From Opitutaceae bacterium EW11 (lineage in GTDB: Bacteria > Verrucomicrobiota > Verrucomicrobiia > Opitutales > Opitutaceae), in contig QAYY01000013.1 of assembly GCA_003054665.1 (NCBI GenBank), forward strand, positions 434,001 to 498,000: a stretch of 64,000 bases of DNA. Reading direction: 5' to 3'. Positions 1 to 64,000 of this stretch are shown here, piece after piece. A model generated the notes under the pieces. The model was not told the DNA's origin and searched no databases. It saw only the letters and a program-made list of their open reading frames with translations. Both the position numbers and the translations under genes were made by a program. The stretch's first letter is position 1, and each line of letters starts with the position of its first letter.

Positions 1-621
1 GTCATCACGGTGGGGCTCGCCGTTTTCAGTATCATCGCCTGGGCCGTGATGATCGGCAAACGGAACGATTTGGCTCAGCTCCGGCAGCTGAACCACATGT
101 TCGAGCAGAAACTGAAAGAGCAGCGCACGCTGCTCGATCTGCCGGAATCGTTTCACACCAGCCGCGCCATTCCGTACGCGGATCTTTTTGCTGACGCGAT
201 GGACGCCTACGCCCGCGCCGCCGCGATCGGACAAGCCCGCGGCACCGACACTTCCCGCTACCGGCTCGAGCACACGGAGAACGCCCTTCAGCGAGCGCTG
301 GCCCGGCAGATTCTTCGCTACGAATCGAGCATGGTTTTCCTCGCCTCGATCGTGTCCGGAGCGCCGTTCCTCGGACTGCTCGGAACCGTCTGGGGCGTGA
401 TGGAGGCGTTCAGCGCCGTATCCGTGCAGCAGACCGCGAGCATCCAGACCCTGGCGCCCGGCGTATCCGCGGCGTTGTTGACCACGATCTCCGGCCTGGT
501 GGTCGCGATTCCGTCTGTATTCGGCTACAACTACCTTTTCGCGAGCACCAAGCGGCTGATCACCGAACTCGAGAACTTCGCCAGCTCCCTGGCGGACCGC
601 ATCGAACTCGAATCCTCCTGA
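1..621 (+). CDS. exbB: ExbB/TolQ/MotA-family proton channel subunit (5' end outside window)
   Basis: The reading frame is open to the first base of the window, so the start codon lies upstream. About 206 residues are present. A hydrophobic segment sits at residues 1-19, followed by a cytoplasmic stretch, then two further membrane segments around residues 110-145 (with SGAPFLGLLGTVWGVMEAF) and 155-180 (GVSAALLTTISGLVVAIP). These match the conserved core of the ExbB/TolQ family, whose members pair with ExbD/TolR to use the proton gradient at the inner membrane. The ExbD gene follows after 8 bases and a TonB/TolA-like gene after that, so this is a three-gene energy-transduction operon. It probably serves TonB-dependent receptors such as the two in this window. 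Whether it is ExbB or TolQ cannot be decided from sequence alone. Confidence 0.93.
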   Translation, partial: VITVGLAVFSIIAWAVMIGKRNDLAQLRQLNHMFEQKLKEQRTLLDLPESFHTSRAIPYADLFADAMDAYARAAAIGQARGTDTSRYRLEHTENALQRALARQILRYESSMVFLASIVSGAPFLGLLGTVWGVMEAFSAVSVQQTASIQTLAPGVSAALLTTISGLVVAIPSVFGYNYLFASTKRLITELENFASSLADRIELESS

Positions 622-629
622 GTCGAGCC

Positions 630-1055
630 ATGGCCCGGACCTTCAGACGCCAGCGCCAAGCGCATCCGATCTCGGAGCTCAACGTCACGAACCTGATCGA
701 CCTCGGGTTCACGCTCCTGATCATTTTCATGATCGCCACGCCGCTTATCAACCAGGAGCAGACGATCCCGGTGAACCTGCCGGTCGAGTCGAAGAGCCCG
801 CAGGTGAAGGCGGACAAAAACACGAAGTTCGTCTCCGTGACGATCGATCCGAAGGGAAACACCTTCATCGACAATGCTCCGGTGAACGCCCGCGACCTCT
901 CCGCGCGCCTCCGCCAGCTGGGGGCCGAGTCGAAGCCGCCGGTCATCCGCATCCGCGCGGACGGTGCCGTGGCTTATCAGAAGGTCATCGGCTTGATCGA
1001 CGAGCTGAAGAAGAATAACTTGTCGCGTATCACTTTCGACACGCAGGCGCCTTGA
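630..1055 (+). CDS. exbD: ExbD/TolR-family biopolymer transport protein
   Basis: 141 residues, the usual ExbD length. After a short basic cytoplasmic N-terminus there is one membrane segment (about residues 18-40) with the family's essential Asp in NLIDLGFTLLIIFMIATPL. A periplasmic domain follows that ends with the typical pattern of a conserved 'IRADGAVAYQKVIGLIDELK' helix. ExbD binds ExbB and passes proton-motive energy to TonB. The gene starts 8 bases after exbB and is followed by the TonB-like gene 25 bases on, which supports co-transcription. ExbD and TolR are hard to tell apart; the lack of nearby TolB/Pal favours ExbD. Confidence 0.92.
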   Translation: MARTFRRQRQAHPISELNVTNLIDLGFTLLIIFMIATPLINQEQTIPVNLPVESKSPQVKADKNTKFVSVTIDPKGNTFIDNAPVNARDLSARLRQLGAESKPPVIRIRADGAVAYQKVIGLIDELKKNNLSRITFDTQAP

Positions 1056-1080
1056 ACGCCCGAGCCGCCGACCGCTGTCC

Positions 1081-1995
1081 ATGAACGCCCAGTCTCCCAG
1101 CGCTTACGTCGCCTCCCTGGTCCTGCACGGACTCTTTGTGGCGGCGATTTTGCTCTCCGCGTGGGCGATGAACAGCAACCGCGCGAGCACGAAGATCTTC
1201 GAACTCGTGGCGGGCGAGGGCGATAACTACGGCGCAACCGAAGCTCCGGCCCTCGGCACGCCCGAAGGCACAAAAGATCAGTCGGAGGCGTCCGCTCCCG
1301 CGCAGCCGCCGGCCGTCCCGGTGCAGATCGAGGCCGTCGCGGCACCGCCCGCGACAGTACCGAAGGCGACTCCGACCACCCCGAACTTCACCCGCACGAT
1401 CACCCGCATCTCGAACCGTGTTCGCGACCGGGAAATGAAGAAGTTCGAGAAAGAGCAGAAGGCGAAGGCGGAGGCCGAAGAACGCGCCGCCGCCAAGGAA
1501 GCCGCAGCGGCCAAGAGTGCTGCGAATCGGATGACCAAGGAGGAATTTGATCGGCGCTATGGGAAGCAGCTCGCGGCGAACAGCGCCCGCACCGGCACCT
1601 CGGGCACGATCAAGACTTCGCGGATCGACGCGAAGGGCATTTCCGGCGGTGTGGTCGGAGGCTCGACGGCTAACACAAAAGGCGGAGCGGGTGGCCCTGC
1701 GATGACCCGGGAGGAGGGCGACATGCTCGACGCCTATTTCTCGCTGCTTATCCAGCGGTTGAAGAACGCCCACGAACGCCCCACCGGCGTGAGCGACGTC
1801 CTGACGGCTCAGGCCGAGTTCTCGATCCTGGCCGACGGCACCATTTTCGACGTTCGTATCAGCCGCTCTTCGGGCAACGCTGAATTCGACCAGTCCGTGC
1901 TTTCCGCGTTTCGGAATGTCGGCTCCATCGGCCCGCGTCCGGACGGGGAAGGTACCCTCACGCGCCGGGTGACATTCAAGATGCGCGACGACTGA
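1081..1995 (+). CDS. TonB/TolA-like energy transducer
   Basis: 304 residues. A single N-terminal membrane anchor (about residues 10-32) is followed by a Pro/Ala-rich stretch, a charged Lys/Glu/Ala helix around residues 110-150 (EMKKFEKEQKAKAEAEERAA) and a Gly/Ser-rich linker. The C-terminal domain, about residues 220-304, has the TonB/TolA C-terminal pattern (AEFSILADGTIFDVRISRSSGNAEFDQSVLSAF). This architecture spans the periplasm and contacts outer-membrane receptors. The charged helix makes it TolA-like in the middle; the C-terminus fits TonB. It is the third gene of the ExbB-ExbD operon. No obvious ribosome site precedes the ATG, so translation may be coupled to the upstream gene. Confidence 0.87.
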   Translation: MNAQSPSAYVASLVLHGLFVAAILLSAWAMNSNRASTKIFELVAGEGDNYGATEAPALGTPEGTKDQSEASAPAQPPAVPVQIEAVAAPPATVPKATPTTPNFTRTITRISNRVRDREMKKFEKEQKAKAEAEERAAAKEAAAAKSAANRMTKEEFDRRYGKQLAANSARTGTSGTIKTSRIDAKGISGGVVGGSTANTKGGAGGPAMTREEGDMLDAYFSLLIQRLKNAHERPTGVSDVLTAQAEFSILADGTIFDVRISRSSGNAEFDQSVLSAFRNVGSIGPRPDGEGTLTRRVTFKMRDD

Positions 1996-2064
1996 AATTT
2001 CCGCTTAAAAAACACTTGCATTCACCGGCCAAACTTTGATCTTCCAGACCCTCTTGTTGGTCAC

Positions 2065-2140
2065 GGGCTCGTAGCTCAGTTGGAAGAGCGCCTCAATGGC
2101 ATTGAGGAGGTCGTCAGTTCGAACCTGATCGGGTCCACCA
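2065..2140 (+). tRNA. tRNA-Ala (anticodon GGC)
   Basis: A 76-base cloverleaf can be folded by eye: acceptor arm GGGCTCG pairing with CGGGTCC (two G-U pairs), D-arm region TAGCTCAGTTGGAAGAGC, anticodon stem CCTCA/TGAGG with loop ATGGCAT giving anticodon GGC, and T-arm containing GTTCGAACC. The 3' CCA is encoded. A strong hairpin terminator follows 8 bases later. No convincing -35/-10 pair could be fixed upstream, although TTGCAT near 2,023 is a weak -35 candidate. Confidence 0.97.
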
Positions 2141-2148
2141 ACTAAATA

Positions 2149-2172
2149 GCCGCCGAATTCCGGCGGCTTTTT
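2149..2172 (+). terminator. Rho-independent terminator of tRNA-Ala
   Basis: Perfect 7-bp stem GCCGCCG/CGGCGGC with loop AATTC, followed directly by five T. It lies 8 bases after the tRNA 3' end. Confidence 0.93.
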
Positions 2173-2326
2173 CATGCCTGAAGGGAACGAGGGAAACTCG
2201 GACAGGGGCTGGACGCTTGTCCGTTTTCAGCAGTTCGGGTGGGTTCGACGACCCCGTTGCACGGATGGCCGTGGTTCGGTTGTCCGCGGCTATCAGACGC
2301 TCGCCCTGCCGCGCGGGCGCTAGTGG

Positions 2327-3049
2327 TTACGGCGTGTAATACCCGCCGGAGAAGGTGCAGATCGTGCTGGCGGCAACCTGAACCACGCCTGTGCGAGTGG
2401 TTAGCCAAGTTGTCGTCTCCAGGACACCTTGAGAAACGTAGCCTCCGCTAAAGGATGTAAAGACGCCCGAGGCGCGAAACTGGGCGTTCCTGCCCGGGCC
2501 GTAGTAGAGCCATGTCGCACTCACGAGCACTGCTTTTGCGAGCGCCCCGGTTCCGTCCGCACCCGGCGTGAATTCCACTTTGGCCGCTGAATTCACGTGC
2601 ACGAGGCCGTAGGCGGAGTTGTACGGCAGCCAACTGCTGCTTTCGGAGACATAGCCGCCGGAAACATACCCGCCCGCGAAGTTGATGTGGGAGCGCTCGA
2701 GAAACGCCGCGGTGTGAGCGCTCCCGTAGCTGAGCGACTGGACGCCACCCATGTCATAGAGGTAGCCGTCCGAAGCATATCCTCCCGAGAACTTGATCAT
2801 GGAGTTCTGGAGGAAAATCGCGGTTCTGCCGGGCCCGTATTTGGCCCACTGGGTGGTATTGGGTGCGAGTCGGCCCTCGGTGACCCAACCCGTCGCGTCG
2901 TCGATTGTGACGGTCTGGCCGCTGCCCATGAGGATCGAATCCGTGTCGTTGTATTTCAGGCTGGTCAGTCCCGACAGATAGCGGGTGCCGGCGACGGCAC
3001 TCACGGAAGATAGCACGAGCAGCGTGCAACCGACGAAGAGCAGTTTCAT
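2327..3049 (-). CDS. Exported protein with degenerate 'FSGGY' repeats, function unknown
   Basis: 240 residues from ATG at 3,049, chosen because it begins a clear signal peptide (MKLLFVGCTLLVLSSVSAVAG). The mature part is a chain of repeats of roughly 40-45 residues, each with a 'W/L-x-YG-x-G/A-R/H-x-A-x-F' strand followed by an 'I-x-F-S/A-G-G-Y-x-S-x-G-x-L/V' strand. Examples are KFSGGYASDGYL, NFAGGYVSGGYV and SFSGGYVSQGVL. The protein stops just after a final TFSGGYYTP, so the last repeat is cut short. The pattern recalls MORN-like or phage-tail-like beta repeats of the form 'aGt-x-v-x-F-x-nG-x-v-x-x-G-tL', but I cannot assign a family. It lies alone, divergent from the VOC-GNAT gene. Likely periplasmic or surface-exposed; function unknown. 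Confidence 0.75.
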   Translation of the reverse strand: MKLLFVGCTLLVLSSVSAVAGTRYLSGLTSLKYNDTDSILMGSGQTVTIDDATGWVTEGRLAPNTTQWAKYGPGRTAIFLQNSMIKFSGGYASDGYLYDMGGVQSLSYGSAHTAAFLERSHINFAGGYVSGGYVSESSSWLPYNSAYGLVHVNSAAKVEFTPGADGTGALAKAVLVSATWLYYGPGRNAQFRASGVFTSFSGGYVSQGVLETTTWLTTRTGVVQVAASTICTFSGGYYTP

Positions 3050-3332
3050 GCCGCGATGAAAAACGGCTCGCAGAGGCGGGCAATCGGCGAGCCTCACCGC
3101 TATTGGGTAGGTGGATACCCACTACGGCGAGAATTGCCGCCTCGTTTGCCGGGCAGCCGATTGTCGTCCTTTCGCCACGTTGTCCGGAGGACTGGTGGCG
3201 AGGACCGGCGGTCGCTCCGTACCATGTTGCACCAGACGCCCGTGTCTGCGCGCTCCGCGCGCCACCCGATTTCGGCGTTGCAGCTTCGAGCGGGGAGACA
3301 AGCTCGACAGGGAATATCCTCATCGAGCGAAA

Positions 3333-4268
3333 ATGAAGCCGCTATTCCGCAAGATCGATTGTGTCAGCCTGCCGGTTCCGGATCTGGAGGCCGCGCTCGC
3401 TTTTTATCATCGCGCGCTTGGCCACGAGATCGTGTGGCGCGACGAAGCGGCCGTCGGGCTGAAGTTACCCGACGACGATGCGGAACTCGTCCTGCACCGA
3501 TCGCCGCGTCTTGCCGAAACGGATATCCTGGTGGAATCAATCCCGGCAGCGGTCGAGGCGCTCACAAGAGCCGGTGCGGAACTGGTGGCGGCCCCTTTCG
3601 ACATACGCATCGGAAAATGCGCCGTGCTGCACGATCCCTGGGGAAACCGGCTCGTGCTGTTGGACAATTCGAAGGGCACGCTGGCGGTCGATCCCTCGAA
3701 ACGCGTCGTCGGGTTGGCACCGTCGCCGAGTTCGGCCGGTTCGCGTCTGGACCGGCCGAAGAGCGAAACCGGGACCCGCCCGGCCGTGGAGATTCGGGAC
3801 GCGACACAGGCCGACGCCGAGGCGCTCGCCGAGCTCGTGGACACCGTCGCGCGGGAGCGTCGGTTCTTGGCGACGACGGTGGGCTTTGGCGTTGAAGCGA
3901 CCCGTTCGTTTATTTCCACGGTGTCATCCGCCGGCGGGGTTCAGTTGATCGCCCATGCAGCGGGGCAGGCGGTCGGGTGGTGCGATATCCTGCCTCAAAC
4001 CTTCGAAGGCATGGGCCACGTCGGACGTTTGGGCATGGGCGTAAAGCAGGGCTTCCGCGGCCGCGGGATCGGCCGGGTGCTCTTGGAGGGGTCGATTCGG
4101 AAGGCGTTCACGGGGCGTATCCGGAGAATCGAGCTTGAGGTCTTTGCCTCGAACGAAAGTGCCATCCGGCTTTACGAGTCGGCCGGATTCAATCGGGAGG
4201 GCCGAAAAGCCCGAGCGCGCCTGATCGACGGCATGAACGACGACCTCCTGTTATACGCCTTGCTCTAG
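3333..4268 (+). CDS. VOC (glyoxalase-like) - GNAT acetyltransferase fusion
   Basis: 311 residues from ATG at 3,333. The open frame extends further upstream, but the homologous part begins at MKPLFRKIDCVSLPVPDL. Residues 1-115 form a vicinal-oxygen-chelate fold unit: 'DLEAALAFYHRALGHEIVWR' is the usual first beta-alpha-beta and 'CAVLHDPWGNRLVLLD' the usual last strand. After a Ser/Pro-rich linker (about 125-150), residues 150-311 form a GNAT N-acetyltransferase with the acetyl-CoA loop 'GVKQGFRGRGIGRVLL' and the C-terminal 'NESAIRLYESAGFNREG' motif. Both halves look intact. The VOC half may bind or modify a small metabolite or antibiotic that the GNAT half acetylates; the substrate is unknown. 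It is monocistronic, and its neighbours do not help. Confidence 0.85.
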   Translation: MKPLFRKIDCVSLPVPDLEAALAFYHRALGHEIVWRDEAAVGLKLPDDDAELVLHRSPRLAETDILVESIPAAVEALTRAGAELVAAPFDIRIGKCAVLHDPWGNRLVLLDNSKGTLAVDPSKRVVGLAPSPSSAGSRLDRPKSETGTRPAVEIRDATQADAEALAELVDTVARERRFLATTVGFGVEATRSFISTVSSAGGVQLIAHAAGQAVGWCDILPQTFEGMGHVGRLGMGVKQGFRGRGIGRVLLEGSIRKAFTGRIRRIELEVFASNESAIRLYESAGFNREGRKARARLIDGMNDDLLLYALL

Positions 4269-4423
4269 GAACGCGGCATCGCTGCGGTGTGTCGGATTCA
4301 CTCGCGCGGCGGCTCTGACGTCGGACGGGAGCCTTATCCCACGCCTGTATCCGTGCCGCTCACCGCCCTCGCTTGGTTATGATGCCCGATGGAGGGGAGA
4401 CCCCGCGCGCGGTATGCTGGGGC

Positions 4424-5032
4424 ATGAGTCTCCAGTTGCCCGATGTTCGTGTTTTTTGGACCGCTTTTCTCCATGCGTTGCCTGCGGTGGTGCTGATCCT
4501 GGCTGCGGCGCTTGCTCTGCAGTTTCTGCTCAGGCGCATCCTCCTGCTTGTGGCGCATCGCACCAGCTTCACGGAATCGGAAGTGCAGCCGGTCGAAAGA
4601 GTCGTGCGCTGGATGATCAGTATCGCCGCGCTCGGGTTCGTCCTGCAGGCGTTCGGGATGAACGTCAGCGGGCTGTGGGGCGTGCTTTCAACCATCCTCG
4701 CCATGGTCGCGATCGGTTTCGTCGCGGTGTGGAGCGTGCTGAGCAACACCCTTTGCACGCTCATCATCCTTGTCTTCCGACCGTTTGCGGTGGGGGACGA
4801 ACTTGAGTTTCCAGGCGAACCGGTGAAGGGCCGCGTCGTCGACCTGAACTTCATCTACACGAGTCTGCAGACGGAAGACGGCGCGGTGATGCAGGTGCCG
4901 AACAATCTGTTTTTCCAGAAGGTGCTCCGACGCCGGCACTCGGCGGCCCCGGTGTCCCTGGCGAACCAATTCCGGGCGAAGAGCCCGGCCAGAAACGACC
5001 CGATGAACGCGGCCGGCGTACCCGCGAGGTAA
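4424..5032 (+). CDS. Small MscS-family mechanosensitive channel
   Basis: 202 residues from ATG at 4,424, which follows a GGGG stretch; starts at 4,373 or 4,382 are also possible. There are three hydrophobic segments (about residues 10-35, 55-78 and 78-112). The third resembles the pore-lining helix (GVLSTILAMVAIGFVAVWSVLSN). A short beta domain follows with the family's 'RPFAVGDELEFPG' and 'MQVPNNLFFQKVLRR' motifs. The C-terminal domain is much shorter than in E. coli MscS, as in many small bacterial members. It likely releases solutes on osmotic downshock. An antiporter gene follows 37 bases later, so the two may be co-transcribed as an ion and osmotic homeostasis pair. Confidence 0.85.
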   Translation: MSLQLPDVRVFWTAFLHALPAVVLILAAALALQFLLRRILLLVAHRTSFTESEVQPVERVVRWMISIAALGFVLQAFGMNVSGLWGVLSTILAMVAIGFVAVWSVLSNTLCTLIILVFRPFAVGDELEFPGEPVKGRVVDLNFIYTSLQTEDGAVMQVPNNLFFQKVLRRRHSAAPVSLANQFRAKSPARNDPMNAAGVPAR

Positions 5033-5069
5033 ATACGGACCGGGCGCCGCGAGGCTCCGCGGATGGATC

Positions 5070-6341
5070 ATGAGCGTCTTCCAAATCGTCGCCGTCCTGC
5101 TCTCGATCACCGCGTTGTTCAGTTACGTCAATTTCCGCTTCTTCCGGCTTCCGACGACCATCGGCGTGATGTTGATCGCCCTGCTCTCGTCGGGGCTCTT
5201 GCTCGGTGCCGCGCACCTCGGGGTCGGGGAGACGGCGCGGGACCACCTGCGCTCGCTTCTGGAGCAGGTCCGTTTCGACCAGACGCTGATGCAGGGCTTG
5301 CTGTGTTTCCTGCTTTTTGCGGGAGCGCTGCACGTGAACTGGGGCGAGCTGGCGGAGCAGAAGGCGACCGTGACGCTGTTGGCCACAGCGGGTGTTGTGA
5401 TCTCGACCTTCGCGGTGGGGACGCTCGTTTACGCGCTCCTGCCGCTGACCGGACTCGAGTTGAGTTACGTGTATTGCCTGCTGTTCGGCGCATTGATCTC
5501 GCCCACGGATCCCATCGCGGTGCTGAGCGTGATAAAGCGAGTTCGCGTGCCGAAAAACGTCGAACTTCGCATTGTGGGCGAGTCGCTCTTCAACGACGGC
5601 GTCGGAATCGTTGTTTTTCTCGTGGTGTCGCGTTTCGCGACCGAACACCGATCCGCATCGGTCGCCGACGTGGGAAGGCTGCTGCTTCTCGAGGGCGCCG
5701 GAGGGGCGGCCTTCGGACTGCTCGCCGGCTGGGTCGCGTACCGTGTCTTGCGGACGATCGACAATTACCAAGTGGAAGTCCTTTGGACGCTGGGGCTGGT
5801 GACCGGCGGCTATGCGCTCGCGAGCGCGCTGCATGTCTCGGGGGCCATCGCCATCGTCGTGGCGGGACTCGTGATCGGCAACCAGGGACGGCAGTACGCG
5901 ATGTCGGAACGAACACGCGAGGAACTGGACCGGTTTTGGGAGCTGCTCGATTCGATTCTCAACGCCGTTCTCTTCGCCTTGATCGGCCTGGAGTTGGTGG
6001 TGCTGACATTCTCGTGGGACATCCTCCTTGCGGGAATCGTCGCCGCCCCGACCGTGCTCGCGGCGCGCTGGCTGAGTGTTGCGCCGCCGCTGCTCGCGTT
6101 GCGGGGCCGTTGTGCATTCGACCGAGGTGAGCTCGCGCTGCTGACCTGGGGAGCGTTGCGAGGAGGCGTGTCGGTTGCGCTGGCGCTCACGATTCCTGCT
6201 GGTCCCGAGCGCGACCTGATTCTTGCGATGACCTACACCGTGGTGATCTGCTCGATCGCCGGCCAGGGCCTCACGCTCCAGCGCCTGGCCGAACGGTTTT
6301 TCGGCGCAGCCCCCCGCGCGGAGACTTCTCACCGCCCGTGA
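5070..6341 (+). CDS. CPA1-family Na+(K+)/H+ antiporter (NhaP-type)
   Basis: 423 residues with about 12 hydrophobic segments. Family hallmarks are visible: GALISPTDPIAVLSVIK (the TDP ion-site helix), GESLFNDGVGIVVFLVVSRF (the ND pair of the antiport site) and LLTWGALRGGVSVALALTIP near the C-terminus. Members exchange Na+ or K+ for H+ across the inner membrane for pH and salt homeostasis. It follows the MscS-type channel closely. No large cytoplasmic C-terminal domain is present. Ion preference cannot be read from sequence. Confidence 0.92.
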   Translation: MSVFQIVAVLLSITALFSYVNFRFFRLPTTIGVMLIALLSSGLLLGAAHLGVGETARDHLRSLLEQVRFDQTLMQGLLCFLLFAGALHVNWGELAEQKATVTLLATAGVVISTFAVGTLVYALLPLTGLELSYVYCLLFGALISPTDPIAVLSVIKRVRVPKNVELRIVGESLFNDGVGIVVFLVVSRFATEHRSASVADVGRLLLLEGAGGAAFGLLAGWVAYRVLRTIDNYQVEVLWTLGLVTGGYALASALHVSGAIAIVVAGLVIGNQGRQYAMSERTREELDRFWELLDSILNAVLFALIGLELVVLTFSWDILLAGIVAAPTVLAARWLSVAPPLLALRGRCAFDRGELALLTWGALRGGVSVALALTIPAGPERDLILAMTYTVVICSIAGQGLTLQRLAERFFGAAPRAETSHRP

Positions 6342-6602
6342 GCCGGCGGGGTTAAGCGAAGCGCGAACTCCCTGCGTCGATGGGCTCGCCGCACTGTTTT
6401 ACGCGGTCGAAGCATGGAGGGGCCTGCGACTGGAAAACGTGTTTTCGGTGGCGTCGAGCTGCGGCGGATACTACTGGCCAGGAAGTACCGATGCTTCGGC
6501 CATGGCACCGAATAGAGCGTCGCCTCCGAACGATTCGATGCTACGGATCGCAGGCGAGGAATTTCTGTTGGCGACTTGCATTGAGCCCTGCACAGTCGCC
6601 CG

Positions 6603-9600
6603 ATGCGAGTAGGTCTCCTTGGGTTGTGGTTTCTGGCGGTGGTATGCTCCTGTGCGGCGGAAGAACACCAGGAGGTGTCGCGCACGCCACCGGCGGTGTA
6701 TCGAGCGCGGCTCGAAATGCTGCTCACGCCGGCGACCGCAGCTTTGGAAGGCCGAAAGGCGTTTCCCGAGGACACCAGCGGCGGAGTGGTGTTGCTGGCC
6801 GAAACCGTCTGGTTTCGTGACGGAGATGGGACTCTGTACCACGTTCTCCACTACATCTATCACGCCGTCAACGAGGCGGCAGTGAAAAGCGTCGCGAACG
6901 ATGTATTCACGTTTGATAAGGAGCGAGAATCGATCTTCCTCGTTTCCGCGCGTTCGATTCTTCCCGATGGGACGTCACAGCAGGTCGATCCGAAAGCGAC
7001 GTTTATCCAGACTCCCCAACGCGAATCCAATTCCTCGCTGTACACGAGTCACTCGGAATTGAACGTCATCTATCCCAACGTTGCCCCTGGCACGTCCACG
7101 GAATCGATTGTGGTCATTCGCGAGAACACGCCGGTGATTCCCGGCGAGTTCGCCGCTTCCTACATCTTCGGAGGCGGTTGGCCAACGTATGCGACTCGCT
7201 TTGTCGTCGATCTACCGGATACGGAATGGAAAAGGGTGAACGCCCACAGCAGTCTGCCCGGCATTCCGGAGCCGAAAAGCGAGGACGCGGGGCGCGATCG
7301 CACACGGAAGATCTGGGAGAGCCGCCTCACTCGTCGCGTTGCGTGGGAGGAGTCGGCCCCATCGCTGGAGTTCACGACGCCCACGCTTCGACTTACCACC
7401 TTGAAGGACTGGGATGCGATTGCCGCGTGGATCAGCCGCCTCGTGTCCGACCGATCAGATCTGGGGCCGGACCTTAGGGCAAAGGTTGACGCATGGACGA
7501 AGGGTCTGACCTCTCGCAGGCAGATCGTCGACGTGCTCCATCAGAAGGTTGCCAACGAGGTCCGCTATACGGGGCTCGAATTCGGACTTGCGGGATATCA
7601 ACCGTATCCCTGCAGCGAAGTTTGGAACCGAGGCTACGGGGACTGCAAAGACAAGGCCAACCTCCTTCGCGCTATGTTAGGATACAAAGGCATACCGGCG
7701 CACCTCGTCCTGCTCGAAACCGATAGCCAGGGAAGGGTGGAGCGGGCCAGCCCGTCATGGCGCCAGTTCAATCATGCGATCGTCTGTGTGGACCTCGACG
7801 GAACTCCTCTGTTTTGCGACCCGACGGTGAAATACCTTCCCGCGGGTGTGCTGCCTCCGGTCGACCTAGGTCGCAGTGTCCTGATTGCGCGTGGCTCGAA
7901 GGCAGAATGGGCGACGATTCCCGACCTGGTTGGCGCGACGCTGCACTTGGAGGCGGACGCCCGATTGCTGCCGGACGGCGAATTGAGCGGATGGTTCACG
8001 GTTGCGGCCGGGGGAAGCGATGCCGCGTACTATGCGGACTACTACGCGAAGGAAGACAGCGACGGGCGGCAACGTTTGCTGCAGCGCATGATTGAGACGT
8101 TCTTCCCCGGTGCCGAAGTTATGGATACGGAGTTCAAGCCGCCGGCAGGGGCCGTGGACTCTATCCGTGTGCGAGCCTATTTCGTTCGGCCGGCCAGAGC
8201 TGCAACTGGCGATTCGTTTCGCTTTCCCTATCCGGAGTCCTGGTTGCCCGACGTTTCCACGGTCGGCGATCGCCTTCGGCCGTATTTGGCGTACCGAAGA
8301 GAGGAATCTCTTTCCGCGTCCATCGCGCTCCCGGAAGGTTGGACGGCGAGCACGGTCCCCCAAGCGTTTTCCGCCCCGTCCGATACGGCGAAAATCACGG
8401 CTGCGTGGCAGGTGAAGGACGGCAAGCTGCTGGCTGAGCTTCGATGGAGACCGGAGCGCGCGGAACTCGCAGCGAGCGAGTATGCGGTTTTCCAGCGCTC
8501 AATCCGGGCGTTGAAGTCGTGGCTGGAGCAGCCCGCACTCCTTGCGCGAGACGCTGCCGTGAAGCAAAACCGCGACGCAAATATCGCGCCCGCGGGAGCC
8601 ACGGAGCTGTTGGGGTTCCCTATTCTGGCTTCCGGCGAGGGCCAACTGCGCCTGCTCGACGAGAAGTTTCCTTCGGACGGCGATCCAGAGAAGCGGCGTC
8701 GAGCGCTCGAGAAAGTGCTGCAATGGTTCCCCAGCGATTCCGAAAGTTGCTTCACCGCCCAGATACATCTTGCGCGACTGGATTGGCAGCGCCTGGGAGA
8801 CAAGGCGTTCGCCGAGCGCATTGAACAGATTCTTGCCCGCTATTCGACGAACGTCAGTGACTCGCTGCGCGGCTGGGGCGAATACCTCGCTTGGACCGCG
8901 CGGTGGGCGGCGAACAAGGACCGGCAGGCGATAGAACACCTGAAAAATCTTGCGGCGAATGAACACATGCCCCCGTTCCGCCGCGTGTGGTCTGCCCACG
9001 AGGCCGCTGTCTATTTGGCTGAGTCTGAACCCGCCAAGGCTCGGGACTTTCTGGAGCCCTATGCAGCGATGGCCGGAGAAGCTCAGGAGAAGAATGTAGC
9101 GCTGTTGCTGAAACTCACGCTGCAGACGCGCGGAGCCAAGGCGATGCAGTCCACAGGGGCGAGACTCGTGAAGACTCTCGGAGATCAAGCCGATCCTGTC
9201 TTCAGCGAATCCGCCGTCGAGCTCGGCAAAATCTGGAGCGCGCTCCCCCTGGAAAAACGCGTGGAGGGGTGCTCTGCACTGGCCCGCGTGATTGGCTCGG
9301 AACAAGAATTCCCCTCTGCCTATTCGAAGGTGAAATCGTTGCAGGCCGGAGTGCAGGAATCTGAGGCGCAGGCAGAACTCTCCAGATGGATCAGCCAGAC
9401 GCTCGCCAAGAGGAAACCCGCGTGGTGGACGCCTCAGAAAGACGATCGATTCCCGACGGCTGATGCGATTGTTCGGCGCATAGAAGACCGAAATGACGCA
9501 AGCGACGGGAAGGCGACTTTGGACGCGATCTTTCAGCTTTGGGTTCACCACGACGCAAGCTTCTCGACGGCGATGAAGTATCTTCGATGGGCGTTCTGGT

Positions 9601-12600
9601 GGCTGGATAACCAGAAGACCGAGGACGAGTTTCTGGACCAGCTCGCCGAACGCACGGTCAAGCTACCGACGACTTCCACCGACGAGGTAGTGGAGTGCTG
9701 GAACAACTATGCGAAACACCTTGTTCGGCGGGGAAAGCCGGAACTGGCGAAACAGTGGTATTCACGCGTGTTCGAATGCTCCGCTGCGCGGGACTTCCAG
9801 AGAGTCGAGGCGGCGGGTGAAACGGCGAAGCTGCTGCTGAAAGAGCAAAAAACCGACGAAGCGCTGGCCAAGATCCGGAGCATCGAAAAGGTGCATACCG
9901 CGCATCGAAAAGGCGTGGACTACCTCTACGTCGCGCTGCTGGTTACCTTGGAACGCGGAGAATTCGACCGTGGTTTGGAGTTGGTGGGTCGAATGCGAGA
10001 GCAGGAAGACAAACTGGTGCGTGAGGCCGTCTATGCGTTGCCGATCGGGCACCTGTTGCGGGCCGGAGAGAATCCCGAACGTCTAAGGGCGTATTGGCAA
10101 CGCGCGAGCCGCTGGCGCGGTCGCTGGAACGAGGTCTTGCGGGAGGCCCATCTGCCGGTGCCCGGAGCCGGCGATCCGCCGCTGGAAAGCGATTTCACGG
10201 CGCTCGGCGAGCGCTTGACGACAGCACTCAACCGGGGGAGCCAGACCGAGTTTCTCCAGAATTTGGATACCGACGCACGGCTTGCTCAGTGGATTCCCCT
10301 CTTTTGCAGCGATTTTGCCGCGCAAGTCGTGAAGTCATCCCGGCTCTCGCCGAAGCTGTGGCGGGAACTCACCGAATGCGTGCTTGCGATGGTGGAACAG
10401 ATGGAGCCGGTCGACCCAATGTTCGACCCCAGCGCACGCCTCTGGGAGGCGGCTGCTTTGGGCGATCTGGGCCGGCGATCCGAATGCGTCGCCAAGGCGA
10501 AAGCGCTGTATTCGACCCCTGGAATAAAGCTCGAAACCGTTGAAGCGGCGCTTCGGGTCTGGGTTTACTCAGCCCGGGGAGAGCCAGACGAATCCCAGGG
10601 TCTTTCGGAAATGAAACGGCTCCTGGAGGGCGAAACCCCGCTCACCTCGAGGTTCGAAGATCTCCGAACGTACTCGGATGCCTTGGCGCGACGCAAAGAG
10701 AGGGCGGCAAATGTCGCGCTGTTGGAACGTGAATCCCAGCGGACGGATTTCTCGCCTGCGAGCGAGAGCGGACGTTGGGTTTCGGAGCGCCTGAAAGGGC
10801 TACAGGTGGAATCCGGCAGCGCAGGCGGCCTTACCGCGGCGATAGCGAGTTGGAAGGCAAAGCATCGCCTAGGCTGGCTTGAAGGCGTTTCTCCCAAATC
10901 GCTCTCAGATCCTCGCGTTGCTGCCATCAAGAGGCCGATTGACATGGGCCAGGGGGGATTCGGCGTGGCTGAGTCTCTCAAGCTCAATTTGCTGCTGGCG
11001 GAAAACGAAGCGAACAGTCCCGAGGAGCGCGAAGCGGCGTTCACGAAAGCGTTGCTGACGGTGTCCTTCCTCACTGGTGACGCGGATAAGTATGCCGACG
11101 TCGCAATCTCGGCGGCGTCGCTTGATGCTCTTTCGGTTTCGACGCGAGGATTGCTCTGTGGCCAGGCGATCTCCGTCTTGTTGGGGGCAAACCAGTACGA
11201 GGCGGCCGCTCGGGTCAGAAAAGCAGTGCTCCCGGGTTCATACCCGCAGGGACGACTCGATTCCTTCGCGGCAGTCGGCGATGCGCTGCGTCTGATGGAC
11301 ATCCGTCCGGATGACTGGTCCTCAAAGGCGTATGGATTGATCACGGGCAAGCCGCTCGACTACTGGCGCTCGTCTGCGCTGACGGAATTGTTGGAACGGC
11401 TGGTTCTGAGCGGCGCATCCTCGGAGGCCGAACGCCTCCTGGCGCTCACCAGCTCATTGAACGTTTCCACCGATTCTCCGGCCACCCTCCCGGCTCTTCG
11501 GCTGCAATGGACGCGTGCAATCAGGGCGGCAAAGGCAGACGAGCCGTTTGTCCGGGCGTTGAGATCACGTTTGTTGGCATTACCGCAGGCGAAAGAGCGC
11601 GTGCCGTTGGTTGTCCAGCGGCACTTCGATCTCTACGCCGTCGACGACCTGACGACCGAACAGTGTTTCCTTCTCGCTGTGTACCAGCTGGAGAACTACC
11701 GGTTCCGCGCTGGCGAGGTCTCGCCCCTTATCTACCTGCTCGGTCATCCCACGGGCGTGATTCGGCAAACTCCTCAGTTTGGTCCCGAGTTGCTCAAGAT
11801 CGCACTCGAAAACGCGGGTGACGACAAACCCCGATCGATGGCAATGATCGCGGCGATGTCGCTCTGCGATATCGATCGGCCTGAGATCGCGACCGCGTGC
11901 CAAGACGGACTCAACCAGTTTCTCAAAGGTCCAGCTTCCCGCGCCTATCCCGAAACACGTCAAGCTGCCGGCCGGGCGCTGGCAACCATTGCGCTGCGTA
12001 CTGGACGGGAACCTCGACCGGCGGCGATCTTCGACCGTCTCAGCGAACTTGGGGTTTCAGAAGCGATCCGGCATCGCATGCAGTTTCTCTACTGCGTTTC
12101 CCGCGGGCAGAACGCAGAGGCGCTCAGCCTCCTCGATCAAATCGAAAGCGAGGTGCTCTCGTCTCGTGGAATGCTTGGCGCAGCTCGGGATGCGCTCCGA
12201 CGAGCCGGACGAGCAGATGAGGCGGAGCTGCTCGTAGCTTCGGGCCGGGAGAAGGTCCACCGAATGATCGACGATGGGTGGGCAAAACCGGAAGACGGTG
12301 GCAACGTCTTCAACGCTCTCGGACTTGTTGCTGAGCTGGACCAACCAGAGCTGATCCCCTCCGGATGGCTGGCACACATCCGGGCACACTGGTCTCAGGA
12401 AACGTCCATCTTGAAGCTGGACGTCATGTCTAGCCGCGCCCGGCGCGACTGGCCGGGGCTAAAAACCGCGACCGACGCTTTGTTGGCTCAAGTCCCGGAC
12501 TTGTATGCGATGTATCTGGATCGAGCCGACGCGCTCGAGCATCTGGGGGATTCGGCGGGCGCACGGGATGCCCTAAAGGTTTTTCTTCAGCATGCCCTGA

Positions 12601-12710
12601 ACGACCCGCGTTATCCCGAGGCGTTGAGTAGGTACCAGCGCTTGGCGCCGGGAGAACAAATCGCTTTGAAAGGCGACGCACCGCAGGCCTCGCCCAACTC
12701 GCAGCTCTAG
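6603..12710 (+). CDS. Giant exported DUF3857/transglutaminase-like protein with helical-repeat body
   Basis: 2,035 residues. The N-terminus (MRVGLLGLWFLAVVCSCAAEE) is a signal peptide, possibly a lipoprotein with Cys17 as lipid anchor. Residues about 60-260 fit DUF3857. Residues about 280-420 form a transglutaminase-like domain with the full catalytic triad: Cys348 in GYGDCKDKANLL, His391 in QFNHAIVCVDL and Asp406 in FCDPT. Roughly 430-640 looks like the beta-rich domain that usually follows. From about 650 to the end the protein is almost all alpha-helical, with TPR-like pairs such as ALEKVLQWFPSDSESCF. DUF3857-transglutaminase proteins are commonly 600-900 residues, so the extra ~1,200-residue helical body is unusual. 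It is a single gene with no frameshift seen. It may cleave or cross-link peptides in the periplasm or cell envelope. Confidence 0.88.
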   Translation: MRVGLLGLWFLAVVCSCAAEEHQEVSRTPPAVYRARLEMLLTPATAALEGRKAFPEDTSGGVVLLAETVWFRDGDGTLYHVLHYIYHAVNEAAVKSVANDVFTFDKERESIFLVSARSILPDGTSQQVDPKATFIQTPQRESNSSLYTSHSELNVIYPNVAPGTSTESIVVIRENTPVIPGEFAASYIFGGGWPTYATRFVVDLPDTEWKRVNAHSSLPGIPEPKSEDAGRDRTRKIWESRLTRRVAWEESAPSLEFTTPTLRLTTLKDWDAIAAWISRLVSDRSDLGPDLRAKVDAWTKGLTSRRQIVDVLHQKVANEVRYTGLEFGLAGYQPYPCSEVWNRGYGDCKDKANLLRAMLGYKGIPAHLVLLETDSQGRVERASPSWRQFNHAIVCVDLDGTPLFCDPTVKYLPAGVLPPVDLGRSVLIARGSKAEWATIPDLVGATLHLEADARLLPDGELSGWFTVAAGGSDAAYYADYYAKEDSDGRQRLLQRMIETFFPGAEVMDTEFKPPAGAVDSIRVRAYFVRPARAATGDSFRFPYPESWLPDVSTVGDRLRPYLAYRREESLSASIALPEGWTASTVPQAFSAPSDTAKITAAWQVKDGKLLAELRWRPERAELAASEYAVFQRSIRALKSWLEQPALLARDAAVKQNRDANIAPAGATELLGFPILASGEGQLRLLDEKFPSDGDPEKRRRALEKVLQWFPSDSESCFTAQIHLARLDWQRLGDKAFAERIEQILARYSTNVSDSLRGWGEYLAWTARWAANKDRQAIEHLKNLAANEHMPPFRRVWSAHEAAVYLAESEPAKARDFLEPYAAMAGEAQEKNVALLLKLTLQTRGAKAMQSTGARLVKTLGDQADPVFSESAVELGKIWSALPLEKRVEGCSALARVIGSEQEFPSAYSKVKSLQAGVQESEAQAELSRWISQTLAKRKPAWWTPQKDDRFPTADAIVRRIEDRNDASDGKATLDAIFQLWVHHDASFSTAMKYLRWAFWWLDNQKTEDEFLDQLAERTVKLPTTSTDEVVECWNNYAKHLVRRGKPELAKQWYSRVFECSAARDFQRVEAAGETAKLLLKEQKTDEALAKIRSIEKVHTAHRKGVDYLYVALLVTLERGEFDRGLELVGRMREQEDKLVREAVYALPIGHLLRAGENPERLRAYWQRASRWRGRWNEVLREAHLPVPGAGDPPLESDFTALGERLTTALNRGSQTEFLQNLDTDARLAQWIPLFCSDFAAQVVKSSRLSPKLWRELTECVLAMVEQMEPVDPMFDPSARLWEAAALGDLGRRSECVAKAKALYSTPGIKLETVEAALRVWVYSARGEPDESQGLSEMKRLLEGETPLTSRFEDLRTYSDALARRKERAANVALLERESQRTDFSPASESGRWVSERLKGLQVESGSAGGLTAAIASWKAKHRLGWLEGVSPKSLSDPRVAAIKRPIDMGQGGFGVAESLKLNLLLAENEANSPEEREAAFTKALLTVSFLTGDADKYADVAISAASLDALSVSTRGLLCGQAISVLLGANQYEAAARVRKAVLPGSYPQGRLDSFAAVGDALRLMDIRPDDWSSKAYGLITGKPLDYWRSSALTELLERLVLSGASSEAERLLALTSSLNVSTDSPATLPALRLQWTRAIRAAKADEPFVRALRSRLLALPQAKERVPLVVQRHFDLYAVDDLTTEQCFLLAVYQLENYRFRAGEVSPLIYLLGHPTGVIRQTPQFGPELLKIALENAGDDKPRSMAMIAAMSLCDIDRPEIATACQDGLNQFLKGPASRAYPETRQAAGRALATIALRTGREPRPAAIFDRLSELGVSEAIRHRMQFLYCVSRGQNAEALSLLDQIESEVLSSRGMLGAARDALRRAGRADEAELLVASGREKVHRMIDDGWAKPEDGGNVFNALGLVAELDQPELIPSGWLAHIRAHWSQETSILKLDVMSSRARRDWPGLKTATDALLAQVPDLYAMYLDRADALEHLGDSAGARDALKVFLQHALNDPRYPEALSRYQRLAPGEQIALKGDAPQASPNSQL

Positions 12711-12741
12711 GTAATTCGGCAACGGATTCGAAGCATGCGGC

Positions 12742-12763
12742 GCCTTGAGTCGGGCCCCAAGGC
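12742..12763 (+). terminator. Possible stem-loop after the giant transglutaminase gene
   Basis: 6-bp stem GCCTTG/CAAGGC around a 10-base loop, about 30 bases past the stop codon. There is no T-tract, so terminator activity is uncertain. Confidence 0.3.
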
Positions 12764-12869
12764 TCGACACTCGGCTGCGGCGGGTTTGGGGCGGGGCGGA
12801 GCTGCGTGCGGGGTGTTGCTCTGACCAACGTCTTTCTTGCGCCGGGGAGGCGATGTGGGACAACGGGGC

Positions 12870-13574
12870 ATGCTCATCATCTTCGACGTCGATGGAACGC
12901 TGCTGGGGGGCGAAACCGCCGACTGGGGGTCGTTCGACAGCGCTCTGAAAACGGTACTGGGATTCGATCACACGCCGGGTTTTTTCAGCGCGTTGCACGA
13001 CGTCACTGCGGAGAGCATCGCGGAGGCTGCGATCCTCGCAACCGGACGCCGGCTGGATGACGGGCTCGTCCGCGAGATTCGCGAGGCGTACCTGGGGAAT
13101 CTCCAGGAGGCCCATCGTTCGAGCGCAGCGGCCTTCACCGCCCGGAGAAACGTGTCGGCGCTTCTGCGGCATTTGGCTTCCCTGGGCGGCGTGACGGTCG
13201 CGGTCGCGACCGGAGACTGGCGCCCGACCATCTCTTTCAAACTGCGCTGCGCCGGAGTCGAGGTGTCCCATCTGCCCATGGCGACGGCTTCCGACGCGCG
13301 GAGACGGGCCGAGATCATCGCGCTCGCCGCAACGCGTGCCGGACGAAATCTGTCGGACGCGATTTATGTGGGCGACGGTGCCTGGGACCTGCGCGCCTGC
13401 CGCGATCTGGGCATTCCGTTCATCGGCACGGGGAGCCGTACGGAGAAACTCGTCGAACTCGGCGCGGAGCACATCTGCGAGGATCTGGAGCCGGAGCCGT
13501 TCGTGCGCCTCGCCCGCCGATTCGCGGACGTGCGGCGCACGTCGAAAAACGCCGGGGCAGTGTCCCGTAGCTGA
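12870..13574 (+). CDS. HAD-superfamily phosphatase
   Basis: 234 residues from ATG at 12,870, which places the HAD motif I (MLIIFDVDGTLL, nucleophile Asp6 and acid/base Asp8) at the very N-terminus as is usual; earlier TTG and GTG codons are in frame but less likely. Motif II is the Thr in VAVATGDW, and motif IV is IYVGDGAWDLRACRDLGIPFIGTG. The helical insert between motifs I and II is the cap domain. It resembles phosphoglycolate-phosphatase-like hydrolases, but the substrate is not predictable. It is isolated between the giant exported protein and the DUF4405 gene. Confidence 0.88.
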   Translation: MLIIFDVDGTLLGGETADWGSFDSALKTVLGFDHTPGFFSALHDVTAESIAEAAILATGRRLDDGLVREIREAYLGNLQEAHRSSAAAFTARRNVSALLRHLASLGGVTVAVATGDWRPTISFKLRCAGVEVSHLPMATASDARRRAEIIALAATRAGRNLSDAIYVGDGAWDLRACRDLGIPFIGTGSRTEKLVELGAEHICEDLEPEPFVRLARRFADVRRTSKNAGAVSRS

Positions 13575-13729
13575 TCCCAACGACCCTTCGAGCCGGGGGC
13601 GGCGCGCCGTCGGAAAAGTGCTCCATCCACGATGGGCGTCGCGACACCGGCCTCACGATCCGCGTTCAGGAGAAGCTCGTGCGCCGTAATCTTCGCGTAA
13701 TCTGCGGAGGGATACTCTGGCGGAACGAC

Positions 13730-14077
13730 ATGAAAACTCCGTTTCCTACCAAGCCCGCGCTCTCTCCCTTTGTTGCGGTGGCGTTTGCCGTCATTGCCGT
13801 CACCGGCGTGCTTCTCTTCTTCCACGTGAAGAATGGCGCGATCATGGCGCTGCACGAGTGCTTCGGCTGGGCGTTCGTGGTCGCGGGAGCCGTGCACCTC
13901 GTCCTGAACTGGAGACCGCTGGTCGGATACCTGCGCCTCAAGCACGGGCGGGTTTCGCTCGCGGTGGCTCTGGTTCTCACCGCTGGCTTGACGGTGCTCG
14001 GTCTCACCCATCACCACGGACCCGAGGCGCACCCAGCGGCGGGACGACCGACGTTTACCGACGAGATCCGCGACTGA
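13730..14077 (+). CDS. DUF4405-type small membrane protein (possible haem-binding)
   Basis: 115 residues from ATG at 13,730. There are three membrane segments (about residues 12-32, 40-62 and 75-95), with conserved His in 'LHECFGW', 'VHLVLNW' and the C-terminal 'LTHHHGPEAH'. This pattern fits DUF4405, a family related to membrane cytochrome b subunits, where paired His residues could hold haem. A two-component system starts 98 bases downstream on the same strand, so this gene may be part of that operon or its target. The start follows a purine-rich GGAGGG about 20 bases upstream, a little far for a ribosome site. Confidence 0.75.
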   Translation: MKTPFPTKPALSPFVAVAFAVIAVTGVLLFFHVKNGAIMALHECFGWAFVVAGAVHLVLNWRPLVGYLRLKHGRVSLAVALVLTAGLTVLGLTHHHGPEAHPAAGRPTFTDEIRD

Positions 14078-14174
14078 GCGGCGGGGTGGCCGAAACACCA
14101 ATCGGACTCGGAGTCCGTTCCGTGATTTCGGCTGCCGGCTTCCCTTCGTCGTTCGTCGCGCTAGCCTGACCGTC

Positions 14175-14852
14175 ATGAGAGTGCTTCTGGTCGAGGATGC
14201 TCCTCGCCTCCAACGCGGGGTGGCCGCAGCCCTGCGGCGCGCCGGCTATGCGGTCGACACCGCGAGCGATGGCGAGGAGGGACTCTGGCTGGCGCAGTCC
14301 AATGCCTACGACGCGATTGTCCTCGATCTGATGCTGCCGAAGCTCGACGGATTGACCGTGCTGCGAAAGCTGCGCAGCGCGGGCAAGGACACCCATGTCC
14401 TCATCCTGACGGCTCGCGACACGGTGCCGGACCGGGTGACCGGTCTGCAGAGTGGCGCCGACGACTACCTCGTGAAGCCGTTCGCGCTCGAGGAACTCCT
14501 TGCGCGGGTGGAAGCCCTCTGCCGCCGCGCCTACGGGGTTAAGGCTACCGTGCTCCACGTCGGTCCTCTTGATTTGGATACGTCGGGCAAGACGGCCCGG
14601 GTCGACGGCAGAGAGATCGAGCTGTCGCCGCGCGAGTTCTCGCTCCTCGAGTACTTGGCGCGACGCGCCGGCGAAGTCGTTTCCCGCACGGAGATCGAGG
14701 AGCATCTCTACGACGAACAGGTCGACCCGCTGAGCAACGTGGTGGACTCGGCGATCTGTCTGCTGCGGAAAAAGCTGGGGGCACCTTTGGTCCAGACCCG
14801 GCGCGGCCAGGGCTACGTACTCTCGTCACCGGCAGCCGACGACGCGCCATGA
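14175..14852 (+). CDS. OmpR/PhoB-type response regulator
   Basis: 225 residues. The receiver domain (1-118) has the acidic pocket, phospho-acceptor Asp51 in IVLDLMLPK, Thr in 'LILTARD' and Lys in 'DDYLVKPFALEELLAR'. The C-terminal winged helix (about 125-220) has SPREFSLLEYLARRAGEVVSR and the terminal RRGQGYVLSS. This is a DNA-binding transcription factor controlled by the overlapping downstream kinase. Close resemblance to QseB/CopR/CusR-like regulators of metal and envelope stress is general and does not prove a signal. Confidence 0.94.
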   Translation: MRVLLVEDAPRLQRGVAAALRRAGYAVDTASDGEEGLWLAQSNAYDAIVLDLMLPKLDGLTVLRKLRSAGKDTHVLILTARDTVPDRVTGLQSGADDYLVKPFALEELLARVEALCRRAYGVKATVLHVGPLDLDTSGKTARVDGREIELSPREFSLLEYLARRAGEVVSRTEIEEHLYDEQVDPLSNVVDSAICLLRKKLGAPLVQTRRGQGYVLSSPAADDAP

Positions 14853-16243
14853 TTTCGATCCGCCGACGACTCGCGATCGCGCTTTGTGTCGCGCTGGGCG
14901 CACTGCTCTTTCTCGGCATGGGCGTGCTTCACGCCGCGCTGCGACACGCCTTGCTGCGGCAGTTCGACGAAGCGCTTGTGGCGCGGCTTCGCGACGTGGA
15001 ATCGGATCTCCGACGAGGGGTGGATCCCGCTTCGGTCGCCCCGCAGTACGACCACCACGGCCACCGCGGTCAGCGGGATTATTTCGTCGCGTACGGGCCG
15101 GACGGGCGGGTGGTGGCGTCGGACGGAGGCGTCGATCTCGGACGGCTTGACGCTCCCGAAACCCGGCGCGGACCGGGGGGCGTTCGGTTTTGGAACATGA
15201 CGCTGCCGGACGGACGGCCCGCCCGGGCGGGGGAACTGCCAATCCGTAGTCCGGCGTCGGGTGTTTCGCGAGTCGTGGTCGTCGTGGACCGGATAGGCCT
15301 CGAGCATGCGTTGGGCGCGACGCTCCTCGCCGTGACAATTGTCGGCGTCGCTCTGCTGACGGTGACCGTCACCGTTGTTCTCTGGATGCTGAAGCGGGGG
15401 CTCAGGCCGCTCGACGCTCTTTCCGTGGAGGCGGAGAAAATCGATGCGACCACGCTCGACCATCGGTTCAACGTCGCGGTATTGCCCAAGGAACTCCGGC
15501 CGATCGGAACCCGGCTCAACGACCTTCTCGCTCGGCTGCAGAGTTCGTTCACCCGCGAGCGGCGGGTGAGCGCCGACCTGGCTCACGAACTGCGCACGCC
15601 TCTGGCCGAACTGCGTGTGCTCGCAGAAAGCGCGCTGAAGTGGCCCGACGCCCGCGACCCGCAGACGGACAGGGAAGTGCTCGCGGCCGCGGCGCACATG
15701 GAGGCTCTGATCGAGCGCATGCTGCTCCTCGCCCGGAGCGAGGGGAGCAAGCTCGTGCTCGCGCAGGAAACGGTCGACGTCTCCAGTCTCCTTGGCAGCG
15801 TGTGGCGCACGTTTTCTGCCCGCGCAGCGGAACGAGGCCTGGCCTCCCGAATCGAGCTTCCGCCGGCTTCGGTCGAAACGGATCCCGTGCTGCTGCGCTC
15901 GATCGTCAGCAACCTCGTCGAGAACGCCGTCGATTACGCACCGGCCACCGGTCTGGTGGCGATCTCGTGCCGCGAAGAGGGAGAAAACTCGGCCGTGATC
16001 GAGGTTTCGAATACGACTACCGATCTGAAACAGGAGGATCTGTCCCGGCTCTTCGAGCGCTACTGGCGAAAGGAAGCGGCCCGTTCGTCGAGCGGACATT
16101 TCGGACTCGGACTTTCGCTGGTGCGCGGTTTCTGCGATCTCCTCGGGTGGAGCATCACCGCGCGACTGGACAAGGATGGCCGGCTGATCATGACACTGCG
16201 CGGCTTGGGACGCGGAGCGGCCTCGCCGCGGTCGTCAGGGTAG
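14849..16243 (+). CDS. Membrane sensor histidine kinase
   Basis: 464 residues. It overlaps the regulator gene by 4 bases (ATGA), a sign of translational coupling. One membrane segment lies near 8-30 and another near 155-178, enclosing a periplasmic sensor of about 125 residues with a His-rich piece (QYDHHGHRGQRDYF) that could bind a metal ion. HAMP follows. The dimerisation/phospho-acceptor site is His246 in SADLAHELRTPLAELR. The ATPase domain has the N box (SNLVENAVDYA) and a G box (GHFGLGLSLVRGF). Catalytic G1 is less canonical (EVSNTTTDLKQEDL), as seen in some kinases of the CusS/QseC type. It should phosphorylate the 14,175 regulator. Confidence 0.93.
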   Translation: MISIRRRLAIALCVALGALLFLGMGVLHAALRHALLRQFDEALVARLRDVESDLRRGVDPASVAPQYDHHGHRGQRDYFVAYGPDGRVVASDGGVDLGRLDAPETRRGPGGVRFWNMTLPDGRPARAGELPIRSPASGVSRVVVVVDRIGLEHALGATLLAVTIVGVALLTVTVTVVLWMLKRGLRPLDALSVEAEKIDATTLDHRFNVAVLPKELRPIGTRLNDLLARLQSSFTRERRVSADLAHELRTPLAELRVLAESALKWPDARDPQTDREVLAAAAHMEALIERMLLLARSEGSKLVLAQETVDVSSLLGSVWRTFSARAAERGLASRIELPPASVETDPVLLRSIVSNLVENAVDYAPATGLVAISCREEGENSAVIEVSNTTTDLKQEDLSRLFERYWRKEAARSSSGHFGLGLSLVRGFCDLLGWSITARLDKDGRLIMTLRGLGRGAASPRSSG

Positions 16244-16621
16244 GGGCCTGCGGGACGGCGCACCGGCCGATGGTGTTCGAGTCCGCCGACCGCCCGGACG
16301 TCGCGCCCGAAGAGACGGGGACGAAGACGAGGCGGCGGCGTCCGGAGCGCGACGGCTGCGGAGCGGCGCGTGCGATTTTTCATGATTCCGACCGGTTGAG
16401 CGATTCGACGCTTCTCGGTGCGCCTCGCCCGGACCGGCAGGATCACTCGTGAAAACAGAAGATCGTCCAGGGTTTTCGCAGAAGCGTCCATGGCGGCGGC
16501 GAGGGCGTTGGGGTAGATTCGCGCCACCCCCACCGAAACGCCCGCGCGCCCTGACTTCTCAGGTGTTTCTCGAATTCGCCATCTGCGAGACGCCGCCGCG
16601 GCCACCTCTCAGCCCAGACCC
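16244..16621. other. Intergenic region upstream of the GH2 gene
   Basis: 378 bases with no credible gene. Open frames on the minus strand here are GC-driven and lack family features. The segment around 16,375-16,450 is slightly less GC-rich and could hold the GH2 promoter, but no clear -35/-10 pair or the TCACCCG motif found elsewhere in the window was seen. Confidence 0.6.
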
Positions 16622-19519
16622 ATGAAACACTCCCGTTGGCTTCCTTCCTCCCCGAGCCGCCAGCTCGCCTTTGCGGTCGCAACGCTCCTTCTCACAGTCG
16701 CCGCAAGGGCGGCGGATGCGATAGACCTCTCAGGAAAATGGCGCTTCGCGCTGGACGCGTCGAATCGCGGAATCTCGGAGCGCTGGCAGGGCCGAGATCT
16801 CACCGGAGCGATCGCCTTGCCGGGCTCGGTGCAACAGGCGCGGATCGGCGATCCCGTTACCCCGTCGACCTCGTGGACCGGCTCGATCGTGAACCGGGCG
16901 TACTTCACCGCGCCGGAGTACGAACGCTACCGCCAGCCGGGGAACGTGAAGGTGCCGTTCTGGCTGCAACCGGAGACGCACTATGCGGGGGCGGTTTGGT
17001 ACCAGCGAGAGGTGGAGATCCCGTCCGTCTGGCAGGGACGCCGCGTGTTTGTCTTCCTCGAACGGCCGCATTGGAAGGCGACGGTCTGGTTGGACGAACG
17101 CGAACTCGGCTCAGCGGACTCGCTGGCAGCGGGGCATCGCTTCGAGCTTGGGGCCGGCGCCGCCCCAGGCAGACACCGGCTGACTCTTCGGATCGACAAC
17201 ACGTTCGATCCCGACATCGGTGAGAACTCGCACAGCATGTCCGATCACACGCAGGGCAATTGGAACGGCGTGGTGGGCCGGATCGAGCTCGGCGCCACGG
17301 CGCCCGTCTGGATGGACGATCTGCAGGTGTATCCGAATCTCGCGACGCGAACGATGCTCGTGAAAGGGCGCGTCGCTCGTCTGGGAGAATTGCCGTTGCC
17401 CGCGGAGGTGGAACTCGTGTCCACCGCGACCAAGGGCGGTGCGAAAGCCCGCGTGCAGCCCGATGGGCAGTTCTCCATCACGCTCCCGCTCAAGAACGAC
17501 GCGGCGCTTTGGGACGAGTTCAACCCGGCTCTCCAGCGGCTTACCGCGAAGCTTCCGGGGGAAAACGGCGACGTGCGCGAGCTGACGTTCGGCCTGCGCG
17601 ACTTTCACCCGGTCGGCCGGCAGCTGACGATCAATGGCCGTCCCGTGTTTCTGCGCGGCACGCTCGATTGCGCGGCGTATCCACGGACCGGGCACCCTCC
17701 GACGGACGCGGCCACATGGCGCACGATCCTGAGCGCGGTCAAGAGCCACGGTCTGAACCATGTCCGCTTCCATTCGTGGTGTCCTCCGGAGGCCGCGTTC
17801 GCGATGGCGGATGAACTCGGCGTCTACCTCCAGGTGGAAGTCTGCTCCTGGCCCAATCAGTCGACCACGCTCGGCGATGGAAAACCCGTGGACGCTTGGC
17901 TGAAGCGCGAGACGACGGAGATTCTCCGCGCGTACGGCAATCATCCGTCGTTCGTGATGCTTGCCGCTGGAAACGAACCGGGTGGACAGCATTTCAGCGC
18001 GTGGCTTTCGGATTGGCTGATGGAGACGAAGAAATCCGATCCACGGCGCATCTACACCTCGGCCTCAGGCTGGCCCGAACTGGCGGAGAACGATTATCAC
18101 GTCACGCCGGAGCCCCGGATTCAGCATTGGGGCGAGGGACTCAATTCGCGGATCAACCGCTTCCCGCCGGAAACGAGAACCGACTATGGCGATTTCATTC
18201 GAGAGCGTACGGTCCCGGTCGTCTCCCACGAGATCGGCCAGTGGTGCGTGTATCCGAATTTCGCTGAGATGCCGAAGTACACCGGCTACCTGAAGCCGAA
18301 GAACTTCGAGATCTTCCGCGAGACGCTCGCCGAACACGGGATGGCGGACCAGGCGCAGGCGTTTCTCCAGGCGTCCGGAAAGCTCCAGACGCTCTGCTAC
18401 AAGGAGGACATCGAGTCGGCGCTCCGCACCCCGGAGATGGGCGGCTTCCAGCTTCTCGGGCTCAGCGATTTCCCCGGCCAGGGCACCGCGCTCGTCGGCG
18501 TGCTGGACACGTTTTGGGAGGGAAAAGGCTACGTCACCGCGGCCGAGTTTGCTCGGTTCTGCGGCCCGACGGTTCCGTTGGTGCGTCTCGACAAGCGGGT
18601 CTTCACGGCGGATGAGCACCTCGTCGGCGACGCGGAGGTGGCGCATTTCGGTCCCTCTGCGCTCGAAGCCCAGGCCGGATGGGAGCTGCGGAACGACGGA
18701 GGGCAGGTTGTCGCGCGGGGTACGTTCGGCTCCCGGCACATTGGGGTGGGCGAGCGCAATGGGCTGGGGCGAATCGATTTGGCTCTCGGTGGACTGCCCG
18801 CACCCGCGCGCTACAAGTTGTCCGTTTCGTTGATCCCCTCTGCAGCCGGTGAAAGCCACGAGACCTCCGCCGCGAAAACTCCGGCAGCGAAAACCGCGGG
18901 GTGGGAGAACGACTGGGATATCTGGGTTTATCCTTCGCCTGAGAAGGTGTCCCTGCGGCCCTCGGAAAACGTCCTCCTGGCGAAAACGCTCGATTCGGCG
19001 GCGCTCGCCCGACTCGAGCAAGGCGGTGCCGTGGTCCTGATGCTTTCGCCGGGTGCCGTCGCCTCCGACAAGGCACGCGGCCCCATCGCGCTCGGTTTCT
19101 CCAGCATCTTCTGGAACACCAATTGGACGAACGGCCAGGCCCCGCACACGCTCGGCATCCTCTGCGACCCGAAACATCCGGCCCTGGCCTCGTTTCCCAC
19201 CGACGGCTGGAGCAATTGGCAGTGGTGGTATCCGGTTTCTCATGCCGCGCCGATGATTCTGGACGGTTTGCCGAAACGCCTGGTGCCGATCGTCCAGGTG
19301 ATCGACGACTGGGTGACGAACCGCAAGTTGGCCCTGGTCTTCGAGGCCAAGTGCGGGCGCGGCAGACTGCTTGTCACCAGCATCGATCTCGAGGCCTCCG
19401 TGCTCGATCCCGTGCGCCGTCAGCTGAGATCGAGCCTGCTCGCGTACGCGGCGAGCGATTCGTTCCGTCCGTCCGTCGAGCTTGCGCCGGAAGAGGTCCG
19501 CAGTCTCGTGTCGCCCTGA
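16622..19519 (+). CDS. Exported GH2-family glycoside hydrolase
   Basis: 965 residues with a signal peptide (about 1-31, ending ARAA). An N-terminal jelly-roll sugar-binding domain runs to about 225, then an Ig-like beta-sandwich to about 330. The TIM barrel starts near 'GRQLTINGRPVFLRGTLDC'. The acid/base is Glu452 in AAGNEPGG and the likely nucleophile is Glu537 in VVSHEIGQW. A long beta-rich C-terminus (about 650-965) is unusual and resembles parts of GH2 proteins that act on plant oligosaccharides. Activity could be beta-galactosidase, beta-mannosidase or beta-glucuronidase; the sequence does not settle this. The sugar transporter gene starts only 25 bases later, implying an export-hydrolyse-import operon. 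Confidence 0.88.
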   Translation: MKHSRWLPSSPSRQLAFAVATLLLTVAARAADAIDLSGKWRFALDASNRGISERWQGRDLTGAIALPGSVQQARIGDPVTPSTSWTGSIVNRAYFTAPEYERYRQPGNVKVPFWLQPETHYAGAVWYQREVEIPSVWQGRRVFVFLERPHWKATVWLDERELGSADSLAAGHRFELGAGAAPGRHRLTLRIDNTFDPDIGENSHSMSDHTQGNWNGVVGRIELGATAPVWMDDLQVYPNLATRTMLVKGRVARLGELPLPAEVELVSTATKGGAKARVQPDGQFSITLPLKNDAALWDEFNPALQRLTAKLPGENGDVRELTFGLRDFHPVGRQLTINGRPVFLRGTLDCAAYPRTGHPPTDAATWRTILSAVKSHGLNHVRFHSWCPPEAAFAMADELGVYLQVEVCSWPNQSTTLGDGKPVDAWLKRETTEILRAYGNHPSFVMLAAGNEPGGQHFSAWLSDWLMETKKSDPRRIYTSASGWPELAENDYHVTPEPRIQHWGEGLNSRINRFPPETRTDYGDFIRERTVPVVSHEIGQWCVYPNFAEMPKYTGYLKPKNFEIFRETLAEHGMADQAQAFLQASGKLQTLCYKEDIESALRTPEMGGFQLLGLSDFPGQGTALVGVLDTFWEGKGYVTAAEFARFCGPTVPLVRLDKRVFTADEHLVGDAEVAHFGPSALEAQAGWELRNDGGQVVARGTFGSRHIGVGERNGLGRIDLALGGLPAPARYKLSVSLIPSAAGESHETSAAKTPAAKTAGWENDWDIWVYPSPEKVSLRPSENVLLAKTLDSAALARLEQGGAVVLMLSPGAVASDKARGPIALGFSSIFWNTNWTNGQAPHTLGILCDPKHPALASFPTDGWSNWQWWYPVSHAAPMILDGLPKRLVPIVQVIDDWVTNRKLALVFEAKCGRGRLLVTSIDLEASVLDPVRRQLRSSLLAYAASDSFRPSVELAPEEVRSLVSP

Positions 19520-19544
19520 GCCGAAAACCGATTCGCCCCCCGCC

Positions 19545-20958
19545 ATGCTCGCTTCCGCCCCCCAGGACTCCGCGAATCCAATCCGTGGTTACAACAAGAG
19601 CTACGTCTGGACGATTTCTCTCATCGCCGCGCTTGGAGGCCTGCTCTTCGGGTACGACTGGGTCGTGATCGGCGGAGCGAAGCCGTTCTACGAAAAGTTC
19701 TTTCAACTGACGGATCCCGACGCCCAGGGCTGGGCGATGAGCTGCGCGCTGGTGGGTTCGCTCATTGGGGCGTCGCTGTCCGGCATCGCGAGCGATCGCT
19801 GGGGGCGGAAACGGCTTCTCGTCGTCGCGGCGTTTCTTTTTGCCATCTCGTCCGTGGCGACCGGCCTGGCGGGTTCGTTCGGAGCATTCATCGCGTGGCG
19901 GATCGTCGGCGGCTCGGCCATCGGACTGGCTTCCAACATTTCGCCTTTGTACATCGCGGAGATCGCTCCGGCGGAGATGCGCGGCCGGCTCGTATCCATC
20001 AATCAATTCACGATCGTCGTCGGCATCCTGCTCGCGCAGATCGTCAACTGGCTCATCGCGGAACCCGTCGCGCCGGGAGCGACGGCGCAGCAGATTCTCG
20101 AATCGTGGAATGGCCAGCATGGATGGAGGTGGATGTTCGGCGTCACGGCGGTGCCATCGGTGCTTTTCCTCATCGGTTCGTTCGTGGTCCCCGAGAGCCC
20201 GCGTTGGCTGGTGAAAAACGGACAGGCCTCGGCGGCGTCGCGTGTCTTGCGGCGGATCTCGGGCGAAGCCGGTGGCGAGCGGGCGCTCAGTGCCATCGAG
20301 CAGACCCTCGCCGGCCCGCAGGAGAAGATCCAGTGGGCGGCGCTGCGCGAGCCGAAGATGCTGCGACTGCTCGGCCTGGGCATCGTGCTCGCCGTGTTTC
20401 AGCAGTGGTGCGGGATCAACGTCGTCTTCAACTACGCCGAGGAGATCTTTTCCGCGGCGGGCTATTCCGTCTCGGACATTCTCTTCAACATCGTCGTCAC
20501 GGGCTCGGTGAACCTCGTCTTCACGCTGGTTGCGTTCGGAACGGTGGACCGTCTTGGGCGTCGGGCTCTCATGCTTTTCGGCTCAGCCAGCCTCTGCGTG
20601 ATCTACGTCGCGCTTGGAAGTTCGTACGCGATGCACAGCCAGGGGCTCCACGTGCTGCTGCTCGTGCTCGCCGCGATCGGGTGTTATGCGATGTCGCTCG
20701 CTCCGGTGACCTGGGTGGTGATTTTCCGAGATCTTTCCGAACCGGGTGCGCGGCGTGGCGATGTCCATCGCGGTCGGATTCCTCTGGGTGGCCTGCTTTG
20801 TCCTCACGTTCACGTTTCCGATCCTGAACCGAAAGCTGGGCGCCTCGGGCACGTTCTGGATTTACGCCGCGGTTTGTGCGCTCGGCTTTGTCTTCATCCT
20901 TTTCCGGCTCCCGGAAACGAAGGGAAAGACGCTCGAGGAACTCGAGGCGGGCAAGTGA
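19545..20958 (+). pseudogene. MFS sugar:H+ symporter broken by a one-base frameshift
   Basis: The reading frame from ATG at 19,545 encodes a sugar-porter MFS protein with its family signatures (GLLFGYDWVVIGGA, DRWGRKR, PESPRWL, QQWCGINVVFNYA, DRLGRR). It is intact for about 394 residues. At the TTTT run 20,722-20,725 one extra T throws it out of frame. Removing a T restores the expected WVVISEIFPNRVRGVAMS motif and joins the frame to 20,958, ending PETKGKTLEELEAGK. The repaired protein would have 470 residues and 12 membrane segments, the normal size. As it stands, the frame runs on to 21,035 with a nonsense tail and lacks the last two to three helices. It may be a recent mutation or a homopolymer sequencing error. 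It follows the GH2 gene directly. Confidence 0.88.
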
Positions 20959-21009
20959 CCGCCCGCCGGCGATGGCGCGTCAGACGCCGAAGAACTCCAG
21001 CGGTCGCTG

Positions 21010-21426
21010 TCAGCGGACGAGATGCCGCTCGCTGACGTAGCGTTCGAGCCGGTCCTCGAGATCGCCTGTCGCCTCGTAGTATTCCTTCTCCAGATCGTCG
21101 AACGTCAGTTTTGCGCTGGGCGAAAGCGTGCGAAGAGCTCGAGTGCGTTCGGCCTTGGTCGACGGGACGCCTCCAGGGCCGAAAACCGAGTTGGCGCGCT
21201 CGGCGATTTCCGCCCGGCGGTCGGACCCGACCGCTCGGAAGGCGGTGGGGGCGTAAGGCGCGAGGTCTCCCTCCTGCGAGGAGAAGAAGTGCTCGAAACC
21301 GCCGTTGGCGACTCTCGATTCGAAACACCAGATGCAGGCGAGTGTTTTCTCCTCTTCGCTCAGCTGCGCGAAGCCGACCACGCGCTTGTGGTCCAGAGCC
21401 CGTTGCATGGCGAGGTCCGCATTCAT
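21010..21426 (-). CDS. DMP19-like (DUF4375-type) protein
   Basis: 138 residues from ATG at 21,426; a GTG at 21,459 would add 11 residues. The core 'CIWCFESRVANGGFEHFFSSQEGDLAPYAPTAFRAVG' has the family's 'evnNGGfxqff.n..g' pattern followed by an alpha-helical segment with 'AEIAERANSVFGPGG'. The prototype DMP19 is a Neisseria DNA-mimic that binds a transcription factor, but most relatives have no known role. The protein is acidic in its C-terminal helix, which would suit DNA mimicry. It is transcribed convergently with the broken sugar transporter. Confidence 0.75.
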   Translation of the reverse strand: MNADLAMQRALDHKRVVGFAQLSEEEKTLACIWCFESRVANGGFEHFFSSQEGDLAPYAPTAFRAVGSDRRAEIAERANSVFGPGGVPSTKAERTRALRTLSPSAKLTFDDLEKEYYEATGDLEDRLERYVSERHLVR

Positions 21427-21555
21427 GTTATCCGCTTCGTTCGCCGTGAATCTATGCACGGGAGTGCGGTTCGCAAACGCGGCGATTGACGGTCAACGCT
21501 GGGCTCAACCGCGTGATTCCCTGAGGCGAACCTTCTCGTCTGCGCAGGTTCGGAG

Positions 21556-22605
21556 CTAAGCCTTGCTGAAGTCGCGCATCCGTGAGGAAGCGGCCCGGCG
21601 CTGGAGGGTGCGGACAACCGCGAAGGCGCCGACTCCGCCGGCGGCGAGCAGTCCCGCCGTCAACGCAGGGTGCATCGACGCCTCGGTGTAGAAGCTCCGC
21701 CGCATGACGTGGCCCGGCTGATCGCCGCGCTCCCGGCCGCCGAAACCGGGCTCGCGGAGGGTGCCTGACGGATTCCGGGCCCGTTCGTAGCGCTTCTGTT
21801 GCCTCATCATCATCGGACCGGCTACTCGGTCCATCGTCCTCGGCGCGATGCGGGAGAAGGCGCTCATCGCCTTGGCGCTGCTCCCGATGAAGAGGTCGCG
21901 CACCGCGTGCGTGGCGGCGTGGAGGATTGCCCGTGCGACTTCGTCGGGCGTGTACACCGGCGGAGCGTGCTTTGGCTCCTCCTGCAGGTAGTTTTTCGCG
22001 TGCTGCGGATACGGCGTGTCGATTGCCCCCGGCTTGATCAAGGTGACCGAGACCGGCACCGATTCGGCGTCGAGTTCGATCCGCAGGGCGTCGGTGAAAC
22101 CCTTCACGGCGTGTTTGCTCGCCGAATACATGCCTTGCAGCGCGATGGCGGTGTCCGAAGCGACGCTTCCCAGATTGACCAGCGCGCCGCCGTGCTGCTT
22201 GAGGTGCCGGACTGCGACCAAGGAGCCGTGGACGGTGCCCCAGAAGTTCGTTTCGAACAGCTGGCGGGAATCCTCTTCGCTGACTTCTTCCAAGCGGCCG
22301 TAGATCGAGACGCCGGCGTTGTTCACCCACGTGTCGAAGCCGCCAAACCGCTCGATGGCGGTGTCGGCGACGCGCTGCAGATCGTCCCGCCGGGAAACGT
22401 CGGCCGCGACGCAGAGGGCCTTCCCGAGGTGGGCGCCCTGGTTCAATTCGGAGCAGATGGAGTCGAGCGCCTGGCCGTCGCGTGCGGCGAGCACCACGTT
22501 GGCTCCTCGACCGACGGCGAGCCGTGCGGTGGCGAGACCGATGCCGCTCGAGGCTCCGGTGAGGACGATCGTCTGATGCTGGATGGGTTTGAAGGAAGGT
22601 TTCAT
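21556..22605 (-). CDS. Short-chain dehydrogenase/reductase with C-terminal extension
   Basis: 349 residues. The open frame continues far upstream, but the SDR fold begins at MKPSFKPIQHQTIVLTGASSGIG (ATG at 22,605). Motifs: cofactor site TGASSGIG, AARD after beta-2 (Arg suggests NADPH), NNAG, the catalytic Ser in LVNLGSVAS and YSASKHA (catalytic Tyr and Lys). The first 250 residues are a classical SDR. The last 100 residues are less usual: 'RSFYTEASMHPALTAGLLAAGGVGAFAVVRTLQRR' contains a hydrophobic segment that could anchor the enzyme in the membrane. Substrate unknown. It is divergent from the arginase-like gene. Confidence 0.87.
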   Translation of the reverse strand: MKPSFKPIQHQTIVLTGASSGIGLATARLAVGRGANVVLAARDGQALDSICSELNQGAHLGKALCVAADVSRRDDLQRVADTAIERFGGFDTWVNNAGVSIYGRLEEVSEEDSRQLFETNFWGTVHGSLVAVRHLKQHGGALVNLGSVASDTAIALQGMYSASKHAVKGFTDALRIELDAESVPVSVTLIKPGAIDTPYPQHAKNYLQEEPKHAPPVYTPDEVARAILHAATHAVRDLFIGSSAKAMSAFSRIAPRTMDRVAGPMMMRQQKRYERARNPSGTLREPGFGGRERGDQPGHVMRRSFYTEASMHPALTAGLLAAGGVGAFAVVRTLQRRAASSRMRDFSKA

Positions 22606-22886
22606 GGATCGGGTCTTTCTGTGAGTGTCGTTTCCTGCTGCGGCGCGAAATGCCCAGGCGCCGGTTTTGGGGCTCTCGTATTCCGTACCGGTAGCGCGAG
22701 ACACATCCGGTTTCCATGGGTGGATTTCCCGAAGCCGGCTTGGCAGCGGGGACAAGGACGGCATGGGGCTGCACGCGGAGGCGGCGACTATTCCGTGCGG
22801 CGTTTTCACCCGAATCTGGCCGCGGCGGAAGAGCAGAGTACCCCGGCCAGTTGCATTCACCGAGAAGCCGGAAATCTTGGGCCAGC

Positions 22887-23807
22887 ATGAAGGTGGACCT
22901 GATTGAGGCGCGGACGAATTTGGGACTGCGACCGGACGACCGCGGCAAATTGCCGGGCACACGGGCAGCGTCGCGCGTCCTCCTGGACGCGGGGCTTGCC
23001 CGAACCTGGGCGGTCCGCCGCCATCTCGTGCTTGACGCGCCCGCCTACGATCGTGAGCCGCAGCGGGAGACGCGTATCCGAAACGGGCAGTCGATCCGCA
23101 CCTACGGCATGCAGCTGTGCGAAGCGGTGCGCGAGGCGCTGAATGCAGGCGCGTTCCCGGTCGTGCTCGGCGGAGACTGCAGCAATCTGATGGGCTGCCT
23201 TGCGGGGTTGCGGCAGGCCGGGGGCCGCGGATTGGTCCATCTCGACGGTCACGGCGATTTTCTTCATCCGGGCAACTACGACACCGCCTCGCGCCTGGGC
23301 TCGGCAGCCGGAATGGATCTCGCGTTGGCAACCGGCCGAGGCGAACCGCTCCTGACTCTCTGGCCGGGAGTCGTGGGCCCGCTGGTTGAGGATGCCGACG
23401 TCGTTCAACTCGGCGAACGGGAGCGCGAGGCGTACGCCGAGGTGTACCGTGAGATGATCGAGAGCCCGATGTACCAGCGCACGGTGCAGGAGATTCTCGC
23501 AGCCGGTGTCCCCGCTGCGCTCGAGCAGGTGCTTGTGCGCCTGGACGAGCGGGGCCTCGAGCGCGCCTGGCTCCACCTGGATCTCGACGTGCTCGATGCT
23601 GCCGTGATGGGCGCGGTGGATTCGCCCGGATCTCCCGGTCTCGACTTTGCGGGATGGCAGGCGCTGGTCTCCGGCCTTCTTGCGAGCGGTCGCATCGCCG
23701 GCGCGACCATCGCGATCTACGATCCCGATCTCGACCCCGGTCACCATTGCGCGCCGCAGATTGTGGAGGCGATCGAGTCGTGTCTCGGTCGCTGGCTCGA
23801 GTCATAG
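22887..23807 (+). CDS. Arginase/agmatinase-superfamily protein with an altered metal site
   Basis: 306 residues from ATG at 22,887; the frame is open upstream but lacks similarity there. Metal-site motifs of the ureohydrolase family are in order: VVLGGDCSNL (residues 93-102, where the usual His of GGDHS is Cys98), DGHGDF (Asp120, His122, Asp124; usually DAHxD) and HLDLDVLD (Asp232 and Asp234). Four of the five or six usual Mn ligands are thus kept, with Cys in place of the first His. GGDC variants are known among bacterial arginase-like proteins, so it may still be active. It could hydrolyse a guanidino compound such as arginine, agmatine or formimidoylglutamate; no nearby pathway gene narrows this. 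Confidence 0.85.
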   Translation: MKVDLIEARTNLGLRPDDRGKLPGTRAASRVLLDAGLARTWAVRRHLVLDAPAYDREPQRETRIRNGQSIRTYGMQLCEAVREALNAGAFPVVLGGDCSNLMGCLAGLRQAGGRGLVHLDGHGDFLHPGNYDTASRLGSAAGMDLALATGRGEPLLTLWPGVVGPLVEDADVVQLGEREREAYAEVYREMIESPMYQRTVQEILAAGVPAALEQVLVRLDERGLERAWLHLDLDVLDAAVMGAVDSPGSPGLDFAGWQALVSGLLASGRIAGATIAIYDPDLDPGHHCAPQIVEAIESCLGRWLES

Positions 23808-24049
23808 CGGAAGCGAGGCCGCCTCCACATGCCGGAAGCGGGGCCTACGGAATCTCGAACCGGTATCCGCCAGGTCTTGCTGCTGACGCCGGGGCGCGAG
23901 CTTCCGCGGCGCGTGCTCGGACGACGGAGCGCGCTGGCTCCGGGAGCCGTGCACTCGACGCCGACAGCGGCCTCTGCGGAAAACGCCCAGAGCAGGTTTC
24001 CTGGGCCAGCGGATTGCGGAAACCCCCGCCTTCGTTTCTCTCTCAGCCT

Positions 24050-25084
24050 ATGCGAAAACGCGTTCGAAGCGGTCGCCGCGGGACATCGGTGTCCCACGGG
24101 ATCCTGCTCACAGTGGATAATGCGCCGTTGCGGCGGACGGCTTGGGCGCGCCTGCAGGAGGTGAGAAGACGGCTGACGAAAGCGACGGCGGATTTGCACC
24201 GCCACGAAAACGAGGACACGCCGGCGTATGTGCGCTGGACCTACGCCACGTGCCCGGCGATGATTTCAGAGGTACGCGAGTTGTACGCACGGATACAGTC
24301 GCTGGCGTCGCTCATCACGAGGGTGGAAGACTACGCGTTCCGTACCGGGCGTTCTCCTGAGTCGGTCTGGCAGCAATACAAAGGCGAACCTCCGGAGCTC
24401 GAAGAAGAGGACGACGATGCGTTTTCCATACGGCCCGGCGGGGAACTGGACGACGAGATTGAGATGCTGGCGACGGAGTTCGACGAGGAGTTCGGGCACA
24501 AGAAAGAAAGGGAGAGCGACGAACCCCCCGACGCTGCGCGCTCGCGCTCGGTCGGAACGCACGTCCACCGACGGAGCGACTTGGGCTCCGATTCCGAGAC
24601 AGGGCAATCGGCCCGCGACATCTATCGTCGGCTTGTGCAACAGCTGCATCCGGATCGGGGCGGCGAATGGACTGCCCGGCGGCAGGCGCTTTGGCACGAA
24701 GTGCAGCAGGCTTGGGAGGCCCGCGACGCCGATTGGCTGGCCCGCCTCGAGGCGGAGCACGAAATCGAAACGGACACGCTCACCGTCGAGAGCGCGCTCG
24801 GGCGACTCTATGCCGCGATCCGCGAGATCGAAGGTGCGCGTCGCGACGCGGAGCGGAAACTTCGCCAGTACCGGAAAACGCCTGCGTGGCGGTTCACGCT
24901 TCGGGAGCGGAAGCCGGCTGACGCGGTGGACCTGGCCGATCAGCTGCGTTCGGATCGAGAACACGCGCAGCTGCACCTGAAATACCTCGAGCAAACGCTG
25001 GCGCGCTGGAGCCGCCCGGTCGGCCAAGCGCGAGCCAAACGGAAGGCCGACGGATTCCGGTCGGTCCTTTTTGAACTCGGCTGA
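24050..25084 (+). CDS. DnaJ-like protein with an internal J domain
   Basis: 344 residues from ATG at 24,050; the frame opens further upstream, overlapping the arginase gene, but that part looks non-coding. Residues 15-110 are helical with Arg/Glu-rich coiled-coil character. An acidic linker (about 115-155) follows. The J-like core at about 190-235, 'ARDIYRRLVQQLHPDRGGEWTARRQALWHEVQQAWEARD', contains the HPD motif that stimulates Hsp70 ATPase. The C-terminal 110 residues are another charged helical region. The internal position of the J domain and the lack of Gly/Phe and zinc-finger domains make it a type III J protein. Hsp70 partner and clients are unknown. Confidence 0.72.
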   Translation: MRKRVRSGRRGTSVSHGILLTVDNAPLRRTAWARLQEVRRRLTKATADLHRHENEDTPAYVRWTYATCPAMISEVRELYARIQSLASLITRVEDYAFRTGRSPESVWQQYKGEPPELEEEDDDAFSIRPGGELDDEIEMLATEFDEEFGHKKERESDEPPDAARSRSVGTHVHRRSDLGSDSETGQSARDIYRRLVQQLHPDRGGEWTARRQALWHEVQQAWEARDADWLARLEAEHEIETDTLTVESALGRLYAAIREIEGARRDAERKLRQYRKTPAWRFTLRERKPADAVDLADQLRSDREHAQLHLKYLEQTLARWSRPVGQARAKRKADGFRSVLFELG

Positions 25085-25167
25085 CGAAGGCCCAGGGCAC
25101 GCCTCTCGCGCGACCGGCGAATAACCGGAAGCGGGGGATCGTCGCACCTCTCCCGCGGCGATTCGCT

Positions 25168-25377
25168 TCAGCTTTCCGTGGAAGGCACCGAGTCGGCCGA
25201 GGGCGAATACGCGGAGAGAAACTGCATCAGCCCCGCGGTGTAGAGGCGGCGACGCCGAGACTCCTCACGGGTGGCGTCTGCCGCCGGCGGTGGGAACGGC
25301 GTTTCGTCGTGGCAAACGTGCGGAGAACCTGGTTCGTCCGCGAGGACTGTCGTAGGCGGAAAGAAAAGGGCACGCAT
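25168..25377 (-). CDS. Small hypothetical protein
   Basis: 69 residues, ATG at 25,377. It is Pro-rich at the N-terminus and ends with an amphipathic 'RRRRLYTAGLMQFLSAYSPSAD'. Third codon positions are mostly G or C like the real genes around it, but no ribosome site is visible and I recognise no family. It lies alone on the minus strand between the J-domain gene and the sigma-factor operon, and may not be real. Confidence 0.3.
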   Translation of the reverse strand: MRALFFPPTTVLADEPGSPHVCHDETPFPPPAADATREESRRRRLYTAGLMQFLSAYSPSADSVPSTES

Positions 25378-25451
25378 CGTACTTGAAGGGTTCGGGTGAC
25401 TACTCCGGCCCTCCGCAACGGGAGCGGAGGGCCGGGTTGCGGTCCGGTGCT

Positions 25452-25838
25452 TCAGGCGCCGGGAGATTTTGTCGGCGCATCCGGCCGGGCCGGCGGTTCA
25501 TCCATCCAGGGCGGGCGTGGCCATTCGCCGAACCGATGGCGCATTCTTTCGCGCATTTTCTCGCGTTCCTCGGGAGTCATGCAGGCCCATTTCCGGGCCA
25601 TCATGCGTTCTTTCCAAGGGGGGCCGAAGCCGCGTCCTTTTCCGGGGAAACCCCCGAAGAGCACCTTGCAAAGCACGAGCAGGCCGAGCGCCTGCCAGTA
25701 AGTGACGGCTTTGACCGGCACGATATCGACGAGCACGCCGTTCCAGAGGGCGTAGACGACGTAGGTGAACAGGGCGAGGAAGCCCACGATCGCGAACGGG
25801 ATGAAGAAGAAGGCCTTTCGGCACGGATGCGTATTCAT
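25452..25838 (-). CDS. Small membrane protein downstream of the ECF sigma gene
   Basis: 128 residues. There are two hydrophobic helices (about residues 9-37 and 47-65) followed by a basic cytoplasmic tail containing 'CMTPEEREKMRERMRHRFGEW' and a Pro-rich end. It begins 3 bases after the stop codon of the sigma gene, so the two form one operon. The gene next to an ECF sigma factor often encodes its membrane partner or anti-sigma factor. Here the protein is not like known anti-sigma families; the 'MTPEERE' helix recalls metal- or stress-sensing periplasmic proteins such as Spy/CnrX, but the topology is unsure. Confidence 0.75.
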   Translation of the reverse strand: MNTHPCRKAFFFIPFAIVGFLALFTYVVYALWNGVLVDIVPVKAVTYWQALGLLVLCKVLFGGFPGKGRGFGPPWKERMMARKWACMTPEEREKMRERMRHRFGEWPRPPWMDEPPARPDAPTKSPGA

Positions 25839-25841
25839 GGT

Positions 25842-26444
25842 TTAAAGACGTTGACGTGAGACGTTCAGAAATTCGTCGCGAAGCGGTTCCAGTCGGGCGC
25901 GGAGCCGGAGCACCGCGTAGCGCTTGCGTGAGAGCAGGGTGTTGACGTTCTCGCCGGTGAGTTCGGCTATCTCCTCGAAGGAAAGTCCCTCGAGTTCGTG
26001 CCAGACGAAGACTTGCCGCTGCTCCTCCGGAAGCTCTGCGAGCACGGCGTACAACTCTTCCCAGAAGCGATGCCGGAGGTCTTCCGTCCGCGGGGTGCTC
26101 TCGTCGCGGAGAAGAAACTCCGCCAGGTCGAAGCCCTCGTCGTCGTCATCGGCTTCCTCGGCCAACGCGTCGATCGAAGGCATCGACGGCCTGCGGTACC
26201 GGTCGATGATCCGGTTTCGGGCGACCCGGTAGAGCCAGGCACCGACCTGCTCGATGGGGCCCGAATCGAGCGTGGTGACGAGTTGCTGCCAGACGTCCTG
26301 CATGACGTCTTCGGCGTCGGCATCGCTTGCCACCCGGGCGCGGATGAACCTCATGAGCCGCTGCCCGATCCCGCCGACGGCGTGAACGATCTGCTTTTCT
26401 TTCTCAGAGCTCATGTAGTTCGGAATGTGCCGTACGGCCTGCAT
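25842..26444 (-). CDS. ECF-type RNA polymerase sigma factor
   Basis: 200 residues from ATG at 26,444, chosen because an AGGTGG ribosome site precedes it; ATG at 26,414 and GTG at 26,450 are alternatives. Sigma region 2 is visible at 'MRFIRARVASDADAEDVMQDVWQQL' and 'VGAWLYRVARNRIIDRYRR'. Region 4 is 'LPEEQRQVFVWHELEGLSFEEIAELTGENVNTLLSRKRYAVLRLRARL'. An acidic insert (DEADDDDEGFD-type) separates them, as is common in the ECF group. It likely redirects RNA polymerase in a stress response, partnered by the small membrane protein made from the same operon. Confidence 0.9.
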   Translation of the reverse strand: MQAVRHIPNYMSSEKEKQIVHAVGGIGQRLMRFIRARVASDADAEDVMQDVWQQLVTTLDSGPIEQVGAWLYRVARNRIIDRYRRPSMPSIDALAEEADDDDEGFDLAEFLLRDESTPRTEDLRHRFWEELYAVLAELPEEQRQVFVWHELEGLSFEEIAELTGENVNTLLSRKRYAVLRLRARLEPLRDEFLNVSRQRL

Positions 26445-26826
26445 CTCCACCTGCAGACGAAGAACGCTTCGGAATATTGCAGCCCTGCGTCAGAATATCA
26501 CGAATCGACGCAATTGCCTGCTGTTTCGAGAGGTGCGGAAGCCGGTGATCGCCGGTCGCGCGCCTCCGCGCGTGGGGTGACGCTCTGCTCGGCGGCGGAT
26601 GATCGGGTGGCTGTAGCTTAACTCCCACTACGTTCGCTCGGTGAACTGGATCGGCATCGGAGCGCTTCAGTTCGAGGAGGACGGCAGCATGAGCGCCGTG
26701 TCTTCCGTTTGCCGGCACAGGACTCGTGCCGCGAGGTTGGCGGCGTTTTCGAGAAAGGCGTTACCCGCAGCGCCGCGAGAATCCCGGCAACGGCCCTCGC
26801 ACGCGACCGTTGCGGATTGAGGGGAG
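26445..26826. other. Intergenic region between the divergent sigma and lipocalin-like genes
   Basis: 382 bases without a convincing gene. It should hold promoters for both flanking genes. No paired promoter elements, strong hairpin or repeat family member was found. Confidence 0.55.
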
Positions 26827-27372
26827 ATGGTTTGTTTTTCGTGGATGAGCCGTGAGCTGTTCCCCGTCCTGAGTTCAGAGGGCCCCGCTGCCGACCGCGC
26901 CGAGAAGATGATGGTTTACGGCAGGTTCGTTGGAGCGTGGGCGGGTCGGGTCGTCCGACATCTGCCGGACGGCAAGACCGTCGAAGATAGCTGCGAGATT
27001 CACTTCGGCTGGGTCTTGGAGGGCAGGGCGGTGCAGGATGTCTGGATCGTTCCCGCCCGGGGAAATCGCTCAGGCGGCGTTCGACCGGGAGAGTACAACC
27101 TCTACGGGACGACGCTGCGGGTCTTCGATCCGAAGAACGACGTCTGGCACATCACCTGGATCAATCCGATCACGCCGACGCACTGCCGGATGACGGGCCG
27201 ACAAATCGGCGACGAGATTGTGCAGGAGTATATTACCGACGAAGGCATGCGCTGCCAGTGGGTGTTCACCGACATCGCGCCGGATTCGTTTCACTGGATC
27301 GGCCGCGGCACGATCGACGGTGGAAAAACCTGGAAGGTGCAGACGGAGTTTTTCGTTCGCCGCACCGCGTGA
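26827..27372 (+). CDS. Hypothetical DUF1579/lipocalin-like protein
   Basis: 181 residues. The ATG at 26,827 is preceded by GAGGGGAG, a good ribosome site; ATG at 26,845 is possible. No signal peptide. The sequence alternates beta strands: 'GAWAGRVVRHLPDGKTVEDSCEIHFGWVLEGRAVQDVWIVP', 'YNLYGTTLRVFDPKNDVWHITWINP', and 'SFHWIGRGTIDGGKTWKVQTEFFVRR'. This matches the pattern of cytosolic lipocalin-like proteins that measure total conversions of a small molecule (the 'DUF1579' group). Function unknown. It converges with the SelW-like gene, leaving 3 bases between stop codons. Confidence 0.7.
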   Translation: MVCFSWMSRELFPVLSSEGPAADRAEKMMVYGRFVGAWAGRVVRHLPDGKTVEDSCEIHFGWVLEGRAVQDVWIVPARGNRSGGVRPGEYNLYGTTLRVFDPKNDVWHITWINPITPTHCRMTGRQIGDEIVQEYITDEGMRCQWVFTDIAPDSFHWIGRGTIDGGKTWKVQTEFFVRRTA

Positions 27373-27375
27373 GAC

Positions 27376-27687
27376 TCAAGCGCCGGACTTCCGGTCGGCG
27401 TGCCCGAGGTCTTTCCCCGGAGCGATGCGGTCGCGCACGAGCTGTTTGAGCTCGGTGATTTCGGGAAAACGCCCCTTCTCCTTCCGCGACCAAATCAAGG
27501 CGCCGTCGGCGTGGACTTCGAAAATCCCGCCCGTCCCCGGCTTGAGCGTGAGTTCGCCGATCTCCTGCTCGAACGTGGTCAACAGCTCCTGCGCCATCCA
27601 AGCCGTGCGCAAGAGCCACCGGCACTTCGTGCAATAAGCGATCTCAACCCGATGCCGAGCCCCCGCGTTGTCGTCTGGAGTGGTCAT
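27376..27687 (-). CDS. SelT/SelW/SelH (Rdx) family redox protein, Cys form
   Basis: 103 residues from ATG at 27,687; the frame extends upstream but similarity begins here. The thioredoxin-like core has the family's redox motif CxxC in 'IAYCTKCRWLLRTAWMAQELLTTF'. The later 'LKPGTGGIFEVHADGALIWSRKEKGRFPE' matches the Rdx C-terminal hairpin. In animals the second Cys of the motif may be selenocysteine; here both are Cys. It probably acts as a glutathione- or thioredoxin-linked oxidoreductase. It runs opposite to the lipocalin-like gene. Confidence 0.86.
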   Translation of the reverse strand: MTTPDDNAGARHRVEIAYCTKCRWLLRTAWMAQELLTTFEQEIGELTLKPGTGGIFEVHADGALIWSRKEKGRFPEITELKQLVRDRIAPGKDLGHADRKSGA

Positions 27688-27727
27688 AGGGCGAAAGAAT
27701 AGACGAGACCTTCCGTGCAGCAACACG

Positions 27728-27755
27728 AGGGACGGTGTCAGCCAGCGCCGTCCCT
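27728..27755 (-). repeat. REP-like hairpin at the end of the NERD gene
   Basis: An 8-bp perfect inverted repeat, AGGGACGG at 27,728-27,735 and CCGTCCCT at 27,748-27,755, around a 12-base loop. The stop codon of the NERD gene overlaps one arm. There is no T-tract. Its form recalls REP palindromes that RAYT transposases spread, but no second copy was seen in this window. Confidence 0.5.
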
Positions 27756-28653
27756 ATTGGTCCTTCCTCAGCCGGCACTTCTCGGTGAGTTGGTAGCATA
27801 TGGACGCGACACGCTGGTTGCTCAGAGGCGACGACTTGTGAGCCTCCACGTGGGGGCGGATACGCTTGGGATTGAGAGCCCAAACGGAATGCTGTGTCGC
27901 GTCGTCTATCCACCAACCTGGGGCAGTCACGACGGGCTGCACAGAGACCGGCGCCCCGGTGGCGCTGCTCAACCATTTGGACACGGAGCGCGCATTCGCG
28001 AGGGATTGTTCTACTGACTTCGTTTCGCGGGCCTTCGGCCAGAAGAGAGCCGTCCCATCATATCCGACTTTGTATCCAACTTTCTTCCCGTTCTGCTTCG
28101 GTTTTCGGCGAGTTTTCGTTTCGACCACGAATACCCCCGTTGGACCAACGATCACGTGATCGACATTGTAGTTCTCGAATACGAGGTCGTGAAAGACGTG
28201 GAAACCAGAAGCGAGAAGCTGGCTGAGTTCTTCTGCGACTGCCCGCTCGCCGATGAATGCGAGACGGTGATTCCAGAGATCGCGTGTTACCTTCACCAAC
28301 CGGGGCCAATACACTGCCGCGTCGAGAGCTACGATGAACCATAACGTAACTCCAAAGGCTCGCGGAGCCGCAGGGTTGGAAACAACGGCCATCGCTGCGC
28401 CGGCAAGAATCAACCATCGGATCATCAGCTGCGTCTGCTGCCGTTCGGATAATTCATCGATCTTCAGTCGGAGTGATTCCCCAGCGGGACGAAGCGGGAG
28501 TTCAGTGAAAGGATCCTCAGCTCCCGACTTGTATTGCCTGCGCACTACAACCAGGCGCCAGATGAGAAGGAGGATTGGGGCAGTGAAGAGCGCCGCGATG
28601 ATGCCAGCGCGGATTACTGGACGAATATGTAACTCCCAGCCAGACAGATTCAC
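27754..28653 (-). CDS. Membrane protein with NERD nuclease-related domain
   Basis: 299 residues. Two membrane segments near residues 15-36 and 77-100 precede the NERD domain (about 130-245). The domain shows the PD-(D/E)xK-like core: 'GERAVAEELSQLLASGFHVFHDLVFENYNVDHVIVGPTGVFVVETKT', with Asp in 'NVDHVIVGPTG' and the Glu-x-Lys of VETKT. NERD proteins are predicted nucleases seen in DNA processing and defence contexts. The membrane anchor and absence of a helicase partner make its role unclear. The codon usage is somewhat less GC-biased than its neighbours, which may suggest acquisition. Confidence 0.85.
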   Translation of the reverse strand: MNLSGWELHIRPVIRAGIIAALFTAPILLLIWRLVVVRRQYKSGAEDPFTELPLRPAGESLRLKIDELSERQQTQLMIRWLILAGAAMAVVSNPAAPRAFGVTLWFIVALDAAVYWPRLVKVTRDLWNHRLAFIGERAVAEELSQLLASGFHVFHDLVFENYNVDHVIVGPTGVFVVETKTRRKPKQNGKKVGYKVGYDGTALFWPKARETKSVEQSLANARSVSKWLSSATGAPVSVQPVVTAPGWWIDDATQHSVWALNPKRIRPHVEAHKSSPLSNQRVASICYQLTEKCRLRKDQ

Positions 28654-28820
28654 GTTTCAGCTATCGGCCGTTTTTTCGAGTTCTTGAGCAATCGAAGCAG
28701 CCGTGAGTCCTGCGGCTGAGCCCCGTTCAAATGTTCGCCTGGCGGAAGCGTTGGCGTTCCTGCTGTCGCTTCGAAGGCTCGCGGGGCTGCAGGCTTGGTG
28801 CCTCGCTTGCTTTCACCTCC

Positions 28821-30293
28821 ATGAAAACCCCATCGCTGGTGTCCCGCATTGTTGCTCTTGCCGCGTTAGGTTTCGCGTCTCCTCTGATAGTCCCTGCTGT
28901 TTCGGCTGCGCAGGCCTCGTCGGTGCCGGCTCCGCAACGGCTGATCGTCCTTTCCGACATCGAGGCAGATCCGGACGATACGCAGAGTTTCGTGCGTCTG
29001 CTCCTGTATTCGGATGTCGTGGACATTCGCGGGCTGGTTGCGACCACGTCGGTCTGGAAAAAAACGTCCGTGGCCCCCGAATCGATCCGCGCGGTGATCC
29101 GCGCTTACGCCCGGGTTCACCCGAATCTGTTGAAGCACGACGAGAAGTATCCGCGGCCCGAGACGCTTCTGGCTTTGGTCAAGCAGGGTAGGGCGGAATA
29201 TGGCATGGCGGCGGTGGGCGAGGGGAAGGATTCCGAAGGCTCGGACTGGATTGTCCGTGAGTTGGAGGCGAACGATGAGCGGCCTCTCTGGATCGCGGTG
29301 TGGGGAGGAGCCAACACGCTGGCGCAAGCGCTGCACCGGTTGCGCGCCACGCGGCCGCCGGCGGAGGTCGATCGGCTCGTGGGCAAGCTGCGGGTTCACA
29401 CGATTTCGGACCAAGACGACTCCGGGCCGTGGATACGAAAAACGTTTCCCAAGCTCTTCTACATCGTCAGCCCGGGAGGCGACTACGGCGCGGCGACCTG
29501 GATCGGAATCAATACGGTGGTGCCCGGCATCGACAACTCGACGATCAGCAACCGCTGGCTTGCCGAACATGTCCAGCAGGGTCACGGCCCGCTGGGCGCG
29601 GTGTATCCGGATGTCGCGTGGGGCATGGAGGGGGACACTCCGTCGTGGCTCGCGCTCATACCAAACGGACTGAACGAGCCCGAGCGTCCAAATTGGGGCA
29701 GCTGGGGCGGCCGCTATGAACTCTATCGGCCGGAGATCTCCGTGGCGGACCCGCGCACGTTTGTCGGAGGTGTTGCCATCGATCCGGAAACTCGCCCGAT
29801 TTGGACCAACGCGGTCGACGACTACATCCCGCCGGTCACGGGCGAGTACGGTCGTGCGCACCGTGCAGGCGAAAAGACCTTCCGCGACGCAAAGGTCACC
29901 CTCTGGCGATGGAGGGACGATTTCCAGAACGACTTTGCCGCACGCATGGACTGGACGACTCGGCCGGTGACCGAAGCCAACCATCCACCGGTTCCTGTGC
30001 TCACGCATCCGGACGCGTTCACCGTGCGTTCCGGGGAAGGATTCGGCCTCGATGCGCATGGCTCGAGCGATCCTGACGGCGATAGCCTGAGTTACTTTTG
30101 GTTCCAGTATCGCGAAGAGGGGGCGTTCCCAGGCGCGGTGAAAATCGACGGCGCGGAAAACTCCGTGAGTGCGTGGGTGACTGCGCCGAAGGTCGAGAAG
30201 CCGGAAACCATCCATTTCATTCTTCGGGTGACCGACAAGGGCGCCCCGCCCCTATCGCGCTACAAACGGATTGTCGTCACCGTGATCCCGTAG
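28821..30293 (+). CDS. Exported DUF1593 (nucleoside-hydrolase-like) protein
   Basis: 490 residues with a signal peptide from ATG at 28,821 (ending about residue 30, VSAAQA). The N-terminal 300 residues are the DUF1593 domain: 'RLIVLSDIEADPDDTQSFVRLLLYSD' has the Asp cluster that binds calcium in inosine-uridine hydrolases, and 'PLWIAVWGGANTLAQAL' is a family motif. The final 90 residues are an Ig-like beta domain (NHPPVPVLTHPD...). Some relatives are described as cellulose-binding (Sde182-type). It is likely a periplasmic or secreted sugar-active or carbohydrate-binding protein; substrate unknown. Confidence 0.87.
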   Translation: MKTPSLVSRIVALAALGFASPLIVPAVSAAQASSVPAPQRLIVLSDIEADPDDTQSFVRLLLYSDVVDIRGLVATTSVWKKTSVAPESIRAVIRAYARVHPNLLKHDEKYPRPETLLALVKQGRAEYGMAAVGEGKDSEGSDWIVRELEANDERPLWIAVWGGANTLAQALHRLRATRPPAEVDRLVGKLRVHTISDQDDSGPWIRKTFPKLFYIVSPGGDYGAATWIGINTVVPGIDNSTISNRWLAEHVQQGHGPLGAVYPDVAWGMEGDTPSWLALIPNGLNEPERPNWGSWGGRYELYRPEISVADPRTFVGGVAIDPETRPIWTNAVDDYIPPVTGEYGRAHRAGEKTFRDAKVTLWRWRDDFQNDFAARMDWTTRPVTEANHPPVPVLTHPDAFTVRSGEGFGLDAHGSSDPDGDSLSYFWFQYREEGAFPGAVKIDGAENSVSAWVTAPKVEKPETIHFILRVTDKGAPPLSRYKRIVVTVIP

Positions 30294-30463
30294 TTTGCGT
30301 TCGCTGGAGCGAGGGGCGTCCGGCGCGTTGACGTGGTTTGGCCCCGCTGCTCTGATTGGGCTCTTTCGCGGCAGGAATTCCCTAAATTGGTGGCGGCCGA
30401 GGGGCGCCGTCGGAGCCAAGGGGCACGATTTCCCGCCGCCGTCTCCAAAAAACAAAGACGCCT

Positions 30464-31390
30464 ATGCAAAGCCTCAGGAGCAGACTCATCAACGCGCTCA
30501 TCCGGAACCGCCATCTCCTGCGGGGACGGCTTCGCAAACAGGTTTTTACTCCGGAGAGTTCCATCCCTGCGTTTCGCGCCCAATGCGAGAAGAGCGCTGG
30601 TCGGATGTCGCGGCTGCCTCAGGGTGTGCGCGCCGAGCCGACGCGGATTGCGGACCTTCCCGCGGAGTGGCTGCGGCCCGCGGGAGCGCCGTCGGACAAG
30701 ATCGTCCTCTACGTCCACGGCGGCGGCTACGTTTCCGGTTCTTGTGCGGATCACCGCGGATTCGTCGCGACATTTGCCAAAAACCTGGGCTTCGCCGCTC
30801 TGACCTATGAGTACCGGCTTGCGCCGGAGCATCCATATCCCGCGGCCGTGGATGATTCGTTGGCCGTTTACCGGGCGCTGCTGGCCGAATACTCGGCCGG
30901 GAATATCCTGGTCGCCGGCGAATCCGCCGGTGGCGGCCTTTGCCTGGCGCTTTTGCTGGCCGTGAAGAAGGCGGGGCTGCCGTTGCCGTGCGGAGCGATC
31001 GCGATCACGCCGTGGGTGGATCTGACGTGTGCGAGTCCTGGATACAGAACGCGGAATCGCCGTTCGGCAGCGCCGATGAAGTCGTGGACGGTGTTTTCCG
31101 AGCACTACGTGCGAGGCGCGGATCGCCGCGACCCGTTGGTCTCGCCTCTTTTCGGCGATCTTCGCGGACTTCCGCCCCTCCTGATCAATGCAGGGACGGA
31201 CGACGAGCTGTTCGACGAGGCGGAAGCGTTTGCCCAGCGCGCGAAAGAAGCGGGAGTGGAGACCACGTTCCGCGCCGGAGAGGGCATGATCCACTGCTAC
31301 CCGTTGCTCGCGCCGATGTTTCCCGAAGCCGTCGCCGCCATGGACGAGATCCGCGCGTTTGCTCGAAACCACCTATCGCGAATTCCGTAG
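30464..31390 (+). CDS. HSL-type alpha/beta hydrolase (esterase)
   Basis: 308 residues. The oxyanion motif HGGG lies near residue 85 (LYVHGGGYVSGS) and the nucleophile is Ser154 in VAGESAGGGL, the hallmark of the hormone-sensitive-lipase group. The acid Asp (NAGTDDELFDEA) and His (EGMIHCYPLL) follow in order. No signal peptide, so a cytoplasmic esterase is likely. It precedes the RAYT unit, whose left end lies 25 bases after the stop codon. Confidence 0.92.
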   Translation: MQSLRSRLINALIRNRHLLRGRLRKQVFTPESSIPAFRAQCEKSAGRMSRLPQGVRAEPTRIADLPAEWLRPAGAPSDKIVLYVHGGGYVSGSCADHRGFVATFAKNLGFAALTYEYRLAPEHPYPAAVDDSLAVYRALLAEYSAGNILVAGESAGGGLCLALLLAVKKAGLPLPCGAIAITPWVDLTCASPGYRTRNRRSAAPMKSWTVFSEHYVRGADRRDPLVSPLFGDLRGLPPLLINAGTDDELFDEAEAFAQRAKEAGVETTFRAGEGMIHCYPLLAPMFPEAVAAMDEIRAFARNHLSRIP

Positions 31391-31414
31391 CAGAATGCTC
31401 CTCCGCTCGCTCGC

Positions 31415-31443
31415 TCCGATGGGGTCAGGCCCTAATGTCTGTG
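31415..31443 (+). repeat. Left inverted repeat of the RAYT unit
   Basis: 29 bases whose reverse complement is 32,462-32,490 with one mismatch. The core reads GGGGTCAGGCCCTAATG. It lies 25 bases after the esterase stop and 57 bases before the transposase ATG. Confidence 0.88.
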
Positions 31444-31499
31444 GCCTCTTCTGGTGAGAAGAAATTGACATGTATGTGAGCCTGTTGCCAGGTGGTGGC

Positions 31500-32480
31500 A
31501 TGGCGAGAAGGTTGCGTATAGAGTTCGAGGGGGCGTTGTATCACGTTATGAGTCGCGGGAATTATCGAAGTCCCATCTTCGAGGAGCCGGGGGCGAAAGC
31601 GGCTTTTCTCCGATGTCTTCTTCAGGCGAGTGAACGGGCTGGTTGGGTGCTGCATGCATTCGTGATAATGAGTAATCATTACCACATCGCGCTGGGGACC
31701 CCGCGTGGAAACCTCTCGGCCGGCATGCAGTGGCTGCAGAGCACCTTTGCGACTAGGTTCAATCGCTTTCGTGCGGAGAACGGACACGTCTTCCACGGGC
31801 GATACAAAGCGCTCCTGGTCGAATCCGTTTCAGAGCTCGCGAAGGTGTGCCACTACATTCACCTCAATCCCGTCCGGGCCGGGCTAACACCCGTCGAGCG
31901 GCTCGGCCTGTATCGGTATTCCAGTTACGCGTTGGGGCGTGTCCGGAAATATGACGGGCCGAGGATAGAGGTGGAGACCTTCCTTTCCGGGGCTGGAGGA
32001 CTGGCTAACACGTCCGCTGGCTGGAGGTCATACGGGCAATATCTGAGCTGGCTTGCCGCGGCGGACGCCGAGCAGAAGCGGCTAAGGTTCGAAGCGATGT
32101 CGCGGGGGTGGGTGATTGGTTCGGCAGATTTCAGGCGCGACATGGCGGCATCTGCTCGAGCTAAGCTTGGCTCTCCCCAGCATGCGCGTGCGGAAACACG
32201 CGATGCCAAGCACGCACTCTGGGAGAGCCTCTGTAGCCGCATGCTCGAACGGCTGGGAAAAAAGTACGACGAGGCGAAGAAGGAGAAGAAATCGGCCGCC
32301 TGGAAGATCGCCGTTGCGGCCCAGATGAAGAGTTGCTGCACGGTGAAGAATCCATGGCTCGCCGACCGCCTTCACATGGGCGATCCCGACGGCGTGAGTC
32401 GCTACGTGGGCGAACTCGCGAAGGGCCAACGGCCGTCCGCAAGTTTCCTCATCAAGAAAATCACAGACATTAGGGTCTGA
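31500..32480 (+). CDS. REP-associated tyrosine transposase (Y1/HUH family)
   Basis: 326 residues from ATG at 31,500, preceded by GGTGG; an upstream in-frame ATG at 31,470 is less likely. The N-terminal 'RLRIEFEGALYHVMSRGNYRSPIF' and the metal-binding HUH motif 'NHYHIAL' belong to the IS200-like Y1 transposase domain (about 1-150). The catalytic Tyr is in 'VCHYIHLNPVRAGL'. Beyond that is a basic helical C-terminal part (about 190-326), typical of RAYTs. The stop codon falls inside the right inverted repeat, so the last residues (KITDIRV) are encoded by repeat DNA. RAYTs cut single-stranded REP hairpins. Confidence 0.92.
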   Translation: MARRLRIEFEGALYHVMSRGNYRSPIFEEPGAKAAFLRCLLQASERAGWVLHAFVIMSNHYHIALGTPRGNLSAGMQWLQSTFATRFNRFRAENGHVFHGRYKALLVESVSELAKVCHYIHLNPVRAGLTPVERLGLYRYSSYALGRVRKYDGPRIEVETFLSGAGGLANTSAGWRSYGQYLSWLAAADAEQKRLRFEAMSRGWVIGSADFRRDMAASARAKLGSPQHARAETRDAKHALWESLCSRMLERLGKKYDEAKKEKKSAAWKIAVAAQMKSCCTVKNPWLADRLHMGDPDGVSRYVGELAKGQRPSASFLIKKITDIRV

Positions 32481-32490
32481 CCCCATCGGA
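32462..32490 (+). repeat. Right inverted repeat of the RAYT unit
   Basis: Reverse complement of the left repeat with one mismatch. The transposase TGA stop (32,478-32,480) lies within it. It ends 6 bases before the stop codon of the aldo/keto reductase gene on the other strand. Confidence 0.88.
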
Positions 32491-32496
32491 AGGGGG

Positions 32497-33543
32497 TTAG
32501 GCCTTGATCCGGTCGCGGAGGCCGCCGAAGGCGAATTGGCGGGGGAGTTCGGAGTCCATGAAGTCGTAGGGAAAGCCGCGGACGATCGCGCTGGCGGCGT
32601 CGAGGCGCGACACGTGATCGGGCGTGAGCGTGAGGGCGAGGCTCGCGAGGTTGTCGTCCCACTGGGAGAGTTTGCGTGCGCCGACGATCGGGATCACCGG
32701 CACGGGCCGCGTGCGCAGCCATGCCAGCGCAACCTGTGCGGGAGAGACGCCGATTTCCGAAGCGATGGCGACAACGGCCCGAACGGTGTTCAGCCCGGTT
32801 TCGCCGACGTTCGCCAAGTCCTTCATCATATCGGTGCTCAGGCGGCCCGCTACTTCGGAGGAGTTTTTTGCCAGCTCGGGCAGGTATTTTCCGGTGAGCA
32901 GGCCGGAGCGCAGCGGCGACCAGGCGAGTACGGTCATCTGCTGGTCGCGGGCCATCGGGATGAGCTCACGCTCCACGGTGCGTTCGATCAGGCTGTATTC
33001 AATCTGCAGGCCGATGAACCGTGTCCAGCCGCGCAGTTCGGCGAGCGTGTTGGCCTTCGAAACCCACCACGCTGGGGCGTCGGAGACGCCTGCATACAGG
33101 ATCTTGCCGGCGCGGACGAGATCGTCGAAAGCCCGCATCACTTCCTCGACGGGCGTCAGCTGGTCCCAGACGTGCATCCAGTACAAGTCAATGTAGTCCG
33201 TACCCAGACGCTTGAGACTGGCTTCGACGGCCTCGACCATGTTTTTGCGGTGATTGCCTCCGGCATTCGCTCCATGGCCCGGCATGGAAAGGGTGTATTT
33301 GGTGGCGAGAACCACCTCGGAGCGGTGCGAGGCAATGAACTCACCGACGAACTTCTCGCTGGTGCCTTCGGTGTAGAGATTGGCGGTGTCGACAAAGTTG
33401 CCGCCCGTCTCGCGAAAGGCGTCGTAAATGCGACGCGCTTCGTCCTTCGCTGCTCCCCATCCCCAGGTTTCGCCGAAGGTCATCGTGCCGAGGCACAGAT
33501 CCGACACCCGCAATCCGCTTCGTCCGAGTAGTTGATAATTCAT
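32497..33543 (-). CDS. Aldo/keto reductase (Kv-beta-like/YghZ-type)
   Basis: 348 residues from ATG at 33,543, the usual N-terminus for this family (MNYQLLGRSGLRVSDLCLGTMTFGETWGWG); an ATG at 33,552 would add three. The catalytic Tyr sits in 'FVDTANLYTEGTSE' and the Lys in 'VVLATKY', with 'IDLYWMHVWD' and 'VIPIVGARKLSQWDDNL' as NADPH-site segments. It likely reduces a carbonyl compound such as a sugar aldehyde. An AraC regulator gene is transcribed divergently from 33,678, and such pairs usually mean that the regulator controls the reductase. Confidence 0.92.
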   Translation of the reverse strand: MNYQLLGRSGLRVSDLCLGTMTFGETWGWGAAKDEARRIYDAFRETGGNFVDTANLYTEGTSEKFVGEFIASHRSEVVLATKYTLSMPGHGANAGGNHRKNMVEAVEASLKRLGTDYIDLYWMHVWDQLTPVEEVMRAFDDLVRAGKILYAGVSDAPAWWVSKANTLAELRGWTRFIGLQIEYSLIERTVERELIPMARDQQMTVLAWSPLRSGLLTGKYLPELAKNSSEVAGRLSTDMMKDLANVGETGLNTVRAVVAIASEIGVSPAQVALAWLRTRPVPVIPIVGARKLSQWDDNLASLALTLTPDHVSRLDAASAIVRGFPYDFMDSELPRQFAFGGLRDRIKA

Positions 33544-33677
33544 CGTGGTCATGCCGCCACGATACCCGCGATCGTCGCCGATGCGGTAGACCAGTCCGAT
33601 CAGATCCTTGCCTAAATCGATCACGGCCGCGGGCGGAGTGGTTGACGAGCCGGTCTGTCGGGACAACCGGTACGGTC

Positions 33678-34583
33678 ATGCTGTCCGAACTCTGTCATCT
33701 GCTCGACCGCCACACCGACGACGAGCGTCCGGAAACCGCGGTGCCTGGGCTCAGGCTCTTCCGTTCTTCGGTGAAAACGAAGCCGTCGCCGGTGGTGAGT
33801 GCGCCCGTTTTCTGCTGCATCGCCCAAGGGCGGAAGCGCGTGTTTCTCGGCGGCGAGCCGTTCGTCTATGCTCCCACGAGTTATCTGATCAGCTCGGCCG
33901 ACCTGCCCGTCAGCGGCGAGGTCATCGAGGCGCCGTACCTCGGCTTCAACTTGGCGATCGACGCCGCGGCGGTGTCGGACTTGTTGCTCAGCCTACCCCC
34001 GGCACTGCTTTCAAAAGGTCCTTCGCGCGCCCTGGCCGTGGGAATGATGGACGAGGAACTCACGGCGTGCGCCGTGCGGCTGGTGCGTCTCCTGGATCGG
34101 CCCGGCGATATTCCGGTGCTGGCTCCTCTCGTGCAACGGGAGATTCTGTACCGGCTGATCCAGGGCCCCTGCGGAGGGATGCTTCGCGAACTCGCTCAGC
34201 CCTCCAGCCAACTCTCGCAGGTGAGCCGCGCGATCCAGTGGATACGCGAGCGTTTCGACGAGCCGATCCGCATCGAGGAATTGGCCGCGGTGGCATCCAT
34301 GAGTCCGCCGTCGTTTCATCGGCACTTTCGCGCGATCACCAACTTGAGCCCGCTGCAATACGTGAAACAGATCCGGCTGCAGGAAGCGCGACGGCGACTC
34401 CTGGCTGACGACGTCGATGCGGCGACGGTGGCGTTCGCGGTGGGCTACGAGAGCCCGTCACAGTTCAGCCGCGAGTACCGGAGGATGTTCGGCCAACCGC
34501 CTGCTCGAGACGCGAGTCACCGACGACGCAGGCTGGCGGCGCTTCAGTCCGATTCTGTTCCGATCGAAGCGGTCGGCGCTTGA
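33678..34583 (+). CDS. AraC-family transcriptional regulator
   Basis: 301 residues from ATG at 33,678 (other ATG codons lie upstream in frame). The N-terminal ~180 residues are a cupin-like ligand-binding half ('KTKPSPVVSAPVFCCIAQGRKRVFLGGEPFVYAPTSYLI'). The C-terminal 100 residues hold two helix-turn-helix motifs: 'RIEELAAVASMSPPSFHRHFRAITNLSPLQYVKQIRLQEARRRL' and 'DAATVAFAVGYESPSQFSREYRRMFG'. It belongs to the group whose N-terminus is annotated AraC_N and which often governs an adjacent oxidoreductase. The 134 bases between it and the aldo/keto reductase gene should hold the shared operator. Confidence 0.92.
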   Translation: MLSELCHLLDRHTDDERPETAVPGLRLFRSSVKTKPSPVVSAPVFCCIAQGRKRVFLGGEPFVYAPTSYLISSADLPVSGEVIEAPYLGFNLAIDAAAVSDLLLSLPPALLSKGPSRALAVGMMDEELTACAVRLVRLLDRPGDIPVLAPLVQREILYRLIQGPCGGMLRELAQPSSQLSQVSRAIQWIRERFDEPIRIEELAAVASMSPPSFHRHFRAITNLSPLQYVKQIRLQEARRRLLADDVDAATVAFAVGYESPSQFSREYRRMFGQPPARDASHRRRRLAALQSDSVPIEAVGA

Positions 34584-34649
34584 GGCCGCGCGCCCATCCC
34601 AACACGGTGGAGGCGCCGGACGCATCCCGCGCCGCAGAAGTACCCCACC

Positions 34650-37064
34650 ATGAAACTTCGTTTCCTTCTGATTCCGTTTGTCTTCGTCTCCGGCGCCGTC
34701 TGGGGACAGCTCTCGTTTGGCTCTGCAGAGTTGATCGATGCCGGCTGGAAGTTCGCTCTTCGGGACGAGCCCGACGCACGACAGGCGGTTTTCGACGACC
34801 ACGGCTGGCAATCGGTGGATCTGCCCCACGACTGGAGCGTGAAGGGAAAGCTGAGTGCGCAGCTGGCGAGCTGCACCGGTTATCTGCCGGGCGGAGTGGG
34901 GTGGTATCGGAAAACGCTCGCGATCCCGGCAAAGGTCGCCGGCGAAAAGGTGTATTTGTATTTTGAAGGTATCTACAACCGCAGCGAGGTTTACCTGAAC
35001 GGACACCTCCTCGGGAAACGGCCCAATGGCTACGTATCATTCTACTACGACGCCACGCCGTACGTCCTTTTCGATCGCGAAAACGTTGTCGCCGTCCGCG
35101 TCGACCACGGTCGATCGGCGGATTCGCGTTGGTACTCGGGTTCTGGAATCTACCGAGACGTCTACCTCGTCCGGGCCAATCCGGTGCATATCGCCCCATG
35201 GGGCGTGTTCGTGCAGCCCGCGGTTCTCGATGGAGGAACCGGTCGCGTGGCGATCGACACCGAGATCCAGAACGAAACGACTCGCGACGCCCCGGTGGCC
35301 GTGCAGCAGGAGTTGTTGTCCGCCGACGGTGCGGTTGTGACCACGGCGATGACGAATCTTCTATTGCGGCCGGGAACGTCCGCCACCGCCAGCCAAGTGC
35401 TGGAGATTCAGAAAGCTCACCTCTGGAGTTTGTCGGATCCGTACCTCTATCGCGTGCGGACCACGGTCGCACAGGACGGAAAAGAAACCGATCGCGCGCT
35501 CACACGCACCGGTCTGCGGACGTTCACCTTCGACCCGAAGCGGGGATTTCTGCTGAACGGCATGGCGACGAAAATGAAGGGCGTGTGCCTGCATCACGAC
35601 GCGGGTGTGCTCGGTGCGGCGGTGCCGCGGATCGTGTGGGAGAAACGCCTGGCGACCTTGAAGAGCCTTGGCTGCAACGCCGTCCGGATGAGCCACAATC
35701 CGCAGGCGCCGGCCGTCTACGATCTGTGCGACGAGCTTGGCCTGCTGGTGCTGGACGAGGCTTTCGACGAATGGGAGTTTCCGAAACGGAAATGGCTTCG
35801 CGGTTGGAACGTGGGCGAGCCGGGATTCGAAGGATCGTTCGATTTCTTCCAGGAGTGGAGCGACCGCGACTTGACCGACATGGTGCGGCGAGACCGGAAC
35901 CATGTCTCGGTCTTCGCCTGGAGCATCGGCAACGAAGTCGATTACCCGAACGATCCCTATTCCCACCCGATTCTCGACGGCGCGAAGATCAACCAGCCGA
36001 TGTACGGCGGGTACAAGCCGGACCGGCCGAACGCCAGCCGCCTCGGCATGATCGCGAAGCGGCTTGTCGCGACGGCGAAGAAGCAGGACCTGACGCGTCC
36101 CGTGACCGCGGCTTTGGCCGGCGTCGTGATGTCGAACGAAACCGAATATCCCGGAGCGTTGGACATCGTGGGCTACAACTACACCGAGGAGCGTTACGCG
36201 ATGGACCACGCGGCGTTTCCGCGGCGTGTGATCTACGGCAGCGAAAACGGACACTCGATGAAGGCTTGGCGCGCCGTACGGGATAACGACTACATCTTCG
36301 GCCAGTTTCTTTGGACGGGCATCGATTATCTCGGCGAGGCCGGCCCCTGGCCCTCGCGCGGAGCCGACAACGGCCTGCTGGACTTCACCGGCGCGGTTAA
36401 GCCGCGCGGACGTTTCCGCGAAGCGCTCTGGTCCGACAAGCCTGTCGTGGGCCTAGGGACACTCCCGGCGACTGCAGACAAGTGGCGTTCGCTCGACGCG
36501 TGGCCGGTGTGGAATTACACGCCGGGCGAAAAAGTTCGTGTCGTCTGCTTCACGAACGCGGCGAAAGTGAAGCTGCTGCTCAACGGTGTGCAGGTGGGCG
36601 GAGAGAAATCGCAGAACGACGAAACCGGCGTGGTTTCCTGGGAAGTGCCGTTTGCGCCGGGCAGACTGGAGGCGGTTGCGCTGAACAAGCAGGGCGGAGA
36701 ATCCGCTCGGACTGTCGCGCAGACCGCAGGCGAGCCGGCGGAGCTGAGAGTCACGACAGACGGCGCGGTGATTGAACGCGCCGGAGGAGTAGCGACCATG
36801 GCGCTGCAGATCGTGGATCGTGCCGGGGTCCCGGTGCTCGATTCGGAGGCCGAAGTGACCTGCACCGTGGAAGGGCCGGGCAGGCTGCTCGGGCTGGAGG
36901 CTGGAAACGTCGCCGATGTCGGCGACTATACCGACGCGGTGCAGCGTGCCTATCACGGCAGGCTCGTCGCCTACGTCCAAGCAACAGGCGGGCAGGGGAG
37001 CGTTCGCGTTCGCTTCTCCGTGGCCGGATTGCCGAACGTTGAGATGACCGTGGCGCCTCGCTGA
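34650..37064 (+). CDS. Exported GH2 beta-galactosidase-like enzyme
   Basis: 804 residues with a signal peptide (about 1-20, SGAVWGQ). Jelly-roll domain to about 185 (includes 'LPHDWS' and 'GVGWYRKTL'), Ig-like domain to about 290, then the TIM barrel. The acid/base is Glu429 in WSIGNEVDY and the nucleophile is Glu532 in IYGSENGHS. The two C-terminal Ig-like domains (about 600-804) follow the layout seen in GH2 proteins with a DUF4982-type tail. Most characterised relatives are beta-galactosidases. It begins 66 bases after the araC gene and leads into the receptor-kinase-GH35 locus, so it probably acts on the same glycan. Confidence 0.9.
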   Translation: MKLRFLLIPFVFVSGAVWGQLSFGSAELIDAGWKFALRDEPDARQAVFDDHGWQSVDLPHDWSVKGKLSAQLASCTGYLPGGVGWYRKTLAIPAKVAGEKVYLYFEGIYNRSEVYLNGHLLGKRPNGYVSFYYDATPYVLFDRENVVAVRVDHGRSADSRWYSGSGIYRDVYLVRANPVHIAPWGVFVQPAVLDGGTGRVAIDTEIQNETTRDAPVAVQQELLSADGAVVTTAMTNLLLRPGTSATASQVLEIQKAHLWSLSDPYLYRVRTTVAQDGKETDRALTRTGLRTFTFDPKRGFLLNGMATKMKGVCLHHDAGVLGAAVPRIVWEKRLATLKSLGCNAVRMSHNPQAPAVYDLCDELGLLVLDEAFDEWEFPKRKWLRGWNVGEPGFEGSFDFFQEWSDRDLTDMVRRDRNHVSVFAWSIGNEVDYPNDPYSHPILDGAKINQPMYGGYKPDRPNASRLGMIAKRLVATAKKQDLTRPVTAALAGVVMSNETEYPGALDIVGYNYTEERYAMDHAAFPRRVIYGSENGHSMKAWRAVRDNDYIFGQFLWTGIDYLGEAGPWPSRGADNGLLDFTGAVKPRGRFREALWSDKPVVGLGTLPATADKWRSLDAWPVWNYTPGEKVRVVCFTNAAKVKLLLNGVQVGGEKSQNDETGVVSWEVPFAPGRLEAVALNKQGGESARTVAQTAGEPAELRVTTDGAVIERAGGVATMALQIVDRAGVPVLDSEAEVTCTVEGPGRLLGLEAGNVADVGDYTDAVQRAYHGRLVAYVQATGGQGSVRVRFSVAGLPNVEMTVAPR

Positions 37065-37621
37065 CCTCGGTGCTCTGCGCGGATTCAGAGCCTGCAGCAT
37101 GCTCTGCACGGACCTTGAATTCCGAGCGGGCGCCCTGGCTTTGCCGCACGCGCCGAGAAGCAGGCGGCGGTTAAGCGTGCTTCTGCCGGGCGACCTGGCT
37201 TCGCACATCGGTTTCTCTTCCGACGACGCTATCGTCGAGCTTCTCGTTCGACCGGACGCGGTCATGGAACGAGATCGTGCTCCTGAAAAACAGAGGCATT
37301 AGCGCGTCACTGTGAGGCTATAAGATTCGGATAAATTTCACCCGATCAGGTGATACCGAGGCGGGCAGCGTGTAGCTAGCATGCGACCCGTACCTCCCAG
37401 CCCCACTCTGGTTCAGTCCTCATCACTCCCCCCCGCGAGGCTCCTGAAACTATACCCGCCTGTATTATAGTCCTAGATACAACCGCGCGCATTTGGCGGC
37501 GCTTGGGCGCGCGAAATCCAGCCGCCCCGAACCTTTCACGGGCCTCCCACCGGCTCGTTGTTTCCAGCTCCAGCGAAGAGTCAGTCACCCATACGCACCT
37601 GGACATGTTGCCCCCCATAGC
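37065..37621. promoter_or_regulatory. Long regulatory region upstream of the large TonB-dependent receptor
   Basis: 557 bases without a gene. The first part has a 6-bp stem GCTCTG/CAGAGC at 37,072-37,091 just past the GH2 stop. The segment 37,310-37,380 is clearly AT-richer than its surroundings and carries the palindrome at 37,338. A TATTAT at 37,463-37,468 could be a -10 box, but no good -35 lies at the right distance. The ATG of the receptor is at 37,622. Confidence 0.6.
37338..37353. promoter_or_regulatory. Putative operator, TCACCCG-type palindrome (receptor)
   Basis: Imperfect palindrome TCACCCGATCAGGTGA centred on GATC, 269 bases upstream of the receptor ATG. It matches 13 of 16 positions of the sites at 43,787 and 44,616 when those are read in the same sense. 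Confidence 0.45.
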
Positions 37622-40600
37622 ATGAACACCAACAGACCCAATCCCACCCGCAGCCCGATCAAGCGGCCCGAGGCTCTCGCGCTCGCCGCACTCGTGGCTT
37701 TGGCAGCGCCAAACCTGCCCGCGCAGACCGCCCCTTCCACACCCGATAGCCAGAAGGAAAACGAGGAGCAGACCGTGGAGCTCTCGCCCTTCGAAGTGTT
37801 CGCCCAGAAAGACACCGGCTATGCCGCGACCTCGTCGCTGGCTGGTTCCCGCCTGAACACCAACCTCCGCGATGTCGCGTCGGCGATCTCGGTGGTGACG
37901 GGCGAATTCATGAAGGACACCGGCGCGACGGACCTTCAGCACATCCTGGTCTACCAGACGAGTTCGGAGGCCTCCGGCATCGCCGGCAACTACTACGGCG
38001 CAAACGCCGACGACGGCGGCTACCGCACGCGGATGCTGGTGAATCCCCAGAGCGGGACGCGTGTCCGCGGTTTGAATACCGCCGACCTGACTCGCGACTT
38101 CTTCAGCACCAACATCCCGATGGATTCGTACAACACCGCGCGCGTCGACATCCAGCGCGGCCCGAATTCCATCCTGTTCGGCCTGGGCAGCCCGGCGGGC
38201 ATCATCAACAACACGCTCAAGATGCCCAATATGCGCCGGTACGAGGGCACTGCGGAGGTCCGCGTGGGAAGCTACGGGTCCACGCGCGAAATGCTCGACG
38301 CGGACCTGGCGCTCCTCCCGGGGAAACTCGGCATCCGCATCATCGGGTTGAACGACGACGCGAAATACCGCCAGGACTACACCTTCAACCACGACAAGCG
38401 CATCTACGGCGCCCTTCGCTGGCAGCCCGTGCTCGCCGATCGTGTGTTCACGCAGATCGACGTCACGGGAGAGTCCGGCCGGATCAGCGCGAACCGCCCC
38501 GTCGCGGTCACTCCCGCCGACTTCATCTCGAACTGGTTCAATCCGCTGAACAAGTACCTGATGTACGATCCGCTGACCAGCAACGGCATCCCCCAGGATC
38601 CGAACCGCGTGCAGCATCCCGAACTCTCCGCCTACTTCGCCGGAGCTCCGGCGCGCGATTGGTGGAACGGCTCGCCCGCCACGATCTGGGCGGATCCCGC
38701 GAGCGGCACGATCGGTAGTGGAGGACTGGATGCGTATCGCCAGCGCGATGGCGAGCCCTGGGGCGGCTTGAGCGGCGTGACCAACGTCAACTGGTCGGAA
38801 GGCGGCGTTTGGAACAAGGACCAGGCGAGCTACTACGCCAACAATCCGGCGATCGTGCGCCTGATCCAGCAGTACGAGCAATCGACGGGGAAGACGTTCA
38901 GCGGCTTCGGCTCCAGCCTCTGGCCCACCCAGATGATCCTCGGCGGACCGCTCGCGTTCACCGACAAGACCATGCAGGGGCCGAACAAGCACGAGTGGAA
39001 TAACTTCGATACCGTCAACTTCGCGGTCACGCAGACGTATCTCGACGGACACCTCGGCTTCAACGCCGCGTATGCCCGCGAAAACTACCGTTCGGGCTAC
39101 ACCAATCTGATGGCGACGGATCGCATCACGGTCGACGTGAACGCCTATCTGCGCGACGGATCGGCCAATCCAAACGTGGGCCGGCCGGCGATCTACGGCT
39201 CGAGCAGCGGCAACATGACGACGGAGCGCCGCGAGGCTTATCGAGGGACGGGCTTCTACAAGCTGAACCTCGCCGACTACTTCGGCCGCGACAGCCTGAT
39301 CAGCAAGATCATCGGCGAGCAGACGTTCACCGGCGTGCTGGCGAGCCAGCGCTACGCGAACTTCTCGCGGAATTTCAACCTGTACGCGTGGGACGTTGAC
39401 ACCTACGCCCAGCCGTTCCTCACCGACAAATCGTACTACGCCTGGTGGGGCGTCCACTACATCGGGGACAGCTTGATGAATGTCCCGACATTCGCGGACA
39501 TTCCGGCGTCTTCGATCAAGGGCATTTCGGCTCTGCACAACCCGGGCAGTCAGAACAACGCCCTGGTATGGGACTCCAACGCCAAGACCTGGCACACGGC
39601 CAACGTCAAAATCATCAACTGGCAGTCCGATCTGGATCACCTGTATACAGGCACCTCGCAGGGCTACGACGACACGAAGTCGAAGTCGTTCGTGTGGCAG
39701 GGCAACCTGTTCAACAACGCGGTCGTCCCGCTGTTCGGCTGGCGCAAGGACAGCTACACGCGCTGGGACAAACCGAGCTCGCTGATCCGCGACCAGTACC
39801 AGACGCCGCAACCGTTCAGCGACAAGTGGAACTACACGGGCACGACGCCGCTGACCGCGGAAGAGCAGCGTCGCAGCTGGGGTGTCGTGGTGCACACCAG
39901 CCAGATCCTCGATCTCTTCCACTATCAGCTGCCGAAGGGTATCGACGTCAGCCTGACGTACAACGACTCGAACAGCTTTCGTCCATCGGACGTCGGCACG
40001 GACGTCTACGGCAACAAACTCGCCGCGCCTTCCGGCAACACCAAGGACAAGGGCTTCCTGATCACCGCGCTGGACAACAAATTCTCCCTGCGCATGACGT
40101 GGTTCAAAACCATCCAGAAGAACACGTCGGTCAGCGATCCGTCGGGCATGCTGTACTGGAATAAGGCGGCCGTCGCCCGCACCATGAACGCGATGGAGCA
40201 GGAGACCTGGACCTCCGGCAAATACCGCCAGCAAACGACGCCCGAGTGGCTGGTGAACAAGTGGCTCTTCGGCACGTACGACCAGAACCTCGCCAATACC
40301 CCGCTGCCGTCGGACTGGCGGAATCAGCTGAGCACGCTGTTGACCCAGCCCCTCCGGGTTCGGCGCGCCGCGGTCGCCGGACAGCCCACGTACGTCGCGC
40401 AGGGCACGACGAATCCGGACACCGGAACGCCGTACCTCGCGCCCCCGCTCGATGACGACGAACTCGAATACCGCAAGGCCTGGTTCGCCGCCCGCACGGA
40501 CGCAGAGTGGGCTCGTCCGATCGATCCGGCCTGGTGGCAGGCGATGCAGTTCAAGCAGGACGGCACCACGGATTGGGGCATTTGGGGGCAGAATTCCCCC

Positions 40601-41344
40601 GCGGGTCAGAAGCTGACCAACGACATCGTTTCGAAGGGCGTCGAAATCGAACTCACCGCCAACCCGACGCGCAACTGGCGCCTGACGTTCAATGCCTCCC
40701 GCACGACGGCCGTGCGCGACAATATCCTCAGCGACTGGGCCGCCTTCGTAGGCAAAAACAAGAGCTTCTGGTTCGACGGCTACAACGACACGCCGATCTC
40801 CCAGCTGAATTACTGGAATATCAACGGCTATGCCGATATTCGGCACTGGTACGGCGAGACCACGTATTCGTCCGAGATGGACACGTTTGGCGGACGCATC
40901 ATGAGCGCCGTCTACGGTCCCTACCAGAATCTGCTCGCCGCCAACGGCCAGGCGGTGAACGAACTCCGCAAGTGGCGTTTCAACCTCGTGACAAACTACT
41001 CGTTCGATCACGGGTTCCTGAAAAACGTGAACGTCGGCGGCGCCGTCCGCTGGATGGACAAGGCCGCGATCGGCTTCTATCCGAAGTACAATCCGGACGC
41101 GAATATCTGGGTCACCGACGCCAGCAACCCGATCTACGCTCCGAGCGAGACCAACTACGACCTCTGGATCGGCTACGAGCGCAAGCTCACGAAAAAGATC
41201 ACCTGGGGAATCCAGCTCAACATCCGCGACCTCTTCGCGAAGAGCAGCCTGATTCCGATCATGGCCAATCCGGACGGCACCGTTGCCCAGGTCCGCATCC
41301 CGAGCGACACGACCTGGCAGCTCACGAATACGTTCAAGTTCTGA
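37622..41344 (+). CDS. Large TonB-dependent receptor (Opitutaceae-type)
   Basis: 1,240 residues from ATG at 37,622. Signal peptide (about 1-35, ending LPAQ) and then the short N-terminal segment 'EQTVELSPFEVFAQKDTGYAATSSLAGSRLNTNLRDVASAISVVTGEFM', which serves as TonB box and plug start. The plug includes 'RVDIQRGPNSILFGLGSPAGIINN' (the family's 'GPxSxLxGxxxxGGxIN' element). The rest is the 22-strand barrel, with the terminal Phe of TNTFKF. The barrel is about 400 residues longer than in siderophore receptors, as in carbohydrate-importing types. No SusD gene lies nearby. It likely takes up an oligosaccharide released by the local enzymes. Confidence 0.93.
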   Translation: MNTNRPNPTRSPIKRPEALALAALVALAAPNLPAQTAPSTPDSQKENEEQTVELSPFEVFAQKDTGYAATSSLAGSRLNTNLRDVASAISVVTGEFMKDTGATDLQHILVYQTSSEASGIAGNYYGANADDGGYRTRMLVNPQSGTRVRGLNTADLTRDFFSTNIPMDSYNTARVDIQRGPNSILFGLGSPAGIINNTLKMPNMRRYEGTAEVRVGSYGSTREMLDADLALLPGKLGIRIIGLNDDAKYRQDYTFNHDKRIYGALRWQPVLADRVFTQIDVTGESGRISANRPVAVTPADFISNWFNPLNKYLMYDPLTSNGIPQDPNRVQHPELSAYFAGAPARDWWNGSPATIWADPASGTIGSGGLDAYRQRDGEPWGGLSGVTNVNWSEGGVWNKDQASYYANNPAIVRLIQQYEQSTGKTFSGFGSSLWPTQMILGGPLAFTDKTMQGPNKHEWNNFDTVNFAVTQTYLDGHLGFNAAYARENYRSGYTNLMATDRITVDVNAYLRDGSANPNVGRPAIYGSSSGNMTTERREAYRGTGFYKLNLADYFGRDSLISKIIGEQTFTGVLASQRYANFSRNFNLYAWDVDTYAQPFLTDKSYYAWWGVHYIGDSLMNVPTFADIPASSIKGISALHNPGSQNNALVWDSNAKTWHTANVKIINWQSDLDHLYTGTSQGYDDTKSKSFVWQGNLFNNAVVPLFGWRKDSYTRWDKPSSLIRDQYQTPQPFSDKWNYTGTTPLTAEEQRRSWGVVVHTSQILDLFHYQLPKGIDVSLTYNDSNSFRPSDVGTDVYGNKLAAPSGNTKDKGFLITALDNKFSLRMTWFKTIQKNTSVSDPSGMLYWNKAAVARTMNAMEQETWTSGKYRQQTTPEWLVNKWLFGTYDQNLANTPLPSDWRNQLSTLLTQPLRVRRAAVAGQPTYVAQGTTNPDTGTPYLAPPLDDDELEYRKAWFAARTDAEWARPIDPAWWQAMQFKQDGTTDWGIWGQNSPAGQKLTNDIVSKGVEIELTANPTRNWRLTFNASRTTAVRDNILSDWAAFVGKNKSFWFDGYNDTPISQLNYWNINGYADIRHWYGETTYSSEMDTFGGRIMSAVYGPYQNLLAANGQAVNELRKWRFNLVTNYSFDHGFLKNVNVGGAVRWMDKAAIGFYPKYNPDANIWVTDASNPIYAPSETNYDLWIGYERKLTKKITWGIQLNIRDLFAKSSLIPIMANPDGTVAQVRIPSDTTWQLTNTFKF

Positions 41345-41357
41345 ACCATCCTCCGCA

Positions 41358-41387
41358 ACGCCGGGGATCCATCGCGATGCCCGGCGT
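41358..41387 (+). terminator. Stem-loop after the receptor gene
   Basis: 8-bp perfect stem ACGCCGGG/CCCGGCGT with a 14-base loop, starting 14 bases past the stop codon. A TTTT occurs about 17 bases after it, not directly adjoining, so this is a probable but not classical terminator. Confidence 0.5.
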
Positions 41388-41534
41388 CGGCGGGTGCGGC
41401 GCCGTTTTGAACTTTGGGTCTGGGTTCGCAACGGGTGTGCCGGATGTTCGCGCAAGCGGGCATCCGGTTTTGCGCATTCGGATGGTTGCCATGCGACCGG
41501 CGGCGGTCATCGTTTCGCCCGTCGCAGCCTCGCA

Positions 41535-43682
41535 ATGATCGCCTACCCCTGGTCACGGCCCCGGACCCCGTCTTTCTGGTTATTGTTGGCAAGCCTCACC
41601 GGGCTCGCTCCCTGCCTCTCCGCCACCGGTCCGGATCGGGCGGAGCTAACGACCGCCGCCGAAGTGCGAGCGCTCTCCGTCGACGAGGCGCGCCGCGGCG
41701 TGCCGGTGCACCTGAAGGGCGTCTTTTTGGGGAGCGCAGATCCCGAGGGCATTGCGTTCGTGGTTCAGGACGAGACGGAGGGAATTTATGTCCAGGGCCC
41801 CCCGGAACTCGTCGCGGGGCTCGGGCGCGGCGACCTGCTCGACATCGAGGGGATCACGGACCCGGGCGGCTTTGCGCCGTTTGTCGTGGCCAAAAGCCTA
41901 CATCGCATCGGCAAGGGGCTGATTCCCGAGCCGATCAAGGTCTCGCTCGACGAACTGAACGCCGGTCGGATGGACGCGAAGTGGGTCGAAATCACGGGCA
42001 TCGTCCGAAGTGTCGAGCCGAAGCAGGCAACCGACTCCGCGCCCCCTCCTCCTGGAACGCGTTATACGGCACCCAGCGCGGCGATGCAGTTGCCGGAGCC
42101 GAAGGTGAAGATGAAGCTGGCCTCCGGCAGTGCGCGCGTCGTTGTTGAGCTGAGCGGCGCGCTCAAGCCCGAGGACTGCGTGGACGCCGAAGTTCGGATT
42201 CGGGGACTCTGTTTTAACCTCCACAATCGCAACCGGCAGTTCGTCCGGCCGTTCGTGCAGGTGCCGCGGGGAGTGGAAATGGTCGTCGAGGTGCCCCCGC
42301 CGGCGAAGCCTTTCGACGGGCCGCCTCGGCCGGTGGCGAGCCTGCTGCGTTTCGAGCAGCTGACCGGCAAGCATGGGCATCGGGTGCACATTCGGGGCAC
42401 CGTGATTCACCATCAGCCGGGTTCCACGTTGTGGGTGCGCGATCAGGACTACAGTCTTCGGATCGAAACGGCCCAGGCCGAGGTGCTGCATCCGGGCGAC
42501 GAGGTGGATGTCGCGGGTTTTCCCGCGCGCGGCGAATACAGCGCGGTGCTCGAAGACGGCGTGTTTCGGAAGCGGTCGACGCAACCCGCGCCGCAGCCGA
42601 ACGTGCTGGCGAACATCTCCGATGCCCTGCGCAACGACGCCAATCTCGTCGAACTCGAGGCGCGCGTGTCGGACGTGCGCCGTTTTCCAGACAGCGTCGT
42701 GCTGTTGCTGGACTGGCATCAGACGTCGGTCCGCGCGCAGATGCTCCTCCCGGAAAATGTGCCGGTTCCCGCGGATTGGCAGCCGGGTACCGTTGCGCGC
42801 GTGTCGGGCGTCTGTTCCGTGATCACCGACGGAGCCGGCCCGCTCGGCGGGCTCTGGGAGCCGAGGGCCTTTCAGCTCCTGCTTCGTTCACCGGCGGATT
42901 TTTCTGTGATCCAACCTCCGCCTTGGTGGAACGCCGAGCGGGTGGTGTGGGTGCTGTCCGGATTCCTCGCTCTCGCCGTGTGCGCCGTCGGCGTCGTGAT
43001 GCTGGCTTCAAGGCGGCGGTTGAAAGATCAGGAACACCGTCGAGCGATGGCCGAGGCGGAATTCACGGCGATCTTGAGCGAGCGCAACCGCGTCGCACGA
43101 GAGATCCACGACACGCTGTCGCAGAGCCTCGGCGCGATTTCGGTGCAGCTGGAGTTGGCGCGCACGCATGCCGCTGAGATCAGCGCGCCGGCGCGACACC
43201 ATCTTGGTTCTGCGCACAAGCTGGCCCGAGCGGCCTTGGCCGAAGCGCGCGATTCGATCTGGAACATGCGCTCGCAGGTGCTCGAGAAAGGCGACCTCGG
43301 CGAGGCCCTGGAGGGGATCCTTGTACAGATGACGGAGGATACCGAGGTGAAGCCGAGTGTGCGCGTCGAGGGTGACCGCCGTCGGCTGCCGCCCGTCGTC
43401 GAAAACAACCTTCTTCGCATCGGCCAGGAAGCGATCACCAACGCGTGCAAACACGCAAAACCCACGCGGATTGACGTGGCGCTCGCGTTTGAAGGCCGCA
43501 CCGTCCGGCTAGCCGTCGAAGACGACGGTGTGGGGTTCACCATCGGATCCCAACCCAACGGCAAACGCCGGAGCTTCGGCCTCGTCGGCATCCAGGAACG
43601 CGTGGAACTGCTCGGCGGCAAAGTGGAGATCACAAGCGCCCCTGGCGAAGGTACCCGCGTGGTCGTGGCCGTCCCCGTGTAA
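41535..43682 (+). CDS. NarL-type sensor histidine kinase with periplasmic OB-like domains
   Basis: 715 residues from ATG at 41,535. Signal/anchor at the N-terminus, then about 440 periplasmic residues made of three beta-rich units with a common 'v.l.G.v......lfVqDet.giyv......l..GD.vdv.G' pattern (about 65-140, 275-340 and 375-455), suggestive of OB-fold repeats. A membrane helix lies at 472-497. The kinase core is the HisKA_3 type: His525 in 'AREIHDTLSQSLGAISVQLELA', followed by an ATPase domain with 'RIGQEAITNACKHAKPTRIDV' and 'GRTVRLAVEDDGVGF'. It should signal to the NarL-type regulator at 43,882. Genes around it suggest that it senses a glycan fragment. Confidence 0.9.
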   Translation: MIAYPWSRPRTPSFWLLLASLTGLAPCLSATGPDRAELTTAAEVRALSVDEARRGVPVHLKGVFLGSADPEGIAFVVQDETEGIYVQGPPELVAGLGRGDLLDIEGITDPGGFAPFVVAKSLHRIGKGLIPEPIKVSLDELNAGRMDAKWVEITGIVRSVEPKQATDSAPPPPGTRYTAPSAAMQLPEPKVKMKLASGSARVVVELSGALKPEDCVDAEVRIRGLCFNLHNRNRQFVRPFVQVPRGVEMVVEVPPPAKPFDGPPRPVASLLRFEQLTGKHGHRVHIRGTVIHHQPGSTLWVRDQDYSLRIETAQAEVLHPGDEVDVAGFPARGEYSAVLEDGVFRKRSTQPAPQPNVLANISDALRNDANLVELEARVSDVRRFPDSVVLLLDWHQTSVRAQMLLPENVPVPADWQPGTVARVSGVCSVITDGAGPLGGLWEPRAFQLLLRSPADFSVIQPPPWWNAERVVWVLSGFLALAVCAVGVVMLASRRRLKDQEHRRAMAEAEFTAILSERNRVAREIHDTLSQSLGAISVQLELARTHAAEISAPARHHLGSAHKLARAALAEARDSIWNMRSQVLEKGDLGEALEGILVQMTEDTEVKPSVRVEGDRRRLPPVVENNLLRIGQEAITNACKHAKPTRIDVALAFEGRTVRLAVEDDGVGFTIGSQPNGKRRSFGLVGIQERVELLGGKVEITSAPGEGTRVVVAVPV

Positions 43683-43786
43683 GTCGACGCGACCCCTCGG
43701 CAGGGCGCGGACTCTAACAGTTGGATGCCCTTTGCCTGGTTCGCGCACATGCGCTTCGTAGCGGGCTTGGCATACGTTTCTTGTTT

Positions 43787-43802
43787 TCCCCCGAACGGGT
43801 GA
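43787..43802 (-). promoter_or_regulatory. Putative operator, TCACCCG-type site (regulator gene)
   Basis: Minus-strand copy of TCACCCGTTCGGGGGA, 80 bases upstream of the regulator ATG. With two more bases it is an exact 18-base copy, in opposite orientation, of the site before GH35. Confidence 0.55.
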
Positions 43803-43881
43803 GAGGCACGCGGGGTGGGGCGTGCTAGACTCGACTCGTTCGAGCTCTCCTAGGGTTGATCCGCACGCTCCGACTGCCACC

Positions 43882-44556
43882 ATGAGTTCCGAAAGCGATT
43901 TTACCCCACCGATGATGAGAGTGCCCGAACCCGGAACGAAGATCCGTGTGTTGGTCGTCGACGACCATCCCCCGATGCGAATTGGTCTTGTCGCGCTGAT
44001 CAAAAGTCAGCCGGGGATGGACGTGGTTGCCGAGGCTTCCGACGGCGAAGAGGGGATCGAAGTTTACGAGGATGTGCGGCCTGACGTCGTGCTGATGGAT
44101 CTGCGCATGCCAGGAATGGGCGGTGTGGAAGCCATCCTGGCGATCCGGAAAAAGGATCCGGAGGCGCGCGTAATCGTGCTTTCGACCTACGACATGGATG
44201 AGGACATCCACCGTGCCATCCAATCGGGGGCGAAGTCCTACTTGCTGAAGGACATGTCGATCGAGGAGATCGCGAGCACCATCCGTTCGGTGTATCTGGG
44301 CGATTCGTTGCTGCCGCGCCAAGTGGCTGAGCGCCTCACCGAACGGTCGGAGCGGGAGCAATTGACGGAGCGGGAGCGCGATGTGCTCGAGTCGCTCATC
44401 AAGGGACGCAGCAACAAGGAAATCGCTTCCAGCCTCTGCCTTTCGGAAGACACCGTGAAATCGCACCTGAAGACGCTTTTTGCGAAGCTGCGCGTCCGGG
44501 ATCGCACCGGCGCCGCGGTCGAAGCGATTCGGCACGGGATTGTCCATCTGAAGTAG
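43882..44556 (+). CDS. NarL/FixJ-type response regulator
   Basis: 224 residues from ATG at 43,882; the frame extends upstream but the receiver begins about residue 20. Acidic pair 'VLVVDDHP', phospho-acceptor Asp73 in VVLMDLRMPGMGG and Lys in 'AKSYLLKDMSIEEIAS'. The C-terminal LuxR-type helix-turn-helix is 'LTERERDVLESLIKGRSNKEIASSLCLSEDTVKSHLKTLFAKLRV' (about 160-205). It is the cognate partner of the kinase at 41,535, with 199 bases between them that include a putative operator, so the regulator gene may have its own promoter and be self-regulated. Confidence 0.94.
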   Translation: MSSESDFTPPMMRVPEPGTKIRVLVVDDHPPMRIGLVALIKSQPGMDVVAEASDGEEGIEVYEDVRPDVVLMDLRMPGMGGVEAILAIRKKDPEARVIVLSTYDMDEDIHRAIQSGAKSYLLKDMSIEEIASTIRSVYLGDSLLPRQVAERLTERSEREQLTERERDVLESLIKGRSNKEIASSLCLSEDTVKSHLKTLFAKLRVRDRTGAAVEAIRHGIVHLK

Positions 44557-44615
44557 CCCGGGCCGAAGGGCTGAATCCAGGGGCAGGCGGCCGGATTTCC
44601 TGTCGGCCGAAATTC

Positions 44616-44631
44616 TCACCCGTTCGGGGGA
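44616..44631 (+). promoter_or_regulatory. Putative operator, TCACCCG-type site (GH35)
   Basis: TCACCCGTTCGGGGGA, 138 bases upstream of the chosen GH35 start and 60 bases past the regulator stop codon. The 18-base version TCTCACCCGTTCGGGGGA recurs exactly, on the other strand, before the regulator gene. Confidence 0.55.
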
Positions 44632-44768
44632 TGCGAAAGAACGGCAGGGCTTGTTAGGCTGGTGAAAACCCACCCCGACCGTCTGTGTGCAGTGCCAGGC
44701 GGAGATTCTGCTTTCTGCATGTCGTCCCCCCGGGCGGAGTGGCCTCTCGAAACCCGCACCCCTCGCTC

Positions 44769-47150
44769 GTGAAACGCCACGTTCTGCTCTCGTTGTCCCA
44801 GAAACTCGCCGTGCTCGCCCTTGGCTTAGGACTCTTCCCCGTAGCCGGTCAGCGGATGCAGGCGGCGGAGAAGCCAGCCGCCCACCATTTCGAGATTGGG
44901 GCGAAGGACTTTCTCCTCGACGGAAAACCGATTCAGATCCGCTGCGGCGAGCTGCATGCTCCGCGCGTGCCGCAGGAATACTGGCACCACCGCCTGCGAA
45001 TGCTGAAGGCGATGGGCCTCAACACGGTCTGCGCTTACCTGTTCTGGAACATGCACGAGCCTCGCCCCGGCGAATTCGTCTGGACCGGTGAGGCGGATGC
45101 GGCGGCGTTTTGCCGAGCCGCGCAGGAGGAGGGGCTTTGGGTGATCCTCCGTCCCGGGCCGTACGCCTGTGCCGAGTGGGAGATGGGCGGCTTTCCGTGG
45201 TGGCTGCTCAAATACGACGACATCCAGCTTCGCAGCCGCGATCCGCGGTACATGGGCGCCGTCAAGCGCTACCTCAAGGAGGTTGGCCGGGTGCTCGGGC
45301 CGCTGCAGGTCAGCCGAGGCGGTCCCATTCTGATGGTGCAGGTGGAAAACGAATACGGATTCTACGCCAAGGATGCGGAGTACATGGGCGAGCTTCGCCA
45401 GGCGCTCCTCGACAGCGGATTTGAAGTCCCGCTCTTCGCCTGCAATCCGAAGGAGCACCTCAAGGACGGCTATCGCAGCGATCTTTTCCCCGTGGTGAAC
45501 TTTGGCACCGATCCGGAAGGCGGCTTCAAGGCTCTTCGGGAGATTCTGCCGCAGGGCCCGCTGATGTGCGGCGAGTTCTATCCGGGCTGGTTCGACACCT
45601 GGGGTGCGCCACACCATCTCGGCAATTCTGAACGATACCTGAAGGATCTCGGCTACATGTTGGAGGTGGGCGCTTCCTTCAGCATCTACATGGTCCACGG
45701 CGGCACGACGTTCGGGTTTTTCACCGGTGCAGACCGTCCGTTCAAACCGGATACGTCCAGCTACGACTACGACGCGCCGATCAGCGAGGCAGGGTGGTTG
45801 ACGCCGAAATTCGAGCAGTCCCGTGCGCTCCTCTCGAAATACCTGCAGCCCGGCGAAACGCTTCCGGAGCCGCCCGCGCGCAACCCCGTGATTCACATCG
45901 CTCCCGTGGCTGCGACCGAGGTCGCGCCCGTGTTTGCCAACCTTTCCGCGCCGCTCAGCGATGAAACTCCGAGGACGATGGAAGCGTACGATCAGGCGTA
46001 TGGGTGCATCCTGTACCGGACACAGCTTCCGGCCGGTCCCGCCGCCGCGATCGAGGCCGCGGCCATTCACGACGTAGGGCAGGTCTTTCTCGATGGGAAA
46101 CGCGTCGGATTCACCGACCGCCGCTCCCGCAATTTCCGAGTGGAACTGCCGGAACGCTCGAAACCAGCCACGCTCGACATCCTGGTCGAAGCGATGGGAC
46201 GGGTGAACTTCGGGATCGAGGTCCACGACCGGAAGGGTATTCATGCGCCGGTGACGCTCGCGGTCGAGGGCCAGAAGCCCTCCGAACTGCACGGTTGGCA
46301 GGTTTACCGCCTTCCGCTCGATGCCGGAATGCTGGGCGGCCTGAAATATGAGAAGGCCGCGGCTCACGCCGAAACGACGAGCGGTCCGGCGTTCTGGCGC
46401 GCCACGGTTAAGGTCGAGCGCCCGGGAGACTGTTTCCTGGATATGCGTCCCTGGGGAAAAGGCTTCGTCTGGGTCAACGGCCACAACCTCGGCCGGTACT
46501 GGAACATCGGCCCGCAGCAGACGATGTACGTGCCGGGCCCCTGGCTGAAGGCCGGCGAAAACGAAGTGGTCGTCCTCGACCTGCTCGGGCCTGAGAAGCC
46601 GGAAGTGGCAGCGCTGGAGAAGCCGATCCTCGATCAGCTGCGCCCGAAACTGGATTTCGCCCGCGGAAAACGGCGCGAAGTGAAGCTCAATCCCGACTTC
46701 GGTGCGCCTGCCCAAGCGGGTAGTTTTGCCGCCGGAGGTAATCTCCAGGAGGTCAAGTTCACGAAGCCGGTCAAGGGCCGTTACTTCTGCTTTGAAGCGG
46801 TCAACGCGCAGGACGGAAAGCCGTTTGCCGCCGTTGCCGAGATCTCGCTGCTCGATGCGGCGGGACATCCGCTCAGCGCGGAAGGGTGGACCATCGCGTA
46901 TGTCGACAGCGAGGAACGCGAAAGCGAGGATGGGACCGCCGAGAACGCGATCGACGGCCAGACCGCCAACTTCTGGCACACGCAGTGGGGCGAGGCGCAG
47001 CCGGGCTATCCGCATCGCCTGATCCTGGATCTTGGCCAGAGCCGCGTCGTCGGAGGCTTTACGTACGTTCCGCGTCAGGGCGCTGCAGGCGTCACGGGCC
47101 GGATCAAAGACTACCGCGTCTTCGTCGCCGACGATCTGATACGGCAATAA
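44769..47150 (+). CDS. Exported GH35 beta-galactosidase with C-terminal F5/8-type domain
   Basis: 793 residues using the GTG at 44,769, which begins a signal peptide (VKRHVLLSLSQKLAVLALGLGLFPVAG); no ATG suits better. The GH35 TIM barrel (about 45-360) starts 'GKDFLLDGKPIQIRCGELHAPRVPQEYWHHRL' and has acid/base Glu195 in MVQVENEYGF and nucleophile Glu269 in MCGEFYPGW. A middle beta-rich part (about 400-640) holds the usual jelly-roll domains (GFVWVNGHNLGRYWNIGPQQ). The last ~130 residues form a discoidin/F5-8C-like sugar-binding module ('AENAIDGQTANFWHTQWG'). It should remove terminal beta-galactose from oligosaccharides such as those of xyloglucan or pectin side chains. Confidence 0.94.
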   Translation: MKRHVLLSLSQKLAVLALGLGLFPVAGQRMQAAEKPAAHHFEIGAKDFLLDGKPIQIRCGELHAPRVPQEYWHHRLRMLKAMGLNTVCAYLFWNMHEPRPGEFVWTGEADAAAFCRAAQEEGLWVILRPGPYACAEWEMGGFPWWLLKYDDIQLRSRDPRYMGAVKRYLKEVGRVLGPLQVSRGGPILMVQVENEYGFYAKDAEYMGELRQALLDSGFEVPLFACNPKEHLKDGYRSDLFPVVNFGTDPEGGFKALREILPQGPLMCGEFYPGWFDTWGAPHHLGNSERYLKDLGYMLEVGASFSIYMVHGGTTFGFFTGADRPFKPDTSSYDYDAPISEAGWLTPKFEQSRALLSKYLQPGETLPEPPARNPVIHIAPVAATEVAPVFANLSAPLSDETPRTMEAYDQAYGCILYRTQLPAGPAAAIEAAAIHDVGQVFLDGKRVGFTDRRSRNFRVELPERSKPATLDILVEAMGRVNFGIEVHDRKGIHAPVTLAVEGQKPSELHGWQVYRLPLDAGMLGGLKYEKAAAHAETTSGPAFWRATVKVERPGDCFLDMRPWGKGFVWVNGHNLGRYWNIGPQQTMYVPGPWLKAGENEVVVLDLLGPEKPEVAALEKPILDQLRPKLDFARGKRREVKLNPDFGAPAQAGSFAAGGNLQEVKFTKPVKGRYFCFEAVNAQDGKPFAAVAEISLLDAAGHPLSAEGWTIAYVDSEERESEDGTAENAIDGQTANFWHTQWGEAQPGYPHRLILDLGQSRVVGGFTYVPRQGAAGVTGRIKDYRVFVADDLIRQ

Positions 47151-47198
47151 CGGACCGGGCACCGCAGCCGACGGTTTCCAGGTCCGAAAAACCCGCAG

Positions 47199-47225
47199 GC
47201 GGGTGGGCGGCGCGTCCCTGCGACG
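47199..47225 (+). repeat. Dispersed intergenic repeat, copy 1
   Basis: 27 bases with the core GGCGCGTCCCTGCGACG. The reverse complement of 58,443-58,470 is identical apart from one extra base; 58,526-58,553 is a third, more diverged copy. Confidence 0.65.
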
Positions 47226-47444
47226 CCCAAAACCGTTGCGGGGGACGGTTGAGCGAGCTCTCGCTTGCGGGTGCGTTCGCCGTCCGGGCTCGCTGATTCT
47301 CCGGAGGGGTGAAGCGTCCGGCCACGGAGGGCGCGGGGAAGCCCATCGCCTAGGTTGCACGCCGCGTCGGACGCTCAGACGGCCGCGCCAACTCTACGCT
47401 CGCCGGCCGGGCTCCGCGCGACCGAGCCACCTCGGAATGGCCCT

Positions 47445-47463
47445 TTACATTACTCTAATGTGA
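47445..47463. promoter_or_regulatory. Imperfect palindrome upstream of GH31
   Basis: TTACATTA-CTC-TAATGTGA: 8-base arms with 7 matching positions around a 3-base spacer, in an AT-richer patch about 160 bases before the GH31 start. It could be an operator; no binding family can be named. Confidence 0.35.
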
Positions 47464-47621
47464 AACCGGAATTGCGCGGCGGGTTTTCCGGGGAGCACTG
47501 TGATCGCTCGCCGATTCACTCGGATCCCCTCGGGCCGTACGCTTGCTGATCGTCCGTTTCGATGTGACGTAGACGGTACCCGCCCGAAGGGAAACGCTCC
47601 CCGTTCCCATCCCCTGATCCC

Positions 47622-50531
47622 ATGAAGATTCCGCGCATTCCCTATCTGCGCCTTGCCGCACTGGCGCTCCTGTTTTCTGCCGCAAATGCGGCCCCGACCG
47701 GTCTGGATTCGGCCGGCCAGTTGGCAGTCGCCCCCGAACTCTCCCGAGGTGAGGCGAACTCCTTCGCCTTCGTGAAGCTGGAGAATGGAATCCAGCTCCG
47801 GGCTCGGGGACTCGTGAAGAACATTCTGTTCTATTCGCCGGGGATCGTCCGTGTAACCGCCACGCCGGGGCCGGTCTTCACCCAGCAGCCGAGCTTCACT
47901 GTCGTGCTGAAGCCCGCATCCCTCCGGTTCTCGGTCAAAGAAACGCCCGAACAGGTCGAACTCTCCACGGAGGCTCTTCGGGTGCTCGTGGCAAAGCCGA
48001 CCGGCGCCCTTACGTTCCAGCGCGCCGATGGCACCGTCCTGACCCGCGAAAAGCCCGAACTCCCCGCCGAAATCAAGCAGGTCACGCTTGTGGGAGCGCC
48101 CAGCTACGAGGTGAAGCAATCCTTCAAGCTCGCCGACGACGAGTCGCTGTATGGCCTTGGTCAATACCGCCGGGCGTACATGGATTATCGGGGCGAGGAG
48201 GTCCTTCTCAGTCAGAGCAATATCGGCATCTGCGTGCCGTTCCTCCTCTCCACGCGGCGCTACGGAGTGCTTTGGGACGTGTATTCGAAGAGTCTCTTCA
48301 GGGACGACGCGTCGGGGATGTCGCTTTGGGCCGAGAGCGCGCCGGCCGGCGTCGATTATTACTTGCTCGCGGGCGACACGATGGACGGGGTCATCGCCGC
48401 CTACCGGAATCTCACCGGGGCCGCGCCGATGTACGCCCGGTCTGCCTTCGGCCTCTGGATGAGCAAGGAGCGTTATCAGACGCAGGATCGCCTGATCGAG
48501 GTGGTGAAGAATTTCCGGAAGGACGGCTTCCCTTTGGACAACATCGTTCAGGATTGGCAGTATTGGGGCGGCAACGACGGCACGTGGAGCGGCATGACCT
48601 GGGACAAAACGCGGTATCCCGATCCGGTCGGCATGGCGCGAACGCTGCACGATTCACTCCACGTGAAGCTGATGTGCTCGATCTGGCCGACGGTCGGCAA
48701 TGACACGGAGTTGGCCCACGAACTCGACGCCAAGGGGTTCCGACACGAGCCTCTGCACTGGATTTCGAAAAAGGCGCGTGTGTACGACGCCTACAGCCCG
48801 GAAGCGCGGGCGATCTATTTCAAATATATCAAGAAAGGGCTGTTCGATGTCGGCGTGGATGCCCTTTGGATGGACGGCACCGAAGTGGAGTCGCTGAACG
48901 CCTGCAGCTCGGAGGCGGAGACCGAGAAGGGCATCAAAATCCTCGGGAAAAACGCCGCCGGCGACTACACGCGCTACTACAATACCTACAGTTTGCTGAC
49001 CACGAAGGGCGTGTACGAAGGGCAGCGCGCGACCTCCGACAAACGCGTGTTGACGCTCACTCGGTCCGCCTTCACGGGGCAGCAGCGCTATGCCGCACTA
49101 CCGTGGTCGGGCGATACGTCGGCGAGCTACAAGACGCTCGCGGAGCAGATCTCCGGCGGCCTCAACGTCGGCATGGCCGGACTGCCGTACTGGACGCAGG
49201 ACACCGGCGGTTTCTTCGTTGATATCCCCGGTGGAGAGAGGAATCCGGGGTACCAGGAGCTCTACGCCCGCTGGAACCAGTTCGCGATTTTCAATCCGCT
49301 CTACCGTATCCACGGAACGAGCATCGAACGGGAGCCGTACATCTTTCGCACACTCGCGCCGGAAACGTACGCTTCGTTGCGATCCGCCGCGGATCTCCGC
49401 TATCGGCTGCTCCCGTACATTTACAGCCTTGCCTGGCAGTCCACCGCCAACGGCTACACGATGATGCGCGGTCTCGTCCTGGATTTCCCGGACGATCCCA
49501 AGGTTCGGAAGCTTCAGGAGCAGTTTCTCTTCGGGCCGGCGTTTCTCGTTCATCCAGTCACCCGGGCGATTTATCACCCAATCTCGGAGGCTCCGCAGGA
49601 TGTCGTGCCGGAGGAGCTCTGGCACACGACGGACGGAAAGCCGGGGTTGAAGGTCGATTACTACAGCGGCCGGAACTTCGAGAAACTCGTCGGCACGCGG
49701 ATCGAGCCGAAGGTGGACCAGAGCTGGTCCGAAATCCATGAACCGCCCCCGGGGCTCGACGGCTATGAGAACTTCTCCGCGAAATGGGAGGGCGTGCTCA
49801 CGATTCCCGAAACCGGCGAATACGAAATCGGAGCCGAGGCCGACGACGGCGTGCGACTGTGGCTCGGAGGCGAACTGATCGCCGAAGATTGGTCCGATCA
49901 TGCCCCGCGGTTTGCCGGAAAGCGGGTCAAGCTGGAGAAGGGCCGGCAGGTGCCGGTGAAGATCGAGTATTACCAAGGGGCGGCCGGCCGCAGCCTCCGC
50001 ATGGTATGGAACACGCCGAGCGCGCTCGCGAAGAAGGCGAACCCCGCGATCGACAAGGATGTTGCGACGTATCTTCCCATTGCGGACTGGTACGACTTCT
50101 GGACCAACGAACGCGTGAAGGGCGGCCGGGATGTCGTCAAATCCTGCGCGTTGGCGGATTTCCCGCTCTATGTTCGCGCCGGTTCGATCGTGCCCATGGG
50201 ACCGGCGATGAATTACGCGACCGAGAAGCTCGACGCGCCGCTGGAGATCCGCGTCTACCCGGGAGCGAACGCGAAGTTCGTTCTCTACGAAGACGACAAC
50301 GAGACCTACGCGTATGAAAAAGGCCAGTACGCCACGGTCGAGCTGTCGTGGAACGACGCGGCCCGTACCTTGACGATCGGCGACCGTCGGGGCTCGTTCC
50401 CGCAGCTGGTGAAGGAGCGCGAGCTGAGAATCGTCGTGGCTGGTCCAGGCAAGGGCGTCGGCCCCACTGAGAGCAAATCGGTTGACCAGGTGGTCAAGTA
50501 CACCGGCGCCAAGCGCGTGGTGAAACTGTAG
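47622..50531 (+). CDS. Exported GH31 alpha-xylosidase/alpha-glucosidase with PA14 domain
   Basis: 969 residues with a signal peptide (about 1-23, SAANA). N-terminal beta-sandwich to about 245, then the GH31 barrel: nucleophile Asp418 in DALWMDGTEVE and acid/base Asp498 in PWSGDTSASY, with the family's 'GYGLWMSKERYQTQD'-type segment (here FGLWMSKERYQTQD). A PA14 sugar-binding domain (about 673-798, 'YFEN-like' replaced by VDYYSGRNFEKLVG...DDGVRLWLGGELI) sits after the barrel, followed by the C-terminal beta domains. The MDGTE context, 'VQDWQYWG' and the PA14 module are typical of alpha-xylosidases from xyloglucan loci. It lies 471 bases after GH35 on the same strand. Confidence 0.93.
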   Translation: MKIPRIPYLRLAALALLFSAANAAPTGLDSAGQLAVAPELSRGEANSFAFVKLENGIQLRARGLVKNILFYSPGIVRVTATPGPVFTQQPSFTVVLKPASLRFSVKETPEQVELSTEALRVLVAKPTGALTFQRADGTVLTREKPELPAEIKQVTLVGAPSYEVKQSFKLADDESLYGLGQYRRAYMDYRGEEVLLSQSNIGICVPFLLSTRRYGVLWDVYSKSLFRDDASGMSLWAESAPAGVDYYLLAGDTMDGVIAAYRNLTGAAPMYARSAFGLWMSKERYQTQDRLIEVVKNFRKDGFPLDNIVQDWQYWGGNDGTWSGMTWDKTRYPDPVGMARTLHDSLHVKLMCSIWPTVGNDTELAHELDAKGFRHEPLHWISKKARVYDAYSPEARAIYFKYIKKGLFDVGVDALWMDGTEVESLNACSSEAETEKGIKILGKNAAGDYTRYYNTYSLLTTKGVYEGQRATSDKRVLTLTRSAFTGQQRYAALPWSGDTSASYKTLAEQISGGLNVGMAGLPYWTQDTGGFFVDIPGGERNPGYQELYARWNQFAIFNPLYRIHGTSIEREPYIFRTLAPETYASLRSAADLRYRLLPYIYSLAWQSTANGYTMMRGLVLDFPDDPKVRKLQEQFLFGPAFLVHPVTRAIYHPISEAPQDVVPEELWHTTDGKPGLKVDYYSGRNFEKLVGTRIEPKVDQSWSEIHEPPPGLDGYENFSAKWEGVLTIPETGEYEIGAEADDGVRLWLGGELIAEDWSDHAPRFAGKRVKLEKGRQVPVKIEYYQGAAGRSLRMVWNTPSALAKKANPAIDKDVATYLPIADWYDFWTNERVKGGRDVVKSCALADFPLYVRAGSIVPMGPAMNYATEKLDAPLEIRVYPGANAKFVLYEDDNETYAYEKGQYATVELSWNDAARTLTIGDRRGSFPQLVKERELRIVVAGPGKGVGPTESKSVDQVVKYTGAKRVVKL

Positions 50532-50554
50532 ATTCCGCAAGGAATGCGGTTGGT

Positions 50555-50586
50555 CGTCCGCGGAACGAAATGCCGTTCCGTGGACG
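50555..50586. terminator. Strong stem-loop between the convergent GH31 and CHAD genes
   Basis: 12-bp stem with one mismatch, CGTCCGCGGAAC against GTTCCGTGGACG, around the 8-base loop GAAATGCC. A smaller hairpin (CCGCA/TGCGG, 50,534-50,548) precedes it. There is no T-tract on either side, but its place between convergent genes favours a bidirectional terminator. Confidence 0.6.
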
Positions 50587-50656
50587 TCGATTCCGGCCTG
50601 TCAGAAGGCCCCGTCTGAGCGGGCGCGCGAGACTGTCGCCGAAGCGGCGAAATCGA

Positions 50657-51748
50657 TCAGTCCGAGTGGGGGACGTTGCCCGACTCGACGGGAGGGACGC
50701 GTTGGGGCGCGGAGCGCTCGCAGGCGATTTCCCACCAGTTGGCGATCCGCTCCCGCACGAGCTTCGGCTTCTCGGCGAACAGCCGGCGGGCTTGCAGGAC
50801 GGCGGCCCTTCGGACGCGTTGGGCCCGGTGTTCGACGATGAGGCGAAGCGTGCGGTGCCTGGCGTCGGCGGCGTCTTGCTCCGAAGACCACGTATCCAGA
50901 AGACGGAGATCGCGCTCCTCGCCTAGCAGGGTCTCAAGCGCTTTGAGCTCCTTGCGCCAGGCGTTCATGGTGGTCGGCCAGGCGCAACGCAAAAGTTGAA
51001 CCTGGACTCGATGTATCCGGGTTGCCTTGCGCCAGGCGTCGAAGGCTTCGGCCGACGATTCGCTGTCGGCCCGGGCGTACGCCTTGCGAGCCGCGCGATA
51101 CCCGGAAGAAAAGCCATCGAGGACGGTGTCCGCGTCGAGCGCCGCCCCAGCTTCGCCGAAATAGCGGAGCGAGCAGTCGGCGAGATCGGCGTGCAAGGCA
51201 TTCCAGGTTTCCGTGTCGGGTCGCTCGGTGCAGATGGCTGCCTCAGCAGCCGCAGCCGCGCGGAGCTCCTGGAGGAGCGATCCGTACGGCTCGAGTTCGG
51301 GGCGATACCGTGGAAGCAGTTGTTCGTAGGCGGAGAGGAGCCGCCGGGCTGCGTCCGTGCGCGGGACGTCGGCGGTGATCCGACGCAGCGAAACCTTTTG
51401 TTTTTCGAAACGATCCTCATCGACCGACCGGATCAGAGCGCAGCAGGCGCGAAGCTTTCGGCTGAGCGAGCGAACAACATGCCCGCGGTCGTCGGCCCCT
51501 GGGCTGTCGATCCGAAGCGCCTGAGCGGCATCGCGGAGCTGTTCTTGTACGATGCGCTCCAGCTCGGCCTTCAACGGCAGGCCGGGATGAAGGAAAAACT
51601 GCAGCGCTTGCTCCGTCGCGGGCGCCGGTTCCATCCAGGTTGCATATCCGGCTCCAGCGACCGTCGAACGGGGGCTCGGCATTTCTTGGGCGTCGCTGTC
51701 CCGGTCTTCGTTGCCGGTGCGTTCGTCGAGGGCGCGGGGGATGATCAT
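50657..51748 (-). CDS. CHAD-domain protein
   Basis: 363 residues if ATG at 51,748 is used; the frame continues upstream to 51,880 and another ATG lies at 51,634, so the start is uncertain. The CHAD domain (about 75-360) is an alpha-helical bundle with conserved His/Arg patches. 'DPERCHKLRVRIRRLRA'-like features appear as 'HVVRSLSRKLRACCALIRSVDEDRFE', 'DAWRKATRIHRVQVQLLRC' and 'LETLLGEERDLRLLDTW'. CHAD domains bind polyphosphate. There is no CYTH partner in the window, although the two are often linked. It converges with GH31. Confidence 0.83.
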   Translation of the reverse strand: MIIPRALDERTGNEDRDSDAQEMPSPRSTVAGAGYATWMEPAPATEQALQFFLHPGLPLKAELERIVQEQLRDAAQALRIDSPGADDRGHVVRSLSRKLRACCALIRSVDEDRFEKQKVSLRRITADVPRTDAARRLLSAYEQLLPRYRPELEPYGSLLQELRAAAAAEAAICTERPDTETWNALHADLADCSLRYFGEAGAALDADTVLDGFSSGYRAARKAYARADSESSAEAFDAWRKATRIHRVQVQLLRCAWPTTMNAWRKELKALETLLGEERDLRLLDTWSSEQDAADARHRTLRLIVEHRAQRVRRAAVLQARRLFAEKPKLVRERIANWWEIACERSAPQRVPPVESGNVPHSD

Positions 51749-52237
51749 GCTGAGATGAGCAGTTCGGAATTGGCGGTTGCGGGTCCCGAGCATGGCTGAG
51801 GAGTGTTGCAGGAACGTGACGGAGCGGTGAACTCCCGGTGACGCAGACGGCAGGCGTAATCGATTCCTGGAGACGTTCACCTGCCGTCGTCAGCGGTACG
51901 CGTGTTTTTCGCGAGGCGACGTGCCGAGCGGGCCATCGCCGGATCTGCTGCGCGCCGGCGGGCAAACTGGGCTGTTTGGGGCGCTAATGCCGTGCATAAA
52001 ACAGGCTAACACCTCGGCCGCCCCGCGTATTTCCAATCGGGTTTCTGCGATAGTACCCCTGCTGGCCACAACGATCCGACCGAAGGGGGTTCTCTTCGGT
52101 GTTGGTCTGTGCGGCCTGCGAACCGAAGGCGTTTTCATGAAGACGGTGGCCGCGGCAGTCAGCGGGTTGGACGTGAAGGTCGCTCCGTGGAGAGAGGCTC
52201 GGGGCGGGAACGCCGGGCGTCCGTCGGAAAGCGTTTC
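51749..52237. other. Intergenic region upstream of the starch module
   Basis: 489 bases between the CHAD start and the small binding-protein gene; the CHAD gene may extend up to 51,880. An AT-richer patch with GCATAAAACA lies near 51,995. A 7-bp hairpin ACCGAAG/CTTCGGT occurs at 52,079-52,100. No gene is supported here. Confidence 0.55.
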
Positions 52238-52756
52238 ATGACAATCCGGGGCACAGGAACTCGAGTCAGCGGATGGGAGCAGGGAAGCTATTTTGGGTGC
52301 GGCCTGCTGAACGTGTGGATTGAACTCGAGAGGCCGTCCGCCGAGCCATCGTCAGATCGAGTAGGGGTGCGCTGGAGCGTCGACGCATGGCGGACCTTCC
52401 AGGACACCGAGGGTCGGCGCACGCGCAGGAACGAAACGTTCGAGCTGTGGCGAGTGGAGGTCGCGGAGGTGGCGGCCGTCGGCTGGCGCGATGGATCGAT
52501 CGGCGGACCCAACGGCGAGCAGCCTTCGAGCGGCGTCTGGTTATTGTGGGGACGGAATCGCGAGCAACTCCGTGCTCTGCCGCGCGGGTCCTCAGCGCCC
52601 GCGTTTGAGTACGCGGTTTTCGTCCGGCACGGGGAAACGACGCGATGGGATAACAATGAGGGGGAGAACTTCCGCATTGGCTTGGGCGCTCTCCCAGAGA
52701 TCGAGAGGGCGCGCGGTTCATTGAACGATTTTCCGAAAAGTCAGCGGGAGGAATAA
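52238..52756 (+). CDS. Small single-domain protein with CBM25/53-like starch-binding features
   Basis: 172 residues from ATG at 52,238. No signal peptide or membrane segment. It is beta-rich, and near the C-terminus carries 'FEYAVFVRHGETTRWDNNEGENFRI'. The 'F-x-x-x-W-D-N-N-x-G-x-N-Y/F' element is typical of CBM25/CBM53 and related starch-binding modules. An aromatic-rich 'WSVDAWRTFQDTEGRR' and 'VEVAEVAAVGWRDG' precede it. The beta-amylase/pullulanase gene begins 120 bases later on the same strand, which supports a role in starch or glycogen binding. As it lacks an export signal, it may act in the cytoplasm. I am unsure of the exact family. Confidence 0.6.
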   Translation: MTIRGTGTRVSGWEQGSYFGCGLLNVWIELERPSAEPSSDRVGVRWSVDAWRTFQDTEGRRTRRNETFELWRVEVAEVAAVGWRDGSIGGPNGEQPSSGVWLLWGRNREQLRALPRGSSAPAFEYAVFVRHGETTRWDNNEGENFRIGLGALPEIERARGSLNDFPKSQREE

Positions 52757-52876
52757 CGCCTCCCTTTCTTGGGCAGGAGACCGAAGACCTTCGAGTGTCC
52801 TCGGCCTGGCATCGGCTGGAGTTGTCCGCTTTTCCGCGGGCCGCCGCCTGGGTGCGGTTCCGCAACAGGAGGAGCC

Positions 52877-55800
52877 ATGAAGATGACGACGTGTCGCAGT
52901 TCTGCATTTGCAGCAGTCGCAGCGCTCATGGGCGCGCTGCTTTCGTTGGCAGTTTTTGTTTCCCCCAGTCGGATCTCGGCGGCTGCCGTTGAGACCGCCA
53001 ACGTGATGGCGCCTCTCCGCGTCGGTCCCGGAGACTGGACGGTCTTCGAGCAGCAACTCGATACCGTCAGGCAATACGGAGTCACTGCGGTGAGCGTGGA
53101 TGTTTGGATGGGCGAGGTCGAAGCGTCGGGCGACAACCAGTTCAATTGGTCGTATTACGACACGATCTTCTCCAAGATCCGCCAGCATCACCTGAAGATC
53201 GTCCCCATCCTGTCGTTTCACCAGTGCGGCGGGAACGTGGGCGACCAATGTGATGTGCCGCTTCCCGCCTGGCTCTGGACGAAATACGTCGGGAGAAGCT
53301 ACCGGGGGCTGACGCTCGACGACAAGGACCTGCAGTTCAAGAGCGAGCAGGGCAATTACTGCAAGGAGAGCATCCAGGGGTGGGCCGACGATCTCGTGGC
53401 GAACGAGTACAGCGATTTCGTGACGCACTTCAAAACGCACTTCGCTTCCTACGAGAGCGACTTCATCGAGATCGCGGTTTCCGCCGGACCGAGCGGCGAG
53501 CTGCGCTATCCCTCCTACAACGGTCACGATCAGAACGCCGGTTATCCGACCCGCGGGAGCCTTCAAGCATACTCTCGGCTGGCGATTCTGGATTTCCGCG
53601 AGGCTGTCCTGCGAAAGTACGGATCGCTCACCGGAGTCAATTCGGCCTGGAAGACGGCCCTCGTATCCACCGACCAGATCACCCCGCCGATGAATCGTGA
53701 GCAGTTCTTTCAAAGCGGGGACTATTTTCGCACGCAGTACGGCAGGGACTTCGTCGATTGGTACAACCAGTCGCTGCGCGATCACGGCAAGCGGCTGCTG
53801 ACGAACGTCATTGCCTCTCTCGGCAGTTCTTTCTCGGGGGCGAAGATCAGCTTCAAGATGCCCGGCGTACACTGGACGATGGACCATCCCAACTATCCAC
53901 GCGCCGCCGAGGTGGCCGCGGGGTTGATCCAGACCAGCGTCGATTTCCATTCCGACGCGACAGGTCATGGCTACGCGAACATCGTCGGACTCGCCCGTGA
54001 TCTCGCGGCCTCGGGACGCCCGATTGTCCTTCACTTCACCTGCCTGGAGATGGACGACGACAACAATCCCCCGCAGTACTCACAGGCAAAGAGCCTCGTT
54101 TTTTGGGTGGCCCAGGAGGCGGAGCGACAGGGCGTGACCATCAAGGGCGAAAACGCGTTGGCGGGCGGCGTGCAGTCGGCGCACGGCTGGGACAACCTCG
54201 AGAACGCATTCGCCTATGCGTCGTATCGCGGACTGACGACCTTGCGCATCGGCGAAGTCGCCGGCGGCGTGGGCAAAGACCGATTCAGCGCCTTCATCAA
54301 GCGCTTCTGCGCGCCGGTGTCGTATCCGTCGATGACGATCCGCGGCACGCACAACAGCTGGGCGACTACGCCGATGACGAAGACCGGCACGGTTTGGTCC
54401 GTGACGAACGTGCTTTTCGGCACGAGCACGAACGAGCGGTTCAAGTTCGATGTTTATGGCGACTGGAGCCAAAGCTACGGCGGCAGCGGATTGAGCGGCG
54501 CCGCCGTCCAGGGCGGCCCGGACATCCGCGTCCCGGGAGCCGGACCGTATTCGATCCGTTTCGACGAAGCGTCGCTGTCGTACACAGTCGCCGCGTCCCC
54601 CGCGTCGGATACCTGGTATTTCCGGGGAACTCCGAATCATTGGGGCACTTCGCCCATGACCCGAGTCGGCGGTGGAGACGTGTTCACCCTCACGACGGAT
54701 TTCGCCCGCGAAGATCCCAATCCCCGGTTCAAAATCGATCACTTCGGCAACTGGACGGAAAGCTATCCGAGCGAGGACGTGCAGGTGATCGACTGCAGCC
54801 GGTATGAAATCCGGTTCAACCGCGCGACGAAGAAGGTGGAGGCAAAACGTCTCGGCGACGTCACTACGGGCACGTGCGCGTCCTGCCCGGTGGCGCCGGG
54901 GGCGACCTACAGCTCGGCAGCGACGACCTTCGCTCTCTGGTCGCCCGATACGCCCAACGTCCAGCTCTGGCTCGAAGGCACGCTGTACCCGATGGCCCGC
55001 GTGGCGGACGCCGGAGGCTACACGGATCTCTATGCCGTGACGGTGCCGGGAGACCACCACCTGAAACGTTACCAGTTCCGGGTCGACAACCGCGTCGCTC
55101 GCGACCCATACGGCGTGATGGTGCAGCCGGCGAGCGACTACAACGTGGTGGTGAATCTCGCGCTCACGGATCCGGCCGGTGGCTGGGCTCCGCGTCCGGC
55201 GCTGAAAGAGCGGGAGGACGCGGTGATCTATGAGATTCATATCCGCGATTTCACGATCGACGCCTCGGCGGGCGTCGCTCCCGCGCTGCGCGGGAAATAC
55301 CTCGGCATGGTTCAGCCGGGAACGTCGTGCAACGGGAAGGCCACCGGTCTCGACCACCTGAAAGAGATGGGTGTGACGCACGTGCAGATCCTGCCGTTCT
55401 TCGACTTCCAGGCGTGTTCGGTCAGCGAACCGCCGACCTGCTATACCTGGGGCTACGATCCCATCAATTTCAACGTCCCGGAGGAGCGCTATTCGGTTTC
55501 CGGCGATCCGCTCGAGCGCATCCGAGAGTTGAAAACGATGATCAACCAACTCCACAAGGCGGGCATCCGGGTGATCATGGACGTGGTGTACAATCACACC
55601 GCGCAGATAGCCGGACGGGAAACGACGTTTTCTCCCATCACGCCGCGATATTTCTTTCCCAACGACCTCTCCGGCACGGGCAATGCGGTCGACGACCGGA
55701 ATCCGATGGTCGCACGATTCATTCGCGATTCGCTCGAGTATTGGGTGAAAGAATACCACGTCGACGGCTTCCGTTTCGACCTGATGGGAATCTTCACGTA

Positions 55801-56752
55801 CGCGGACGTGGGCAACTGGGCCCGGTACCTCAACGCCAAGTACCCGGACGCCACGCTGCTGGTTTACGGCGAGCCATGGCGTTGTTGCGGGGACGATCCC
55901 TACGACGGCGAGCGGGTCCGCCTGGGGACGGTGGGCAGAATCGTCGATGCCCAGGTCGGTGCGTTCAACAGCCAGTTCCGCGAGGCGCTTAAAGGGGAGA
56001 ACAAATCCGGGACGGGCGGCGGCTACATCTTCAACCAACGCTCGGATCTCTTCGCCATCCGGGCCGGCAGCCGCGGAGCCATCCGCTTCACCTACGATCC
56101 CTCGTCGGTTTTGCCGAATCAGTGGGACCAGATGTTCGCCAACGACCCGGCCCAGGACATCAACTACGTTTCGGCCCACGATGATCTGGTGCTGCGGGAC
56201 AAGATTCTCGCCTGGGCGAAAGTGAACGGAAGGCTGGGCGACGCGGCTTATTTGGAGCGAATCCAGCGTTTCGCTGCCGGCATCATTCTCACCTCCCAGG
56301 GCGTGCCGTTTCTGCACGGCGGCGACGAGATGCTCCGGGAGAAAGGAGGCTCGCCGAACAGCTACGACCAGCCGGATTCGGTGAACGCGGTGCGCTGGCA
56401 ATGGAAGAGCGACCACTCTGAATCCGTGGCGTATCACAAGAAACTGATCGCGCTGCGGCGGCAGCACCCCGGTTTCCGGCTCACGAGCTGGGACAAGATC
56501 AACACGTCGGTGAGCACCAACGAGACGCTCCGCAACGGCGTTGTGGTCACGACCATCAACGGCGCAGGTGCGGGCGACTCCTGGCACGACATCATCGTGA
56601 TCTACAATTCTGCGGACAACTACGACTACCCGCTTCCCGACGGCACCTGGTTCGTGGCGCTCGAGAAAAGCGATCCCAATGCCGGGGCGGACCGTCCCGT
56701 CAGCGGTAAGGTCACCGCCGAGGGAACGGCCGTTACGGTCCTCCATCGCTGA
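52877..56752 (+). CDS. Bifunctional GH14 beta-amylase - GH13 pullulanase-type enzyme
   Basis: 1,291 residues from ATG at 52,877 with AGGAGG four bases upstream. Signal peptide about 1-37. Residues ~41-470 are a full GH14 beta-amylase: 'AVSVDVWMGEVEASGDNQFNWSYYD', 'IVPILSFHQCGGNVGDQCD' and the catalytic Glu208 in GPSGELRYPSY and Glu425 in IKGENALAGG. Two starch-binding-like beta modules follow (~483-571 and 576-660; 'RGTxNxWxTxPM...RFKxDxxGxWxESY'). Then a CBM48-like module (~680-763) and a GH13 domain (~779-1230) with 'YTWGYDPINFNVPEERYS', Asp968 in GFRFDLMGI, Glu999 in VYGEPW and His-Asp1102 in SAHDD. These pullulanase-type regions imply alpha-1,6 debranching. The enzyme should cut starch or glycogen to maltose without a separate debranching enzyme. 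Confidence 0.93.
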   Translation: MKMTTCRSSAFAAVAALMGALLSLAVFVSPSRISAAAVETANVMAPLRVGPGDWTVFEQQLDTVRQYGVTAVSVDVWMGEVEASGDNQFNWSYYDTIFSKIRQHHLKIVPILSFHQCGGNVGDQCDVPLPAWLWTKYVGRSYRGLTLDDKDLQFKSEQGNYCKESIQGWADDLVANEYSDFVTHFKTHFASYESDFIEIAVSAGPSGELRYPSYNGHDQNAGYPTRGSLQAYSRLAILDFREAVLRKYGSLTGVNSAWKTALVSTDQITPPMNREQFFQSGDYFRTQYGRDFVDWYNQSLRDHGKRLLTNVIASLGSSFSGAKISFKMPGVHWTMDHPNYPRAAEVAAGLIQTSVDFHSDATGHGYANIVGLARDLAASGRPIVLHFTCLEMDDDNNPPQYSQAKSLVFWVAQEAERQGVTIKGENALAGGVQSAHGWDNLENAFAYASYRGLTTLRIGEVAGGVGKDRFSAFIKRFCAPVSYPSMTIRGTHNSWATTPMTKTGTVWSVTNVLFGTSTNERFKFDVYGDWSQSYGGSGLSGAAVQGGPDIRVPGAGPYSIRFDEASLSYTVAASPASDTWYFRGTPNHWGTSPMTRVGGGDVFTLTTDFAREDPNPRFKIDHFGNWTESYPSEDVQVIDCSRYEIRFNRATKKVEAKRLGDVTTGTCASCPVAPGATYSSAATTFALWSPDTPNVQLWLEGTLYPMARVADAGGYTDLYAVTVPGDHHLKRYQFRVDNRVARDPYGVMVQPASDYNVVVNLALTDPAGGWAPRPALKEREDAVIYEIHIRDFTIDASAGVAPALRGKYLGMVQPGTSCNGKATGLDHLKEMGVTHVQILPFFDFQACSVSEPPTCYTWGYDPINFNVPEERYSVSGDPLERIRELKTMINQLHKAGIRVIMDVVYNHTAQIAGRETTFSPITPRYFFPNDLSGTGNAVDDRNPMVARFIRDSLEYWVKEYHVDGFRFDLMGIFTYADVGNWARYLNAKYPDATLLVYGEPWRCCGDDPYDGERVRLGTVGRIVDAQVGAFNSQFREALKGENKSGTGGGYIFNQRSDLFAIRAGSRGAIRFTYDPSSVLPNQWDQMFANDPAQDINYVSAHDDLVLRDKILAWAKVNGRLGDAAYLERIQRFAAGIILTSQGVPFLHGGDEMLREKGGSPNSYDQPDSVNAVRWQWKSDHSESVAYHKKLIALRRQHPGFRLTSWDKINTSVSTNETLRNGVVVTTINGAGAGDSWHDIIVIYNSADNYDYPLPDGTWFVALEKSDPNAGADRPVSGKVTAEGTAVTVLHR

Positions 56753-56917
56753 GCGACTTCATCCTCCGTCCTTCAGGTCCGGCGCCGTGAAAGCGGTGCC
56801 GGGCCGCGGGAGACCGCAAGCCCGAAGACGGGTGGGGCGGGCCCCCCACGACCGTTTGGGCTTCTATGCCGATGGCAGGGCGGCGCGAGGGGCGTAGATT
56901 TCGCCTCGTGACGACCG

Positions 56918-57604
56918 ATGCCACCCCCGATGCACAACAAAGGCCCGGGCGTGCGGACGGACGGTGTCCAGATTCCCGCAGGCCCCATTGCACTCCATGG
57001 CGAACTGACCGCTCCCCCGGGGGCTCGCGGAATCGTGATCGTCGGCTACCGGAGGGCTCTTGCCCAAGCGTACGCAGACCTCGGGGCGGTCGCCGCGCTG
57101 CAGGCGAGCGGACTTGGCACGCTGTGGGTGAATCTGCTGCCCGAGGAAACGAACGTCGAAAGCCCGCCCGAGGTCCACGCGGAGCTTCATCCGCGCGTCG
57201 GGCTCCTGGTGTCGAGATTGGCGGCGGTTGCTCGGTGGGCCGCTGAGAACCTGCCGGGCAGTCGCGCAGGCCTCGGCGTGTTCGCCTTTGCGGCCGACAC
57301 CGGAGCCGCGCTCGCGGCCGCGGCGCTGGACGACGTGCGGATCGGCGCCTTGGTCTGTGTGGCCGGCCGGCCGGATCTTGCTGGAGATGCGCTGCAGCAC
57401 GTGCGCGCGCCGACGCTCTTGATCGTCGGAGAAAACGACGAGCCAGTCGCCACACTGAACCGCTACACGCAACACGAGCTTTCGTCTGAGAAACGCCTCG
57501 AGGTCGTCCGCGGCGCGACTCACACCTTCGAACAGCGCGAGTCGCGCGAACGAGTCGCCTCTCTGGCGTCCGACTGGTTTCTCACGCACTTCGGGACGAG
57601 ATGA
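56918..57604 (+). CDS. Dienelactone-hydrolase-like protein lacking the nucleophile
   Basis: 228 residues from ATG at 56,918. It has an alpha/beta-hydrolase outline with 'GIVIVGYRRALAQAYADLGAVAALQASGLGTLWVNLLPEE', 'APTLLIVGENDEPVATLNR' (acid) and 'VRGATHTFEQRE' (His). At the nucleophile elbow, where relatives read 'G-x-S-T-G-A', this protein has 'FAFAADTGAALAAAA', with Asp127 in place of Ser. It may be inactive as a hydrolase and serve in binding or regulation, or use Asp in a dehalogenase-like manner. It follows the amylase gene by 165 bases, but its codon use and content do not tie it to starch. Confidence 0.7.
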   Translation: MPPPMHNKGPGVRTDGVQIPAGPIALHGELTAPPGARGIVIVGYRRALAQAYADLGAVAALQASGLGTLWVNLLPEETNVESPPEVHAELHPRVGLLVSRLAAVARWAAENLPGSRAGLGVFAFAADTGAALAAAALDDVRIGALVCVAGRPDLAGDALQHVRAPTLLIVGENDEPVATLNRYTQHELSSEKRLEVVRGATHTFEQRESRERVASLASDWFLTHFGTR

Positions 57605-57807
57605 ATCATGAACTCTATCCTCCACGTTCGCATTGAAGCCGGCCCCGTGCCGGCGGAACACGGCTCACGGGAGCCGTCAGTGTGAACGCCACGCTGAGGG
57701 CTCAACCTACAGTCGGCGGCTGCGGCGACCAACGGCGCTTCACCGCAGCGGCCGGGATCGGGCACAAGGAATTGCGCCCCAGCCAGCGCCGGAATCGATC
57801 CATCATC

Positions 57808-58371
57808 ATGAAAACGACCACACTCTTCTGCACAGCCGCGGCGGCGCTCCTTGTCGGCTCCGCTCCCCGTGTCTCCGCGCAGTACTTACCGGATACACAA
57901 CCGACGCTCTCGACTTCGCTGAGCATGAGCGAACTTCCAGCCCCCGTTCAGAACACCGTCCGAAAAACGGCCGGCGACGAACAGATTGCCCGGATCCACC
58001 GCGATTCGCTCGAGGGCAAGTCCGGCTATCGCGTCCAGTTCAAGGAGCGGGGGCGCAACCCCGACATCTTCGTGACCGAAGACGGAACGCTCCTTCAGCC
58101 GCGAGAGAAACCTCCCGGAGCGAAGACCCTGTACATGGGTACCCGCTTCGAGGATACGCCTGCGGCCGTGCAAGCCGCCCTCCGGCGCGAGGTCGGTACC
58201 GACGAGATTGTCTCCGTCGACCGAGAAGGCAGCCGCGACACGGAATACTACCGCGTCCGGGTGAAAACGAAGCAGGGCACGACGTACGACCTGCGGGTCA
58301 ACGCCGACGGCAACATCACCCGCGACAGTCGGCGCGATGCGCTCGGCACCAAACCGACGCCCGAGCCCTAG
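57808..58371 (+). CDS. Exported protein with two PepSY-like repeats
   Basis: 187 residues from ATG at 57,808. A signal peptide ends about residue 25 (RVSAQ). The mature part has two copies of a ~55-residue unit: 'ELPAPVQNTVRKTAGDEQIARIHRDSLEGKSGYRVQFKERGRNPDIFVTEDGTLLQ' and 'DTPAAVQAALRREVGTDEIVSVDREGSRDTEYYRVRVKTKQGTTYDLRVNADGNI'. Each reads 'lP.aVq..i.......i..i......g...Y.v.....g....i.v..dG.l', the form of PepSY-like domains. Such periplasmic proteins are thought to inhibit proteases or aid maturation; the role here is unknown. Confidence 0.77.
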   Translation: MKTTTLFCTAAAALLVGSAPRVSAQYLPDTQPTLSTSLSMSELPAPVQNTVRKTAGDEQIARIHRDSLEGKSGYRVQFKERGRNPDIFVTEDGTLLQPREKPPGAKTLYMGTRFEDTPAAVQAALRREVGTDEIVSVDREGSRDTEYYRVRVKTKQGTTYDLRVNADGNITRDSRRDALGTKPTPEP

Positions 58372-58442
58372 GCGAACGGATTACGGCACAGCGAGACGTC
58401 GCTCCACGTTTGCGGTTTTGTACGCAGACAACGGCGTAGTGT

Positions 58443-58470
58443 CGTCGCAGGGACGCGCCGACCCACCCGC
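58443..58470 (-). repeat. Dispersed intergenic repeat, copy 2
   Basis: 28 bases on the minus strand, nearly identical to 47,199-47,225 with one inserted base. It contains CGCGTCCCTGCGACG when read on the minus strand. Confidence 0.65.
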
Positions 58471-58525
58471 AAGCGTGGATTCTGAGGAGAAATGGATTCC
58501 CCACGTTTGGCATCGGCCTGCGCTC

Positions 58526-58553
58526 ACGGGTGGAGCGACGCGTCCCTGCGGCG
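58526..58553 (+). repeat. Dispersed intergenic repeat, copy 3
   Basis: 28 bases with ACGCGTCCCTGCGGCG. It matches 23 of 28 positions of copy 2 and is inverted relative to it. Confidence 0.6.
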
Positions 58554-58818
58554 CTCGAACGGCGTGGCCTGTGAACGCCGCCAGTCAGCCGCTCCGCTTC
58601 CGTCGGCGGACTTCGCTGCAAAACGGAGGTAGAGATTTGTTTCGCGGGGCCTGATGGCGGGCGTTTCAGTCCGCGTTTTCTGCGCCGGGCGGAGCTGCGA
58701 CAAGCGCTGCGGCGTCCGCGAGCAGACACCGCGTGCGACGTGAAGGAGGGATGGCTGGGCCTTCGTTTTCGTGGCAAAGCGGAAGCAACGCCCCTCACTC
58801 AGCTTGGGTTGAACGACA

Positions 58819-60609
58819 ATGAAACGACGCCCCTCTGCCTCCTACGCACATACCTCTCCGTTCCTGGCGGCTCTGTGCCGCTGGCTTTCCATCCAATGCC
58901 TTCTGCTCGCAGTGACCCTTCCGGTTGTGAACGCCGCGGAAGCGGCTGCGGCGCCCGCGCCGAGTTCTGCGGGGGTCCGTTGGAATCAGCTCGGGTTTCT
59001 GTCCGATGCCCCGAAGCGGTTTGTCGTCGCCGCGGGTGCCGAGGTCGCCGCTGGAGCAGCCTTCGAGATTCGGCGCGCAGGCGAAACGAGTGTCCTGTAC
59101 CGCGGAAAACTCGGAGCGAAGATCTGGGACGAGCGGAAAGTCGCGGGCGAAGAGGTGGCCGTCGGCGATTTTTCGGAGATGGCAGAAAACGGCTCGTACG
59201 AACTCGTGTTTCTCGGGAGTGCCACGCCGTTCTCCGTGGGCGATGCCGAGTACCGTAGTCTCCGACGGGATGCGCTGCGTTGCTTCAGACTGATCCGCGC
59301 GGGTGTCGCACTCCGCGATCCGGAGAGCGGAATCGAACACGGCCCGTCGCACACGGAGCCGGTCGCCGTCGAGGGGCGCGAAGGGAAACGCGATCTGAGC
59401 GGCGGCTGGTACAACGCCGGGGATTTCGGCCGGTGGACGCACATGGCGGCGATCTCGTGCTCGTATTTCATGACTCTCTGGGAGACCGGTGCCGGCGCAT
59501 TCCCGGACGATTTTGACCTCGCAGACGCCACCCCTGGGCCGAACCCGCTGCTGCGGGAAACGCGCTGGGGCCTCGAGTGGATGCTCAAGATGCAGAACCC
59601 GGATGGAAGCGTGCTGCACAAGGTCGACTCCGAGCCGCAGATGGCGTGGGGCAAGGCGCCCGATCACGACCCGCACATCAGTGTCGCGAGGGGAGCTTCT
59701 TCCATTGATGCCGGCGTGTTTTGCGGGGCGATGTATCAGGCGTCGCGCGTATTCGCGAAGATCGATCCCGCCTTCGCCGAGCGTTGTTCCGGCGCGGCGG
59801 ACCGTGCCTGGCGCTGGCTGGAGATAAACCCCGACGTGCGTCACCGCGATCCGTACTACGTGGACGCGAATGCGGACTCCGAAACGCTCTGGGCGGCCTG
59901 CGAGCGATGGCTCGCGTCGCGCGACCCGGCGGTGGGAACCGAGGTGCAACGCCGGCTCGCACAGGCAACCGCTCCGCAGCTCGGGTGGACAGACCCCGGG
60001 GTGTTCGGCGTATTCAGCATCGCACGACTCGCGCCGCCTGGCGCCGTGCAGGATCTGGCTCGGAGCCGTTTGAGCGGGTGGGGCGATCAGCTGGCGGAAC
60101 TGAGCGGGCAGAACGCGTTTCGCGTGGCCCTCCCTCCCGAGGGATACTCATGGGAGAGTGCGGAACGCGTGCTCCATTCGGGCGCATTGCTCGCCATGGC
60201 TTACCAAGTGACCGGCGCGGCGAGCCATCGAGACGCGGCGATCGCACAGGTCGACTGGGTTCTCGGCCACAGTGCGCTGGGAATCTCGCTTGTGACGGGA
60301 CATGGGGCGCACCGCGTGTGTGCTCCGTATCACTGGGCGCAGATCGCGCTGGGCAAGACCATGCCCGGCTGGACCAGCGGCGGTCCCAATGCGTATCCAG
60401 ACGGCGCCGACGAGCCGCTCAAGGCCCTGCAGAAAAAGGGAACGCCGCCCGCGCTGTGCTTTTTGGACAGGTGCTCCTACGACGGTTCTTGGGCGTCCAA
60501 CGAGGGCGAAACGAGCGAAAACGCCGCGCTGGTTTATCTGATCGGCTGGATGTGCTCCGAGCAGGAGCGGGTCTCGGCCCGCGCCGGCGTGGCGGCAGCC
60601 GGCCGCTGA
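58819..60609 (+). CDS. Exported GH9 endoglucanase-like enzyme
   Basis: 596 residues with a signal peptide (about 1-40). An Ig-like CelD_N domain (about 50-140, 'VRWNQLGFLSDAPKRFVVAAG') precedes the (alpha/alpha)6 barrel. The catalytic-base motif, usually GGWYDAGDYG, reads GGWYNAGDFGRW here: Asn199 replaces the first Asp while Asp202 (the general base) is kept. The proton donor Glu562 is present in 'SNEGETSENAALVYLIGWM', and 'VTGHGAHRVCAPYHW' matches the conserved His region. It is likely a cellulase or mixed-linkage/xyloglucan endoglucanase, with the substitution possibly lowering or shifting activity. No dockerin or CBM is present. Confidence 0.9.
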   Translation: MKRRPSASYAHTSPFLAALCRWLSIQCLLLAVTLPVVNAAEAAAAPAPSSAGVRWNQLGFLSDAPKRFVVAAGAEVAAGAAFEIRRAGETSVLYRGKLGAKIWDERKVAGEEVAVGDFSEMAENGSYELVFLGSATPFSVGDAEYRSLRRDALRCFRLIRAGVALRDPESGIEHGPSHTEPVAVEGREGKRDLSGGWYNAGDFGRWTHMAAISCSYFMTLWETGAGAFPDDFDLADATPGPNPLLRETRWGLEWMLKMQNPDGSVLHKVDSEPQMAWGKAPDHDPHISVARGASSIDAGVFCGAMYQASRVFAKIDPAFAERCSGAADRAWRWLEINPDVRHRDPYYVDANADSETLWAACERWLASRDPAVGTEVQRRLAQATAPQLGWTDPGVFGVFSIARLAPPGAVQDLARSRLSGWGDQLAELSGQNAFRVALPPEGYSWESAERVLHSGALLAMAYQVTGAASHRDAAIAQVDWVLGHSALGISLVTGHGAHRVCAPYHWAQIALGKTMPGWTSGGPNAYPDGADEPLKALQKKGTPPALCFLDRCSYDGSWASNEGETSENAALVYLIGWMCSEQERVSARAGVAAAGR

Positions 60610-60657
60610 CGTCGCCTGGGGGGGCGGTGCGCGCACCGCAACCAGCGAAAAAGGAAA

Positions 60658-60690
60658 CGGCGGACAACCGCTCGGGCTGTCCGCCGCTGC
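60658..60690. terminator. Bidirectional terminator between GH9 and the siderophore receptor
   Basis: 9-bp perfect stem CGGCGGACA/TGTCCGCCG around an 11-base loop. On the minus strand it is followed by TTTCCTTTTT, a good terminator for the receptor; on the plus strand by CTGCTTTC, which is weaker for GH9. Confidence 0.83.
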
Positions 60691-60714
60691 TTTCTGGCTA
60701 CCCTCGAACAAAAA

Positions 60715-63006
60715 CTAGAACTCGTATCGAACCGTGAGCTTCGGGTTGATCGAAGGATAGGCGACGACCGCACCCGCGCCTGACGCTTGGTAGAGCGCCT
60801 TCGTGTCGAGGACGTTCTCGATATCGAGCGTCACCCGCAGGCGATTCCATCGGAACGATCCGCCTGCGTTCACGATGGTGAACGGCTCGGTGTAATAGGC
60901 GACCTGCTTGACGACGCCGAGCGGCGTCGGCGACGTCGGAGCGGTTTCCGCCGCCATGTCGCCCGTGTGCTGCAGTCCGGCGAAGACGGACCACTGTTTG
61001 TCGATCTGGTAGTTCAACAGCAGATTCGACATCTCGTCCGGGACGTTGCGCACACGGCGTCCGAGAGTGTCGCGATAGTGCATGCTCGTGTAGCTCGCGA
61101 TGACGGAGAGGTCTTTCGTGATGCCGCCGACGATCTCGAGCTCGATGCCGTTGTTGGTGATGTCCTGGTACAACGTTCCCGGCTGCGAGGGATCGAGCTG
61201 CCGGAGCGGATTCGGCGTGCTCACGTTGTTCTGATTGATGCGGAAGTACGCCGCCGACGCCGAGATTCGCTTATCGAGGAACTCCGACTTCACGCCGAAC
61301 TCGTGCTGTTTGCCATCGCGCCAGCGGGGAGGAGCGCCGCGGCCGGCGTCGGTGGCCTGGGCGTTGGCGGAGTATCCGTAGTACAACGACGCATTGGGCG
61401 TGACCTTGACGAGGAGGCTCGCGGCGTAGGTGTCGTGCGGGCCCTTCAGCGTGGCGACGCTGTCGTTGTTGTTATGATCGACGGTCTTGTTGTCCACCCG
61501 GATGCGGGACCAGCCCAGGGTCGTGAGGACGCGATCGTCGAGAAAGCCGAGCTGCGTGTAGGCGTAGAACTGGAGCAGCTTCTTCGTCTCGGTGATGTCG
61601 GTGTCCTTGTTGTCGTACTCCGAGCGTGCGGGATGCGGCAGCGGATCGCGCGGGAACTTCAGGGCGTCGTATTGGCCGAGGTACTTCTGACGCTCCCAGT
61701 TGGTGCCGTGGCGATTCTGGTACATCCATCCTGCGATGGGCGAAACGGTCACACCGTTGAGACTCCAACGACCGGCAAAGTCGTGCTGGAACATCGTGTC
61801 GTCGTATTCCGCGATCGTCCGATCGGCGGACACGTCGGTCTTTCTCGGATCGCTCCAGGGCACCGTCGTGGGAACGTAGTTTCCAGTCGTGGTATCGAGG
61901 CTCCACTTGAGGAGCGGCGTGTAGATGCCGGTGTAGGGATCGTAGAAATTGCCGCCATAGTTGCCGCCGCCGGTGTAGATGTCGTCCTCCATGAAGGAGT
62001 CCGTGTTCGTCGATGCGGCGACGCGCATGTTGATCGAATCGGTGATCGCGGTGACGAGTTCGGCGGCGATTGCCTTCACCTTGTCTTTGCGCAGGGCCCA
62101 GTCCGGCTGCATGCCCCAGCCGTCATAGGTTGTACCCGCGGCCCGTTGCGACGGCCGGTTGCCGCTGACGTGCGAGCCGACGGGCACCAGATAAGAAATG
62201 CCGATGCCGCCCGGGACAGCCGCGTTGCCGTGAGCTTCCCAGTCCACGTAGTTGGCCTTGACCTTCAGCGTCGTGTTTTTGCCGATCTTGTAGAGGACCG
62301 AAGGGTTGAAATCGAAGCTCTTGATGTTGCCGCCGTGGACGAAGGTGTCGGAGTCCAGGTACGAACTCACGATCCGGTAGGCCAGCGCGTCGGTGATGGG
62401 CCCGGTGAGATCGACGGTGGCTTTGTTCGCGGAGTAACGGCCGACTTCGCCGATCACGGAGTAGCTCGGTTTGAAGCTCGGCGACTTGGTGATGACGTTC
62501 AGCGAGCCGCCCGGAGAGCCGGTCGGAGCGAGGATTGCGTTCGGGCCTTTGACGATCTCGACGCGTTCGATCAGCTCGGGATTGATCTGGGCCTGATAGG
62601 CGGTGGACATGTTGTCGACCGTGCGGCCCGAATTCTCGAAGCCGCGGCTGAGATGGCGGTCGGAAATGCCGTTGGTGCCGGAGAGGCGCCCGGCGCTGAT
62701 GCCCGCGAAATAGCGAGAGGCATCCAGGATCGAGGTGGCGCCGATGTCCTGGATGAAATCCTGGGTGATGACGTTGATGGAGACCGGCGTGTCCAGAATG
62801 GAACTACGAATGCGCGCGGCCGACATCGTGTCCGTGGCGCGATAGCGGTTGGCCAGCTGGTCGGAGACGGTGAATGCAGGCAGTTCGATCGTTTCTTCTT
62901 GGGTGCTGTCCGTCTTGGGCGCAGCCGCCTGGGGAGCGGTTTGCGCCAGGAGGGAAACGGGCGCAAAGGCCAGAATCGCTCCGAGTAGGGAGGAGTACTG
63001 TTTCAT
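60715..63006 (-). CDS. TonB-dependent siderophore-type receptor
   Basis: 763 residues from ATG at 63,006. Signal peptide about 1-22 (LLAQ). The TonB-box-like segment 'EETIELPAFTVSDQLANRYRATDTMSAARIRSSILDTPVSINVITQDFIQDIGATS' and plug elements 'RVEIVKGPNAILAPTGSPGGSLNVITKSP' belong to the FhuA/FepA-type siderophore receptor group. It ends in the terminal aromatic residue of LTVRYEF. At 763 residues it is of normal receptor size, smaller than the 37,622 receptor. It could carry a ferric siderophore or another small ligand. It is transcribed toward GH9 and away from the efflux factor. Confidence 0.92.
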   Translation of the reverse strand: MKQYSSLLGAILAFAPVSLLAQTAPQAAAPKTDSTQEETIELPAFTVSDQLANRYRATDTMSAARIRSSILDTPVSINVITQDFIQDIGATSILDASRYFAGISAGRLSGTNGISDRHLSRGFENSGRTVDNMSTAYQAQINPELIERVEIVKGPNAILAPTGSPGGSLNVITKSPSFKPSYSVIGEVGRYSANKATVDLTGPITDALAYRIVSSYLDSDTFVHGGNIKSFDFNPSVLYKIGKNTTLKVKANYVDWEAHGNAAVPGGIGISYLVPVGSHVSGNRPSQRAAGTTYDGWGMQPDWALRKDKVKAIAAELVTAITDSINMRVAASTNTDSFMEDDIYTGGGNYGGNFYDPYTGIYTPLLKWSLDTTTGNYVPTTVPWSDPRKTDVSADRTIAEYDDTMFQHDFAGRWSLNGVTVSPIAGWMYQNRHGTNWERQKYLGQYDALKFPRDPLPHPARSEYDNKDTDITETKKLLQFYAYTQLGFLDDRVLTTLGWSRIRVDNKTVDHNNNDSVATLKGPHDTYAASLLVKVTPNASLYYGYSANAQATDAGRGAPPRWRDGKQHEFGVKSEFLDKRISASAAYFRINQNNVSTPNPLRQLDPSQPGTLYQDITNNGIELEIVGGITKDLSVIASYTSMHYRDTLGRRVRNVPDEMSNLLLNYQIDKQWSVFAGLQHTGDMAAETAPTSPTPLGVVKQVAYYTEPFTIVNAGGSFRWNRLRVTLDIENVLDTKALYQASGAGAVVAYPSINPKLTVRYEF

Positions 63007-63458
63007 GGACTTGGTGGGGAAGGGGGCGGTGCGATCCGCGCGGCTTTTGGGGTTGCCGAACGCCGTCGGGTGGAGAATCGGGCTCAGGATGGACTCCACG
63101 GCGAAGGGGCTTCGGAGAGGCGCTGCTCACTGTTCAGCTGCACGCTGCGAAAAGTCCGCGGGCGTTCCACCTCGTCCAAAGCTAACCGTTAGAACCGCTT
63201 CTCCGCCATAGGAGGACGCCTAATGCCCGTGGGTGCGGCCCAGGCGTTGGCGAGCGCCGTCGGGTTTACGGATCCGCGCCGCGTAGGAAGCGCTCCGGCG
63301 CGCTAGCCAAACGGGTCGGGCGCACGAGTGTCCGCGGCAGCGACCGGAGAGGTCTCCTCGGCACTCGCGCCGCCGTTTTCAGCGAGGCCGTTTTTCTTTC
63401 CTGTCTTCACGTTCTCTAAAGGTTCCGGGGAGTAAGCTTGGACCAGTTCAAGGTGCTT
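63007..63458. promoter_or_regulatory. Divergent promoter region, receptor / outer-membrane factor
   Basis: 452 bases that should hold promoters for both flanking genes. Small palindromes occur: CTAACCGTTAG at 63,182-63,192 and GGAGAGGTCTCC at 63,346-63,357. A T-rich segment lies at 63,388-63,400. No clear Fur-box-like sequence was recognised. Confidence 0.5.
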
Positions 63459-64000
63459 ATGCCGCTTCTCCGCTCAGCCTCTCGACTCCGCCGATTCGTC
63501 TTCGGGCCCGCGTTCGCCGCCGCGCTCTCCGGCTGCGTTTCCACCGGAGGGCCCGTGAAGCCGTCCGTCCCGGCGGTGCCGACTCGCTGGCAGAACGCTT
63601 CAGCAAACGCGGGTGCGGCGAACGCTGGGGAACTCGAATCGTGGTGGCTCCAACTCCACGATCCAACGCTGGATCAACTCATCGGCCTCGCGTTGAAAAA
63701 CTCGCCCGACGTTCGCACCGCGCTCGCGAGAATCGATGAAGCACGAGCCCGCTTTCGCCTTGAGCGTACGAATCTGATTCCGACGGTCACCGGCTCTGTA
63801 TCCGATAAACGGACGCGTGTGACCGACCGGACGACGCACGTCACGAGCTACAGCGACTCCGCTGGCGCGTCCCTCGACGCGTCCTGGGAAATCGATCTTT
63901 TCGGACGCGAGCGCCTGACGACGGCGGCGGCCAAGGCCGACTTTGCCCAGTCGGAGGAAAACGTCCGCGACGTGCAGGTGTCGCTCGCCGCCGAAGTGGC
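63459..64000 (+). CDS. NodT-family outer-membrane efflux factor (3' end outside window)
   Basis: The first 180 residues are present; the gene runs off the right edge. ATG at 63,459 follows AAGGTGCTT. The N-terminus (MPLLRSASRLRRFVFGPAFAAALSGC) is a lipoprotein signal with lipobox LSGC, typical of NodT/OprM-type factors. 'WWLQLHDPTLDQLIGLALKNSPDVRTALARIDEARARFRLERTNLIPTVTGS' and 'ASWEIDLFGRERLTTAAAKADFAQSEENVRDVQVSLAAEVA' match the first half of the TolC-like alpha-barrel repeats. It likely forms the outer-membrane exit of a tripartite RND efflux pump, whose other parts should lie to the right. Confidence 0.9.
   Translation, partial: MPLLRSASRLRRFVFGPAFAAALSGCVSTGGPVKPSVPAVPTRWQNASANAGAANAGELESWWLQLHDPTLDQLIGLALKNSPDVRTALARIDEARARFRLERTNLIPTVTGSVSDKRTRVTDRTTHVTSYSDSAGASLDASWEIDLFGRERLTTAAAKADFAQSEENVRDVQVSLAAEV

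Follow-up and report, generated by a model that had tools for sequence, protein, structure and literature searches.

A gene in the 64,000-nucleotide stretch of Opitutaceae bacterium EW11 DNA analyzed here (the window) raises the question of whether a beta-amylase and a pullulanase-type enzyme are truly joined in one polypeptide and, if so, what such a protein would do. The answer that we favor, with a probability of about 0.8, is that it is an exported two-enzyme protein turning branched alpha-glucan (amylopectin, glycogen, and their dextrins) mainly into maltose.

Parts of the fused protein

The whole fused gene lies on the plus strand at 52877 to 56752, where translation of the window gave a 1291-codon frame free of stops (1291 amino acids, protein P0001), as the sequence-only reading had claimed. 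The strong ribosome binding site that it reported was read directly as AGGAGG at 52867 to 52872 (plus strand), 4 bases 5' of the ATG. Its description of the protein as secreted agrees with a signal-peptide-like N terminus (residues ~1 to 36; 52877 to 52984, plus strand), which has a hydrophobic core and A-x-A before the cut; this start, recognized by eye, is the sole basis on which we infer export of the fused protein. A sigma-70 scan returned one site versus 0.7 expected, none of them close to the gene start, and the terminator-like sites (11 versus 4.1 expected) included none on the plus strand directly after the stop codon.

The GH14 beta-amylase domain spans residues 43 to 462 (53003 to 54262, plus strand). 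It matched PF01373 in Pfam with 355.3 bits against a cut-off of 27 (E = 5.7e-106, profile positions 2 to 390 of 402), and alignment to 1b90 and 3voc located the two catalytic glutamates, Glu208 (53498 to 53500) and Glu425 (54149 to 54151), together with HQCGGNVGD. The available portion of PMC8449922 names HxCGGNVGD as a loop motif of beta-amylases, and we assigned the domain to GH14 on the profile, both glutamates, and this motif. The PDB sequence matches of this half were likewise beta-amylases (1b90, E = 3.4e-78; 3voc, E = 1.1e-77). Residue 78 is Met in the window protein and Trp in 1b90 and in two related loci (L010 and L040) in the alignment. This half would be expected to release maltose from nonreducing ends.

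Two modules of starch-binding type follow on the plus strand, M1 (residues ~485 to 575; 54329 to 54601) and M2 (residues ~579 to 660; 54611 to 54856). They matched a module profile with E-values of 2.4e-30 and 9.9e-42, respectively, which are to be read in light of the fact that we built this profile from modules that included M1 and M2 themselves. Structure prediction of the module region gave a mean pLDDT of 87.5 and a pTM of 0.64, and Foldseek at E ≤ 0.001 returned only 7rpy (X25-2) and 4fe9 (SusF). VIA-align gave a Z of 13.0 against 4fe9 (rmsd 15.0, with 171 residues aligned across two domains), 10.7 against 2wan (rmsd 2.1), and 9.9 against 4fem (rmsd 2.2). M1 is thus predicted to have a SusE/SusF-like fold and M2 an X25/SusF-like fold, and the modeled structure upholds as domains what had been called two starch-binding-like modules. 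Pfam cut-offs were missed by CBM53 (21.1 of 27.6), by X25_BaPul_like on the module stretch (13.8 of 27), and by SusF_SusE on L040 (16.3 versus 27.5); among PDB sequences, the best match of the module profile was AMPK beta at an E of 0.33.

A CBM48 (residues 675 to 739; 54899 to 55093, plus strand) matched PF02922 with 24.3 bits, above the cut-off of 22.4 yet marginal, since no single stretch reached an E of 0.001. The GH13 catalytic region of pullulanase type comes next (residues ~779 to 1202; 55211 to 56482, plus strand), followed by a pullulanase C-terminal all-beta domain (residues 1212 to 1262; 56510 to 56662, plus strand; PF21653, pulA_all-beta, 27.1 bits, cut-off 26.7). PF00128 (52.7 bits versus a cut-off of 22) and the triad of Asp968 (55778 to 55780), Glu999 (55871 to 55873), and Asp1102 (56180 to 56182) place the region in GH13, and the three residues are invariant in all six aligned proteins. 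These residues, the two GH14 glutamates, and YTWGYDP (from residue 856) all stood where they had been claimed.

Assignment within GH13 was less direct. The best PDB match of this half was the type I pullulanase 2wan (E = 1.7e-98), and matches to GlgX (7u39, E = 3.9e-43) and isoamylase (1bf2, E = 4e-30) were far weaker. TIGR02104, the NCBIfam model for type I pullulanase, scored 476.4 bits over residues 675 to 1265 (E = 9.8e-143) and did not reach its cut-off of 504.5, which L040 (480.3) and L088 (503.6) also missed. YNWGYDP is a diagnostic motif of type I pullulanases. It is absent from the window protein and L040, which read YTWGYDP, and occurs in three of the four aligned relatives without GH14 (L041, L088, and L091), the fourth having YNWGYMT. 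The earlier call of a pullulanase-type GH13 therefore holds for the nearest solved relatives and not for the TIGR02104 cut-off; because that cut-off was missed, we say that this half, closest to type I pullulanases by sequence, probably works like one and do not file it as a member. It could instead be an amylopullulanase or another alpha-1,4/1,6 enzyme with products that include mixed maltodextrins, a reading that the missed equivalog cut-off favors, as does the poor guidance that sequence gives to GH13 specificity. With type I pullulanases as the nearest solved relatives, we consider this quite unlikely.

A homologue in another phylum

A genome search recovered the identical stop-free frame on a 596-kb contig, ~105 kb from its nearer end. 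A second copy of the architecture came from L040, the uncultured Methylococcaceae metagenome-assembled genome (MAG) LinL3_bin-0520 (contig CAIODU010000266.1), which belongs to a phylum other than that of the window. Its protein has all five parts in the same order in one frame and is 65.8% identical to the window protein across a 1299-column tblastn alignment; the contig is a 10.9-kb MAG contig and could be misbinned. The two proteins were sisters in a GH14 tree of 19 rows and in a separate GH13 tree of 14 rows, both hand-picked and both with long branches flagged. Left out of the trees were duplicate loci, truncated frames, the GH14 of L011, distant GlgX/TreZ-type GH13 proteins, and the pullulanase frames of L069 and L071, which are cut by their loci.

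An assembly or frameshift artefact that fused two genes would fit the lack of any other match at E ≤ 1e-60 among 150 genomes of the family, where only the window's own genome matched. Against it stand L040, where a single frame carries the parts in this order, and the position of the gene deep inside its contig. We rejected it in practice on the strength of this independent full-length homologue, and its probability is negligible. The missing base or bad join between the halves that had been named as a refutation is likewise removed by the shared architecture. With the same protein in a bacterium of another phylum, the domain join is, as far as sequence comparison can tell, real and conserved, and Pfam, the modeled module folds, and L040 agree on the domain order first proposed, GH14, two modules, CBM48, and GH13.

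The fractions of codons differing between the window and L040 at positions 1, 2, and 3 were 0.23, 0.21, and 0.58 for GH14; 0.30, 0.25, and 0.58 for M1; 0.30, 0.25, and 0.53 for M2; 0.26, 0.16, and 0.71 for CBM48; and 0.25, 0.16, and 0.58 for GH13. Differences are fewer at positions 1 and 2 than at position 3 in each of the five domains, which places them all under purifying selection in a single frame; this does not hold for the signal region (0.58, 0.55, and 0.82). These values bear on the idea that one half alone is active and the other has decayed or serves for binding. YTWGYDP, Met78, and the sub-cut-off TIGR02104 score are minor departures in its favor, but all five catalytic residues are present, the halves are equally conserved with L040 (69.8% and 69.9% identity), and codon positions 1 and 2 show little change, so that we judge it very improbable.

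Alternatively, the chain might be a polyprotein that is cleaved once exported, giving a beta-amylase and a pullulanase as separate enzymes, in which case the fusion would only ensure equal amounts. The Paenibacillus beta/alpha-amylase precursor, which is cleaved into separate enzymes, offers a precedent, and 3voc, the structure of its GH14 domain, is a chain of 419 residues; the equivalent activities also sit on separate genes in L041 and L091. In the alignment, by contrast, the linkers are all short, with no long flexible stretch in the window protein or L040, and several substrate-binding modules lie between the halves. We regard cleavage as unlikely, if worth keeping in mind, and retain the reading of two enzymes cooperating in one chain.

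Distribution and probable origin

Our searches found the fusion in two species only, those of the window and L040, and further fusions may have been missed because the contig scan used just two narrow peptide patterns. Among 387 genomes of the phylum, 22 exceeded the GH14 cut-off, of which 4, the window's own included, gave strong matches covering 300 or more of the 402 profile positions; the remaining matches were weak and partial (best E, 4.7e-10). These few strong matches and the single match within the family led us to reject a native gene of the host phylum. A plasmid search gave no GH14 match; plasmids carried at best modules plus pullulanase, in Photobacterium, and none of the 697 matching records covered 80% of the query.

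In L041 and L091, from two other genomes (Saccharospirillum), GH14 and pullulanase are divergent neighbor genes, which supports a shared task for the two enzymes. These genes being divergent and not tandem, we rejected an origin by simple read-through of neighbors. The module tree (16 modules, 82 columns), which was poorly resolved with 7 of 13 inner branches open, also disfavors read-through, as it placed neither M1 with the GH14 genes nor M2 with the pullulanase genes. M1 clustered with the CBM48-adjoining module of L039 and L088 (99/98), and the modules that adjoin CBM48 in L041 and L091 sat in the other large group. M2 fell within that same group, at its unresolved base, where its neighbors were the last module of L045 and that of the alpha-amylase frame of L040. 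This latter frame encodes a GH13 domain of alpha-amylase type together with three modules; it follows the fused gene in L040 and has no counterpart in the window. Related shufflings include GH14 fused to GH57 or to another GH13 and an alpha-amylase fused to the same pullulanase. From these sequences, recombination among modules looks likelier than read-through of neighbors.

Proposed action and comparison with known systems

In the mechanism that we propose, GH14 would clip maltose off nonreducing ends and stall 2 to 3 glucoses short of a branch. The GH13 domain would then hydrolyze the alpha-1,6 bond beneath the short stub, so that maltose or maltotriose is released and GH14 gains a fresh linear chain to attack, while M1, M2, and CBM48 would keep the two active sites together on one substrate. 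The activity of each half and their cooperation in one chain are thus predictions. According to the available text of PMC3443597, the 2- to 3-glucose side chains of limit dextrins are not removable by isoamylase, beta-limit dextrins are attacked by pullulanases, and maltose yield can increase by ~20 to 25% when pullulanase is used together with beta-amylase. The earlier suggestion of debranching where beta-amylase stalls agrees with that source, and the full conversion that it foresaw overstates the outcome: because stubs have 2 or 3 glucoses, some maltotriose would remain. Besides the TIGR02104 score, YTWGYDP, and Met78, further points count against our explanation. A periplasmic enzyme could not reach intact starch, and the genes around the fusion (GH2, GH35, and GH9) do not resemble a starch locus, the one exception being a GH31, a possible alpha-glucosidase.

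Beta-amylase and pullulanase are added together for industrial maltose production in the text available from PMC3443597 and PMC8449922. Here both predicted enzymes are joined naturally, in two phyla and under selection, which allows a direct test of whether linkage aids the cooperation of exo-attack and debranching and makes the protein a candidate for producing maltose. How amylolytic enzymes recombine around common binding modules can be seen in the related shufflings. A bolder proposal, which we advance only tentatively and suspect goes too far, is a self-contained natural machine from branched alpha-glucan to maltose whose fusion outperforms mixed enzymes, which passed whole from one phylum to another, and whose wider family combines GH14, GH57, alpha-amylase, and pullulanase two at a time, in varying combinations, through one set of starch-binding modules.

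In the accessible text of the open-access literature (CAZy and subscription papers lay outside the search), we found no description of a GH14-pullulanase fusion, nor any mention in the available parts of PMC12093494, PMC11046441, and PMC3124978; within that scope, the earlier remark that no such fusion is well described holds. The type I pullulanases BaPul of Bacillus acidopullulyticus (2wan) and AmyX (2e8y) share the CBM48-GH13 core and catalytic triad with the window protein, and BaPul also has a domain of the M2 fold, but neither has a second catalytic domain, and the window protein falls below the NCBIfam cut-off. Paenibacillus beta/alpha-amylase resembles the window protein in having a homologous GH14 at the precursor N terminus and a further amylolytic domain. 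Its second enzyme is an alpha-amylase, whereas that of the window is nearest to pullulanases and lies behind SusE/X25-like modules and a CBM48, which sets the window protein apart from these precursors. The module named for Paenibacillus beta-amylases in the available part of PMC7410926 is CBM25. The alpha-amylase-pullulanase protein described there also places binding modules between an amylase and a pullulanase, but the alpha-amylase comes first and the modules are CBM41, in contrast to GH14 first and SusE/X25-like modules here. Amylases with two catalytic domains are a known kind of protein; in the window protein the pair consists of GH14 and a pullulanase-type domain.

Architecture and catalytic residues of the fused protein

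The fused gene is a frame of 1,291 codons without a stop (window 52877-56752, + strand), and its ATG is preceded by AGGAGG with 4 bases between. Residues 1 to ∼36 of the product resemble a signal peptide, as judged by eye. Pfam models scored over their curated cutoffs for GH14 (residues 43 to 462, E = 5.7e-106), CBM48 (residues 675 to 739, marginally), the GH13 barrel, and a pullulanase all-beta domain close to the C-terminal end. The NCBIfam type I pullulanase model (TIGR02104) spans residues 675 to 1265 (E = 9.8e-143), with a score of 476.4 bits that lies under the cutoff of 504.5, as do those of two relatives described below, L040 (480.3) and L088 (503.6). An antisense open frame of 888 amino acids (aa; window 54080-56746, - strand) lies opposite most of the second half of the gene and is likely a by-product of high GC.

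The five catalytic residues named in the sequence-only reading (Glu208, Glu425, Asp968, Glu999, and Asp1102) are all present at exactly those positions. Alignment with Bacillus cereus beta-amylase showed conservation of both GH14 glutamates as well as of the HQCGGNVGD loop and the FTCLEM stretch. All six pullulanase-type domains that were aligned share the Asp/Glu/Asp triad. Both proteins fused to GH14 have YTWGYDP as their pullulanase motif (window 55442-55462 and L040), and three relatives without GH14 have YNWGYDP, which suggests that the change to YTWGYDP is common to the fusion lineage.

The two modules between GH14 and CBM48 are copies of one module type (M1, residues ∼485 to 575; M2, residues ∼579 to 660), for which Pfam gave only subthreshold matches to CBM53 and X25. 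An AlphaFold2 model built from seven input rows (mean pLDDT, 87.5; pTM, 0.64) gave two Foldseek matches at an E of ≤0.001, SusF (4fe9) and an X25 domain (7rpy) of Ruminococcus bromii Sca5. With VIA-align, the modules matched three structures of Bacteroides SusF and SusE: 4fe9 (Z 13.0, with 171 aligned over two domains), 4fem (rmsd 2.2, Z 9.9), and 4fch, which was solved with maltoheptaose (Z 9.7). They also matched one domain of the pullulanase from B. acidopullulyticus (2wan; rmsd 2.1, Z 10.7). Because of these matches, the modeled fold of M1 and M2 is assigned to the starch-binding type; by the tests applied, they belong to no named CBM family.

The window also holds a carbohydrate-enzyme cluster (window 34650-50531) with GH2, a receptor with a TonB plug, a histidine kinase, a LuxR-type regulator, GH35, and GH31 with PA14. 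Beyond the fused gene are GH9 and a further TonB receptor, and an IS200-like (Y1) transposase-type protein is encoded ∼20 kb upstream (window 31470-32480, + strand).

A second fused gene and its rarity

Two GH14 peptide patterns, run against the genome_contigs collection, picked out 63 stretches and nine loci. One of these, L040 (CAIODU010000266.1, a 10.9-kb contig of the uncultured Methylococcaceae MAG LinL3_bin-0520), encodes all five parts, ordered as in the window protein, in a single frame of 1,307 aa; a further frame, which holds three modules plus a GH13 alpha-amylase-type domain, comes after the fused gene. The two proteins are 65.8% identical over an alignment of 1,299 columns (GH14, 69.8%; M1, 59.6%; M2, 57.1%; CBM48, 64.9%; GH13, 69.9%), with just 23.7% identity in the signal region. 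Codon position 3 differs far more often than positions 1 and 2 in all five domains, even though the GC contents of the two genes are unequal (62% and 52%). In separate trees of the GH14 domain (19 rows) and the GH13 domain (14 rows), the fused proteins pair as sisters, with support of 100/99 and 98/100, respectively. The equal distance in the two halves fits a single fusion event before the lineages parted, and the simplest account of the sequences would be such an event together with transfer between phyla. The short L040 contig may be misbinned; misbinned or not, it shows the same gene in an independently assembled sequence, and its identical domain order bears out the single-frame join proposed from the window alone.

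With the whole protein as the query, 1 of 150 genomes in the window's family matched at an E of ≤1e-60, namely, its own. At an E of ≤1e-80, 4 of 369 genomes matched in the class of the Methylococcaceae genome, 6 of 201 in its order, and 6 of 194 and 6 of 40 in the Saccharospirillum and Contendobacter orders. The central genome is part of every one of these counts, and some genomes belong to more than one set. Among the frames retrieved from these sets, a single one, from the Methylococcaceae genome, combines GH14 with this pullulanase. GH14 itself is rare in the genome sets surveyed: in the window's phylum, 4 of 387 genomes have strong matches. At an E of ≤1e-30, the Clostridium ganghwense class yielded 3 of 291 genomes and the Saccharospirillum salsuginis class 1 of 312, both figures including the central genome.

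Related domain arrangements

In S. salsuginis (L041), a modules-CBM48-pullulanase gene is adjoined by two divergent GH14 genes, and L091 (genome G1031) has such a gene with one. L088:3248-7108 (+) (G1263, Contendobacter order) is a 1,287-aa frame joining a GH13 alpha-amylase, a module, CBM48, and a pullulanase of the same type as in the fused protein (GH13 part, 58.5% identical). Contendobacter L045:8886-13580 (+) (1,565 aa) is a second unusual beta-amylase fusion, of GH14, three SusE/X25-like modules, CHB_HEX_C, and GH57. L089:5204-8605 (-) (G1289, 1,134 aa) combines GH14, a GH13 nearest the TreZ and GlgB models but below their cutoffs, and an alpha-amylase C-terminal domain. L098:3864-6836 (+) (991 aa) has GH14 at its C-terminal end, and its first ∼530 residues matched no Pfam family at an E of 0.01. 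In a tree of 16 modules, M1 groups with the modules next to CBM48 in L039 and L088, and M2 falls in the other large group, which also includes the modules on the CBM48 side in L041 and L091. From these arrangements and the module tree, the binding modules appear to serve as a joint between catalytic domains that are swapped from one protein to the next.

Predicted function and comparison with known enzymes

Beta-amylase halts close to alpha-1,6 branch points, leaving a beta-limit dextrin. GH14 would stall there, and a pullulanase-type domain in the same chain would suit the short side chains left. According to passages of PMC3443597, the remaining side chains of 2 and 3 glucoses are out of reach for isoamylases, beta-limit dextrins are attacked by pullulanases, and combining pullulanase with beta-amylase can raise the maltose yield by about 20 to 25%; a pullulanase-type enzyme, not an isoamylase, would thus be the fitting partner. 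The sequence-only reading had proposed full conversion to maltose; maltose is indeed expected, but together with some maltotriose rather than alone.

In full-text searches of an open-access library, we found no natural protein described as joining GH14 to a pullulanase. The nearest GH14 precedent is the Paenibacillus beta/alpha-amylase, a precursor that undergoes cleavage and whose second domain is an alpha-amylase. The idea of a GH14-pullulanase fusion is biochemically sensible more than strange; the fusion is rare but conserved and lends itself to direct testing.
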